Source of the DNA: Antedon mediterranea
Taxonomy: Eukaryota > Echinodermata > Crinoidea > Comatulida > Antedonidae
Direction of reading: 5' to 3'
Assembly (NCBI RefSeq): GCF_964355755.1
Contig: NC_092677.1
Location: 21,672,101-21,736,100, forward strand
DNA: 64,000 nucleotides
Each line of letters opens with the position of its first letter. Positions within the stretch are counted from its first letter, which is position 1. Under the pieces are notes generated by a model, which saw only the letters and a list, made by a program, of their open reading frames with translations, was not told where the DNA came from and made no database searches. This document shows positions 1 through 64,000 of this stretch, one piece after another. The position numbers and the translations under genes were made by a program.

Positions 1-499
1 ACATTTACAACCCTCAAAATATCTCACTTTCAAAAACAATATTTTTTCAATTAAAAAAAAAAAAAGAAATAAAATATCAGTAGAGGTTTGGACCCACTAG
101 TGAGAGCACTCAAACTTGAGCATTACCCGCTACGCCACAAACCAGCAGATGACTGAAGAGCTGATAATACTCTATTTATATGAAATAAATAATAAATCAA
201 TGAAAAATAATGCCATGCAACTTTGTTTCTGATTTTAAAAAAGGTTCATTTGTTTAGGCCTGACATTTACAACCCTCAAAATATCTCACTTTCAAAAACC
301 ATATTTATTTTCAATTTAAAAAAAAAAGAAAAAAAATATCCCTAGAGGTTCGACCCACTACTCAGAGCACTCAAACCTGAGCATTACCCGTTACGCCACA
401 AACCAGTAGATGACTGAAGAGCTGATAATAGTCTATTTATATGAAATGAATGATCAATCAATGAAAAATAATGCCATGCAACTTTGTTTCTGATTTAAA
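1..499. repeat. Satellite block, left edge (about two 261-bp monomers)
   Basis: The window opens inside an L-type monomer (ttttttcaatt, then a poly-A tract and atatcagtagagg). A full A-type monomer follows, with atccctagagg, the one-base-short ggttcgaccc and actcagagc. The block ends in gatttaaa, where island 1 begins. No gene is visible. The array clearly continues to the left of the window. Confidence 0.95.
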
Positions 500-500
500 C

Positions 501-544
501 AAGCACGAATGTGCAATACTCGGGGAACAGCGAAAGAAGCTGTA
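501..544. repeat. Direct repeat a, copy 1 (island 1 left end)
   Basis: This unit contains a small hairpin (gcac-gaat-gtgc), then atactcgggg, then cagcgaaagaagctgta. It recurs inside the same island at 1347-1389 and in island 2 at about 52977-53019. A modified copy lies at about 53818-53866, where ctcggggta is replaced by a short insertion. It marks the left end of both islands and also begins the second half of each. Confidence 0.85.
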
Positions 545-545
545 A

Positions 546-553
546 TGACGTCA
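546..553. promoter_or_regulatory. CRE-type palindrome TGACGTCA
   Basis: A perfect TGACGTCA palindrome is followed by a half-site (taacgtcac, about 567-575) and gacgtcat (about 627-634). The same three sites occur in island 2. In animals this is the binding site of CREB/ATF bZIP proteins. With no gene nearby on either strand, function is unproven and chance occurrence is possible. Confidence 0.35.
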
Positions 554-652
554 TAAGACCGGATGTAACGTCACATACACATCAAAAACCGCGCTACCAA
601 ATACGGCTATACGATACCATCTTCGAGACGTCATATGGCTGCATCCGGTATG

Positions 653-844
653 AAATTAAAAAATCCGGCTCTCTATAGCTTTGAGGACATGTCCCTGTAG
701 TATATTCATGCTAAATCCGAGCTCAATACTACAACGAATAAGGGAGGAGTAGTACTTTATAAATTGCACTTTTTGCTCAATAGTGTCCGGATGGAAGAAG
801 AAGAGGAAAAGATGAGAGAGTCCTAGACTCAGGTACCCCGACTA
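653..844. repeat. Direct repeat b, copy 1 (about 190 bp)
   Basis: The repeat runs from aaattaaaaaatccggctct through gtccctgtagtatattcatg, gaataagggaggagtagtac and ctcaatagtgtcc to ggtaccccga. A second copy at 2687-2868 forms the right end of the island, diverged by scattered substitutions and a shorter purine tract. Island 2 has the matching pair at 53128-53318 and 54341-54522. The geometry resembles direct terminal repeats around the tRNA cluster, although copy 1 lies about 150 bp inside the left end. Confidence 0.85.
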
Positions 845-906
845 ATAAAACGATATATACTCTATATCATTTTACGTATACAGTATATTTCACCATAAAG
901 TTAAAG

Positions 907-911
907 AAAAA
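907..911 (-). terminator. Pol III T5 terminator after tRNA-like 1
   Basis: Five T residues on the minus strand, two bases beyond the 3' end of the tRNA-like sequence, match a minimal Pol III terminator. The same TATTTTT arrangement follows the sequences at 1425, 53389 and 53903. Confidence 0.55.
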
Positions 912-913
912 TA

Positions 914-987
914 GGTTTCGCCAGGGCTCGAACCGGGACCTTCTGCGAGTTAAGCAGACTTGACAACCACTACACTACTACGAAAGT
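914..987 (-). tRNA. tRNA-Val(AAC)-like sequence 1, degenerate
   Basis: On the minus strand the A-box region TAGTGTAGTGG, an anticodon arm TCTGC-TTAACTC-GCAGA with anticodon AAC, and a T loop GTTCGAGC are all in tRNA order. Three defects are visible. A 3-nt insertion (TAG) lies between acceptor position 7 and position 8. The acceptor pairs in only five of seven positions (ACTTTCG/CGAAACC). Position 37 is T instead of A. One base of the variable loop is missing and the T stem has a C/T mismatch. A T5 run follows at 907-911. It is probably a pseudogene of a valine tRNA. Confidence 0.7.
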
Positions 988-1190
988 TCTTACACCAAAA
1001 ATGTGTGTTACACAAAGTTTTTTAATCCATTTAAATTACAAATAAATTATTATGTAATAAGCACAAAGCAAGATAAACATGTGTAAAAGTGATAATTACC
1101 GATTACACAAAATAAATATTTTTTAAAATAATAAAAATAAGATATACTGTAAATCATATTACCTTATCAGTACTTTTTACCATAAAGTTG

Positions 1191-1200
1191 AAAAAAAAAA
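1191..1200 (-). terminator. Pol III T10 terminator after tRNA-like 2
   Basis: Ten consecutive T residues on the minus strand begin directly after the 3' acceptor strand CGAAACC. This is a strong Pol III termination signal. An equivalent T9-T11 run follows each GGCTTCT-type sequence. Confidence 0.7.
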
Positions 1201-1272
1201 GGTTTCGCCCGGGCTCGAACCGGGGACCTTCTGCGTGTTAAGCAGACGTGATAACCACTACGCCAAGAAGCC
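1201..1272 (-). tRNA. tRNA-Val(AAC)-like sequence 2, best T arm
   Basis: This is a 72-nt cloverleaf on the minus strand. The anticodon arm is TCTGC-TTAACAC-GCAGA with T33, anticodon AAC and A37. The T arm is perfect (CCCGG-TTCGAGC-CCGGG) and the variable loop is AGGTC. The D-arm sequence GGCGTAGTGGTTATCAC resembles animal tRNA-Val. The acceptor GGCTTCT/CGAAACC has two mismatches (3:70 and 7:66), because the 5' strand differs from the GGTTTCG of its partner tRNA. The discriminator is T, where A is usual for valine, and no CCA is encoded. T10 follows at 1191-1200. It may be transcribed, but the acceptor suggests a pseudogene or chimera. Confidence 0.78.
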
Positions 1273-1274
1273 GC

Positions 1275-1346
1275 ATATAACTACATAACGCTGTGGTGTG
1301 TGTCACACATTGTGGCTTCTTAATTAAACAAATTAATTAACAAAAA
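1275..1346. repeat. Direct repeat c, copy 1 (upstream of tRNA-like 2)
   Basis: The unit is atataactacataacg, then gtggtgtgtgtcacacattg, ggcttctt and the near palindrome ttaattaaacaaattaatta. It recurs at 2617-2688, 53746-53817 and 54271-54340. It carries GGCTTCTT on the plus strand facing the same octamer at the 5' end of the minus-strand tRNA-like sequence (AAGAAGCC at 1266-1272), so the two can pair as an inverted repeat across about 1265-1320. Confidence 0.8.
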
Positions 1347-1389
1347 AGCACGAATGTGCAATACTCGGGGTACAGCGAAAGAAGCTGTA
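1347..1389. repeat. Direct repeat a, copy 2
   Basis: This nearly repeats 501-544 and begins the second tRNA-like pair of the island. It runs directly into a short palindromic stretch (ctgtatacag, then cgtatacag) at about 1385-1404. Confidence 0.85.
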
Positions 1390-1424
1390 TACAGACGTAT
1401 ACAGTTTGAAAGTAAAGAAAAATA

Positions 1425-1495
1425 GGTTTCGCCAGGGCTCGAACCGGGACCTTCTGCGTGTTAAGCAGACTTGACAACCACTACACTACGAAACC
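1425..1495 (-). tRNA. tRNA-Val(AAC)-like sequence 3, perfect acceptor stem
   Basis: This 71-nt minus-strand sequence has a fully paired acceptor stem (GGTTTCG/CGAAACC), TA at positions 8-9, and D-arm GTGT-AGTGG. The anticodon arm TCTGC-TTAACAC-GCAGA carries anticodon AAC, and the T loop is TTCGAGC. Defects are a G10/A25 mismatch (TTGTCAAG where animal tRNA-Val has TTATCACG), one missing base in the variable loop and a 51:63 mismatch in the T stem. A T5 run lies at 1418-1422. With 914 and 53389 it forms the GGTTTCG-type family. A reduced-function valine tRNA gene is as possible as a young pseudogene. Confidence 0.75.
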
Positions 1496-1699
1496 TCTTA
1501 CATTAAAAATGTGGGTTACAGAAAGTTTTTTAATCCATTTAAATTACAAATAAATGGTAATAAGCACAAAGCAAAATAAACATGTGTAAAAGTGATAATT
1601 ACCGATTACACAAAATAAGTATTTAAAAAAATAATAAAAATAAAATATACTCTGTATAATTATCATATTGCGTATACAGTACTTTTCACCATAAAGTTT

Positions 1700-1709
1700 A
1701 AAAAAAAAA
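1700..1709 (-). terminator. Pol III T10 terminator after tRNA-like 4
   Basis: A run of ten T on the minus strand immediately follows the acceptor 3' strand, as for tRNA-like 2. Confidence 0.65.
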
Positions 1710-1781
1710 GGTTTCGTCCGGGCTCGAACCAGGTACCTTCTGCTTGTTAAGCAAACGTGATAACCACTACGCCAAGAAGCC
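1710..1781 (-). tRNA. tRNA-Val(AAC)-like sequence 4, degenerate
   Basis: This GGCTTCT-type sequence is the partner of 1425. The anticodon stem is TTTGC/GCAGA around a TTAACAA loop, so anticodon AAC is kept and the stem still pairs through a wobble. The T stem CCTGG/CCCGG-A has its outer pair broken and a wobble at 51:63. The 3' acceptor strand is CGAAACC against GGCTTCT, with two mismatches. T10 follows at 1700-1709. In island 1 the insertion of about 825 bp begins only about 6 bp upstream of its 5' end, which removes the usual repeat c from that position. Confidence 0.68.
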
Positions 1782-1787
1782 GCATAT

Positions 1788-1957
1788 TATACAAATAATG
1801 AATGTTTATGAGTGTAATGGTACAAATAATGGCACTTGGTGAATGATGAAAGGTTATATCAACGAGGCAAAGCCGAGTTGATATAACCTTTCATCATTCA
1901 CCAAGTGCCATTATTTGTACCATTACACGAATACAAAACATTCATTATTTGTTTTAT
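1788..1957. repeat. Long near-perfect hairpin (arms about 75-80 nt)
   Basis: The inner arms match exactly over more than 30 bases: 1831-1863 pairs with 1877-1909, including ggttatatcaac against gttgatataacc. Pairing continues outward through gtaatggtacaaataatgg and its complement to caaataatgaatg/cattcattatttg, with a few indels. The apex is a GA/GA mismatch and a GGC-AAA-GCC mini-stem. Such a palindrome would extrude as a cruciform or fold as RNA, and fits a foldback transposon end. Confidence 0.9.
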
Positions 1958-1976
1958 ATAACATCTAAATAAATTC
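1951..1976. repeat. Inverted repeat, left member (26 bp)
   Basis: This stretch (gttttatataac, then atctaaataaattc) is the reverse complement of 2590-2615 with one mismatch. The pair bounds a 665-bp segment whose right end coincides with the right end of the insertion. The left member lies just inside the hairpin, so the terminal element may have been 1951-2615 with the hairpin as an extra left part. Confidence 0.85.
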
Positions 1977-2157
1977 TAGTTATTTGAATCAAATAAAAGG
2001 TAGCCCTAACCAAAGCTTACTACATTTCATTCACACACATTTGATTAAAAACAGTAACATTTGGTTTTTAATAATGTTATATTAAATGTTATATTTATAT
2101 GGATTTCGTAAACACACCTACTTTTGTGTTAATTATGTCAACAAACGACCAAACAAT

Positions 2158-2256
2158 CCTAGGCCTAGCAAGGCTAAAACGCCTAGGCTAGGCCTAGCCT
2201 AATACTAGCATGGCCTAAGGCTAGGCCTAGACCTAGTAGCCTAGTACTAGCTTGGC
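2158..2256. repeat. CTAGGCCTA-rich tract
   Basis: About 100 bp are dominated by permutations of cctaggcctag and related words (aggctaggcctag, cctagtactag). CTAG and GGCC palindromes recur, so the strand can self-pair in many registers. This is the only GC-containing simple-sequence tract in the window. It lies in the middle of the insertion. Confidence 0.8.
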
Positions 2257-2516
2257 TGAAAGGCAAAACATCGACAGACAATTGGAACTTATCTAAGCTA
2301 ATTATGGTTTTTCCAACAATTCCACGTCTTGTAGGGATGTCCCCATTAATTAATCAAAATCCTAAAAACGATCTAAAGCTAATTTAAATGCCTTTTTACA
2401 AAGGTGGCGCTGTTGTATTTCACAGTACATAGCCATATCATAGGATAATTTGTGTACTAGATTTTTTTTCATCCGCGAGACGATTTTTTTTCGTACACAA
2501 AAATGTTTCAAAAAGT

Positions 2517-2540
2517 ACTATTTAACGATCGTTGAATAGT
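2517..2540. repeat. 24-bp imperfect palindrome centred on cgatcg
   Basis: Actatt-t-aacgatcgtt-g-aatagt pairs with itself except for one symmetric position. It lies in the right part of the insertion. No binding protein is recognised. Confidence 0.6.
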
Positions 2541-2589
2541 GCGTACTATTGCACGCCATGTGACCCACAATCATCCAATCAAATGACAG

Positions 2590-2615
2590 GAATTTATTTA
2601 GGTGTTATATAAAAC
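2590..2615. repeat. Inverted repeat, right member (26 bp)
   Basis: This matches the reverse complement of 1951-1976 at 25 of 26 positions (aatttattta, ggtgttatataaaac). It ends at the junction with resumed island sequence, which supports it being a terminal inverted repeat. Confidence 0.85.
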
Positions 2616-2616
2616 C

Positions 2617-2688
2617 ATATAACTACATAACGCTGTGGTGTGTGTCACACATTGTGGCTTCTTAATTAAACAAATTAATTAACAAAAA
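2617..2688. repeat. Direct repeat c, copy 2
   Basis: This is nearly identical to 1275-1346, including the GGCTTCTT octamer and the ttaattaaacaaattaatta segment. It runs straight into the second copy of repeat b. Confidence 0.8.
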
Positions 2689-2868
2689 ATTAAAAATCCG
2701 GCTCTATAGATTTGAGAACATGTCCCTGTAGTATATTCATGCCAAATCCCAGCTCAATACTACAACGAATAAGGGAGGAGTAGTACTTTAAAAATCGCAC
2801 TTTTTACTCAATAGTGTCCAGATGGTGGAGGAGAAAATGAGTAAGTACTAGACTCGGGTACCCCGAGT
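2687..2868. repeat. Direct repeat b, copy 2 (right end of island 1)
   Basis: This is the diverged copy of 653-844. It ends in a 15-bp palindrome (ctcgggtaccccgag) at about 2853-2867, and the satellite A run follows immediately. Island 2 ends at the same palindrome. Confidence 0.85.
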
Positions 2869-3639
2869 AAAAAATATCCATTTGTTTAAGCCTGACATTC
2901 ACAACCCTAAAAAATATCTCATTTTCAAAAAAAATATTTATTTTCAATAAGAAAAAAAAAGCAATATCCCTAGAGGTTCGAACCCACTACTGCGAGAACT
3001 CAAACCTGAGCATTACCCGTTACGCCTCAAACCAGTAGATGACTGAAGAGCTGATAATACTCTATTTATATGAAATTAATAATAAATCAATGAAAAATAA
3101 TGCCATGCAACTTTGTTTCTGATTTTAAAAAAGGTTCACTTGTTTAGGCCTGACATTTACGACCCTCAAAATATCTCACTTTCAAAAACAATATTTATTT
3201 TAAATAAAAAAAAAAAGAAACAAAATATCCGTAGAGGTTCGAACCCACTAGTGAGGGCACTCAAACTTGAGCATTACCCGTTACGCCACAAACCAGTACC
3301 GTAGATGACTGAAGAGCTGATAATACTCTATTTATATGAAATAAATAATAAATCAATGAAAAATAATGCCATGCAACTTTGTTTCTGATTTTAAAAAAGG
3401 TCCACTTGTTTACGCATGATATTTACAACCCTCAAAATATCTCACTTTCAAAAACCATATTTATTTTCAATTTAAAAAAAAAAGAAAAAAAACATCCCTA
3501 GAGGTTCGACCCACTACTCAGAGCACTCAAACCTGAGCATTACCCGTTACGCCACAAACCAGTAGATGACTGAAGAGCTGATAATAGTCTATTTATATGA
3601 AATGAATGATCAATCAATGAAAAATAATGCCATGCAACT

Positions 3640-5206
3640 TTGTTTCTGATTTTAAAAAAGGTTCACTTGTTTTGGCCTGACATTTACAACCCTCAAAATA
3701 TCTCACTTTCAAAAACAATATTTTTTACATTAAAAAAAAAAAAGAAATACAATATCAGTAGAGGTTCGAACCCACTAGTGAGAGCACTCAATCTTGAGCA
3801 TTACCCGCTACGCCACAAACCAGTAGATGACTGAAGAGCTGATAATACTCTATTTATATGAAATAAATAATAAATAAATGAAAAATAATGCCATGCAACT
3901 TTGTTTCTGATTTTAAAAAAGGTTCATTTGTTTAGGCCTGTCATTTACAACCCTCAAAATATCTCACCTTCAAAAAAAATATTTATTTTCAATAAAAAAA
4001 AAAAGAAAAGAAATATCCCTAGAGGTTCGAACCCACTACTGCGAGCACTCAAACTTGAGCATTACCCGTTACGCCTCAAACCAGTAGATGACTGAAGAGC
4101 TGATAATACTCTATTTATATGAAATGAATAATAAATCAATGAAAAATAATGCCATGCAACTTTGTTTCTGATTTTAAAAAAGGTTCACTTGTTTAGGCCT
4201 GACATTTACAACCCTCAAAATATCTCACCTTCAAAAACAATATTTATTTTCAAATAAAAAAAAAAGAAAAAAAATATCCCTAGAAGTTCGAACCCACTAT
4301 TGAAATCACTCAAACCTGAGCATTACCCGTTCGCCGCAAACCATTTTATGACTGAAGAGCTGATAATAGTCTATTTATATGAAATGGATGATCAATCAAT
4401 GAAAAATAATGCCATGCAACTTTGTTTCTGATTTTAAAAAAGGTTCACTTGTTTAGGCCTGACAGTTGCAACCCTCAAAATATCTCACTTTCAAAAACAA
4501 TATTTATTTTCAATTAAAAAAAAAATAAAAAAAAAATACCCGTATAGGTTCGAACCCACTACTGAGAGCACTCAAACCTGAGCATTACACGTTACGCCAC
4601 AAACCAGTAGATAACTGAGGAGCTGATAATAGTCTATATATATGAAATGAATGATCAATCAATGAAAAATAATGCCATGCAACTTTGTTTCTAATTGAAA
4701 AAAATGTTCACTTGTTTAGGCCTGACATTTACAACCCTCAAAATATCTCACTTTCAAAAACAATATTTTTTCAATTAAAAAAAAAAAAGAAATAAAATAT
4801 CAGTAGAGGTTCGAACCCACTAGTGAGAGCACTCAAACTTGAGCATTACCCGTTACGCCACAAACCAGTAGATGACTGAAGAGCTGATAATACTCTATTT
4901 ATATGAAATAAATAATAAATCAATGAAAAATAATGCCATGCAACTTTGTTTCTGATTTTAAAAAAGGTCCACTTGTTTAGGCCGGATATTTACAACCCTC
5001 AAAATATCTCACTTTCAAAAACCATATTTATTTTCAATTTAAAAAAAAAAGAAAAAAAATATCCCTAGAGGTTCGACCCACTACTCAGAGCACTCAAACC
5101 TGAGCATTACCCGTTACGCCACAAACCAGTAGATGAGTGAAGAGCTGATAATAGTCTATTTATATGAAATGAATGATCAATCAATGAAAAATAATGCCAT
5201 GCAACT
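3640..5206. repeat. Subtype string L-D-E-F-G/L-A, copy 1
   Basis: The succession L, D, E, F, G/L hybrid, A is repeated in the same orientation at 56065-57628. The G/L hybrid (gattgaaaaaaatg-type left end joined to the atatcagtagagg right part) exists only in these two places, which makes common descent of the two strings likely. Each lies a short distance to the right of an island. Confidence 0.75.
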
Positions 5207-5354
5207 TTGTTTCTGATTTTAAAAAAGGTCCACTTGTTAAGGCCTGACATTTACAACCCTCAAAATAACTCACTTTCAAAAACCATATTTATTTTCAATT
5301 TAAAAAAAAAAGAAAAAAAATATCCCTAGAGGTTCGACCCACTACTCAGAGCAC

Positions 5355-5382
5355 TCAAAACTGAGCATTCAAAACTGAGCAT
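5355..5382. repeat. 14-bp tandem duplication inside one monomer
   Basis: The 14-mer tcaaaactgagcat is present twice in a row. It enlarges the region corresponding to the anticodon arm of the tRNA-like element in this single copy. This is a local slippage event. Confidence 0.9.
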
Positions 5383-6515
5383 TACCCGTTACGCCACAAA
5401 CCAGTAGATGACTGAAGAGCTGATAATAGTCTATTTATATGAAATGAATGATCAATCAATGAAAAATAATGCCATACAACTTTGTTTCTGATTTTAAAAA
5501 AGACCCATTTGTTTAGGCCTGACATTCACAACCCTAAAAAATATCTCATTTTCAAAAAAAATATTTATTTTCAATAAGAAAAAAAAAGCAATATCCCTAG
5601 AGGTTGGAACCCGCTACTGAGAGCACTCAAACCTGGGTATTACCCGTTACGCCACAAACCAGTAGATAACTGAAGAGCTGATAATAGTCTATTTATATGA
5701 AATCAATGATCAATCAATGAAAAATAATGCCATGCAACTTTGTTTCTGATTTTACAAAAGGTTCACTTGTTTAGGCCTGACAGTTGCAACCCTCAAAATA
5801 TCTCACTTTCAAAAACAATATTTATTTTCAATTAAAAAAAAAATATCCTTACAGGTTGGAACCCGCTACTGAGAGCACTCAAACCTGGGTATTACCCGTT
5901 ACGCCACAAACCAGTAGATAACTGAAGAGCTGATAATAGTCTATTTATATGAAATTAATGATCAATCAATGAAAAATAATGCCATGCAACTTTGTTTCTG
6001 ATTTTAAAAAAGGTTCACTTGTTTAGGCCTGACATTTACAACCCTCAAAATATCTCACTTTCAAAAACAATATTATTTTCAATTAAAAAAAAGAAAGAAA
6101 CAAAATATCAGTAGAGGTTCGAACCCACTAGTGAGAGCACTCAAACTTGAGCATTACCCGTTACGCCACAAACCATTAGATGACTGAAGAGCTGATAATA
6201 CTCTATTTATATGAAATAAATAATAAATCAATGAAAAATAATGCCATGCAACTTTGTTTCTGATTTTAAAAAAAGTCCACTTGTTTAGGCCTGACATTTA
6301 CAACCCTCAAAATATCTCACTTTCAAAAACCATATTTATTTTCAATTTAAAAAAAAAAAGAAAAAAAATATCCCTAGAGGTTCGACCCACTACTCAGAGC
6401 ACTCAAACCTGAGCATTACCCGTTACGCCACAAACCAGTAGATGACTGAAGAGCTGATAATAGTCTATTTATATGAAATGAATTATCAATCAATGAAAAA
6501 TAATGCCATGCAACT

Positions 6516-7206
6516 TTGTTTCTGATTTTAAAAAAGGTCCACTTGTTTAGGCCTGACATTTACAACCCTCAAAATATCTCACTTTCAAAAACCATATTTA
6601 TTTTCAATTGAAAAAAAAAAGAAAAAAAATATCCCTAGAGGTTCGACCCACTACTCAGAGCACTTAAAACTGAGCATTACTCGTTACGCCACAAACCAGT
6701 AGATGACTGAAGAGCTGATGTTTGTTTCTGATTTTAAAAAAGGTCCACTTGTTTAGGCCTGACATTTACAACCCTCAAAATATCTCACTTTGAAAAAAAA
6801 TATTTATTTTCAATTAAAAAAAAAAAGAAGAAATATCCCTAGAGGTTCGAACCCACTACTGCGAGCACTCAAACTTGAGCAATACTCGTTATGCCTCAAA
6901 CCAGTAGATGACTGAAGAGCTGATAATACTCTATTTATATTGAATGAATAATAAATCAATGAAATTTAAAAAAAAAGGTTCACTTGTTTACAACCCTCAA
7001 AATATCTCACTTTCAAAAACAATATTTATTTTCAAATAAAAAAAAATTTAAAAAAAAATACCCGTATAGGTTCGAACCCACTACTGAGAGCACTCAAACC
7101 TGAGCACTACCCGTTACGCCACAAACCAGAAGATGACTGAGGAGCTGATAATAGTCTATATATATGAAATGAATCATCAATCAATGAAAAATAATGCCAT
7201 GCAACT
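6516..7206. repeat. Truncated satellite monomers
   Basis: The monomer at 6516 is only 206 bp. Sequence jumps from agagctgat at about 6719 to tttgtttctg, losing some 55 bp that include the TATTTATA box. In the next junction near 6964 the conserved aataatgccatgcaac core and ggcctgacattta are missing. These are the clearest deletions in the array. Confidence 0.85.
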
Positions 7207-9622
7207 TTGTTTCTGATTGAAAAAAATGTTCACTTGTTTAGGCCTGATATTTACAACCCTCAAAATATCACACTTTCAAAAACAATATTTATTTTCAAAT
7301 AAAAAAAAAATATCCTTACAGGTTGGAACCCGCTACTGAGAGCACTCAAACCTGCGTATTACCCGTTACGCCACAAACCAGTAGATAACTGAAGAGCTGA
7401 TAATAGTCTATTTATATGAAATTAATGATCAATCAATGAAAAATAATGCCATGCAACTTTGTTTCTGATTTAAAAAAAGATCCATTTGTTTAGGCCTGAC
7501 ATTCACAACCCTCAAAATATCTCACTTTCAAAAACAATATTATTTTCAATAAAAAAAAAACAAAATACAAAATATCCGTAGAGGTTCGAACCCACTAGTG
7601 AGAGCACTCAAACTTGAGCATTACCCGTTACGCAACAAACCAGTAGATGACTGAAGAGCTGATAATACTCTATTTATATGAAATTAATGATCAATCAATG
7701 AAAAATAATGCCATGCAACTTTGTTTCTGATTTTAAAAAAGGTTCATTTGTTTAGGCCTGACATTTACAACCCTCAAAATATCTCACTTTCAATAAAAAT
7801 ATTTATTTTCAATTAAAAAAAAAAGAAATAACCCTAGAGGTTCGAACCCACTACTGCGAGCACTCAAACTTGAGCATTACTCGTTACGCCTCAAACCAGT
7901 AGATGACTGAAGAGCTGATAATACTCTATTTATATGAAATGAATAATAAATCAATGAAAAATAATGCCATGCAACTTTGTTTCTGATTTTAAAAAAGATC
8001 CATTTGTTTAGGCCTGACATTCACAACCCTAAAAAATATCTCATTTTCCCAAAAAATATTTATTTTCAATAAGAAAAAAAAAAGCAATATCCCTAGAGGT
8101 TGGAACCCGCTACTGAGAGCACTCAAACCTGGGTATTACCCGTTACGCCACAAACCAGTAGATACCTGAAGAGCTGATAATAGTCTATTTATATGAAATT
8201 AATGATCAATCAATGAAAAATAATGCCATGCAACTTTGTTTCTGATTTTAAAAAAGGTTCACTTGTTTAGGCCTGACATTTACAACCCTCAAAATATCTC
8301 ACTTTCAAAAACAATATTTATTTTCAATAAAAAAAAAAAAAAAAAAAAATATTCGTAGAGGTTCGAACCACTACTGCGAGAACTCAAACCTGAGCATTAC
8401 CCGTTACGCCACAAACCAGTAGATGACTGAAGAGCTGATAATAGTCTATTTATATGAAATGAATAATAAATCAGTGAAAAATAATGCCATGCAACTTTGT
8501 TTCTGATTTAAAAAAAGGTTCACTTGTTTAGGCCTTACATTTACAACCCTAAAAATATCTCACTTTCAAAAACAATATTTATTTTCAATTTAAAAAAAAA
8601 AATCCCTAGAGGTTCGAACCCACTACTGAGAGAACTCAAACCTGAGCATTATCCGTTACGCCACCAACCAGTAGGTGACTGAGGAGCTGATAATAGTCTA
8701 TTTATATGAAATAAATGATCAATCAATGAAAAATAATGCCATGCAACTTTGTTTCTGATTTTAAAAAAGGTTCACTTGTTTTGGCCTGACATTTACAACC
8801 CTCAAAATATCTCACTTTCAAAAACAATATTTTTTCAATTAAAAAAAAAAAGAAATAAAATATCAGTAGAGGTTTGAACCCACTAGTGAGAGCACTCAAA
8901 CTTGAGCATTACCCGCTACGCCACAAACCAGTAGATGACTGAAGAGCTGATAATACTCTATTTATATGAAATAAATAATAAATCAATGAAAAATAATGCC
9001 ATGCAACGTTGTTTCTGATTTTAAAAAAGGTTCATTTGTTTAGGCCTGTCATTTACAACCCTCAAAATATCTCACCTTAAAAAAAAATATTTATTTTCAA
9101 TAAAAAAAAAAAGAAAAGAAATATCCCTAGAGGTTCGAACCCACTACTGCGAGAACTCAAACTTGAGCATTACCCGTTACGCCTCAAACCAGTAGATGAC
9201 TGAAGAGCTGATAATACTCTATTTATATGAAATGAATAATAAATCAATGAAAAATAATGCCATGCAACTTTGTTTCTGATTTTAAAAAAGGTTCACTTGT
9301 TTAGGCCTGACATTTACAACCCTCAAAATATCTCACCTTCAAAAACAATATTTATTTTCAAATAAAAAAAAAAGAAAAAAAATATCCCTAGAAGTTCGAA
9401 CCCACTATTGAAATCACTCAAACCTGAGCATTAACCGTTCGCCGCAAACCATTTTATGACTGAAGAACTGATAATAGTCTATTTATATGAAATGGATGAT
9501 CAATCAATGAAAAATAATGCCATGCAACTTTGTTTCTGATCTTAAAAAAGGTTCACTTGTTTAGGCCTGACATTTACAACCCTCAAAATATCTCAATTTC
9601 AAAAACAATATTTATTTTAAAT

Positions 9623-9633
9623 AAAAAAAAAAA
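9623..9633 (-). terminator. T11 run: candidate Pol III terminator of the monomer
   Basis: On the minus strand 11 T residues begin nine bases after the tRNA-like 3' end, and a T4 lies in between (atattttg). Every monomer has such a run, from about 6 to 25 T, always at this place. It fits a Pol III stop signal, although a neutral A tract cannot be excluded. Confidence 0.5.
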
Positions 9634-9651
9634 GAAACAAAATATCCGTAG

Positions 9652-9662
9652 AGGTTCGAACC
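9652..9662 (-). promoter_or_regulatory. B box (TFIIIC site) of the satellite monomer
   Basis: GGTTCGAACCT on the minus strand matches the Pol III B box GGTTCGANNCC at all but the last base. It lies inside the 12-bp palindrome gggttcgaaccc, so the plus strand also reads as a B box. Many B-type monomers have aggatcgaacc here, which gives GGTTCGATCCT. A and J types lack one T and K types change G57. Confidence 0.6.
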
Positions 9663-9693
9663 CACTAGTGAGAGCACTCAAACTTGAGCATTA

Positions 9694-9705
9694 CCCGTTA
9701 CGCCA
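9694..9705 (-). promoter_or_regulatory. A box of the satellite monomer
   Basis: TGGCGTAACGGG fits the A-box consensus TRGYNNANNNG. It begins 43 bp upstream of the B box, within the range of ordinary tRNA genes. Subtype E has lost a base here (gttcgcc in place of gttacgcc). C and D types change the first T to A (gcctcaaacc on the plus strand). Confidence 0.6.
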
Positions 9706-9740
9706 CAAACCAGTAGATGACTGAAGAGCTGACAATACTC

Positions 9741-9748
9741 TATTTATA
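9741..9748 (-). promoter_or_regulatory. TATA box upstream of the tRNA-like element
   Basis: TATAAATA on the minus strand spans positions -36 to -29 from the inferred first tRNA nucleotide (9712). That is where upstream TATA elements of Pol III genes sit. The motif is kept in nearly all monomers, and F types have TATATATA instead. It is missing from the shortened monomer at 6516. Confidence 0.55.
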
Positions 9749-10575
9749 TGAAATGAATGATCAATCAATGAAAAATAATGCCATGCAACTTTGTTTCTGA
9801 TTTTAAAAAAGGTCCACTTGTTTAGGCCTGTCATTTACAACCCTCAAAATATCTCACCTTCAAAAAAAATATTTATTTTCAATAAAAAAAAAAAAGAAAA
9901 GAAATATCCCTAGAGGTTCGAACCCACTACTGCGAGCACTCAAACTTGAGCATTACCCGTTACGCCTCAAACCAGTAGATGACTGAAGAGCTGATAATAC
10001 TCTATTTATATGAAATGAATAATAAATCAATGAAAAATAATGCCATGCAACTTTGTTTCTGATTTAAAAAAAGGTTCACTTGTTTAGGCCTGACATTTAC
10101 AACCCTCAAAATATCTCACTTTCAAAAACAATATTTATTTTAAATAAAAAAAAAAAAGAAACAAAATATCCGTAGAGGATCGAACCCACTAGTGAGATCA
10201 CTCAAACTTGAGCATTACCCGTTACGCCACAAACCAGTAGATGACTGAAGAGCTGATAATACTCTATTTATATGAAATAAATAATAAATCAATGAAAAAT
10301 AATGCCATGCAACTTTGTTTCTGATTTTAAAAAAGGTCCACTTGTTTAGGCCTGACATTTACAACCCTCAAAATATCTCACTTTCAAAAACAATATTTAT
10401 TTTCAATAAAAAAAAAAAAAAAAAAAATATTCGTAGAGGTTCGAACCCACTACTGCGAGAACTCAAACCTGAGCATTACCCGTTACGCCTCAAACCAGTA
10501 GATGACTGAAGAGCTGATAATACTCTATTTATATGAAATTAATAATAAATCAATGAAAAATAATGCAATGCAACT

Positions 10576-12132
10576 TTGTTTCTGATTTTAAAAAAGGTTC
10601 ATTTGTTTAGGCCTGTCATTTACAACCCTCAAAATATCTCACCTTCAAAAAAAATATTTATTTTCAATAAAAAAAAAAGAAAAGAAATATCCCTAGAGGT
10701 TCGAACCCACTACTGCGAGCACTCAAACTTGAGCATTACCCGTTACGCCTCAAACCAGTAGATGACTGAAGAGCTGATAATACTCTATTTATATGAAATG
10801 AATAATAAATCAATGAAAAATAATGCCATGCAACTTTGTTTCTGATTTTAAAAAAGGTTCACTTGTTTAGGCCTGACATTTACAACCCTCAAAATATCTC
10901 ACCTTCAAAAACAATATTTATTTTCAAATAAAAAAAAAAAGAAAAAAAATATCCCTAGAAGTTCGAACCCACTATTGAAATCACTCAAACCTGAGCATTA
11001 ACCGTTCGCCGCAAACCATTTTATGACTGAAGAGCTGCTAATAGTCTATTAATATGAAATGGATGATCAATCAATGAAAAATAATGCCATGCAACTTTGT
11101 TTCTGATTTTAAAAAAGGTTCACTTGTTTAGGCCTGACAGTTGCAACCCTCAAAATATCTCACTTTCAAAAACAATATTTATTTTCAATTAAAAAAAAAA
11201 GAAAAAAAAAATACCCGTATAGGTTCGAACCCACTACTGTGAGCACTCAAACCTGAGCATTACACGTTACGCCACAAACCAGTAGATGACTGAGGAGCTG
11301 ATAATAGTCTATATATATGAGATGAATGATCAATCAATGAAAAATAATGCCATGTAACTTTGTTTCTGATTGAAAAAAATGTTCACTTGTTTAGGCCTGA
11401 CATTTACAACCCTCAAAATATCTCACTTTCAAAAACAATATTTATTTTCAAATAAAAAAAAAAAAAAAAAATATCCCTAGAAGTTCGAACCCACTATTGA
11501 AATCACTCAAAACTGAGCATTACCCGTTACGCCGCAAACCAGTATATAACTGAAGAGCTGATAATAGTCTATTTATATGAAATGGATGATCAACCAATGA
11601 AAAATAATGCCATGCAACTTTGTTTCTGATTTTAAAAAAGGTCCACTTGTTTAGGCCTGACATTTACAACCCTCAAAATATCTCACTTTCAAAAACAATA
11701 TTTATTTTCAATTTAAAAAAAAAAAATCCCTAGAGGTTCGAACCCACTACTGAAAGCACTCAAACCTGAGCATTATCCGTTACGCCACAAACCAGTAGAT
11801 GACTGCGGAGCTGATAACAGTCTATTTATATGAAATGAATGATCCATCAATGTAAAATGATGTTATGCAAATTTGTTTCTGATTTTTAAAAAAGGTTCAC
11901 TTGGTTAGGCTTGACATTTAAAACCCTCAAAATATCTCACTTTCAAAAACCATATTTATTTTCAATTTAAAAAAAAGAAAAAAAATATCCCTTGAGGTTC
12001 GACCCACTCCTCACAGCACTCAAACCTGAGCATTACCCGCTACGCCACAAACCAGTAGATGACTGAAGAGCTGATAATAGTCTATTTATATGAAATGAAT
12101 TATCAATCAATGAAAAATAATGCCATGCAACT
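10576..12132. repeat. Cassette D-E-F-G-H/I-J
   Basis: Starts are D 10576, E 10836, F 11097, G 11360, a 253-bp H/I hybrid 11620 and J 11873. The hybrid begins as H (ctactgaaagcac) and ends as I (gataacagtc, gatccatcaatg). Compared with the full cassette at 30319, one monomer has therefore been lost by H-I fusion. Confidence 0.8.
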
Positions 12133-14473
12133 TTGTTTCTGATTTTAAAAAAGGTCCACTTGTTTAGGCCTGACATTTACAACCCTCAAAATATCTCCCT
12201 TTCAAAAACCATATTTATTTTCAATTTAAAAAAAAAAGAAAAAAAATATCCCTAGAGGTTCGACCCACTACTCAGAGCACTCAAAATTGAGCATTACCCG
12301 TTACGCCACAAACCAGTAGATGACTGAAGAGCTGATAATAGTCTATTTATATGAAATGAATGATCAATCAATGAAAAATAATGCCATGCAACTTTGTTTC
12401 TGATTTAAAAAAAGGTTCACTTGTTTAGGCCTGACATTTACAACCCTAAAAATATCTCACTTTCAAAAACAATATTTATTTTCAATTTAAAAAAAAAAAT
12501 CCCTAGAGGTTCGAACCCACTACTGAGAGAACTCAAACCTGAGCATTATCCGTTACGCCACCAACCAGTAGGTGACTGAGGAGCTGATAATAGTCTATTT
12601 ATATGAAATAAATGATCAATCAATGAAAAATAATGCCATGCAACTTTGTTTCTGATTTTAAAAAAGGTTCACTTGTTTTGGCCTGACATTTACAACCCTC
12701 AAAATATCTCACTTTCAAAAACAATATTTTTTCAATTAAAAAAAAAAGAAATAAAATATCAGTAGAGGTTTGAACCCACTAGTGAGAGCACTCAAACTTG
12801 AGCATTACCCGCTACGCCACAAACCAGTAGATGACTGAAGAGCTGATAATACTCTATTTATATGAAATAAATAATAAATCAATGAAAAATAATGCCATGC
12901 AACTTTGTTTCTGATTTTAAAAAAGGTTCATTTGTTTAGGCCTGTCATTTACAACCCTCAAAATATCTCACCTTAAAAAAAATATTTATTTTCAATAAAA
13001 AAAAAAGAAAAGAAATATCCCTAGAGGTTCGAACCCATTACTGCGAGCACTCACACTTGAGCATTACCCGTTACGCCTCAAACCAGTAGATGACTGAAGA
13101 GCTGATAATACTCTATTTATATGAAATGAATAATAAATCAATGAAAAATAATGCCATGCAACTTTGTTTCTGATTTTAAAAAAGGTTCACTTGTTTAGGC
13201 CTGACATTTACAACCCTCAAAATATCTCACCTTCAAAAACAATATTTATTTTCAAATAAAAAAAAAAGAAAAAAAATATCCCTAGAAGTTCGAACCCACT
13301 ATTGAAATCACTCAAACCTGAGCATTAACCGTTCGCCGCAAACCATTTTATGACTGAAGAGCTGATAATAGTCTATTTATATGAAATGGATGATCAATCA
13401 ATGAAAAATAATGCCATGCAACTTTGTTTCTGATTTTAAAAAAGGTTCACTTGTTTAGGCCTGACATTTACAACCCTCAAAATATCTCAATTTCAAAAAC
13501 AATATTTATTTTAAATAAAAAAAAAAAAGAAACAAAATATCCGTAGAGGTTCGAACCCACTAGTGAGAGCACTCAAACTTGAGCATTACCCGTTACGCCA
13601 CAAACCAGTAGATGACTGAAGAGCTGACAATACTCTATTTATATGAAATGAATGATCAATCAATGAAAAATAATGCCATGCAACTTTGTTTCTGATTTTA
13701 AAAAAGGTCCACTTGTTTAGGCCTGACATTTACAACCCTCAAAATATCTCACTTTCAAAAACAATATTTATTTTCAATAAAAAAAAAAAAAAAAAAAAAA
13801 ATATTCGTAGAGGTTCGAACCCACTACTGCGAGAACTCAAACCTGAGCATTACCCGTTACGCCTCAAACCAGTAGATGACTGAAGAGCTGACAATACTCT
13901 ATTTATATGAAATGAATGATCAATCAATGAAAAATAATGCCATGCAACTTTGTTTCTGATTTTAAAAAAGGTCCACTTGTTTAGGCCTGACATTTACAAC
14001 CCTCAAAATATCTCACCTTCAAAAAAAATATTTATTTTCAATAAAAAAAAAAAAGAAAAGAAATATCCCTAGAGGTTCGAACCCACTACTGCGAGCACTC
14101 AAACTTGAGCATTACCCGTTACGCCTCAAACCAGTAGATGACTGAAGAGCTGATAATACTCTATTTATATGAAATGAATAATAAATCAATGAAAAATAAT
14201 GCCATGCAACTTTGTTTCTGATTTTAAAAAAGGTTCACTTGTTTAGGCCTGACATTTACAACCCTCAAAATATCTCACCTTCAAAAAAAATATTTATTTT
14301 CAATAAAAAAAAAAAAGAAAAGAAATATCCCTAGAGGTTCGAACCCACTACTGCGAGCACTCAAACTTGAGCATTACCCGTTACGCCTCAAACCAGTAGA
14401 TGACTGAAGAGCTGATAATACTCTATTTATATGAAATGAATAATAAATCAATGAAAAATAATGCCATGCAACT

Positions 14474-15249
14474 TTGTTTCTGATTTTAAAAAAGGTTCAC
14501 TTGTTTAGGCCTGACATTTACAACCCTCAAAATATCTCACCTTCAAAAACAATATTTATTTTCAAATAAAAAAAAAAGAAAAAAAATATCCCTAGAAGTT
14601 CGAACCCACTATTGAAATCACTCAAAACTGAGCATTACCCGTTACGCCGCAAACCAGTATATAACTGAAGAGCTGATAATAGTCTATTTATATGAAATGG
14701 ATGATCAACCAATGAAAAATAATGCCATGCAACTTTGTTTCTGATTTTAAAAAAGGTCCACTTGTTTAGGCCTGACATTTACAACCCTCAAAATATCTCA
14801 CTTTCAAAAACAATATTTATTTTCAATTTAAAAAAAAAAAAATCCCTAGAGGTTCGGACCCACTACTGAAAGCACTCAAACCTGAGCATTATCCGTTACG
14901 CCACAAACCAGTAGATGACTGCGGAGCTGATAATAGTCCATTTATATGAAATGAATGATCAATCAATGAAAAATAATGCCATGCAACTTTGTTTCTGATT
15001 TTAAAAAAGGTCCACTTGTTTAGGCCTGACATTTACAACCCTCAAAATATCTCGCTTTCAAAAACAATATTTATTTTCAATTAAAAAAAAAAGAAAAAAA
15101 ATATTAGTAGAGGTTCGAACCAACTACTGCGAGAACTCAAACCTGAGCACTACCGGTTACGCCACAAACCAGTAGATGACTGAAGAGCTGATAATACTCT
15201 ATTTATATGAAATTAATAATAAATCAATGAAAAATAATGACATGCAACT
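14474..15249. repeat. Shortened cassette E/G-H-I
   Basis: The first monomer starts as E (caccttcaaaaac, caaataaaa) and ends as G (tcaaaactgag, cagtatataac), so F has been deleted by exchange between E and G. H (14735) and I (14989) follow in the normal order. Confidence 0.78.
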
Positions 15250-16030
15250 TTGTTTCTGATTTTAAAAAAGGTTCACTTGTTTAGGCCTGACATTTACAAC
15301 CCTCAAAATATCTCACTTTCAAAAACAATATTTATTTTAAATAAAAAAAAAAAAGAAACAAAATATCCCTAGAGGTTCGACCCACTACTCAGAGCACTCA
15401 AACCTGAGCATTACCCGTTACGCCACAAACCAGTAGATGACTGAAGAGCTGATAATAGTCTATTTATATGAAATGAATGATCAATCAATGAAAAATAATG
15501 CCATGCAACTTTGTTTCTGATTTTAAAAAATATCCATTTGTTTAGGCCTGACATTCACAACCCTAAAAAATATCTCATTTTCAAAAAAAATATTTATTTT
15601 CAATAAGAAAAAAAAAAGCAATATCCCTAGAGGTTCGAACCCACTACTGCGAGAACTCAAACCTGAGCATTACCCGTTACGCCTCAAACCAGTAGATGAC
15701 TGAAGAGCTGATAATACTCTATTTATATGAAATTAATAATAAATCAATGAAAAATAATGCCATGCAACTTTGTTTCTGATTTTAAAAAAGGTTCACTTGT
15801 TTAGGCCTGACATTTACAACCCTCAAAATATCTCACTTTCAAAAACAATATTTATATTAAATAAAAAAAAAAAGAAACAAAATATCCGTAGAGGATCGAA
15901 CCCACTAGTGAGAGCACTCAAACTTGAGCATTACCCGTTACGCCTCAAACCAGTAGATGACTGAAGAGCTGCTAATACTCTATTTATATGAAATAAATAA
16001 TAAATCAATGAAAAATAATGCCATGCAACT

Positions 16031-19000
16031 TTGTTTCTGATTTTAAAAAAGGTCCACTTGTTTAGGCCTGACATTTACAACCCTCAAAATATCTCACTTT
16101 CAAAAACCATATTTATTTTCAATTTAAAAAAAAAAGAAAAAAATATCCCTAGAGGTTCGACCCACTACTCAGAGCACTCAAAATTGAGCATTACCCGTTA
16201 CGCCACAAACCAGTAGATGACTGAAGAGCTGATAATAGTCTATTTATATGAAATGAATGATCAATCAATGAAAAATAATGCCATGCAACTTTGTTTCTGA
16301 TTTAAAAAAAGGTCCACTTGTTTAGGGCTGACATTTACAACCCTCAAACTATCTCACTTTCAAAAACCATATTTATTTTAAATTTAAAAAAAAAAGAAAA
16401 AAAATATTCGTAGAGGTTCGAACCCACCACTGCGAGAACTCAAACCTGAGCACTACCAGTTACGCTACAAACCAGTAGATGACTGAAGAGCTGATAATAG
16501 TCTATTTATATGAAATTAATAATAAATCAATGAAAAATAATGCCATGCAACTTTCTTTCTGATTTTAAAAAAGGTTCACTTGTTTAGGCCTGACATTTAC
16601 AACCCTCAAAATATCTCACTTTCAAAAACAATATTTATTTAAAAAAAAAAAAAAAAAACAAAATCTTCGTAGAGGTTCGAACCCACTAGTGAGAGAACTC
16701 AAACTTGAGCATTACCCGTTACGCCACAAACCAGTAGATGACTGAAGAGCTGATAATACTCTATTTATATGAAATAAATAATAAATCAATGAAAAATAAT
16801 GCCATGCAACTTTGTTTCTGATTTTAAAAAAGGTCCACTTGTTTAGGCCTGACATTTACAACCCTCAAAATATCTCACTTTAAAAAACCATATTTATTTT
16901 CAAATTAAAAAAAAAAGAAAAAAATATCCCTAGAGGTTCGACCCACTACTCAGAGCACTCAAAACTGAGCATTACCCGTTACGCCACAAACCAGTAGATG
17001 ACTGAAGAGCTGATAATAGTCTATTTATATGAAATGAATGATCAATCAATGAAAAATAATGCCATGCAACTTTGTTTCTGATTTAAAAAAAGGTTCACTT
17101 GTATAGGCCTGACATTTACAACCCTAAAAATATCTCACTTTCAAAAACAATATTTATTTTCAATTTTAAAAAAAAAATCCCTAGAGGTTCGAACCCACTA
17201 CTGAGAGAACTCAAACCTGAGAATTATCCGTTACGCCACCAACCAGTAGGTGACTGAGGAGCTGATAATAGTCTATTTATATGAAATGAATGATCAATCA
17301 ATGAAAAATAATGCCATGAAGCTTTGTTTCTGATTTTAAAAAAGGTTCACTTGTTTTGGCCTGACATTTACAACCCTCAAAATATCTCACTTTCAAAAAC
17401 AATATTTTTTCAATTAAAAAAAAAAAAGAAATAAAATATCAGTAGAGGTTCGAACCCACTAGTGAGAGCACTCAAACTTGAGCATTACCCGTTACGCCAC
17501 AAACCAGTAGATGACTGAATAGCTGATAATAGTCTATTTATATGAAATGAATGATCAATCAATGAAAAATAATGCCATGCAACTTTGTTTCTGATTTTAA
17601 AAAAGGTTCACTTGTTTAGGCCTGATATTTACAACCCTCAAAATATCTCACTTTCAAAAACCATATTTATTTTCAATTTTAAAAAAAAAGAAAAAAAATA
17701 TCCCTAGAGGTTCAACCCACTACTCAGAGCACTCAAACCTGAGCATTACCCGTTACGCCACAAACCAGTAGATGAATGAAGAGCTGATAATAGTCTATTT
17801 ATATGAAATGAATGATCAATCAATGAAAATAATGCCATGCAACTTTGTTTCTGATTTTAAAAAAGGTCCACTTGTTTAGGCCTGACATTTACAACCCTCA
17901 AAATATCTCACTTTCAAAAACAATATTTATTTTAAATAAAAAAAAAAAAAGAAACAAAATATCCGTAGAGGATCGAACCCACTAGTGAGAGCACTCATAC
18001 TTGAGCATTACCCGTTACGCCTCAAACCAGTAGATGACTGAAGAGCTGCTAATACTCTATTTATATGAAATAAATAATAAATCAATGAAAAATAATGCCA
18101 TGCAACTTTGTTTCTGATTTTAAAAAAGGTCCACTTGTTTAGGCCTGACATTTACAACCCTCAAAATATCTCACTTTCAAAAACAATATTTATTTTCAAT
18201 AAAAAAAAAAAAAAAAAATATTCGTAGAGGTTCGAACCCACTACTGCGAGAACTCAAACCTGAGCATTACCCGTTACGCCTCAAACCAGTAGATGACTGA
18301 AGAGCTGATAATACTCTATTTATATGAAATTAATAATAAATCAATGAAAAATAATGCCATGCAACTTTGTTTCTGATTTTAAAAAAGGTCCACTTGTTTA
18401 GGCCTGACATTTACAACCCTCAAAATATCTCGCTTTCAAAAACAATATTTATTTTCAATTAAAAAAAAAAGAAAAAAAATATTAGTAGAGGTTCGAACCC
18501 ACTACTGCGAGAACTCAAACCTGAGCACTACCGGTTACGCCACAAACCAGTAGATGACTGAAGAGCTGATAACAGTCTATTTATATGAAATGAATGATCC
18601 ATCAATGTAAAATGATGTTATGCAACTTTGTTTCTGATTTTTAAAAAAGGTCCACTTGTTTAGGCCTGACATTTACAACCCTCAAAATATCTCACTTTCA
18701 AAAACAATATTTATTTTCAATTTAAAAAAAAAAGAAAAAAAGTATCCCTAGAGGTTCGACCCACTACTCAGAGCACTCAAACCTGAGCATTACTTGTTAC
18801 GCCACAAACCAGTAGATAACTGAAGAGCTGATAATAGTCTATTTATATGGAATTAATGATAAATCAATGAAAAATAATGCCATGCAACTTTGTTTCTGAT
18901 TTTAAAAAAGGTCCACTTGTTTAGGCCTGACATTTACAACCCTCAAAATATCTCACTTTCAAAAACAATATTTTTTTCAATAAAAAAAAAAAAAAAAAAA

Positions 19001-22000
19001 AATATTCGTGGAGGTTCGAACCCACTACTGCGAGAACTCAAACCTGAGCATTACCCGATACGCCTCAAACCAGTAGATGACTGAAGAGCTGATAATACTC
19101 TATTTATATGAAATTAATAATAAATCAATGAAAAATAATGCCATGCAACTTTGTTTCTGATTTTAAAAGAGGTTCACTTGTTTAGGCCTGACATTTACAA
19201 CTCTCAAAATATCTCACTTTCAAAAACAATATTTATTTTAAATAAAAAAAAAAAAGAAACAAAATATCCCTAGAGGTTCGACCCACTACTCAGAGCACTC
19301 AAACCTGAGCATTACCCGTTACGCCACTAACCAGTAGATGACTGAAGAGCTGATAATAGTCTATTTATATGAAATGAATGATCAATCAATGAAAAATAAT
19401 GCCATGCAACTTTGTTTCTGATTTTAAAAAATATCCATTTGTTTAGGCCTGACATTCACAACCCTAAAAAATATCTCATTTTCAAAAAAAATATTTATTT
19501 TCAATAAGAAAAAAAGCAATATCCCTAGAGGTTCGAACCCACTACTGCGAGAACTCAAACCTGAGCATTACCCGTCACGCCTCAAACCAGTAGATGACTG
19601 AAGAGCTGCTAATACTCTATTTATATGAAATAAATAATAAATCAATGAAAAATAATGCCATGCAACTTTGTTTCTGATTTTAAAAAATGTCCACTTGTTT
19701 AGGCCTGACATTTACAACCCTCAAAATATCTCACTTTCAAAAACAATATTTATTTTCAATAAAAAAAAAAAAAAAAAAATATTCGTAGAGGTTCGAACCC
19801 ACTACTGAGAGAACTCAAACCTGAGCATTACCCGTTACGCCTCAAACCAGTAGATGACTGAAGAGCTGATAATACTCTATTTATATGAAATTAATAATAA
19901 ATCAATGAAAAATAATGCCATGCAACTTTGTTTCTGATTTTAAAAAAGGTTCACTTGTTTAGGCCTGACATTTACAACCCTCAAAATATCTCACTTTCAA
20001 AAACAATATTTATTTTAAATTAAAAAAAAAAAAGAAAAAAAATATCCGTAGAGGATCGAACCCACTAGTGAGAGCACTCAAACTTGAGCATTACCCGTTA
20101 CGCCACAAATCAGTAGATGACTGAAGAGCTGATAATACTCTATTTATATGAAATAAATAATAAATCAATGAAAAATAATGCCATGCAACTTTGTTTCTGA
20201 TTTTAAAAAAGGTCCACTTGTTTAGGCCTGACATTTACAACCCTCAAAATATCTCACTTTCAAAAACAATATTTATTTTCAATAAAAAAAAAAAAAAAAA
20301 AATATTCGGAGAGGTTCGAACCCACTACTGAGAGAACTCAAACCTGAGCATTATCCGTTACGCCACCAACCAGTAGGTGACTGAGGAGCTGATAATAGTC
20401 TATTTATATGAAATAAATGATCAATCAATGAAAAATAATGCCATGAAACTTTGTTTCTGATTTTAAAAAAGGTTCACTTGTTTTGGCCTGACATTTACAA
20501 CCCTCAAAATATCTCACTTTCAAAAACAATATTTTTTCAATTAAAAAAAAAAAAGAAATAAAATATCAGTAGAGGTTCGAACCCACTAGTGAGAGCACTC
20601 AAACTTGAGCATTACCCGTTACGCCACAAACCAGTAGATGACTGAAGAGCTGATAATAGTCTATTTATATGAAATGAATGATCAATCAATGAAAAATAAT
20701 GCCATGCAACTTTGTTTCTGATTTTAAAAAAGGTCCACTTGTTTAGGCCTGACATTTACAACCCTCAAAATATCTCACTTTCAAAAACAATATTTATTTT
20801 CAATAAAAAAAAAAAAAAAAAAAATATTCGTAGAGGTTCGAACCCACTACTGAGAGAACTCAAACCTGAGCATTATCCGTTACGCCACCAACCAGTAGGT
20901 GACTGAGGAGCTGATAATAGTCTATTTATATGAAATAAATGATCAATCAATGAAAAATAATGCCATGAAACTTTGTTTCTGATTTTAAAAAAGGTTCACT
21001 TGTTTTGGCCTGACATTTACAACCCTCAAAATATCTCACTTTCAAAAACAATATTTTTTCAATTAAAAAAAAAAAAGAAATAAAATATCAGTAGAGGTTC
21101 GAACCCACTAGTGAGAGCACTCAAACTTGAGCATTACCCGTTACGCCACAAACCAGTAGATGACTGAAGAGCTGATAATAGTCTATTTATATGAAATGAA
21201 TGATCAATCAATGAAAAATAATGCCATGCAACTTTGTTTCTGATTTTAAAAAAGGTTCACTTGTTTAGGCCTGATATTTACAACCCTCAAAATATCTCAC
21301 TTTCAAAAACCATATTTATTTTCAATTTAAAAAAAGAAGAAAAAAAATATCCCTAGAGGTTCGACCCACTACTCAGAGCACTCAAACCTGAGCATTACCC
21401 GTTAGGCCACAAACCAGTAGATGAATGAAGAGCTGATAATAGTCTATTTATATGAAATGAATGATCAATCAATGAAAATAATGCCATGCAACTTTGTTTC
21501 TGATTTTAAAAAAGGTCCACTTGTTTAGGCCTGACATTTACAACCCTCAAAATATCTCACTTTCAAAAACAATATTTATTTTCAATTAAAAAAAAAAGAA
21601 AAAAAATATCCCTAGAGGTTCGACCCACTACTCAGAGCACTCAAACCTGAGCATTACTCGTTACGCCACAAACCAGTAGATGACTGAAGAGCTGGTAATA
21701 GTCTATTTATATGAAATGAATTATCAATCAATGAAAAATAATGCCATGCAACTTTGTTTCTGATTTTAAAAAAGATCCATTTGTTTAGGCCTGACATTTA
21801 CAACCCTAAAAAATATCTCATTTTCAAAAAAAATATTTATTTTCAATAAGAAAAAAAAAAGCAATATCCCTAGAGGTTGGAACCCGCTACTTAGAGCACT
21901 CAAACCTGGGTATTACCCGTTACGCCACAAACCAGTAGATGACTGAAGAGCTGATAATAGTCTATTTATATGAAATGAATGATCAATCAATGAAAAATAA

Positions 22001-23310
22001 TGCCATGCAACTTTGTTTCTGATTTTAAAAAAGGTCCACTTGTTTAGGCCTGACATTTACAACCCTCAAAATATCTCACTTTCAAAAACCATATTTATTT
22101 TCAATTTAAAAAAAAAAGAAAAAAAATATCCCTAGAGGTTCGACCCACTACTCAGAGCACTCAAAACTGAGCATTACCCGTTACGCCACAAACCAGTAGA
22201 TGACTGAAGAGCTGATAATAGTCTATTTATATGAAATAAATGATCAATCAATGAAAAATAATGCCATGCAACTTTGTTTCTGATTTAAAAAAAGGTTCAC
22301 TTGTTTAGGCCTGACATTTACAACCCTAAAAATATCTCACTTTCAAAAACAATATTTATTTTCAATTTAAAAAAAAAAAATCTAGAGGTTCGAACCCACT
22401 ACTGAGAGAACTCAAACCTGAGCATTATCCGTTACGCCACCAACCAGTAGGTGACTGAGGAGCTGATAATAGTCTATTTATATGAAATGAATGATCAATC
22501 AATGAAAAATAATGCCATGCAACTTTGTTTCTGATTTTAAAAAAGGTTCACTTGTTTTGGCCTGACATTTACAACCCTCAAAATATCTCACTTTCAAAAA
22601 CAATATTTTTTCAATTAAAAAAAAAAAAGAAATAAAATATCAGTAGAGGTTCGAACCCACTAGTGAGAGCACTCAAACTTGAGCATTACCCATTACGCCA
22701 CAAAAAAATAGATGACTGAAGAGCTGACAATACTCTATTTATATGAAATAAATAATAAATCAATGAAAAATAATGCCATGCAACTTTGTTTCTGATTTTT
22801 AAAAAGGTCCACTTGTTTAGGCCTGACATTTACAACCCTCAAACTATCTCACTTTCAAAAACCATATTTATTTTAAATTTAAAAAAAAAAAGAAAAAAAA
22901 TATTCGTAGAGGTTCGAACCCACCACTGCGAGAACTCAAACCTGAGCACTACCAGTTACGCTACAAACCAGTAGATGACTGAAGAGCTGATAATAGTCTA
23001 TTTATATGAAATTAATAATAAATCAATGAAAAATAATGCCATGCAACTTTCTTTCTGATTTTAAAAAAGGTTCACTTGTTTAGGCCTGACATTTACAACC
23101 CTCAAAATATCTTACTTTCAAAAACAATATTTATTTAAAAAAAAAAAAAAAAAGAAACAAAATCTCCGTAGAGGTTCGAACCCACCAGTGAGAGAACTCA
23201 AACTTGAGCATTACCCGTTACGCCACAAACCAGTAGATGACTGAAAAGCTGATAATACTCTATTTATATGAAATAAATAATAAATCAATGAAAAATAATG
23301 CCATGCAACT
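16031..23310. repeat. Satellite block: about 28 monomers, left copy of a 7.28-kb spaced duplication
   Basis: Order is A (16031), I' with aaactatctc (16292), B' with ctttctttctg (about 16553), A (16812), H' with gtataggcc (17073), L, A with gatgaatgaag, B, C, I, A, C with ttcgtggagg (18890), a B/A hybrid, K' (19414), C, B, the C/H-L pair twice (20191-21233), A, A, K, A, H', L, I' (22786), B' (23048). The string 16031 to about 17925 matches 23311 to about 25205 marker for marker. No gene is present. Confidence 0.92.
20191..21233. repeat. Tandem duplicated dimer C/H-L
   Basis: The unit is a hybrid monomer (C left half with tattcg, H' right half with attatccg and ccaccaacc) plus an L monomer. 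Copies start at 20191 and 20712, a period of 521 bp. The copies differ by few bases, for example tattcggagagg in the first and tattcgtagagg in the second. Confidence 0.82.
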
Positions 23311-26300
23311 TTGTTTCTGATTTTAAAAAAGGTCCACTTGTTTAGGCCTGACATTTACAACCCTCAAAATATCTCACTTTCAAAAACCATATTTATTTTC
23401 AATTTAAAAAAAAAAGAAAAAAATATCCCTAGAGGTTCGACCCACTACTCAGAGCACTCAAAACTGAGCATTACCCGTTACGCCACAAACCAGTAGATGA
23501 CTGAAGAGCTGATAATAGTCTATTTATATGAAATGAATGATCAATCAATGAAAAATAATGCCATGCAACTTTGTTTCTGATTTAAAAAAAGGTCCACTTG
23601 TTTAGGCCTGACATTTACAACCCTCAAACTATCTCACTTTCAAAAACCATATTTATTTTAAATTTAAAAAAAAAAGAAAAAAAATATTCGTAGAGGTTCG
23701 AAACCACCACTGCGAGAACTCAAACCTGAGCACTACCAGTTACGCTACAAACCAGTAGATGACTGAAGAGCTGATAATAGTCTATTTATATGAAATTAAT
23801 AATAAATCAATGAAAAATAATGCCATGCAACTTTCTTTCTGATTTTAAAAAAGGTTCACTTGTTTAGGCCTGACATTTACAACCCTCAAAATATCTCACT
23901 TTCAAAAACAATATTTATTTAAAAAAACAAAAAAAAAAACAAAATCTTCGTAGAGGTTCGAACCCACTAGTGAGAGAACTCAAACTTGAGCATTACCCGT
24001 TACGCCACAAACCAGTAGATGACTGAAGAGCTTATAATACTCTATTTATATGAAATAAATAATAAATCAATGAAAAATAATGCCATGCAACTTTGTTTCT
24101 GATTTTAAAAAAGGTCCACTTGTTTAGGCCTGACATTTACAACCCTCAAAATATCTCACTTTAAAAAACCATATTTATTTTCAATTTAAAAAAAAAAGAA
24201 AAAAATATCCCTAGAGGTTCGACCCACTACTCAGAGCACTCAAAACTGAGCATTACCCGTTACGCCACAAACCAGTAGATGACTGAAGAGCTGATAATAG
24301 TCTATTTATATGAAATGAATGATCAATCAATGAAAAATAATGCCATGCAACTTTGTTTCTGATTTAAAAAAAGGTTCACTTGTATAGGCCTGACATTTAC
24401 AACCCTAAAAATATCTCACTTTCAAAAACAATATTTATTTTCAATTTTAAAAAAAAAATCCCTAGAGGTTCGAACCCACTACTGAGAGAACTCAAACCTG
24501 AGAATTATCCGTTACGCCACCAACCAGTAGGTGACTGAGGAGCTGATAATAGTCTATTTATATGAAATGAATGATCAATCAATGAAAAATAATGCCATGC
24601 AACTTTGTTTCTGATTTTAAAAAAGGTTCACTTGTTTTGGCCTGACATTTACAACCCTCAAAATATCTCACTTTCAAAAACAATATTTTTTCAATTAAAA
24701 AAAAAAAAGAAATAAAATATCAGTAGAGGTTCGAACCCACTAGTGAGAGCACTCAAACTTGAGCATTACCCGTTACGCCACAAACCAGTAGATGACTGAA
24801 TAGCTGATAATAGTCTATTTATATGAAATGAATGATCAATCAATGAAAAATAATGCCATGCAACTTTGTTTCTGATTTTAAAAAAGGTTCACTTGTTTAG
24901 GCCTGATATTTACAACCCTCAAAATATCTCACTTTCAAAAACCATATTTATTTTCAATTTTAAAAAAAAAGAAAAAAAATATCCCTAGAGGTTCGACCCA
25001 CTACTCAGAGCACTCAAACCTGAGCATTACCCGTTACGCCACAAACCAGTAGATGAATGAAGAGCTGATAATAGTCTATTTATATGAAATGAATGATCAA
25101 TCAATGAAAATAATGCCATGCAACTTTGTTTCTGATTTTAAAAAAGGTCCACTTGTTTAGGCCTGACATTTACAACCCTCAAAATATCTCACTTTCAAAA
25201 ACAATATTTATTTTCAATTAAAAAAAAAGAAAAAAAATATTCGTAGAGGTTCGAACCCACTACTGCGAGAACTCAAACCTGAGCACTACCGGTTACGCCA
25301 CAAACCAGTAGATGACTGAAGAGCTGATAACAGTCTATTTATTTGAAATGAATGATCCATCAATGTAAAATGATGTTATGCAACTTTGTTTCTGATTTTA
25401 AAAAAAGGTCCACTTGGTTAGGCTTGACATTTAAAACCCTCAAAATATCTCACTTTCAAAAACCATATTTATTTTCAATTTAAAAAAAAAGAAAAAAAAT
25501 ATCCCTTGAGGTTCGACCCACTACTCAGAGCACTCAAACCTGAGCATTACCCGTTACGCCACAAACCAGTAGATGACTGAAGAGCTGATAATAGTCTATT
25601 TATATGAAATGAATTATCAATCAATGAAAAATAATGCCATGTAACTTTGTTTCTGATTTTAAAAAAGGTCCACTTGTTTAGGCCTGACATTTACAACCCT
25701 CAAAATATCTCACTTTCAAAAACAATATTTATTTTCAATAAAAAAAAAAAAAAAAAAATATTCGTAGAGGTTCGAACCCACTACTGCGAGAACTCAAACC
25801 TGAGCATTACCCGTTACGCCTGAAACCAGTAGATGACTGAAGAGCTGATAATACTCTATTTATATGAAATGAATAATAAATCAATGAAAAATAATGCCAT
25901 GCAACTTAGTTTCTGATTTTAAAAAAGGTTCACTTGTTTAGGCCTGACATTTACAACCCTCAAAATATCTCACTTTCAAAAACAATATTTATTTTAAATA
26001 AAAAAAAAAAAAAATATCCGTAGAGGTTCGAACCCACTAGTGAGAGCACTAAAACTTGAGCATTACCCGTTACGCCACAAACCAGTAGATAACTGAAGAG
26101 CTGATAATAGTCTATTTATATGAAATGAATGATCAATCAATGAAAAATAATGCCATGCAACTTTGTTTCTCATTTTAAAAAAGGTCCACTTGTTTAGGCC
26201 TGACATTTACAACCCTCAAAATATCTCACTTTCAAAAACAATATTTTTTTTTCAATAAAAAAAAAAAGAAAAAAAATATTCGTAGAGGTTCGAACCCACT

Positions 26301-29300
26301 ACTGCGAGAACTCAAACCTGAGCATTACCCGTTACGCCTCAAACCAGTAGATGACTGAAGAGCTGATAATACTCTATTTATATGAAATTAATAATAAATC
26401 AATGAAAAATAATGCCATGCAACTTTGTTTCTGATTTTAAAAAAGGTTCACTTGTTTAGGCCTGACATTTACAACCCTCAAAATATCTCACTTTCAAAAA
26501 CAATATTTATTTTAAATAAAAAAAAAAAGAAACAAAATATCCCTAGAGGTTCGACCCACTACTCAGAGCACTCAAACCTGAGCATTACCCGTTACGCCAC
26601 AAACCAGTAGATGACTGAAGAGCTGATAATAGTCTATTTATATGAAATGAATGATCAATCAATGAAAAATAATGCCATGCAACTTTGTTTCTGATTTTAA
26701 AAAATATCCATTTGTTTAGGCCTGACATTCACAACCCTAAAAAATATCTCATTTTCAAAAAAAATATTTATTTTCAATAAGGAAAAAAAAAGCAATATCC
26801 CTAGAGGTTCGAACCCACTACTGCGAGAACTCAAACCTGAGCATTACCCGTTACGCCTCAAACCAGTAGATGACTGAAGAGCTGATAATACTCTATTTAT
26901 ATGAAATTAATAATAAATCAATGAAAAATAATGCCATGCAACTTTGTTTCTGATTTTAAAAAAGGTTCACTTGTTTAGGCCTGACATTTACAACCCTCAA
27001 AATATCTCACTTTCAAAAACAATATTTATTTTAAATAAAAAAAAAAAAAAGAAACAAAATATCCGTAGAGGATCGAACCCACTAGTGAGAGCACTCAAAC
27101 TTGAGCATTACCCGTTACGCCACAAACCAGTAGATAACTGAAGAGCTGATAATAGTCTATTTATATGAAATGAATGATCAATGAATGAAAAATAATGCCA
27201 TGCAACTTTGTTTCTGATTTTAAAAAAGGTCCAGTTGTTTAGGCCTGACATTTACAACCCTCAAAATATCTCACTTTCAAAAACAATATTTTTTTCAATA
27301 AAAAAAAAAAAGAAAAAAAATATTCGTAGAGGTTCAAACCCACTACTGCGAGAACTCAAACCTGAGCATTACCCGTTACGCCTCAAACCAGTAGATGACT
27401 GAAGAGCTGATAATACTCTATTTATATGAAATTAATAATAAATCAATGAAAAATGATGCAATGCAACTTTGTTTCTGATTTTAAAAAAGGTTCACTTGTT
27501 TAGGCCTGACATTTACAACCCTCAAAATATCTCACTTTCAAAAACAATATTTATTTTAAATAAAAAAAAAAGAAACAAAATACCCGTAGAGGTTCGAACC
27601 CACTAGTGAGAGCACTCAAATTTGAGCATTATCCGTTACGCCACAAACCAGTAGATGACTGAAGAGCTGACAATACTCTATTTATATGAAATAAATAATA
27701 AATCAATGAAAAATAATGCCATGCAACTTTGTTTCTGATTTGTTTAGGCCTGAAATTTACAACCCTCAAAATATCTCATTTTCAAAAACCATATTTATTT
27801 TCAATTTAAAAAAAAAAGAAAAAAAAAATCCCTAGAGGTTCGACCCACTACTCAGAGCACTCAAACCTGAGCATTACCCGTTACGCCACAAACCAGTAGA
27901 TGACTGAAGAGCTGATAATAGTCTATTTATATGAAATGAATGATCAATCAATGAAAAATAATGCCATGCTACTTTGTTTCTGATTTTAAAAAATATCCAT
28001 TTGTTTAGGCCTGACATTTACAACCCTAAAAAATATCTCATTTTCAAAAAAAATATTTATTTTCAATAAGAAAAAAAAAGGCAATATCCCTAGAGGTTCG
28101 AACCCACTACTGCGAGAACTCAAACCTGAGCATTACCCGTTACGCCTCAAACCAGTAGATGACTGAAGAGCTGATAATACTCTATTTATATGAAATTAAT
28201 AATAAATCAATGAAAAATAATGCCATGCAACTTTGTTTCTGATTTTAAAAAAGGTCCACTTGTTTAGGCCTGACATTTACAACCCTCAAAATATCTCCCT
28301 TTCAAAAACCATATTTATTTTCAATTTAAAAAAAAAAGAAAAAAAATATCCCTAGAGGTTCGACCCACTACTCAGAGCACTCAAAATTGAGCATTACCCG
28401 TTACGCCACAAACCAGTAGATGACTGAAGAGCTGATAATAGTCTATTTATATGAAATGAATGATCAATCAATGAAAAATAATGCCATGCAACTTTGTTTC
28501 TGATTTAAAAAAAGGTTCACTTGTTTTGGCCTGACATTTACAACCCTCAAAATATCTCACTTTCAAAAACAATATTTTTTCAATTAAAAAAAAAAGAAAT
28601 AAAATATCAGTAGAGGTTTGAACCCACTAGTGAGAGCACTCAAACTTGGGCATTACCCGCTACGCCACAAACCAGTAGATGACTGAAGAGCTGATAATAC
28701 TCTATTTATATGAAATAAATAATAAATCAATGAAAAATAATGCCATGCAACTTTGTTTCTGATTTTAAAAAAGGTTCATTTGTTTAGGCCTGTCATTTAC
28801 AACCCTCAAAATATCTCACCTTAAAAAAAAATATTTATTTTCAATAAAAAAAAAAGAAAAGAAAAATCCCTAGAGGTTCGAACCCATTACTGCGAGCACT
28901 CACACTTGAGCATTACCCGTTACGCCTCAAACCAGTAGATGACTGAAGAGCTGATAATACTCTATTTATATGAAATGAATAATAAATCAATGAAAAATAA
29001 TGCCATACAACTTTGTTTCTGATTTTAAAAAAGGTTCACTTGTTTAGGCCTAACATTTACAACCCTCAAAATATCTCACCTTCAAAAACAATATTTATTT
29101 TCAAATAAAAAAAAAAGAAAAAAAATATCCCTAGAAGTTCGAACCCACTATTGAAATCACTCAAACCTGAGCATTAACCGTTCGCCGCAAACCATTTTAT
29201 GACTGAAGAGCTGATAATAGTCTATTTATATGAAATGGATGATCAATCAATGAAAAATAATGCCATGCAACTTTGTTTCTGATTTTAAAAAAGGTTCACT

Positions 29301-30318
29301 TGTTTAGGCCTGACATTTACAACCCTCAAAATATCTCAATTTCAAAAACAATATTTATTTTAAATAAAAAAAAAAAAGAAACAAAATATCCGTAGAGGTT
29401 CGAACCCACTAGTGAGAGCACTCAAACTTGAGCATTACCCGTTACGCCACAAACCAGTAGATGACTGAAGAGCTGACAATACTCTATTTATATGAAATGA
29501 ATGATCAATCAATGAAAAATAATGCCATTCAACTTTGTTTCTGATTTTAAAAAAGGTCCACTTGTTTAGGCCTGTCATTTACAACCCTCAAAATATCTCA
29601 CCTTCAAAAAAAATATTTATTTTCAATAAAAAAAAAAAGAAAAGAAATATCCCTAGAGGTTCGACCCCACTACTGCGAGCACTCAAACTTGAGCATTACC
29701 CGTTACGCCTCAAACCAGTAGATGACTGAAGAGCTGATAATACTCTATTTATATGAAATGAATAATAAATCAATGAAAAATAATGCCATGCAACTTTGTT
29801 TCTGATTTAAAAAAAGGTTCACTTGTTTAGGCCTGACATTTACAACCCTCAAAATATCTCACTTTCAAAAACAATATTTATTTTAAATAAAAAAAAAAAA
29901 AAGAAACAAAATATCCGTAGAGGATCGAACCCACTAGTGAGAGCACTCAAACTTGAGCATTACCCGTTACGCCACAAACCAGTAGATGACTGAAGAGCTG
30001 ATAATACTCTATTTATATGAAATAAATAATAAATCAATGAAAAATAATGCCATGCAACTTTGTTTCTGATTTTAAAAAAGGTCCACTTGTTTAGGCCTGA
30101 CATTTACAACCCTCAAAATATCTCACTTTCAAAAACAATATTTATTTTCAATAAAAAAAAAAAAAAAAAATATTCGTAGAGGTTCGAACCCACTACTGCG
30201 AGAACTCAAACCTGAGCATTACCCGTTACGCCTCAAACCAGTAGATGACTGAAGAGCTGATAATACTCTATTTATATGAAATTAATAATAAATCAATGAA
30301 AAATAATGCAATGCAACT
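23311..30318. repeat. Satellite block: right copy of the 7.28-kb duplication, then mixed monomers
   Basis: After the duplicated string (A, I', B', A, H', L, A to about 25205) come I, J, C, B, C, a B/A hybrid (26425), K', B (26944), C (27208) and B. A monomer near 27728 has lost about 17 bp of ttaaaaaaggtccact. Next are K' and A, then a copy of the L-D'-E-B-D string (about 28495-29801), B and C. An I'-B'-A trimer of about 787 bp is visible at 22786-24351 and partly at 49061-49846. Confidence 0.92.
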
Positions 30319-32134
30319 TTGTTTCTGATTTTAAAAAAGGTTCATTTGTTTAGGCCTGTCATTTACAACCCTCAAAATATCTCACCTTCAAAAAAAATAT
30401 TTATTTTCAATAAAAAAAAAAAAGAAAAGAAATATCCCTAGAGGTTCGAACCCACTACTGCGAGCACTCAAACTTGAGCATTACCCGTTACGCCTCAAAC
30501 CAGTAGATGACTGAAGAGCTGATAATACTCTATTTATATGAAATGAATAATAAATCAATGAAAAATAATGCCATGCAACTTTGTTTCTGATTTTAAAAAA
30601 GGTTCACTTGTTTAGGCCTGACATTTACAACCCTCAAAATATCTCACCTTCAAAAACAATATTTATTTTCAAATAAAAAAAAAAGAAAAAAAATATCCCT
30701 AGAAGTTCGAACCCACTATTGAAATCACTCAAACCTGAGCATTAACCGTTCGCCGCAAACCATTTTATGACTGAAGAGCTGCTAATAGTCTATTAATATG
30801 AAATAGATGATCAATCAATGAAAAATAATGCCATGCAACTTTGTTTCTGATTTTAAAAAACGTTCACTTGTTTAGGCCTGACAGTTGCAACCCTCAAAAT
30901 ATCTCACTTTCAAAAAAAATATTTATTTTCAATTAAAAAAAAAAGAAAAAAAAAATACCCGTATAGGTTCGAACCCACTACTGAGAGCACTCAAACCTGA
31001 GCATTACACGTTACGCCACAAACCAGTAGATTACTGAGGAGCTGATAATAGTCTATATATATGAAATGAATGATCAATCAATGAAAAATAATGCCATGTA
31101 ACTTTGTTTCTGATTGAAAAAAATGTTCACTTGTTTAGGCCTGACATTTACAACCCTCAAAATATCTCACTTTCAAAAACAATATTTATTTTCAAATAAA
31201 AAAAAAAAAAATATCCCTAGAAGTTCGAACCCACTATTGAAATCACTCAAAACTGAGCATTACCCGTTACGCCGCAAACCAGTATATAACTGAAGAGCTG
31301 ATAATAGTCTATTTATATGAAATGGATGATCAACCAATGAAAAATAATGCCATGCAACTTTGTTTCTGATTTTAAAAAAGATCCACTTGTTTAGGCCTGA
31401 CATTTACAACCCTCAAAATATCTCACTTTCAAAAACAATATTTATTTTCAATTTAAAAAAAAAAAAATCCCTAGAGGTTCGAACCCACTACTGAAAGCAC
31501 TCAAACCTGAGCATTATCCGTTACGCCACAAACCAGTAGATGACTGCGGAGCTGATAATAGTCCATTTATATGAAATGAATGATCAATCAATGAAAAATA
31601 ATGCCATGCAACTTTGTTTCTGATTTTAAAAAAGGTCCACTTGTTTAGGCCTGACATTTACAACCCTCAAAATATCTCGCTTTCAAAAACAATATTTATT
31701 TTCAATTAAAAAAAAAAGAAAAAAAATATTCGTAGAGGTTCGGACCCACTACTGCGAGAACTCAAACCTGAGCACTACCGGTTACGCCACAAACCAGTAG
31801 ATGACTGAAGAGCTGATAACAGTCTATTTATATGAAACGAATGATCCATCAATGTAAAATGATGTTATGCAACTTTGTTTCTGATTTTTAAAAAAGGTTC
31901 ACTTGGTTAGGCTTGACATTTAAAACCCTCAAAATATCTCACTTTCAAAAACCATATTTATTTTCAATTTAAAAAAAAGAAAAAAAATATCCCTTGAGGT
32001 TCGACCCACTCCTCACAGCACTCAATCCTGAGCATTACCCGCTACGCCACAAACCAGTAGATGACTGAAGAGCTGATAATAGTCTATTTATATGAAATGA
32101 ATTATCAATCAATGAAAAATAATGCCATGCAACT
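30319..32134. repeat. Full seven-monomer cassette D-E-F-G-H-I-J
   Basis: Starts are D 30319, E 30581, F 30841, G 31104, H 31360, I 31614 and J 31875, 1816 bp in all. This is the most complete version and the reference for shortened ones. It carries four kinds of B box: canonical (D, F, H), GAAC-TTC (E, G), GGTTCGGACC-like on the plus strand (I) and one base short (J). Confidence 0.85.
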
Positions 32135-33438
32135 TTGTTTCTGATTTTAAAAAAGGTCCACTTGTTTAGGCCTGACATTTACAACCCTCAAAATATCTCA
32201 CTTTCAAAAACCATATTTATTTTCAATTTAAAAAAAAAGAAAAAAAGTATCCCTAGAGGTTCGACCCACTACTCAGAGCACTCAAACCTGAGCATTACTC
32301 GTTACGCCACAAACCAGTAGATGACTGAAGAGCTGGTAATAGTCTATTTATATGAAATGAATTATCAATCAATGAAAAATAATGCCATGCAACTTTGTTT
32401 CTGATTTTAAAAAATTTCCATTTGTTTAGGCCTGACATTTACAACCCTAAAAAATATCTCATTTTCAAAAAAAATATTTATTTTCAATAAGAAAAAAAAA
32501 AGCAATATCCCTAGAGGTTGGAACCCGCTACTGAGAGCACTCAAACCTGGGTATTACCCGTTACGCCACAAACCAGTAGATAACTGAAGAGCTGATAATA
32601 GTCTATTTATATGAAATTAATGATCAATCAATGAAAAATAATGCCATGCAACTTTGTTTCAGATTTTAAAAAAGGTCCACTTGTTTAGGCCTGACATTTA
32701 CAACCCTCAAAATATCTCACTTTCAAAAACAATATTTTTTTCAATAAAAAAAAAAAAAGAAAACAAATATGCGTAGAGGTTCGAACCCACTACTGCGAGA
32801 ACTCAAACCTGAGCATTACCCGTTACGCCTCAAAGCAGTAGATGACTGAAGAGCTGATAATACTCTATTTATATGAAATTAATAATAAATCAATGAAAAA
32901 TAATGCCATGCAACTTTGTTTCTGATTTTAAAAAAGGTTCACTTGTTTAGGCCTGACATTTACAACCCTCAAAATATCTCACTTTCAAAAACAATATTTA
33001 TTTTAAATAAAAAAAAAAAAGAAACAAAATATCCGTAGAGGTTCGAACCCACTAGTGAGAGCACTCAAACTTGAGCATTACCCGTTACGCCACAAACCAG
33101 TAGATGACTGAAGAGCTGACAATACTCTATTTATATGAAATGAATGATCAATCAATGAAAAATAATGCCATGCAACTTTGTTTCTGATTTTAAAAAAGGT
33201 CCACTTGTTTAGGCCTGACATTTACAACCCTCAAAATATCTCACTTTCAAAAACAATATTTATTTTCAATTAAAAAAAAAAAAAAAAAAATATTCGTAGA
33301 GGTTCGAACCCACTACTGCGAGAACTCAAACCTGAGCATTACCCGTTACGCCTCAAACAAGTAGATGACTGAAGAGCTGATAATACTCTATTTATATGAA
33401 ATTAATAATAAATCAATGAAAAATAATGCAATGCAACT
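32135..33438. repeat. Satellite monomers between two D-J cassettes
   Basis: The five monomers are A (32135), K (near 32394), C with tatgcgtagagg (near 32657), B (near 32919) and C (near 33180). The A-K-C string after J is also present after J near 52179-52974. No gene is present. Confidence 0.88.
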
Positions 33439-35252
33439 TTGTTTCTGATTTTAAAAAAGGTTCATTTGTTTAGGCCTGTCATTTACAACCCTCAAAATAT
33501 CTCACCTTCAAAAAAAATATTTATTTTCAATAAAAAAAAATAAGAAAAGAAATATCCCTAGAGGTTCGAACCCACTACTGCGAGCACTCAAACTTGAGCA
33601 TTACCCGTTACGCCTCAAACCAGTAGATGACTGAAGAGCTGATAATACTCTATTTATATGAAATGAATAATAAATCAATGAAAAATAATGCCATGCAACT
33701 TTGTTTCTGATTTTAAAAAAGGTTCACTTGTTTAGGCCTGACATTTACTACCCTAAAAATATCTCACCTTCAAAAACAATATTTATTTTCAAATAAAAAA
33801 AAAAGAAAAAAAATATCCCTAGAAGTTCGAACCCACTATTGAAATCACTCAAACCTGAGCATTAACCGTTCGCCGCAAACCATTTTATGACTGAAGAGCT
33901 GATAATAGTCTATTTATATGAAATGGATGATCAATCAATGAAAAATAATGCCATGCAACTTTGTTTCTGATTTTAAAAAAGGTTCACTTGTTTAGGCCTG
34001 ACAGTTGCAACCCTCAAAATATCTCACTTTCAAAAACAATATTTATTTTCAATTAAAAAAAAATGAAAAAAAAAATACCCGTATAGGTTCGAACCCACTA
34101 CTGAGAGCACTCAAACCTGAGCATTACACGTTACGCCACAAACCAGTAGATGACTGAGGAGCTGATAATAGTCTATATATATGAAATGAATGATCAATCA
34201 ATGAAAAATAATGCCATGCAACTTTGTTTCTGATTGAAAAAAATGTTCACTTGTTTAGGCCTGACATTTACAACCCTCAAAATATCTCACTTTCAAAAAC
34301 AATATTTATTTTCAAATAAAAAAAAAAAAAAAAAATATCCCTAGAAGTTCGAACCCACTATTGAAATCACTCAAAACTGAGCATTACCCGTTACGCCGCA
34401 AACCAGTATATAACTGAAGAGCTGATAATAGTCTATTTATATGAAATGGATGATCAACCAATGAAAAATAATGCCATGCAACTTTGTTTCTGATTTTAAA
34501 AAAGGTCCACTTGTTTAGGCCTGACATTTACAACCCTCAAAATATCTCACTTTCAAAAACAATATTTATTTTCAATTAAAAAAAAAAAAAATCCCTAGAG
34601 GTTCGAACCCACTACTGAAAGCACTCAAACCTGAGCATTATCCGTTACGCCACAAACCAGTAGATGACTGCGGAGCTGATAATAGTCCATTTATATGAAA
34701 TGAATGATCAATCAATGAAAAATAATGCCATGCAACTTTGTTTCTGATTTTAAAAAAGGTCCACTTGTTTAGGCCTGACATTTACAACCCTCAAAATATC
34801 TCGCTTTCAAAAACAATATTTATTTTCAATTAAAAAAAAAAGAAAAAAAATATTAGTAGAGGTTCGAACCCACTACTGCGAGAACTCAAACCTGAGCACT
34901 ACCGGTTACGCCACAAACCAGTAGATGACTGAAGAGCTGATAACAGTCTATTTATATGAAATGAATGATCCATCTATGTAAAATGATGTTATGCAACTTT
35001 GTTTCTGATTTTTAAAAAAGGTCTACTTGTTTAGGCCTGACATTTACAACCCTCAAAATATCTCACTTTCAAAAACCATATTTATTTTCAATTTAAAAAA
35101 AAAAGTATCCCTAGAGGTTCGACCCACTACTCAGAGCAATCAAACCTGAGCATTACTCGTTACGCCACAAACCAGTAGATAACTGAAGAGCTGATAATAG
35201 TCTATTTATATGGAATTAATGATCAATCAATGAAAAATAATGCCATGCAACT
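33439..35252. repeat. Cassette D-E-F-G-H-I followed by an A-like monomer
   Basis: Starts are D 33439, E 33701, F 33961, G 34224, H 34484, I 34738 and an A-like monomer 34999 in the position of J. It lies about 3.12 kb after the cassette at 30319 and matches it monomer for monomer up to I. Beyond that the A-like unit (ggtctacttg, agtatccctagagg) replaces J. Confidence 0.83.
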
Positions 35253-37079
35253 TTGTTTCTGATTTTAAAAAAGGTCCACTTGTTTAGGCCTGACATTTAC
35301 AACCCTCAAAATATCTCACTTTCAAAAACAATATTTTTTTCAATAAAAAAAAAAAAAAAAAAATATTCGTGGAGGTTCGAACCCACTACTGCGAGAACTC
35401 AAACCTGAGCATTACCCGATACGCATCAAACCAGTAGATGACTGAAGAGCTGATAATACTCTATTTATATGAAATTAATAATAAATCAATGAAAAATAAT
35501 GCCATGCAACTTTGTTTCTGATTTTAAAAAAGGTTCACTTGTTTAGGCCTGACATTTACAACCCTCAAAATATCTCACTTTCAAAAACAATATTTATTTT
35601 AAATAAAAAAAAGAAAGAAACAAAATATCCCTAGAGGTTCGACCCACAACTCAGAGCACTCAAACCTGAGCATTACCCGTTACGCCACAAACCAGTAGAT
35701 GACTGAAGAGCTGATAATAGTCTATTTATATGAAATCAATGATCAATCAATGAAAAATAATGCAATGCAACTTTGTTTCTGATTTTAAAAAATATCCATT
35801 TGTTTAGGCCTGACATTCACAACCCTAAAAAATATCTCATTTTCAAAAAAAATATTTATTTTCAATAAGAAAAAAAAAAGCAATATCCCTAGAGGTTCGA
35901 ACCCACTACTGCGAGAACTCAAACCTGAGCATTACCCGTTACGCCTCAAACCAGTAGATGACTGAAGAGCTGATAATACTCTATTTATATGAAATTAATA
36001 ATAAATCAATGAAAAATAATGCCATGCAACTTTGTTTCTGATTTTAAAAAAAGTTCACTTGTTTAGGCCTGACATTTACAACCCTCAAAATATCTCACTT
36101 TCAAAAACAATATTTATTTTAAATAAAAAAAAAAAAAGAAACAAAATATCCGTAGAGGATCGAACCCACTAGTGAGAGCACTCAAACTTGAGCATTACCC
36201 GTTACGCCTCAAACCAGTATATGACTGAAGAGCTGCTAATACTCTATTTATATGAAATAAATAATAAATCAATGAAAAATAATGCCATGCAACTTTGTTT
36301 CTGATTTTAAAAAAGGTCCACTTGTTTAGGCCTGACATTTACAACCCTCAAAATATCTCACTTTCAAAAACAATATTTATTTTCAATAAAAAAAAAAAAA
36401 AAAAAAAAAATATTCGTAGAGGTTCGAACCCACTACTGCGAGAACTCAAACCTGAGCATTACCCGTTACGCCTCAAACCAGTAGATGACTGAAGAGCTGA
36501 TAATACTCTATTTATATGAAATTAATAATAAATCAATGAAAAATAATGCCATGCAACTTTGTTTCTGATTTTAAAAAAGGTTCACTTGTTTAGGCCTGAC
36601 ATTTACAACCCTCAAAATATCTCACTTTCAAAAACAATATTTATTTTAAATAAAAAAAAAAAGAAACAAAATATCCGTAGAGGATCGAACCCACTAGTGA
36701 GAGCACTCAAACTTGAGCATTACCCGTTACGCCACAAACCAGTAGATGACTGAAGAGCTGATAATACTCTATTTATATGAAATAAATAATAAATCAATGA
36801 AAAATAATGCCATGCAACTTTGTTTCTGATTTTAAAAAAGGTCCACTTGTTTAGGCCTGACATTTACAACCCTCAAAATATCTCACTTTCAAAAACAATA
36901 TTTATTTTCAATAAAAAAAAAAAAAAAAAAATATTCGTAGAGGTTCGAACCCACTACTGCGAGAACTCAAACCTGAGCATTACCCGTTACGCCTCAAACC
37001 AGTAGATGACTGAAGAGCTGATAATACTCTATTTATATGAAATTAATAATAAATCAATGAAAAATAATGCAATGCAACT
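35253..37079. repeat. Seven-monomer higher-order unit, copy 1 (1827 bp)
   Basis: Order is C with ttcgtggagg (35253), a B/A hybrid with cccacaactcagagc (about 35512), K' (about 35772), B with gctgctaatac (about 36034), C (36295), B (36559) and C (36820). The following copy begins exactly 1827 bp later and repeats the order and most private substitutions. Confidence 0.88.
36671..36741 (-). ncRNA. tRNA-like element with the most canonical B box (second representative)
   Basis: In this B-type monomer the B box is GGTTCGATCCT (36681-36691, minus). The A box TGGCGTAACGGG lies at 36723-36734 and TATAAATA at 36770-36777, 29 bp from the inferred 5' end. The spacing is identical to the copy at 9642, which shows the layout is a property of the repeat and not of one copy. 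The cloverleaf stems are as weak as there. Confidence 0.55.
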
Positions 37080-38906
37080 TTGTTTCTGATTATAAAAAAG
37101 GTTCATTTGTTTAGGCCTGTCATTTACAACCCTCAAAATATCTCACTTTCAAAAACAATATTTTTTTCAATAAAAAAAAAAAAAAAAAAATATTCGTGGA
37201 GGTTCGAACCCACTACTGCGAGAACTCAAACCTGAGCATTACCCGATACGCCTCAAACCAGTAGATGACTGAAGAGCTGATAATACTCTATTTATATGAA
37301 ATTAATAATAAATCAATGAAAAATAATGCCATGCAACTTTGTTTCTGATTTTAAAAAAGGTTCACTTGTTTAGGCCTGACATTTACAACCCTCAAAATAT
37401 CTCACTTTCAAAAACAATATTTATTTTAAATAAAAAAAAGAAAGAAACAAAATATCCCTAGAGGTTCGACCCACAACTCAGAGCACTCAAACCTGAGCAT
37501 TACCCGTTACGCCACAAACCAGTAGATGACTGAAGAGCTGATAATAGTCTATTTATATGAAATCAATGATCAATCAATGAAAAATAATGCAATGCAACTT
37601 TGTTTCTGATTTTAAAAAATATCCATTTCTTTAGGCCTGACATTCACAACCCTAAAAAATATCTCATTTTCAAAAAAAATATTTATTTTCAATAAGAAAA
37701 AAAAAAGCAATATCCCTAGAGGTTCGAACCCACTACTGCGAGAACTCAAACCTGAGCATTACCCGTTACGCCTCAAACCAGTAGATGACTGAAGAGCTGA
37801 TAATACTCTATTTATATGAAATTAATAATAAATCAATGAAAAATAATGCCATGCAACTTTGTTTCTGATTTTAAAAAAAGTTCACTTGTTTAGGCCTGAC
37901 ATTTACAACCCTCAAAATATCTCACTTTCAAAAACAATATTTATTTTAAATAAAAAAAAAAAAAGAAACAAAATATCCGTAGAGGATCGAACCCACTAGT
38001 GAGAGCACTCAAACTTGAGCATTACCCGTTACGCCTCAAACCAGTAGATGACTGAAGAGCTGCTAATACTCTATTTATATGAAATAAATAATAAATCAAT
38101 GAAAAATAATGCCATGCAACTTTGTTTCTGATTTTAAAAAAGGTCCACTTGTTTAGGCCTGACATTTACAACCCTCAAAATATCTCACTTTCAAAAACAA
38201 TATTTATTTTCAATAAAAAAAAAAAAAAAAAAAAAAATATTCGTAGAGGTTCGAACCCACTACTGCGAGAACTCAAACCTGAGCATTACCCGTTACGCCT
38301 CAAACCAGTAGATGACTGAAGAGCTGATAATACTCTATTTATATGAAATTAATAATAAATCAATGAAAAATAATGCCATGCAACTTTGTTTCTGATTTTA
38401 AAAAAGGTTCACTTGTTTAGGCCTGACATTTACAACCCTCAAAATATCTCACTTTCAAAAACAATATTTATTTTAAATAAAAAAAAAAAGAAACAAAATA
38501 TCCGTAGAGGATCGAACCCACTAGTGAGAGCACTCAAACTTGAGCATTACCCGTTACGCCACAAACCAGTAGATGACTGAAGAGCTGATAATACTCTATT
38601 TATATGAAATAAATAATAAATCAATGAAAAATAATGCCATGCAACTTTGTTTCTGATTTTAAAAAAGGTCCACTTGTTTAGGCCTGACATTTACAACCCT
38701 CAAAATATCTCACTTTCAAAAACAATATTTATTTTCAATAAAAAAAAAAAAAAAAAAATATTCGTAGAGGTTCGAACCCACTACTGCGAGAACTCAAACC
38801 TGAGCATTACCCGTTACGCCTCAAACCAGTAGATGACTGAAGAGCTGATAATACTCTATTTATATGAAATTAATAATAAATCAATGAAAAATAATGCAAT
38901 GCAACT
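37080..38906. repeat. Seven-monomer higher-order unit, copy 2 (1827 bp)
   Basis: This repeats copy 1 with the same total length. Its first monomer carries a different left end (gattataaaaaagg, cctgtcattt) ahead of the ttcgtggagg part, so the duplication junction lies inside that monomer. The same gattataaaaaagg left end follows directly after the unit (38907), as expected from unequal crossing-over. Confidence 0.88.
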
Positions 38907-41900
38907 TTGTTTCTGATTATAAAAAAGGTTCATTTGTTTAGGCCTGTCATTTACAACCCTCAAAATATCTCACTTTCAAAAACAATATTTATTTTAAATA
39001 AAAAAAAAAAAAGAAACAAAATATCCGTAGAGGATCGAACCCACTAGTGAGAGCACTCATACTTGAGCATTACCCGTTACGCCTCAAACCAGTAGATGAC
39101 TGAAGAGCTGCTAATACTCTATTTATATGAAATAAATAATAAATCAATGAAAAATAATGCCATGCAACTTTGTTTCTGATTTTAAAAAAGGTCCACTTGT
39201 TTAGGCCTGACATTTACAACCCTCAAAATATCTCACTTTCAAAAACAATATTTATTTTCAATAAAAAAAAAAAAAAAAAATATTCGTAGAGGTTCGAACC
39301 CACTACTGCGAGAACTCAAACCTGAGCATTACCCGTTACGCCTCAAACCAGTAGATGACTGAAGAGCTGATAATACTCTATTTATATGAAATTAATAATA
39401 AATCAATGAAAAATAATGCCATGCAACTTTGTTTCTGATTTTAAAAAAGGTCCACTTGTTTAGGCCTGACATTTACAACCCTCAAAATATCTCGCTTTCA
39501 AAAACAATATTTATTTTCAATTAAAAAAAAAAGAAAAAAAAAATATTAGTAGAGGTTCGAACCCACTACTGCGAGAACTCAAACCTGAGCACTACCGGTT
39601 ACGCCACAAACCAGTAGATGACTGAAGAGCTGATAACAGTCTATTTATATGAAATGAATGATCCATCAATGTAAAATGATGTTATGCAACTTTGTTTCTG
39701 ATTTTTAAAAAAGGTCCACTTGTTTAGGCCTGACATTTACAACCCTCAAAATATCTCACTTTCAAAAACAATATTTATTTTCAATTTTAAAAAAAAAGAA
39801 AAAAAGTATCCCTAGAGGTTCGACCCACTACTCAGAGCACTCAAACCTGAGCATTACTCGTTACGCCACAAACCAGTAGATAACTGAAGAGCTGATAATA
39901 GTCTATTTATATGGAATTAATGATCAATCAGTGAAAAATAATGCCATGCAACTTTGTTTCTGATTTTAAAAAAGGTCCACTTGTTTAGGCCTGACATTTA
40001 CAACCCTCAAAATATCTCACTTTCAAAAACAATATTTTTTTCAATAAAAAAAAAAAAAAAAAAAATATTCGTGGAGGTTCGAACCCACTACTGCGAGAAC
40101 TCAAACCTGAGCATTACCCGATACGCCTCAAACCAGTAGATGACTGAAGAGCTGATAATACTCTATTTATATGAAATTAATAATAAATCAATGAAAAATA
40201 ATGCCATGCAACTTTGTTTCTGATTTTAAAAAAGGTTCACTTGTTTAGGCCTGACATTTACAACCCTCAAAATATCTCACTTTCAAAAACAATATTTATT
40301 TTAAATAAAAAAAAAGAAAGAAACAAAATATCCCTAGAGGTTCGACCCACTACTCAGAGCACTCAAACCTGAGCATTACCCGTTACGCCACAAACCAGTA
40401 GATGACTGAAGAGTTGATAATAGTCTATTTATATGAAATGAATGATCAATCAATGAAAAATAATGCCATGCAACTTTGTTTCTGATTTTAAAAAATATCC
40501 ATTTGTTTAGGCCTGACATTCACAACCCTAAAAAATATCTCATTTTCAAAAAAAATATTTATTTTCAATAAGAAAAAAAAAAGCAATATCCCTAGAGGTT
40601 CGAACCCACTACTGCGAGAACTCAAACCTGAGCATTACCCGTCACGCCTCAAACCAGTAGATGACTGAAGAGCTGATAATACTCTATTTATATGAAATTA
40701 ATAATAAATCAATGAAAAATAATGCCATGCAACTTTGTTTCTGATTTTAAAAAAGGTTCACTTGTTTAGGCCTGACATTTACAACCCTCAAAATATCTCA
40801 CTTTCAAAAACAATATTTATTTTAAATAAAAAAAAAACAAAAAACAAAATATCCGTAGAGGATCGAACCCACTAGTGAGAGCACTCAAACTTGAGCATTA
40901 CCCGTTACGCCTCAAACCAGTAGATGACTGAAGAGCTGCTAATACTCTATTTATATGAAATAAATAATAAATCAATGAAAAATAATGCCATGCAACTTTG
41001 TTTCTGATTTTAAAAAAGGTCCACTTGTTTAGGCCTGACATTTACAACCCTCAAAATATCTCACTTTCAAAAACAATATTTATTTTCAATAAAAAAAAAA
41101 AAAAAAAAATATTCGTAGAGGTTCGAACCCACTACTGCGAGAACTCAAACCTGAGCATTACCCGTTACGCCTCAAACCAGTAGATGACTGAAGAGCTGAT
41201 AATACTCTATTTATATGAAATTAATAATAAATCAATGAAAAATAATGCCATGCAACTTTGTTTCTGATTTTAAAAAAGGTTCACTTGTTTAAGCCTGACA
41301 TTTACAACCCTCAAAATATCTCACTTTCAAAAACAATATTTATTTTAAATAAAAAAAAAAAAAGAAACAAAATATCCATAGAGGATCGAACCCACTAGTG
41401 AGAGCACTCAAACTTGAGTATTACCCGTTACGCCACAAACCAGTAGATGACTGAAGAGCTGATAATACTCTATTTATATGAAATAAATAATAAATCAATG
41501 AAAAATAATGCCATGCAACTTTGTTTCTGATTTTAAAAAAGGTCCACTTGTTTAGGCCTGACATTTACAACCCTCAAAATATCTCACTTTCAAAAACAAT
41601 ATTTATTTTCAATAAAAAAAAAAAAAAAAAAAAAATATTCGTAGAGGTTCGAACCCACTACTGCGAGAACTCAAACCTGAGCATTACCCGTTACGCCTCA
41701 AACCAGTAGATGACTGAAGAGCTGATAATACTCTATTTATATGAAATTAATAATAAATCAATGAAAAATAATGCAATTCAACTTTGTTTCTGATTTTAAA
41801 AAAGGTTCATTTGTTTAGGCCTGTCATTTACAACCCTCAAAATATCTCACTTTCAAAAACAATATTTATTTTAAATAAAAAAAAAGAAAAGAAACAAAGT

Positions 41901-44134
41901 ATCCGTAGAGGATCGAACCCACTAGTGAGAGCACTCATACTTGAGCATTACCCGTTACGCCTCAAACCAGTAGATGACTGAAGAGCTGCTAATACTCTAT
42001 TTATATGAAATAAATAATAAATCAATGAAAAATAATGCCATGCAACTTTGTTTCTGATTTTAAAAAAGGTCCACTTGTTTAGGCCTGACATTTACAACCC
42101 TCAAAATATCTCACTTTCAAAAACAATATTTATTTTCAATAAAAAAAAAAAAAAAATATTCGTAGAGGTTCGAACCCACTACTGCGAGAACTCAAACCTG
42201 AGCATTACCCGTTACGCCTCAAACCAGTAGATGACTGAAGAGCTGATAATACTCTATTTATATGAAATTAATAATAAATCAATGAAAAATAATGCCATGC
42301 AACTTTGTTTCTGATTTTAAAAAAGGTCCACTTGTTTAGGCCTGATATTTACAACCCTCAAAATATCTCGCTTTCAAAAACAATATTTATTTTCAATTAA
42401 AAAAAAAAGAAAAAAAATATTAGTAGAGGTTCGAACCCACTACTGCGAGAACTCAAACCTGAGCACTACCGGTTACGCCACAAACCAGTAGATGACTGAA
42501 GAGCTGATAACAGTCTATTTATATGAAATGAATGATCCATCAATGTAAAATGATGTTATGCAACTTTGTTTCTGATTTTTAAAAAAGGTCCACTTGTTTA
42601 GGCCTGACATTTACAACCCTCAAAATATCTCACTTTCAAAAACAATATTTATTTTAAATAAAAAAAAAAAAAGAAACAAAATATCCGTAGAGGATCGAAC
42701 CCACTAGTGAGAGCACTCAAACTTGAGCATTACCCGTTACGCCACAAACCAGTAGATGACTGAAGAGCTGATAATACTCTATTTATATGAAATAAATAAT
42801 AAATCAATGAAAAATAATGCCATGCAACTTTGTTTCTGATTTTAAAAAAGGTCCACTTGTTTAGGCCTGACATTTATTACCCTCAAAATATCTCACTTTC
42901 AAAAACAATATTTATTTTCAATAAAAAAAAAAAAAAAAAAATATTCGTAGAGGTTCGAACCCACTACTGCGAGAACTCAAACCTGAGCATTACCCGTTAC
43001 GCCTCAAACCAGTAGATGACTGAAGAGCTGATAATACTCTATTTATATGAAATTAATAATAAATCAATGAAAAATAATGCAATGCAACTTTGTTTCTGAT
43101 TTTAAAAAAGGTTCATTTGTTTAGGCCTGTCATTTACAACCCTCAAAATATCTCACTTTCAAAAACAATATTTATTTTAAATAAAAAAAAAAAAACAAAC
43201 AAAATATCCGTAGAGGATCGAACCCACTAGTGAGAGCACTCATACTTGAGCATTACCCGTTACGCCTCAAACCAGTAGATGACTGAAGAGCTGATAATAG
43301 TCTATTTTATATGAAATGAATGATCAATCAATGAAAAATAATGCCATGCAACTTTGTTTCTGATTTTAAAAAAGGTCCACTTGTTTAGGCCTGACATTTA
43401 CAACCCTCAAAATATCTCACTTTCAAAAACAATATTTATTTTAAAATAAAAAAAAAAAAAAAATATTCGTAGAGGTTCGAACCCACTACTGCGAGAACTC
43501 AAACCTGAGCATTACCCGTTACGTCTCAAACCAGTAGATGACTGAAGAGCTGATAATACTCTATTTATATGAAATTAATAATAAATCAATGAAAAATAAT
43601 GCCATGCAACATTGTTTCTGATTTTAAAAAAGGTTCACTTGTTTAGGCCTGACATTTACAACCCTCAAAATATCTCACTTTCAAAAACAATATTTATTTT
43701 AAATAAAAAAAAAAAAGAAACAAAATATCCGTAGAGGATCGAACCCACTAGTGAGAGCACTCAAACTTGAGCATTACCCGTTACGCCACAAACCAGTAGA
43801 TGACTGAAGAGCTGATAATACTCTATTTATATGAAATAAATAATAAATCAATGAAAAATAATGCCATGCAACTTTGTTTCTGATTTTAAAAAAGGTCCAC
43901 TTGTTTAGGCCTGACATTTACAACCCTCAAAATATCTCACTTTCAAAAACAATATTTATTTTCAATAAAAAAAAAAAAAAAAAAAATATTCGTAGAGGTT
44001 CGAACCCACTACTGCGAGAACTCAAACCTGAGCATTACCCGTTACGCCTCAAACCAGTAGATGACTGAAGAGCTGATAATACTCTATTTATATGAAATTA
44101 ATAATAAATCAATGAAAAATAATGCAATGCAACT
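38907..44134. repeat. Satellite block dominated by alternating B and C monomers
   Basis: About 20 monomers, mostly B (gaggatcgaaccc, ctagtgag) alternating with C (attcgtagagg, ctactgcgag), which gives a local period near 522 bp. I monomers lie near 39430 and 42309. A C-B/A-K' trimer with ttcgtggagg starts at 39954. B monomers with cctgtcattt and actcatacttgag occur at about 38907, 41784 and 43091. This is the most homogeneous stretch. No gene is present. Confidence 0.92.
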
Positions 44135-45432
44135 TTGTTTCTGATTTTAAAAAAGGTTCATTTGTTTAGGCCTGTCATTTACAACCCTCAAAATATCTCA
44201 CCTTCAAAAAAAATATTTATTTTCAATAAAAAAAAAAATAGAAAAGAAATATCCCTAGAGGTTCGAACCCACTACTGCGAGCACTCAAACTTGAGCATTA
44301 CCCGTTACGCCTCAAACCAGTAGATGACTGAAGTGCTGATAATACTCTATTTATATGAAATGAATAATAAATCAATGAAAAATAATGCCATGCAACTTTG
44401 TTTCTGATTTTAAAAAAGGTTCCCTTGTTTAGGCCTGACATTTACAACCCTCAAAATATCTCACCTTCAAAAACAATATTTATTTTCAAATAAAAAAAAA
44501 AGAAAAAAAATATCCCTAGAAGTTCGAACCCACTATTGAAATCACTCAAACCTGAGCATTAACCGTCCGCCGCAAACCATTTTATGACTGAAGAGCTGCT
44601 AATAGTCTATTAATATGAAATGGATGATCAATCAATGAAAAATAATGCCATGCAACTTTGTTTCTGATTTTAAAAAAGGTTCACTTGTTTAGGCCTGACA
44701 GTTGCAACCCTCAAAATATCTCACTTTCAAAAACAATATTTATTTTCAATTAAAAAAAAAAGAAAAAAAAATACCCGTATAGGTTCGAACCCACTACTGA
44801 GGGCACTCAAACCTGAGCATTACACGTTACGCCACAAACCAGTAGATGACTGAGGAGCTGATAATAGTCTATATATATGAAATGAATGAACAATCAATGA
44901 AAAATAATGCCATGCAACTTTGTTTCTGATTGAAAAAAATGTTCACTTGTTTAGGCCTGACATTTACAAACCTCAAAATATCTCACTTTCAAAAACAATA
45001 TTTATTTTCAAATAAAAAAAAAAAAAAAAAATATCCCTAGAAGTTCGAACCCACTATTGAAATCACTCAAAACTGAGCATTACCCGTTACGCCGCAAACC
45101 AGTATATAACTGAAGAGCTGATAATAGTCTATTTATATGAAATGGATGATCAACCAATGAAAAATAATGCCATGCAACTTTGTTTCTGATTTTAAAAAAG
45201 GTCCACTTGTTTAGGCCTGACATTTACAACCCTCAAAATATCTCACTTTCAAAAACAATATTTATTTTCAATTTAAAAAAAAAAAATCCCTAGAGGTTCG
45301 AACCCACTACTGAAAACACTCAAACCTGAGCATTATCCGTTACGCCACAAACCAGTAGATGACTGCGGAGCTGATAATAGTCCATTTATATGAAATGAAT
45401 GATCAATCAATGAAAAATAATGCCATGCAACT
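44135..45432. repeat. Cassette D-E-F-G-H
   Basis: Starts are D 44135, E 44398, F 44658, G 44920 and H 45180. C monomers follow in place of I and J. The H copy retains gactgcgg. Confidence 0.83.
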
Positions 45433-46477
45433 TTGTTTCTGATTTTAAAAAAGGTCCACTTGTTTAGGCCTGACATTTACAACCCTCAAAATATCTCACT
45501 TTCAAAAACAATATTTATTTTCAATAAAAAAAAAAAAAAAAAAATATTCGTAGAGGTTCGAACCCACTACTGCGAGAACTCAAACCTGAGCATTACCCGT
45601 TACGCCTCAAACCAGTAGATGACTGAAGAGCTGATAATACTCTATTTATATGAAATTAATAATAAATCAATGAAAAATAATGCCATGCAACTTTGTTTCT
45701 GATTTTAAAAAAGGTCCACTTGTTTAGGCCTGACATTTACAACCCTCAAAATATCTCACTTTCAAAAACAATATTTATTTTCAATAAAAAAAAAAAAAAA
45801 AAAAAATATTCGTAGAGGTTCGAACCCACTACTGCGAGAACTCAAACCTGAGCATTACCCGTTACGCCTCAAACCAGTAGATGACTGAAGAGCTGATAAT
45901 ACTCTATTTATATGAAATTAATAATAAATCTATGAAAAATAATGCCATGCAACTTTGTTTCTGATTTTAAAAAAGGTTCACTTGTTTAGGCCTGACATTT
46001 ACAACCCTCAAAATATCTCACTTTCAAAAACAATATTTATTTTAAATAAAAAAAAAAAAAGAAACAAAATATCCGTAGAGGATCGAACCCACTAGTGAGA
46101 GCACTCAAACTTGAGCATTACCCGTTACGCCACAAACCAGTAGATGACTGAAGAGCTGATAATACTCTATTTATATGAAATAAATAATAAATCAATGAAA
46201 AATAATGCCATGCAACTTTGTTTCTGATTTTAAAAAAGGTCCACTTGTTTAGGCCTGACATTTACAACCCTCAAAATATCTCACTTTCAAAAACAATATT
46301 TATTTTCAATAAAAAAAAAAAAAAAAAAATATTCGTAGAGGTTCGAACCCACTACTGCGAGAACTCAAACCTGAGCATTACCCGTTACGCCTCAAACCAG
46401 TAGATGACTGAAGAGCTGATAATACTCTATTTATATGAAATTAATAATAAATCAATGAAAAATAATGCAATGCAACT
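45433..46477. repeat. C-C-B-C monomers between cassettes
   Basis: Four monomers (45433, 45694, 45957, 46218) of the common C and B types link two D-H cassettes. Nothing else is visible. Confidence 0.88.
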
Positions 46478-48799
46478 TTGTTTCTGATTTTAAAAAAGGT
46501 TCATTTGTTTAGGCCTGTCATTTACAACCCTCAAAATATCTCACCTTCAAAAAAAATATTTATTTTCAATAAAAAAAAAAAGAAAAGAAATATCCCTAGA
46601 GGCTCGAACCCACTACTGCGAGCACTCAAACTTGAGCATTACCCGTTATGCCTCAGACCAGTAGATGACTGAAGAGCTGATAATACTCTATTTATATGAA
46701 ATAAATAATAAATCAATCAAAAATAATGCCATGCAACTTTGTTTCTGATTTTAAAAAAGGTTCACTTGTTTAGGCCTGACATTTACAACCCTAAAAATAT
46801 CTCACCTTCAAAAACAATATTTATTTTCAAATAAAAAAAAAAGAAAAAAAATATCCCTAGAAGTTCGAACCCACTATTGAAATCACTCAAACCTGAGCAT
46901 TAACCGTTCGCCGCAAACCATTTTATGACTGAAGAGCTGATAATAGTCTATTAATATGAAATGGATGATCAATCAATGAAAAATAATGCCATGCAACTTT
47001 GTTTCTGATTTTTAAAAAGGTTCACTTGTTTAGGCCTGACAGTTGCAACCCTAAAAATATCTCACTTTCAAAAACAATATTTATTTTCAATTAAAAAAAA
47101 AAGAAAAAAAAATACCCGTATAGGTTCGAACCCACTACTGAGAGCACTCAAACCTGAGCATTACACGTTACGCCACAAACCAGTAGATGACTGAGGAGCT
47201 GATAATAGTCTATATATATGAAATAAATGATCAATCAATGAAAAATAATGCCATGCAACTTTGTTTCTGATTGAAAAAAATGTTCACTTGTTTAGGCCTG
47301 ACATTTACAACCCTCAAAATATCTCACTTTCAAAAACAATATTTATTTTCAAATAAAAAAAAAAAAAAAAAATATCCCTAGAAGTTCGAACCCACTATTG
47401 AAATTACTCAAAACTGAGCATTACCCGTTACGCCGCAAACCAGTATATAACTGAAGAGCTGATAATAGTCTATTTATATGAAATGGATGATCAACCAATG
47501 AAAAATAATGCCATGCAACTTTGTTTCTGATTTTAAAAAAGGTTCACTTGTTTAGGCCTGACATTTACAACCCTAAAAATATCTCACTTTCAAAAACAAT
47601 ATTTATTTTCAATTTAAAAAAGAAAATCCCTAGAGGTTCGAACCCACTACTGAGAGAACTCAAACCTGAGCATTATCCGTTACGCCACCAACCAGTAGGT
47701 GACTGAGGAGCTGATAATAGTCTATTTATATGAAATAAATGATCAATCAATGAAAAATAATGCCATGCAACTTTGTTTCTGATTTTAAAAAAGGTTCACT
47801 TGTTTTGGCCTGACATTTACAACCCTCAAAATATCTCACTTTCAAAAACAATATTTTTTCAATTAAAAAAAAAAAAGAAATAAAATATCAGTAGAGGTTC
47901 GAACCCTCTATTGAAATCACTCAAACCTGAGCATTACCCGTTCGCCGCAAACCATTTTATGACTGAAGAGCTGATAATAGTCTATTTATATGAAATGGAT
48001 GATCAATCAATGAAAAATAATGCCATGCAACTTTGTTTCTGATTTTAAAAAAGGTTCACTTGTTTAGGCCTGACAGTTGCAACCCTAAAAAAATCTCACT
48101 TTCAAAAACAATATTTATTTTCAATTAAAAAAAAAAGAAAAAAAAATACCCGTATAGGTTCGAACCCACTACTGAGAGCACTCAAACCTGAGCATTACAC
48201 GTTACGCCACAAACCAGTAGATGACTGAGGAGCTGATAATAGTCTATATGAAATAAATAATCAATCAATGAAAAATAATGCCATGCAACTTTGTTTCTGA
48301 TTGAAAAAAATGTTCACTTGTTTAGGCCTGACATTTACAACCCTCAAAATATCTCACTTTCAAAAACAATATTTATTTTCAAATAAAAAAAAAAAAAAAA
48401 TATCCCTAGAAGTTCGAACCCACTATTGAAATCACTCAAAACTGAGCATTACCCGTTACACCGCAAACCAGTATATAACTGAAGAGCTGATAATAGTCTA
48501 TTTATATGAAATGGATGATCAACCAATGAAAAATAATGCCATGCAACTTTGTTTCTGATTTTAAAAAGGTTCACTTGTTTAGGCCTGACATTTACAACCC
48601 TAAAAATATCTCACTTTCAAAAACAATATTTATTTTCAATTTAAAAAAGAAAATCCCTAGAGGTTCGAACCCACTACTGAGAGAACTCAAACCTGAGCAT
48701 TATCCGTTACGCCACCAACCAGTAGGTGTCTGAGGAGCTGATAATAGTCTATTTATATGAAATGAATGATCAATCAATGAAAAATAATGCCATGCAACT
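46478..48799. repeat. Cassette D-E-F-G-H with an internal four-monomer duplication
   Basis: Starts are D 46478, E 46739, F 46999, G 47261, H' 47521, L/E hybrid 47773, F 48033, G 48291 and H' 48549. F-G-H' occurs twice, the second time preceded by a monomer whose left part is L (ttttggcctg, atatcag) and right part E (ctattgaaatcac, gttcgccgc). The H' copies share an unusually short A tract (aaaaaagaaaatccc). In the second H' the loss of one A shifts frame, which opens a short ATG reading frame at 48536 that I regard as meaningless. Confidence 0.83.
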
Positions 48800-50096
48800 T
48801 TGTTTCTGATTTTAAAAAAGGTTCACTTGTTTTGGCCTGACATTTACAACCCTTAAAATATCTCACTTTCAAAAACAATATTTTTTCAATTAAAAAAAAA
48901 AAAGAAATAAACTATCAGTAGAGGTTCGAACCCACTAGTGAGAGCACTCAAACTTGAGCATTACCCGTTACGCCACGAACCAGTAGATGACTGAAGAGCT
49001 GATAATACTCTATTTATATGAAATAAATAATAAATCAATGAAAAATAATGCCATGCAACTTTGTTTCTGATTTTAAAAAAGGTCCACTTGTTTAGGCCTG
49101 ACATTTACAACCCTCAAACTATCTCACTTTCAAAAACCATATTTATTTTAAATTTAAAAAAAAAAAGAAAAAAAATATTCGTAGAGGTTCGAACCCACCA
49201 CTGCGAGAACTCAAACCTGAGCACTACCAGTTACGCTACAAACCAGTAGATGACTGAAGAGCTGATAATAGTCTATTTATATGAAATTAATAATAAATCA
49301 ATGAAAAATAATGCCATGCAACTTTGTTTCTGATTTTAAAAAAGGTTCACTTGTTTAGGCCTGACATTTACAACCCTCAAAATATCTCACTTTCAAAAAC
49401 AATATTTATTAAAAAAAAAAAAAAAAAAGAAACAAAATATCCGTAGAGGTTCGAACCCACTAGTGAGAGAACTCAAACTTGAGCATTACCCGTTACGCCA
49501 CAAACCAGTAGATGACTGAAGAGCTGATAATACTCTATTTATATGAAATAAATAATAAATCAATGAAAAATAATGCCATGCAACTTTGTTTCTGATTTTA
49601 AAAAAGGTCCACTTGTTTAGGCCTGACATTTACAACCCTCAAAATATCTCACTTTCAAAAACCATATTTATTTTCAATTTAAAAAAAAAAGAAAAAAATA
49701 TCCCGAGAGGTTCGACCCACTACTGCGAGAACTCAAACCTGAGCATTACCCGTTACGCCACAAACCAGTAGATGTCTGAAGAGCTGATAATAGTCTATTT
49801 ATATGAAATGAATGATCAATCAATGAAAAATAATGCCATGCAACTTTGTTTCTGATTTAAAAAAAGGTTCACTTGTTTAGGCCTGACATTTACAACCCTA
49901 AAAATATCTCACTTTCAAAAACAATATTTATTTTCAATTTAAAAAAAAAAATCCCTAGAGGTTCGAACCCACTACTGAGAGAACTCAAACCTGAGCATTA
50001 TCCGTTACGCCACCAACAAGTAGGTGACTGAGGAGCTGATAATAGTCTATTTATATGAAATGAATGATCAATCAATGAAAAATAATGCCATGAAGC
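48800..50096. repeat. Satellite monomers L-I'-B'-A-H'
   Basis: L starts at 48800, I' with aaactatctc at 49061, B' near 49322, A at 49586 and H' near 49848. The I'-B'-A part is the same trimer as at 22786. No gene is present. Confidence 0.88.
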
Positions 50097-52178
50097 TTTG
50101 TTTCTGATTTTAAAAAAGGTTCACTTGTTTTGGCCTGACTTTTACAACCCTCAAAATATCTCACTTTCAAAAACAATATTTTTTCAATTAAAAAAAAAAA
50201 AGTAATAAAATATCAGTAGAGGTTCGAACCCACTAGTGAGAGCACTCAAACTTGAGCATTACCGGTTACGCCACAAACCAGTAGATGACTGAAGAGCTGA
50301 TAATAGTCTATTTATATGAAATGAATGATCAATCAATGAAAAATAATGCCATGCAACTTTGTTTCTGATTTTAAAAAAGGTTCACTTGTTTAGGCCTGAT
50401 ATTTACAACCCTCAAAATATCTCACTTTCAAAAACCATATTTATTTTCAATTTAAAAAAAAAAGAAAAAAAATATCCCTAGAGGTTCGACCCACTACTCA
50501 GAGCACTCAAAACTGAGCATTACCCGTTACGCCACAAACCAGTAGATGACTGAAGAGCTGATAATAGTCTATTTATATGAAATGAATGATCAATCAATGA
50601 AAAATAATGCCATGCAACTTTGTTTCTGATTTAAAAAAAGGTTCACTTGTTTAGGCCTGACATTTACAACCCTCAAAATATCTCACTTCCAAAAACAATA
50701 TTTATTTTCAATTAAAAAAAAAAGAAAAAAAATATTCGTAGAGGTTCGAACCCACTACTGCGAGAACTCAAACCTGAGCACTACCGGTTACGCCACAAAC
50801 CAGGAGATGACTGAAGAGCTGATAACAGTCTATTTATTTGAAATGAATGATCCATCAATGTAAAATGATGTTATGCAACTTTGTTTCTGATTTTAAAAAA
50901 AGGTCCACTTGGTTAGGCTTGACATTTAAAACCCTCAAAATATCTCACTTTCAAAAACCATATTTATTTTCAATTTAAAAAAAAAAATCCCTAGAGGTTC
51001 GAACCCACTACTGAGAGAACTCAAACTTGAGCATTATCCGTTACGCCACCAACCAGTAGGTGACTGAGGAGCTGATAATAGTCTATTTATATGAAATGAA
51101 TGATCAATCAATTAAAAATAATGCCATGAAGCTTTGTTTCTGATTTTAAAAAAGGTTCACTTGTTTTGGCCTGACATTTACAACCCTCAAAATATCTCAC
51201 TTTCAAAAACAATATTTTTTCAATTAAAAAAAAAAAAGTAATAAAATATCAGTAGAGGTTCGAACCCACTAGTGAGAGCACTCAAACTTGAGCATTACCG
51301 GTTACGCCACAAACCAGTAGATGACTGAAGAGCTGATAATAGTCTATTTATATGAAATGAATGATCAATCAATGAAAAATAATGCCATGCAACTTTGTTT
51401 CTGATTTTAAAAAAGGTTCACTTGTTTAGGCCTGATATTTACAACCCTCAAAATATCTCACTTTCAAAAACCATATTTATTTTCAATTTAAAAAAAAAAG
51501 AAAAAAAATATCCCTAGAGGTTCGACCCACTACTCAGAGCACTCAAACCTGAGCATTACCCGTTACGCCACAAACCAGTAGATGAATGAAGAGCTGATAA
51601 TAGTCTATTTATATGAAATGAATGATCAATCAATGAAAAATAATGCCATGCAACTTTGTTTCTGATTTTAAAAAAGGTCCACTTGTTTAGGCCTGACATT
51701 TACAACCCTCAAAATATCTCACTTCCAAAAACAATATTTATTTTCATTTAAAAAAAAAAGAAAAAAAATATTCGTAGAGGTTCGAACCCACTACTGCGAG
51801 AACTCAAACCTGAGCACTACCGGTTACGCCACAAACCAGTAGATGACTGAAGAGCTGATAACAGTCTATTTATTTTAAATGAATGATCCATCAATGTAAA
51901 ATGATGTTATGCAACTTTGTTTCTGATTTTAAAAAAAGGTCCACTTGGTTAGGCTTGACATTTAAAACCCTCAAAATATCTCACTTTCAAAAACCATATT
52001 TATTTTCAATTTAAAAAAAAAAGAAAAAAAATATCCCTTGAGGTTCGACCCACTACTCAGAGCACTCAAACCTGAGCATTACCCGTTACGCCACAAACCA
52101 GTAGATGACTGAAGAGCTGATAATAGTCTATTTATATGAAATGAATTATCAATCAATGAAAAATAATGCCATGCAACT
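50097..52178. repeat. Tandem duplicated four-monomer unit L-A-I-J
   Basis: Copies start near 50097 and 51129, a period of about 1032 bp. Private markers shared only by the two copies include gccatgaagctttg, agtaataaaatatcag and ctcacttcc. In the first copy the last monomer is a J/H' hybrid, with the J left end ggttaggcttgac and the H' right part ccaccaacc. Confidence 0.83.
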
Positions 52179-52974
52179 TTGTTTCTGATTTTAAAAAAGG
52201 TCCACTTGTTTAGGCCTGACATTTACAACCCTCAAAATATCTCACTTTCAAAAACCATATTTATTTTCAATTTAAAAAAAAAAGAAAAAAAGTATTCTAG
52301 AGGTTCGACCCACTACTCAGAGCACTCAAACCTGAGCATTACTCGTTACGCCACAAACCAGTAGATGACTGAAGAGCTGGTAATAGTCTATTTATATGAA
52401 ATGAATTATCAATCAATGAAAAATAATGCCATGCAACTTTGTTTCTGATTTTAAAAAAGATCCATTTGTTTAGGCCTGACATTTACAACCCTAAAAAATA
52501 TCTCATTTTCAAAAAAAATATTTATTTTCAATAAGAAAAAAAAAAGCAATATCCCTAGAGGTTGGAACCCGCTACTGAGAGCACTCAAACCTGGGTATTA
52601 CCCGTTACGCCACAAACCAGTAGATAACTGAAGAGCTGATAATAGTCTATTTATATGAAATGAATGATCAATCAATGAAAAATAATGCCATGCAACTTTG
52701 TTTCTGATTTCAAAAAAGGTCCACTTGTTTAGGCCTGACATTTACAAACCTCAAAATATCTCACTTTCAAAAACAATATTTTTTTCAATAAAAAAAAAAA
52801 AAAAAAAAAATATTCGTAGAGGTTCGAACCCCTACTGCGAGAACTCAAACCTGAGCATTACCCGTTACTCCTCAAACCAGTAGATGACTGAAGAGCTGAT
52901 AATACTCTATATATATGAAATTAATAATAAATCAATGAAAAATAATGCCATGCAACTTTGTTTCTGATTTTAAA
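52179..52974. repeat. Satellite monomers A-K-C left of island 2
   Basis: A starts at 52179, K near 52440 and C at 52698. The last monomer has tctatatatatg and lacks one base near ttcgaacccc. It ends in gattttaaa, where island 2 starts. Confidence 0.9.
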
Positions 52975-53127
52975 CAAGCACGAATGTGCAATACTCGGGG
53001 TACAGCGAAAGAAGCTGTAATGACGTCATAAGACCGGATGTAACGTCACATACACATCAAAAACCGCGCTACCAAATACGGCTATACGATACCATCTTCG
53101 AGACGTCATATGGCTGCATCCGGTATG

Positions 53128-53318
53128 AAATTAAAAAATCCGGCTCTCTATAGCTTTGAGGACATGTCCCTGTAGTATATTCATGCTAAATCCGAGCTCA
53201 ATACTACAACGAATAAGGGAGGAGTAGTACTTTATAAATTGCACTTTTTGCTCAATAGTGTCCGGATGGAAGAAGAAGAGGAAAAGATGAGAGAGTCCTA
53301 GACTCAGGTACCCCGACT
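53128..53318. repeat. Direct repeat b, island 2 copy 1
   Basis: This matches 653-844 of island 1 almost base for base, including ggagtagtactttataaatt and ggtaccccgact. Its partner is 54341-54522. Confidence 0.85.
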
Positions 53319-53388
53319 AATAAAACGATATATACTCTATATCATTTTACGCATACAGTATATTTCACCATAAAGTTAAAGAAAAATA

Positions 53389-53459
53389 GGTTTCGCCAGG
53401 GCTCGAACCGGGACCTTCTGCGAGTTAAGCAGACTTGACAACCACTACACTACGAAAGT
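53389..53459 (-). tRNA. tRNA-Val(AAC)-like sequence 1'
   Basis: This is the counterpart of 914-987 without the 3-nt insertion, so its acceptor-to-D spacing is normal. Anticodon stem TCTGC/GCAGA, loop TTAACTC and anticodon AAC are kept. The acceptor ACTTTCG/CGAAACC pairs at five of seven positions. The T stem is mismatched at 51:63, and G10/A25 is broken as at 1425. A T5 run lies at 53382-53386. Confidence 0.7.
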
Positions 53460-53662
53460 TCTTACACCAAAAATGTGGGTTACACAAAGTTTTTTAATCC
53501 ATTTAAATTACAAATAAATTATTATGTAATAAGCACAAAGCAAGATAAACATGTGTAAAAGTGATAATTACCGATTACACAAAATAAATATTTTTAAAAA
53601 TAATAAAAATAAGATATACTGTATATCATATTACCTTATCAGTACTTTTTACCATAAAGTTG

Positions 53663-53671
53663 AAAAAAAAA
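53663..53671 (-). terminator. Pol III T9 terminator after tRNA-like 2'
   Basis: Nine T residues on the minus strand directly follow the acceptor 3' strand. Confidence 0.65.
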
Positions 53672-53743
53672 GGTTTCGCCCGGGCTCGAACCGGGGACCT
53701 TCTGCGTGTTAAGCAGACGTGATAACCACTACGCCAAGAAGCC
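53672..53743 (-). tRNA. tRNA-Val(AAC)-like sequence 2'
   Basis: I see no difference from 1201-1272 over the 72-nt tRNA-like part. It has a perfect T arm CCCGG/CCGGG, anticodon arm TCTGC-TTAACAC-GCAGA, and the same acceptor mismatches at 3:70 and 7:66. Conservation between islands, while other parts drifted, would be compatible with constraint or recent duplication. A T9 run follows at 53663-53671. Confidence 0.78.
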
Positions 53744-53745
53744 GC

Positions 53746-53817
53746 ATATAACTACATAACGCTGTGGTGTGTTTCACACATTGTGGCTTCTTAATTAAAC
53801 AAATTAATTAACAAAAA
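53746..53817. repeat. Direct repeat c, island 2 copy 1
   Basis: This matches 1275-1346 with a single visible change (gtgtttcacac in place of gtgtgtcacac). Confidence 0.8.
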
Positions 53818-53902
53818 AGCACGAATGTGCAATACAGAATACAGAATGTACAGCGAAAGAAGCTGTATACAGACGTATACAGTTTGAAAGTAAAGAAAAA
53901 TA

Positions 53903-53973
53903 GGTATCGCCAGGGCTCGAACCGGGACCTTCTGCGTGTTAAGCAGACTTGAAAACCACTACACTACGAAACC
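53903..53973 (-). tRNA. tRNA-Val(AAC)-like sequence 3', degenerate
   Basis: This is the counterpart of 1425-1495. One acceptor pair is lost (GGTTTCG/CGATACC, 4:69) and the D arm has a further change (TTTTCAAG). The anticodon arm with AAC is intact. A T5 run lies at 53896-53900. It is likely a pseudogene that has decayed further than its island 1 copy. Confidence 0.68.
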
Positions 53974-54188
53974 TCTTACATTAAAAATGTGGGTTACAGA
54001 AAGTTTTTTAATCCATTTAAATTACAAATAAATGGTAATAAGCACAAAGCAAAATAACCATGTGTAAAAGTGATAATTACCGATTACACAAAATAAGTGT
54101 TTAAAAAAATAATAAAAATAAAATATACTCTGTATAATTATCATATTGCGTATACAGTACTTTTCACCATAAAGTTTAAAAAAAAAAA

Positions 54189-54260
54189 GGTTTTGTCCGG
54201 GCTCGAACCAGGTACCTTCTGCGTGTTAAGCAAACGTGATAACCACCACGCCAAGAAGCC
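54189..54260 (-). tRNA. tRNA-Val(AAC)-like sequence 4', degenerate
   Basis: This is the counterpart of 1710-1781. The anticodon arm TTTGC-TTAACAC-GCAGA is better than in island 1. The acceptor is worse (GGCTTCT/CAAAACC) and the A box has GGCGTGGTGG, losing the conserved A14. A T11 run lies at 54178-54188. Repeat c follows just upstream of its 5' end, the arrangement broken by the insertion in island 1. Confidence 0.65.
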
Positions 54261-54270
54261 CCATATAACC

Positions 54271-54340
54271 ATATAACTACATAACGCCGTGGTGTGTGTC
54301 ACACATTGTGGCTTCTTAATTAAACAAATTAATTAACAAA
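54271..54340. repeat. Direct repeat c, island 2 copy 2
   Basis: Same unit as 53746-53817, preceded by a short duplication of atataacc. It marks the uninterrupted form of the site that carries the insertion in island 1. Confidence 0.8.
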
Positions 54341-54522
54341 AAATTAAAAATCCGGCTCTATAGATTTGAGAACATGTCCCTGTAGTATATTCATGCCAAA
54401 TCCCAGCTCAATACTACAACGAATAAGGGAGGAGTAGTACTTTAAAAATCGCACTTTTTACTCAATAGTGTCCAGATGGTGGAGGAGAAAATGAGTAAGT
54501 ACTAGACTCGGGTACCCCGAGT
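54341..54522. repeat. Direct repeat b, island 2 copy 2 (right end)
   Basis: Nearly identical to 2687-2868. It ends in the same palindrome ctcgggtaccccgag before the satellite resumes. Confidence 0.85.
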
Positions 54523-57500
54523 AAAAAGGTTCACTTGTTTAGGCCTGACATTTACAACCCTCAAAATATCTCACTTTCAAAAACAATATTTATTTTAAAT
54601 AAAAAAAAAAAAAAAATATCCGTAGAGGTTCGAACCCACTAGTGAGAACACTCAAACTTGAGCATTATCCGTTACGCCTCAAACCAGTAGATGACTGAAG
54701 AGCTGATAATAGTCTATTTATATGAAATGAATGATCAATCAATGAAAAATAATGCCATGCAACTTTGTTTCTGATTTTAAAAAAGGTCCACTTGTTTAGG
54801 CCTGACATTTACAACCCTCAAAATATCTCACTTTCAAAATCAATATTTATTCTCAATTTAAAAAAAAAAGAAAAAAAATATTCGTAGAAGTTCGAACCCA
54901 CTACTGCGAGAACTCAAACCTGAGCATTACCCGTTACGCCTCAAGCCAGTAGATGACTGAAGAGCTGATAATACTCTATTTATATGAAATTAATAATAAA
55001 TCAATGAAAAATAATGCCATGCAACTTTGTTTCTGATTTTAAAAAAGGTTCACTTGTTTAGGCCTGACATTTACAACCCTCAAAATATCTCACTTTCAAA
55101 AACAATATTTATTTTAAATATAAAAAAAATAAAAAAAAAAATACCCGCAGAGGTTCGAACCCACTAGTGAGAGCACTCAAACTTGATCATTACCCGTTAC
55201 GCCACAAACCAGTAGATGACTGAAGAGCTGACAATACTCTATTTATATGAAATAAATAATAAATCAATGAAAAATAATGCCATGCAACTTTGTTTCTGAT
55301 TTTAAAAAAGGTCCACTTGTTTAGGCCTGACATTTACAACCCTCAAAATATCTCACTTTCAAAATCCATATTTATTCTCAATTTAAAAAAAAAAGAAAAA
55401 AAATATCCCTAGAGGTTCGACCCACTACTCAGAGCACTCAAACCTGAGCATTACCCGTTACGCCACAAACCAGTAGATGACTGAAGAGCTGATAATAGTC
55501 TATTTTATATGAAATGAATGATCAATCAATGAAAAATAATGCAATGCAACTTTGTTTCTGATTTTAAAAAAGGTCCACTTGTTTAGGCCTGACATTTACA
55601 ACCCTCAAAATATCTCACTTTCAAAAACCATATTTATTTTCAATTTAAAAAAAAAAGAAAAAAAATATCCCTAGAGGTTCGACCCACTACTCAGAGCACT
55701 CAAAACTGAGCATTACCCGTTACGCCACAAATCAGTAGATGACTGAAGAGCTGATAATAGTCTATTTATATGAAATGAATGATCAATCAATAAAAAATAA
55801 AGCCATGCAACTTTGTTTCTGATTTAAAAAAAGGTTCACTTGTTTAGGCCTGACATTTACAACCCTAAAAATATCTCACTTTCAAAAACAATATTTATTT
55901 TCAATTTTAAAAAAAAATTCCCTAGAGGTTCGAACCCACTACTGAGAGAACTCAAATCTGAGCATTATCCGTTACGCCACCAACCAGTAGGTGACTGAGG
56001 AGCTGATAATAGTCTATTTATATGAAATGAATGATCAATCAATGAAAAATAATGCCATGCAACTTTGTTTCTGATTTTAAAAAAGGTTCACTTGTTTTGG
56101 CCTGACATTTACAACCCTCAAAATATCTCACTTTCAAAAACAATATTTTTTCAATTAAAAAAAAAAAGAAATAAAATATCAGTAGAGGTTCGAACCCACT
56201 AGTGAGAGCACTCAAACTTGAGCATTACCCGCTACGCCACAAACCAGTAGATGACTGAAGAGCTGATAATACTCTATTTATATGAAATAAATAATAAATC
56301 AATGAAAAATAATGCCATGCAACCTTGTTTCTGATTTTAAAAAAGGTTCATTTGTTTAGGCCTTTCATTTACAACCCTCAAAATATCTCACCTTCAAAAA
56401 AAATATTTATTTTCAATAAAAAAAAAAGAAAAGAAATATCCCTAGAGGTTCGAACCCACTACTGCGAGCACTCAAACTTGAGCATTACCCGTTACGCCTC
56501 AAACCAGTAGATGACTGAAGAGCTGATAATACTCTATTTATATGAAATGAATAATAAATCAATGAAAAATAATGCCATGCAACTTTGTTTCTGATTTTAA
56601 AAAAGGTTCACTTGTTTAGGCCTGACATTTACAACCCTCAAAATATCTCACCTTCAAAAACAATATTTATTTTCAAATAAAAAAAAAAGAAAAAAAATAT
56701 CCCTAGAAATTCGAACCCACTATTGAAATCACTCAAACCTGAGCATTACCCGTTCGCCGCAAACCATTTTATGACTGAAGAGCTGATAATAGTATATTTA
56801 TATGAAATTAATAATAAATCAATGAAAAATAATGCCATGCAACTTTGTTTCTGATTTCAAAAAATGTTCACTTGTTTAGGCCTGACAGTTGCAACCCTCA
56901 AAATATCTCACTTTCAAAAACAATATTTATTTTCAATTAAAAAAAAAATAAAAAAAAAATACCCGTATAGGTTCGAACCCACTACTGAGAGCACTCAAAC
57001 CTGAGCATTACACGTTACGCCACAAACCAGTAGATGACTGAGGAGCTGATAATAGTCTATATATATGAAATGAATGAACAATCAATGAAAAATAATGCCA
57101 TGCAACTTTGTTTCTGATTGAAAAAAATGTTCACTTGTTTAGGCCTGACATTTACAACCCTCATAATATCTCACTTTCAAAAACAATATTTTTTAAATTA
57201 AAAAAAAAAAGAAATAAAATATCAGTAGAGGTTCGAACCCACTAGTGAGAGCACTCAAACTTGAGCATTACCCGCTACGCCACAAACCAGTAGATGACTG
57301 AAGAGCTGATAATACTCTATTTTTATGAAATAAATAATAAATCAATGAAAAATAATGCCATGCAACTTTGTTTCTGATTTTAAAAAAGGTCCACTTGTTT
57401 AGGCCTGATATTTACAACCCTCAAAATATCTCAATTTCAAAAACCATATTTATTTTCAATTTAAAAAAAAAAGAAAAAAAATATCCCTAGAGGTTCGACC

Positions 57501-58149
57501 CACTACTCAGAGCACTCAAACCTGAGCATTACCCGTTACGCCACAAACCAGTAGATGACTGAAGACCTGATAATAGTCTATTTATATGAAATGAATGATC
57601 AATCAATGAAAAATAATGCCATGCAACTTTGTTTCTGATTTTAAAAAAGGTCCACTTGTTTAGGCCTGACATTTACAACCCTCAAAATATCTCACTTTCA
57701 AAAACCATATTTATTTTCAATTTAAAAAAAAAGAAAAAAAATATCCCTAGAGGTTCGACCCACTAATCAGAGCACTCAAAACTGAGCATTACCCGTTACG
57801 CCACAAACCAGTAGATGACTGAAGAGCTGATAACAGTCTATTTATATGAAATGAATGATCCATCAATGTAAAATGATGTTATACAACTTTGTTTCTGATT
57901 TTAAAAAAAGGTCCACTTGGTTAGGCTTGACATTTAAAACCCTCAAAATATCTCACTTTCAAAAACCATATTTATTTTCAATAAAAAAAAAAAAAAAAAA
58001 ATATTCGTAGAGGTTCGAACCCACTACTGCGAGAACTCAAACCTGAGCATTACCCGTTACGCCTCAAACCAGTAGATGACTGAAGAGCTGATAATACTCT
58101 ATTTATATGAAATTAATAATAAATCAATGAAAAATAATGCCATGCAACT
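54523..58149. repeat. Satellite block right of island 2
   Basis: Order is B (54523), C-like with gaagttcg (about 54764), B with tacccgcagagg, A, A, H' (about 55820), then L (56065), D (56325), E (56585), F (56845), G/L hybrid (57108), A (57368), A (about 57629) and J/C (about 57890). The string from L onward repeats 3640-5206. No gene is present. Confidence 0.92.
56065..57628. repeat. Subtype string L-D-E-F-G/L-A, copy 2
   Basis: Copy of 3640-5206 displaced by about 52.42 kb, close to the 52.48-kb displacement of the islands. Differences include cctttcattt in D, gaaattcg in E and an altered left end in F (gatttcaaaaaatg). Confidence 0.75.
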
Positions 58150-60495
58150 TTGTTTCTGATTTTAAAAAAGGTTCACTTGTTTAGGCCTGACATTTACAAC
58201 CCTCAAAATATCTCACTTTCAAAAATAATATTTATTTTAAATAAAAAAAAAAAAAAATATCCGTAGAGGTTCGAACCCACTAGTGAGAGCACTCAAACTT
58301 GAGCATTACCCGTTACGCCACAAACCAGTAGATAACTGAAGATCTGATAATAGTCTATTTATATGAAATGAATGATCAATCAATGAAAAATAATGCCATG
58401 CAACTTTGTTTCTGATTTTAAAAAAGGTCCACTTGTTTAGGCCTGACATTTACAACCCTCAAAATATCTCACTTTCAAAAACAATATTTTTTTCAATAAA
58501 AAAAAAAAAAGAAAAAAAATATTCGTAGAGGTTCGAACCCACTACTGCGATAACTCAAACCTGAGCATTACCCGTTACGCCTCAAACCAGTAGATGACTG
58601 AAGAGCTGATAATACTCTATTTATATGAAATTAATAATAAATCAATGAAAAATAATGCCATGCAACTTTGTTTCTGATTTTAAAAAAGGTTCACTTGTTT
58701 AGGCCTGACATTTACAACCCTCAAAATATCTCACTTTCAAAAACAATATTTATTTTAAATTAAAAAAAAAAAGGAACAAGATATCCGTAGAGGTTCGAAC
58801 CCACTAGTGAGAGCAATCAAACTTGAGCATTACCCGTTACGCCACAAACCAGTAGATGACTGAAGAGCTGATAATACTCTATTTATATGAAATAAATAAT
58901 AAATCAATGAAAAATAATGCCATGCAACTTTGTTTCTGATTTTAAAAAAGGTCCACTTGTTTAGGCCTGATATTTACAACCCTCAAAATATCTCACTTTC
59001 AAAAACCATATTTATTTTCAATTTAAAAAAAAAAGAAAAAGAATATCCCTAGAGGTTCGAACCCACTACTGGGAGAACTCAAACCTGAGCACCACCGGTT
59101 ACGCCACAAACCAGTAGATGACTGAAGAGCTGATAACAGTCTATTTATATGAAATGAATGATCCATCAATGGAAAATGATGTTATGCAACTTTGTTTCTG
59201 ATTTTAAAAAAAGGTCCACTTGGTTAGGCTTGACATTTAAAACCCTCAAAATATCTCACTTTCAAAAACCATATTTATTTTCAATTTAAAAAAAAAGAAA
59301 AAAAATATCCCTTGAGGTTCGACCCACTACTCAGAGCACTCAAACCTGAGCATTACCCGTTACGCCACAAACCAGTAGATGACTGAAGAGCTGATAATAG
59401 TCTATTTATATGAAATAAATTATCAATCAATGAAAAATAATGCCATGCAACTTTGTTTCTGATTTTAAAAAAGATCCATTTGTTTAGGCCTGACATTTAC
59501 AACCCTAAAAAATATCTCATTTAAAAAAAAAAATATTTATTTTCAATAAGAAAAAAAAAGCAATATCCCTAGAGGTTGGTACCCGCTACTGAGAGCACTC
59601 AAACCTGGGTACTACCCGTTACGCCACAAACCAGTAGATAACTGAAGAGCTGATAATAGTCTATTTATATGAGATTAATGATCAATCAATGAAAAATAAT
59701 GCCATGCAACTTTGTTTCTGATTTTAAAAAAGGTCCACTTGTTTAGGCCTGACATTTACAACCCTCAAAATATCTCACTTTCAAAAACAATATTTTTTTC
59801 AATAAAAAAAAAAAAAAAAAAAAAAAAATATTCGTAGAGGTTCGAACCCACTACTGCGAGAACTCAAACCTGAGCATTACCCGTTACGCCTCAAACCAGT
59901 AGATGACTGAAGAGCTGATAATACTCTATTTATATGAAATTAATAATATATCAATGAAAAATAATGCCATGCAACTTTGTTTCTGATTTTAAAAAAGGTT
60001 CACTTGTTTAGGCCTGACATTTACAACCCTCAAAATATCTCACTTTCAAAAACAATATTTATTTTAAATAAAAAAAAAAAAAATATCCGTAGAGGTTCGA
60101 ACCCACTAGTGAGAGCACTCAAACTTGAGCATTACCCGTTACGCCACAAACCAGTAGATAACTGAAGATCTGATAATAGTCTATTTATATTAAATGAATG
60201 ATCAATCAATGAAAAATAATGCCATGCAACTTTGTTTCTGATTTTAAAAAAGGTCCACTTGTTTAGGCCTGACATTTACAACCCTCAAAATATCTCACTT
60301 TCAAAAACAATATTTATTTTCAATAAAAAAAAAAAAAAAAAAAAAAATATTCGTAGAGGTTCGAACCCACTACTGCGAGAACTCAAACCTGAGCATTACC
60401 CGTTACGCCTCAAACCAGTAGATGACTGAAGAGCTGATAATACTCTATTTATATGAAATTAATAATATATCAATGAAAAATAATGCCATGCAACT
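58150..60495. repeat. Nine-monomer higher-order unit, copy 1 (2346 bp)
   Basis: Order is B with gaagatctg (58150), C with ctgcgataactc, B with caagatatccg and gagcaatc, an I-like monomer with gcaccaccgg, J, K with ggttggtacccg, C, B with gaagatctg (59977) and C (60232). The next unit starts at 60496 and repeats these private markers. Confidence 0.87.
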
Positions 60496-62838
60496 TTGTT
60501 TCTGATTTTAAAAAAGGTTCACTTGTTTAGGCCTGACATTTACAACCCTCAAAATATCTCACTTTCAAAAACAATATTTATTTTAAATAAAAAAAAAAAA
60601 AATATCCGTAGAGGTTCGAACCCACTAGTGAGAGCACTCAAACTTGAGCATTACCCGTTACGCCACAAACCAGTAGATAACTGAAGATCTGATAATAGTC
60701 TATTTATATTAAATGAATGATCAATCAATGAAAAATAATGCCATGCAACTTTGTTTCTGATTTTAAAAAAGGTCCACTTGTTTAGGCCTGACATTTACAA
60801 CCCCCAAAATATCTCACTTTCAAAAAAAACATTTTTTTCAATAAAAAAAAAAAAGAAAAAAAATATTCGTAGAGGTTCGAACCCACTACTGCGATAACTC
60901 AAACCTGAGCATTACCCGTTACGCCTCAAACCAGTAGATGACTGAAGAGCTGATAATACTCTATTTATATGAAATTAATAATAAATCAATGAAAAATAAT
61001 GCCATGCAACTTTGTTTCTGATTTTAAAAAAGGTTCACTTGTTTAGGCCTGACATTTACAACCCTCAAAATATCTCACTTTCAAAAACAATATTTATTCT
61101 AAATAAAAAAAAAAAAGAAACAAGATATCCGTAGAGGTTCGAACCCACTAGTGAGAGCAATCAAACTTGAGCATTACCCGTTACGACACAAACCACTAGA
61201 TGACTGAAGAGCTGATAATACTCTATTTATATGAAATAAATAATAAATCAATGAAAAATAATGCCATGCAACTTTGTTTCTGATTTTAAAAAAGGTCCAC
61301 TTGTTTAGGCCTGATATTTACAACCCTAAAAATATCTCACTTTCAAAAACCATATTTATTTTCAATTTAAAAAAAAAAGAAAAAAAATATCCCTAGAGGT
61401 TCGAACCCACTACTGGGAGAACTCAAACCTGAGCACCACCGGTTACGCCACAAACCAGTAGATGACTGAAGAGCTGATAACAGTCTATTTATATGAAATG
61501 AATGATCCATCAATGTAAAATGATGTTATGCAACTTTGTTTCTGATTTTAAAAAAAGGTCCACTTGGTTAGGCTTGACATTTAAAACCCTCAAAATATCT
61601 CACTTTCAAAAACCATATTTATTTTCAATTTAAAAAAAAAGAAAAAAAATATCCCTTGAGGTTCGACCCACTACTCAGAGCACTCAAACCTGAGCATTAC
61701 CCGTTACGCCACAAACCAGTAGATGACTGAAGAGCTGATAATAGTCTATTTATATGAAATAAATTATCAATCAATGAAAAATAATGCCATGCAACTTTGT
61801 TTCTGATTTTAAAAAAGATCCATTTGTTTAGGCCTGACATTTACAACCCTAAAAAATATCTCATTTTCAAAAAAAATATTTATTTTCAATAAGAAAAAAA
61901 AAAGCAATATCCCTAGAGGTTGGTACCCGCTACTGAGAGCACTCAAACCTGGGTACTACCCGTTACGCCACAAACCAGTAGATAACTGAAGAGCTGATAA
62001 TAGTCTATTTATATGAAATTAATGATCAATCAATGAAAAATAATGCCATGCAACTTTGTTTCTGATTTTAAAAAAGGTCCACTTGTTTAGGCCTGACATT
62101 TACAACCCTCAAAATATCTCACTTTCAAAAACCATATTTTTTTCAATAAAAAAAAAAAAAAAAAAAAAAAAATATTCGTAGAGGTTCGAACCCACTACTG
62201 CGAGAACTCAAACCTGAGCATTACCCGTTACGCCTCAAACCAGTAGATGACTGAAGAGCTGATAATACTCTATTTATATGAAATTAATAATAAATCAATG
62301 AAAAATAATGCCATGCAACTTTGTTTCTGATTTTAAAAAAGGTTCACTTGTTTAGGCCTGACATTTACAACCCTCAAAATATCTCACTTTCAAAAACAAT
62401 ATTTATTTTAAATAAAAAAAAAAAAAAATATCCGTAGAGGTTCGAACCCACTAGTGAGAGCACTCAAACTTGAGCATTACCCGTTACGCCACAAACCAGT
62501 AGATAACTGAAGAGCTGATAATAGTCTATTTATATGAAATGAATGATCAATCAATGAAAAATAATGCCATGCAACTTTGTTTCTGATTTTAAAAAAGGTC
62601 CACTTGTTTAGGCCTGACATTTACAACCCTCAAAATATCTCACTTTCAAAAACAATATTTTTTTTCAATAAAAAAAAAAAAGAAAAAAAAAATTCGTAGA
62701 GGTTCGAACCCACTACTGCGAGAACTCTAACCTGAGCATTACCCGTTACGCCTCAAACCAGTAGATGACTGAAGAGCTGATAATACTCTATTTATATGAA
62801 ATTAATAATAAATCAATGAAAAATAATGCCATGCAACT
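60496..62838. repeat. Nine-monomer higher-order unit, copy 2 (2343 bp)
   Basis: This repeats copy 1 marker for marker (ctgcgataactc, caagatatccg, gcaccaccgg, ggttggtacccg). Small differences include tattaaatg after the first monomer and an A run of 25 at 62148-62172. Its last B lacks the gaagatctg change. Confidence 0.87.
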
Positions 62839-64000
62839 TTGTTTCTGATTTTAAAAAAGGTTCACTTGTTTAGGCCTGACATTTACAACCCTCAAAATAT
62901 CTCACTTTCAAAAACCATATTTATTTTCAATTTAAAAAAAAAGAAAAAAAATATCCCTTGAGGTTCGACCCACTACTCAGAGCACTCAAACCTGAGCATT
63001 ACCCGTTACGCCACAAACCAGTAGATGACTGAAGAGCTGATAATAGTCTATTTATATGAAATGAATGATCAATCAATGAAAAATAATGCCATGCAACTTT
63101 GTTTCTGATTTTAAAAAAGGTCCACTTGTTTCGGCCTGACATTTACAACCCTCAAAATATCTCACTTTCAAAAACAATATTTTTTTCAATAAAAAAAAAA
63201 AAGAAAACAAATATTCGTAGAGGTTCGAACCCACTACTGCGAGAACTCAAACCTGAGCATTACCCGTTACGCCTCAAAGCAGTAGATGACTGAAGAGCTG
63301 ATAATACTCTATTTATATGAAATTAATAACAAATCAATGAAAAATAATGCCATGCAACTTTGTTTCTGATTTTAAAAAAGGTTCACTTGTTTAGGCCTGA
63401 CATTTACAACCCTCAAAATATCTCACTTTAAAAAACAATATTTATTTTAAATAAGAAAAAAAAGAAACAAAATATCCGTAGAGGTTCGAACCCACTAGTG
63501 AGAGCACTCAAACTTGAGCATTACCCGTTACGCCACAAACCAGTAGATGACTGAAGAGCTGACAATACTCTATTTATATGAAATGAATGATCAATCAATG
63601 AAAAATAATGCCATGCAACTTTGTTTCTGATTTTAAAAAAGGTCCACTTGTTTAGGCCTGACATTTACAACCCTCAAAATATCTCACTTTCAAAAACAAT
63701 ATTTATTTTCAATAAAAAAAAAAAAAAAAAAAAAAATATTCGTAGAGGTTCGAACCCACTACTGCGAGAACTCAAACCTGAGCATTACCCGTTACGCCTC
63801 AAACCAGTAGATGACTGAAGAGCTGATAATACTCTATTTATATGAAATTAATAATAAATCAATGAAAAATAATGCAATGCAACTTTGTTTCTGATTTTAA
63901 AAAAGGTTCATTTGTTTAGGCCTGTCATTTACAACCCTCAAAATATCTCACCTTCAAAAAAAATATTTATTTTCAATAAAAAAAAAAAAGAAAAGAAATA
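62839..64000. repeat. Satellite block, right edge
   Basis: Monomers are a B/J hybrid (62839, cccttgagg), C (63099), B (about 63359), C (63621) and the beginning of a D monomer (about 63882). The window ends inside the D poly-A tract, so the array continues beyond it. Confidence 0.93.

Follow-up and report, generated by a model that had tools for sequence, protein, structure and literature searches.

The 64-kb window, by which we mean the whole stretch of DNA that was analysed, consists of nearly nothing but a tandem repeat of about 262 bp in a single orientation, and this satellite carries a genuine type-2 Pol III layout, well beyond what chance would provide (the T-run contributes little to it). 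Judged by its sequence, the monomer would be classed among type-2 Pol III promoter units on account of its box A and box B. The reading that we regard as probable is that a satellite unit captured a degenerate tRNA-like Pol III gene and was then amplified by recombination, with the signals of the gene as passengers.

The satellite array and its Pol III-type signals

The features of the window to which the text refers are as follows (all on the minus strand).
1..503, minus strand: satellite array, left piece
504..2867, minus strand: interruption 1 (limits approximate), with tRNA-Val-type copies at 916-984, 1200-1272, 1423-1496 and 1709-1781
2868..52978, minus strand: main piece of the satellite array, in which monomers of about 262 bp from eight intermixed subfamilies stand head to tail
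9563..9823, minus strand: one monomer of subfamily B, which holds the four signals of the original prediction
9623..9633, minus strand: T-run, potential Pol III terminator, within a length-variable poly(T) tract
9652..9662, minus strand: box B GGTTCGAACCT, a perfect GGTTCRAnYCY, with GGTTCGAACC at 9662-9653
9694..9705, minus strand: box A TGGCGTAACGGG, its first 11 nt a perfect TRGYnnARBGG
9741..9748, minus strand: TATA element TATAAATA, at -36 to -29 relative to tRNA-like position 1
52979..54522, minus strand: interruption 2 (limits approximate), with tRNA-Val-type copies at 53387-53460, 53671-53743, 53901-53974 and 54187-54261
54523..64000, minus strand: satellite array, right piece, reaching the end of the window

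A total of 231 anchor matches delimited 230 intervals, which bears out the roughly 230 monomers that had been predicted. The aligned set comprises the 226 monomers that measure 240-280 bp; of the four excluded, two carry insertions and two are short (206 and 222 bp). Conservation within the monomer is highest in columns 21-60 and 231-240 of the minus-strand consensus (10-column means of 0.977-0.996), outside the tRNA-like part. Protein coding was rejected (no complete ORF of at least 90 aa), and the core of the CENP-B box, searched at up to one mismatch, had no match in the 64 kb (3.1 expected by chance). One exact 25-nt monomer pattern had no matches in viral or prokaryotic contig collections and one head pattern had none in a viral contig collection; because these collections hold viruses and prokaryotes, the zero counts carry little weight. 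Literature searches returned no paper title on this particular satellite, and such a paper may still exist.

The two interruptions are near-identical (95% between 1-1787 and 52479-54266, array flank included) and sit in the same monomer phase, 52 kb apart. Each contains four tRNA-Val-type copies, of two types in alternation, and 131-nt direct repeats (92%) near its ends; seven of the eight copies were called by ARAGORN (anticodon AAC) and five pass the Rfam gathering score. What they contain is a small tandem cluster of tRNA-Val that was copied together with the satellite. Interruption 1 has an extra stretch at about 1784-2615, absent from interruption 2, which includes a 62-nt near-perfect inverted repeat (1807-1868/1872-1933) and a further inverted pair (1951-1987/2579-2615); it looks like a foldback or MITE-type element, and its sub-threshold Rfam miRNA matches probably reflect the hairpin.

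TATA element, box A, box B and T-run were confirmed on the minus strand where the original prediction had placed them, at tRNA-gene spacing. In the minus-strand consensus, TATAAATA occupies columns 76-83, TGGCGTAACGGG columns 119-130 and GGTTCGAACC columns 162-171, with the T tract starting at about column 182; the first ten bases of box B form a palindrome. From the start of box A to the start of box B the distance is 43 nt, and a per-monomer scan, with box strings other than those of PMC7279448, found this spacing in 173 of the 226 monomers and a spacing of 42 in 41 of them. According to PMC7279448, type-2 promoters have box A at +12 and box B at +54 to +64. With box A at +12, box B of the satellite starts at about +55, and TATAAATA comes to lie at about -32 to -25 if the start site is set by this published box A position. 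The same source gives -30/-24 as the TATA position in tRNA genes of plants and fission yeast and describes a TATA box as rare in animal tRNA genes. The TATA element of the satellite lies near the position that it has in TATA-bearing type-2 genes.

For the comparison with shuffled sequences, the type-2 promoter strings of human tRNA genes quoted in PMC7279448 served as box consensus. The monomer consensus has no mismatch to either published box, at a spacing of 43; among 3000 dinucleotide shuffles (both strands, spacing 30-60), the best joint score was two mismatches, reached in 13, and none came within one. With other consensus strings, the monomer consensus had three mismatches and none of 1500 shuffles was equally good. 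When the boxes were held fixed and the other bases shuffled 20,000 times, 0.13% of the shuffles placed TATAAATA at -40 to -21, 3.9% placed TATAWA there, and 43% had a T4 run no more than 30 nt after box B. Since no shuffle came within one mismatch of both boxes and TATAAATA so seldom falls in place, the layout is real; the T-run alone is weak evidence, because so many shuffles provide one.

The layout had been predicted in most of the roughly 230 monomers, and this holds loosely: 205 of the 226 keep a set with at most one mismatch per box, TATAWA and T4 (the loose counts are column-wise, a one-base deletion counting as one mismatch). It was overstated for the exact strings, which together with a T4 run are found in 25/226, and for the perfect set (perfect published boxes, TATAAATA and T4), found in 55/226, 53 of these in the subfamilies B and E described below. 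Both published boxes are perfect in 60/226 monomers and are present at up to one mismatch, column-wise, in 213/226; box A at up to one mismatch occurs in 216/226 column-wise and in 206/226 without column alignment. The monomer first described is a member of subfamily B, which among the large subfamilies is the best preserved. That every monomer would keep the complete set, which a maintained Pol III unit or a TFIIIC domain would require, is unsupported.

Ancestry of the tRNA-like part

Placed on a cloverleaf, the consensus forms 15 of 21 pairs, G-U included (shuffle mean 10.2, P 0.022), distributed as 5/7 in the acceptor, 4/4 in the D, 3/5 in the anticodon and 3/5 in the T stem; 4 of 261 other placements in the monomer match or exceed 15 pairs. 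The predicted folds of the heads differ among subfamily consensuses. An intact tRNA gene in the monomer was rejected, as none was recognised by Rfam or ARAGORN: the Rfam tRNA model (RF00005) left every monomer of the window unmatched even at E up to 10, and likewise at E up to 5 in 9500-10600, and the seven tRNA-Val copies called by ARAGORN all lie within the interruptions, none in satellite monomers. Over 9500-10600, the other Rfam families (ribozymes included) yielded only a meaningless match to CrcZ (E 4.2), and a search of the entire window at E up to 10 matched nothing but tRNA and miRNA families, in every case within the interruptions. Nor was there support for descent from the tRNA-Val copies nearby, the heads of the eight subfamilies aligning with four of the eight copies no better than shuffled sequences (P 0.14-0.50). 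With no Rfam match and with the tRNA-Val alignment at shuffle level, the case for tRNA descent rests on the boxes, their spacing and the modest pairing. Our best guess is that a degenerate tRNA-like gene would be the likeliest origin.

The main rival for the origin (it does not compete over function) is a SINE, the head of which would be the tRNA-like part and copies or fragments of which would have turned tandem. SINE heads are typically degenerate tRNA-like sequences with good boxes, a description that the tRNA-like part of the monomer would fit. SINE-derived satellites do exist in squamates (as described in PMC10702118). However, a correctly placed TATA element and a T-run about 10 nt past box B suit a gene-like unit, whereas a SINE would be expected to run on into its body. 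We think a SINE source improbable.

Box conservation, subfamilies and function

The comparison of box and flank columns that the original prediction had named as its own test revealed no excess of conservation for the TATA element, box A or box B; this is the first of the two results that together were to refute the prediction. Mean column identity was 0.989 in TATA, with 0.935 and 0.974 in boxes A and B, versus 0.963 in the flank, and one-sided tests for boxes more conserved than flank gave p=0.97 (box A), 0.64 (box B) and 0.32 (TATA), box A being if anything less conserved than the flank (p 0.034). With only the informative columns of the published boxes, A and B were again no better conserved than the flank. 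As a control, 147 flank windows were scored with the same mask and leniency as the boxes. With the box A mask, the median flank window keeps a perfect consensus in 192/226 monomers versus 105/226 for box A, and with the box B mask in 185/226 versus 153/226 for box B; 93% of the flank windows equal or beat box A in perfect retention and 70% equal or beat box B. At up to one mismatch, the figures are 216/226 for box A (flank median 224) and 223/226 for box B (flank median 221). Columns that vary among subfamily consensuses number 5/12 in box A, 3/10 in box B, 1/8 in TATA, 16/48 in the other columns of the tRNA-like part and 31/160 in the flank. Since the signals are no better preserved than their surroundings in the unit, they appear to be inherited leftovers rather than guarded working parts.

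Pooled counts of within-subfamily substitutions for TATA and box B lean the other way, against a passive reading. They are lower than in the flank (778/35840) for TATA (16/1792, p=6.7e-5) and box B (33/2240, p=0.024) but not for box A (73/2688, p=0.066, in the higher direction), in tests that treat monomers as independent, which copies are not. Within subfamily B only, TATA is low (1/432, p=3.5e-4), and box A (21/648) and box B (21/540) are not. When columns are taken as the units, the same data give no lower rate (p 0.55 for TATA, 0.58 for box B and 0.99 for box A). Among the signals, it is for TATA that constraint is hardest to exclude, and homogenised arrays offer little power to detect selection. 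Transitions at CpG are not in excess (15/1832 versus 227/16333 at other C/G positions) and thus give no sign of methylation-driven decay.

Average-linkage clustering at a chosen cut-off of 0.065 resolved eight subfamilies (A 67, B 54, C 41, D 18, E 17, F 10, G 9, H 8) and two single monomers, a number that depends on the cut-off (0.05 splits further, 0.07 merges). Likeness within subfamilies is 96-98%. Both boxes are intact in the consensus of B (54) and E (17) only; each of the other six has a family-wide departure from the consensus in one or both boxes, and most of these changes are single bases. In A (67), the first base of box A is changed from T to A (AGGCG for TGGCG); F (10) has a C and H (8) a T within the GG of box A, and in H TATAAATA is absent from all eight monomers, which have TATATATA instead. 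Box B has a one-base deletion in C (41) and reads TTCC for TTCG in G (9), and D (18) combines a deletion in box A with an altered end of box B. Subfamilies with a fixed box change are as abundant as the intact ones, which indicates that box changes did not hinder amplification. The 41 monomers with the deletion in box B are alike at the 96.0% level and occur all along the array, between 3412 and 62872.

The order of the array is a mosaic with recurring subfamily words (e.g., ABAADHDE, which occurs five times); 85 positions lie in repeated 6-words, versus a mean of 2.05 and a maximum of 12 in 300 label shuffles. Such a mosaic of repeated words is as recombination makes it. Simple lag periodicity is weak (mean identity 0.921-0.933 at lags 1-30) because the subfamilies are interleaved. 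Adjacent monomers are no more alike than distant ones (mean identity 0.922 at lag 1 versus 0.925 over all pairs).

In the capture scenario that we favour, the unit would comprise a tRNA-like Pol III gene, complete with TATA, both boxes and terminator, together with its flanks, and the predicted RNA is about 75-90 nt long. Once captured, it would have multiplied by unequal exchange and block duplication, and the signals would have been carried passively, changing at about the same rate as the sequence around them. On this view the ancestor would be a gene for a tRNA or something tRNA-like, and promoter strength would have had no share in the spread. The box changes may weaken the promoter; at most subfamilies B and E (71/226 monomers, 53 of the 71 with the perfect set) would be promoter-competent, chromatin permitting, and most of the array is predicted to be silent or weakly active.

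A mixed Pol III domain, with competent B and E units interleaved with box-changed units of A, C, D, F, G and H, strikes us as an unlikely description of the array; if it held, the order of the subfamilies would set transcription or TFIIIC binding along the satellite, and every competent unit would yield its own short, TATA-driven, terminated RNA. We also doubt that this is a working Pol III array, in which many monomers would give rise to a short tRNA-like RNA that has a role in the cell, the signals being maintained by selection. The complete signals in correct geometry, the loose set in 205/226 monomers, the low pooled substitution counts of TATA and box B and the CpG transitions that are not elevated would all suit it, but by column the boxes are conserved no more than the flanks, six of the eight subfamilies have a fixed box change, and the heads are predicted to fold differently between subfamily consensuses.

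Slightly less probable still is a TFIIIC-binding domain, in which the boxes would bind TFIIIC without productive Pol III and would shape chromatin or insulate. In favour of this, more than 200 sites lie within one block, with at most one mismatch in box B in 223/226 monomers and in both boxes in 213/226. Yet box B is perfect in just 153/226, 70% of the flank windows keep their consensus equally well or better, and the box B cores of subfamilies C and G are altered. A chance resemblance in an AT-rich repeat, followed by tandem amplification, is scarcely credible: a single coincidence copied about 230 times would appear regular and T-runs come easily in this composition (43% of shuffles), but none of the 3000 shuffles came jointly within one mismatch, TATAAATA fell into place in 0.13%, and the cloverleaf pairing has a P of 0.022.

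Comparison with known tandem Pol III families

A satellite with TATA and terminator as well as tRNA boxes had been expected to be unusual, but tandem families with tRNA-like Pol III sequences, as described in PMC10702118, provide precedents. PolIII/TAN (formerly Hirt) of the newt Cynops pyrrhogaster is a tandem tRNA-like family capable of in vitro transcription; compared by description only, it resembles the satellite in that a tRNA-like sequence is part of a tandem unit measuring a few hundred bp, and differs in the length of that unit (about 360 nt versus about 262 bp). Rana/polIII of water frogs (a tandem unit of about 250 nt with partial similarity to tRNA and, outside that part, no known SINE similarity) is the closest in size, again by description, and the description in that source omits TATA and terminator. 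OAX/satellite I of Xenopus laevis consists of tandem repeats with a tRNA-derived central segment, and Ackerman 1983, cited in PMC10702118, refers in its title to a family transcribed in oocytes; unlike the monomer of about 262 bp, its repeat unit is called too long for a proper satellite there. Hy/polIII of Hydromantes is about 200 nt long and lacks box B, and its tRNA origin is questioned (PMC10702118). The squamate satellites likewise include tRNA-related promoter box sequence but have identified SINEs as their source; a 67-nt snake unit comprises the 3' part of a SINE head, including box B, and part of the body (both as given in PMC10702118).

Among tandem Pol III genes, those of rodent 4.5SH RNA are alike in forming hundreds of tandem copies, every one of which holds a type-2 Pol III gene whose TATA-like box lies at -31/-24, and differ in their units of 4-5 kb, their abundant RNA and their origin from an ancient B1 variant (according to PMC7279448). 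Tandem Pol III gene units are also reported for the tRNA gene arrays of Entamoeba (PMC2652664) and for the SYY cluster of Arabidopsis, which is silenced in most tissues (PMC12308677); these arrays hold tRNA genes, whereas in the satellite monomers none was recognised by Rfam or ARAGORN. With its 262-bp unit, 226 monomers and boxes, the satellite can be placed on sequence grounds with the tRNA-like/Pol III satellites, by kind and not by homology. It adds to a known kind a new example that has a canonical TATA sequence, and does not form a category of its own.

If a degenerate tRNA-like gene was indeed captured, the array would be a large and well-resolved case of a Pol III gene-like unit turned satellite DNA. 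It is also a warning that promoter motifs which a satellite repeats by the hundreds represent one event, not hundreds. Natural variants in which box A, box B or neither is changed sit side by side, and the array makes the question of whether promoter signals aid the spread of a satellite directly testable; the answer from the sequence leans towards no.
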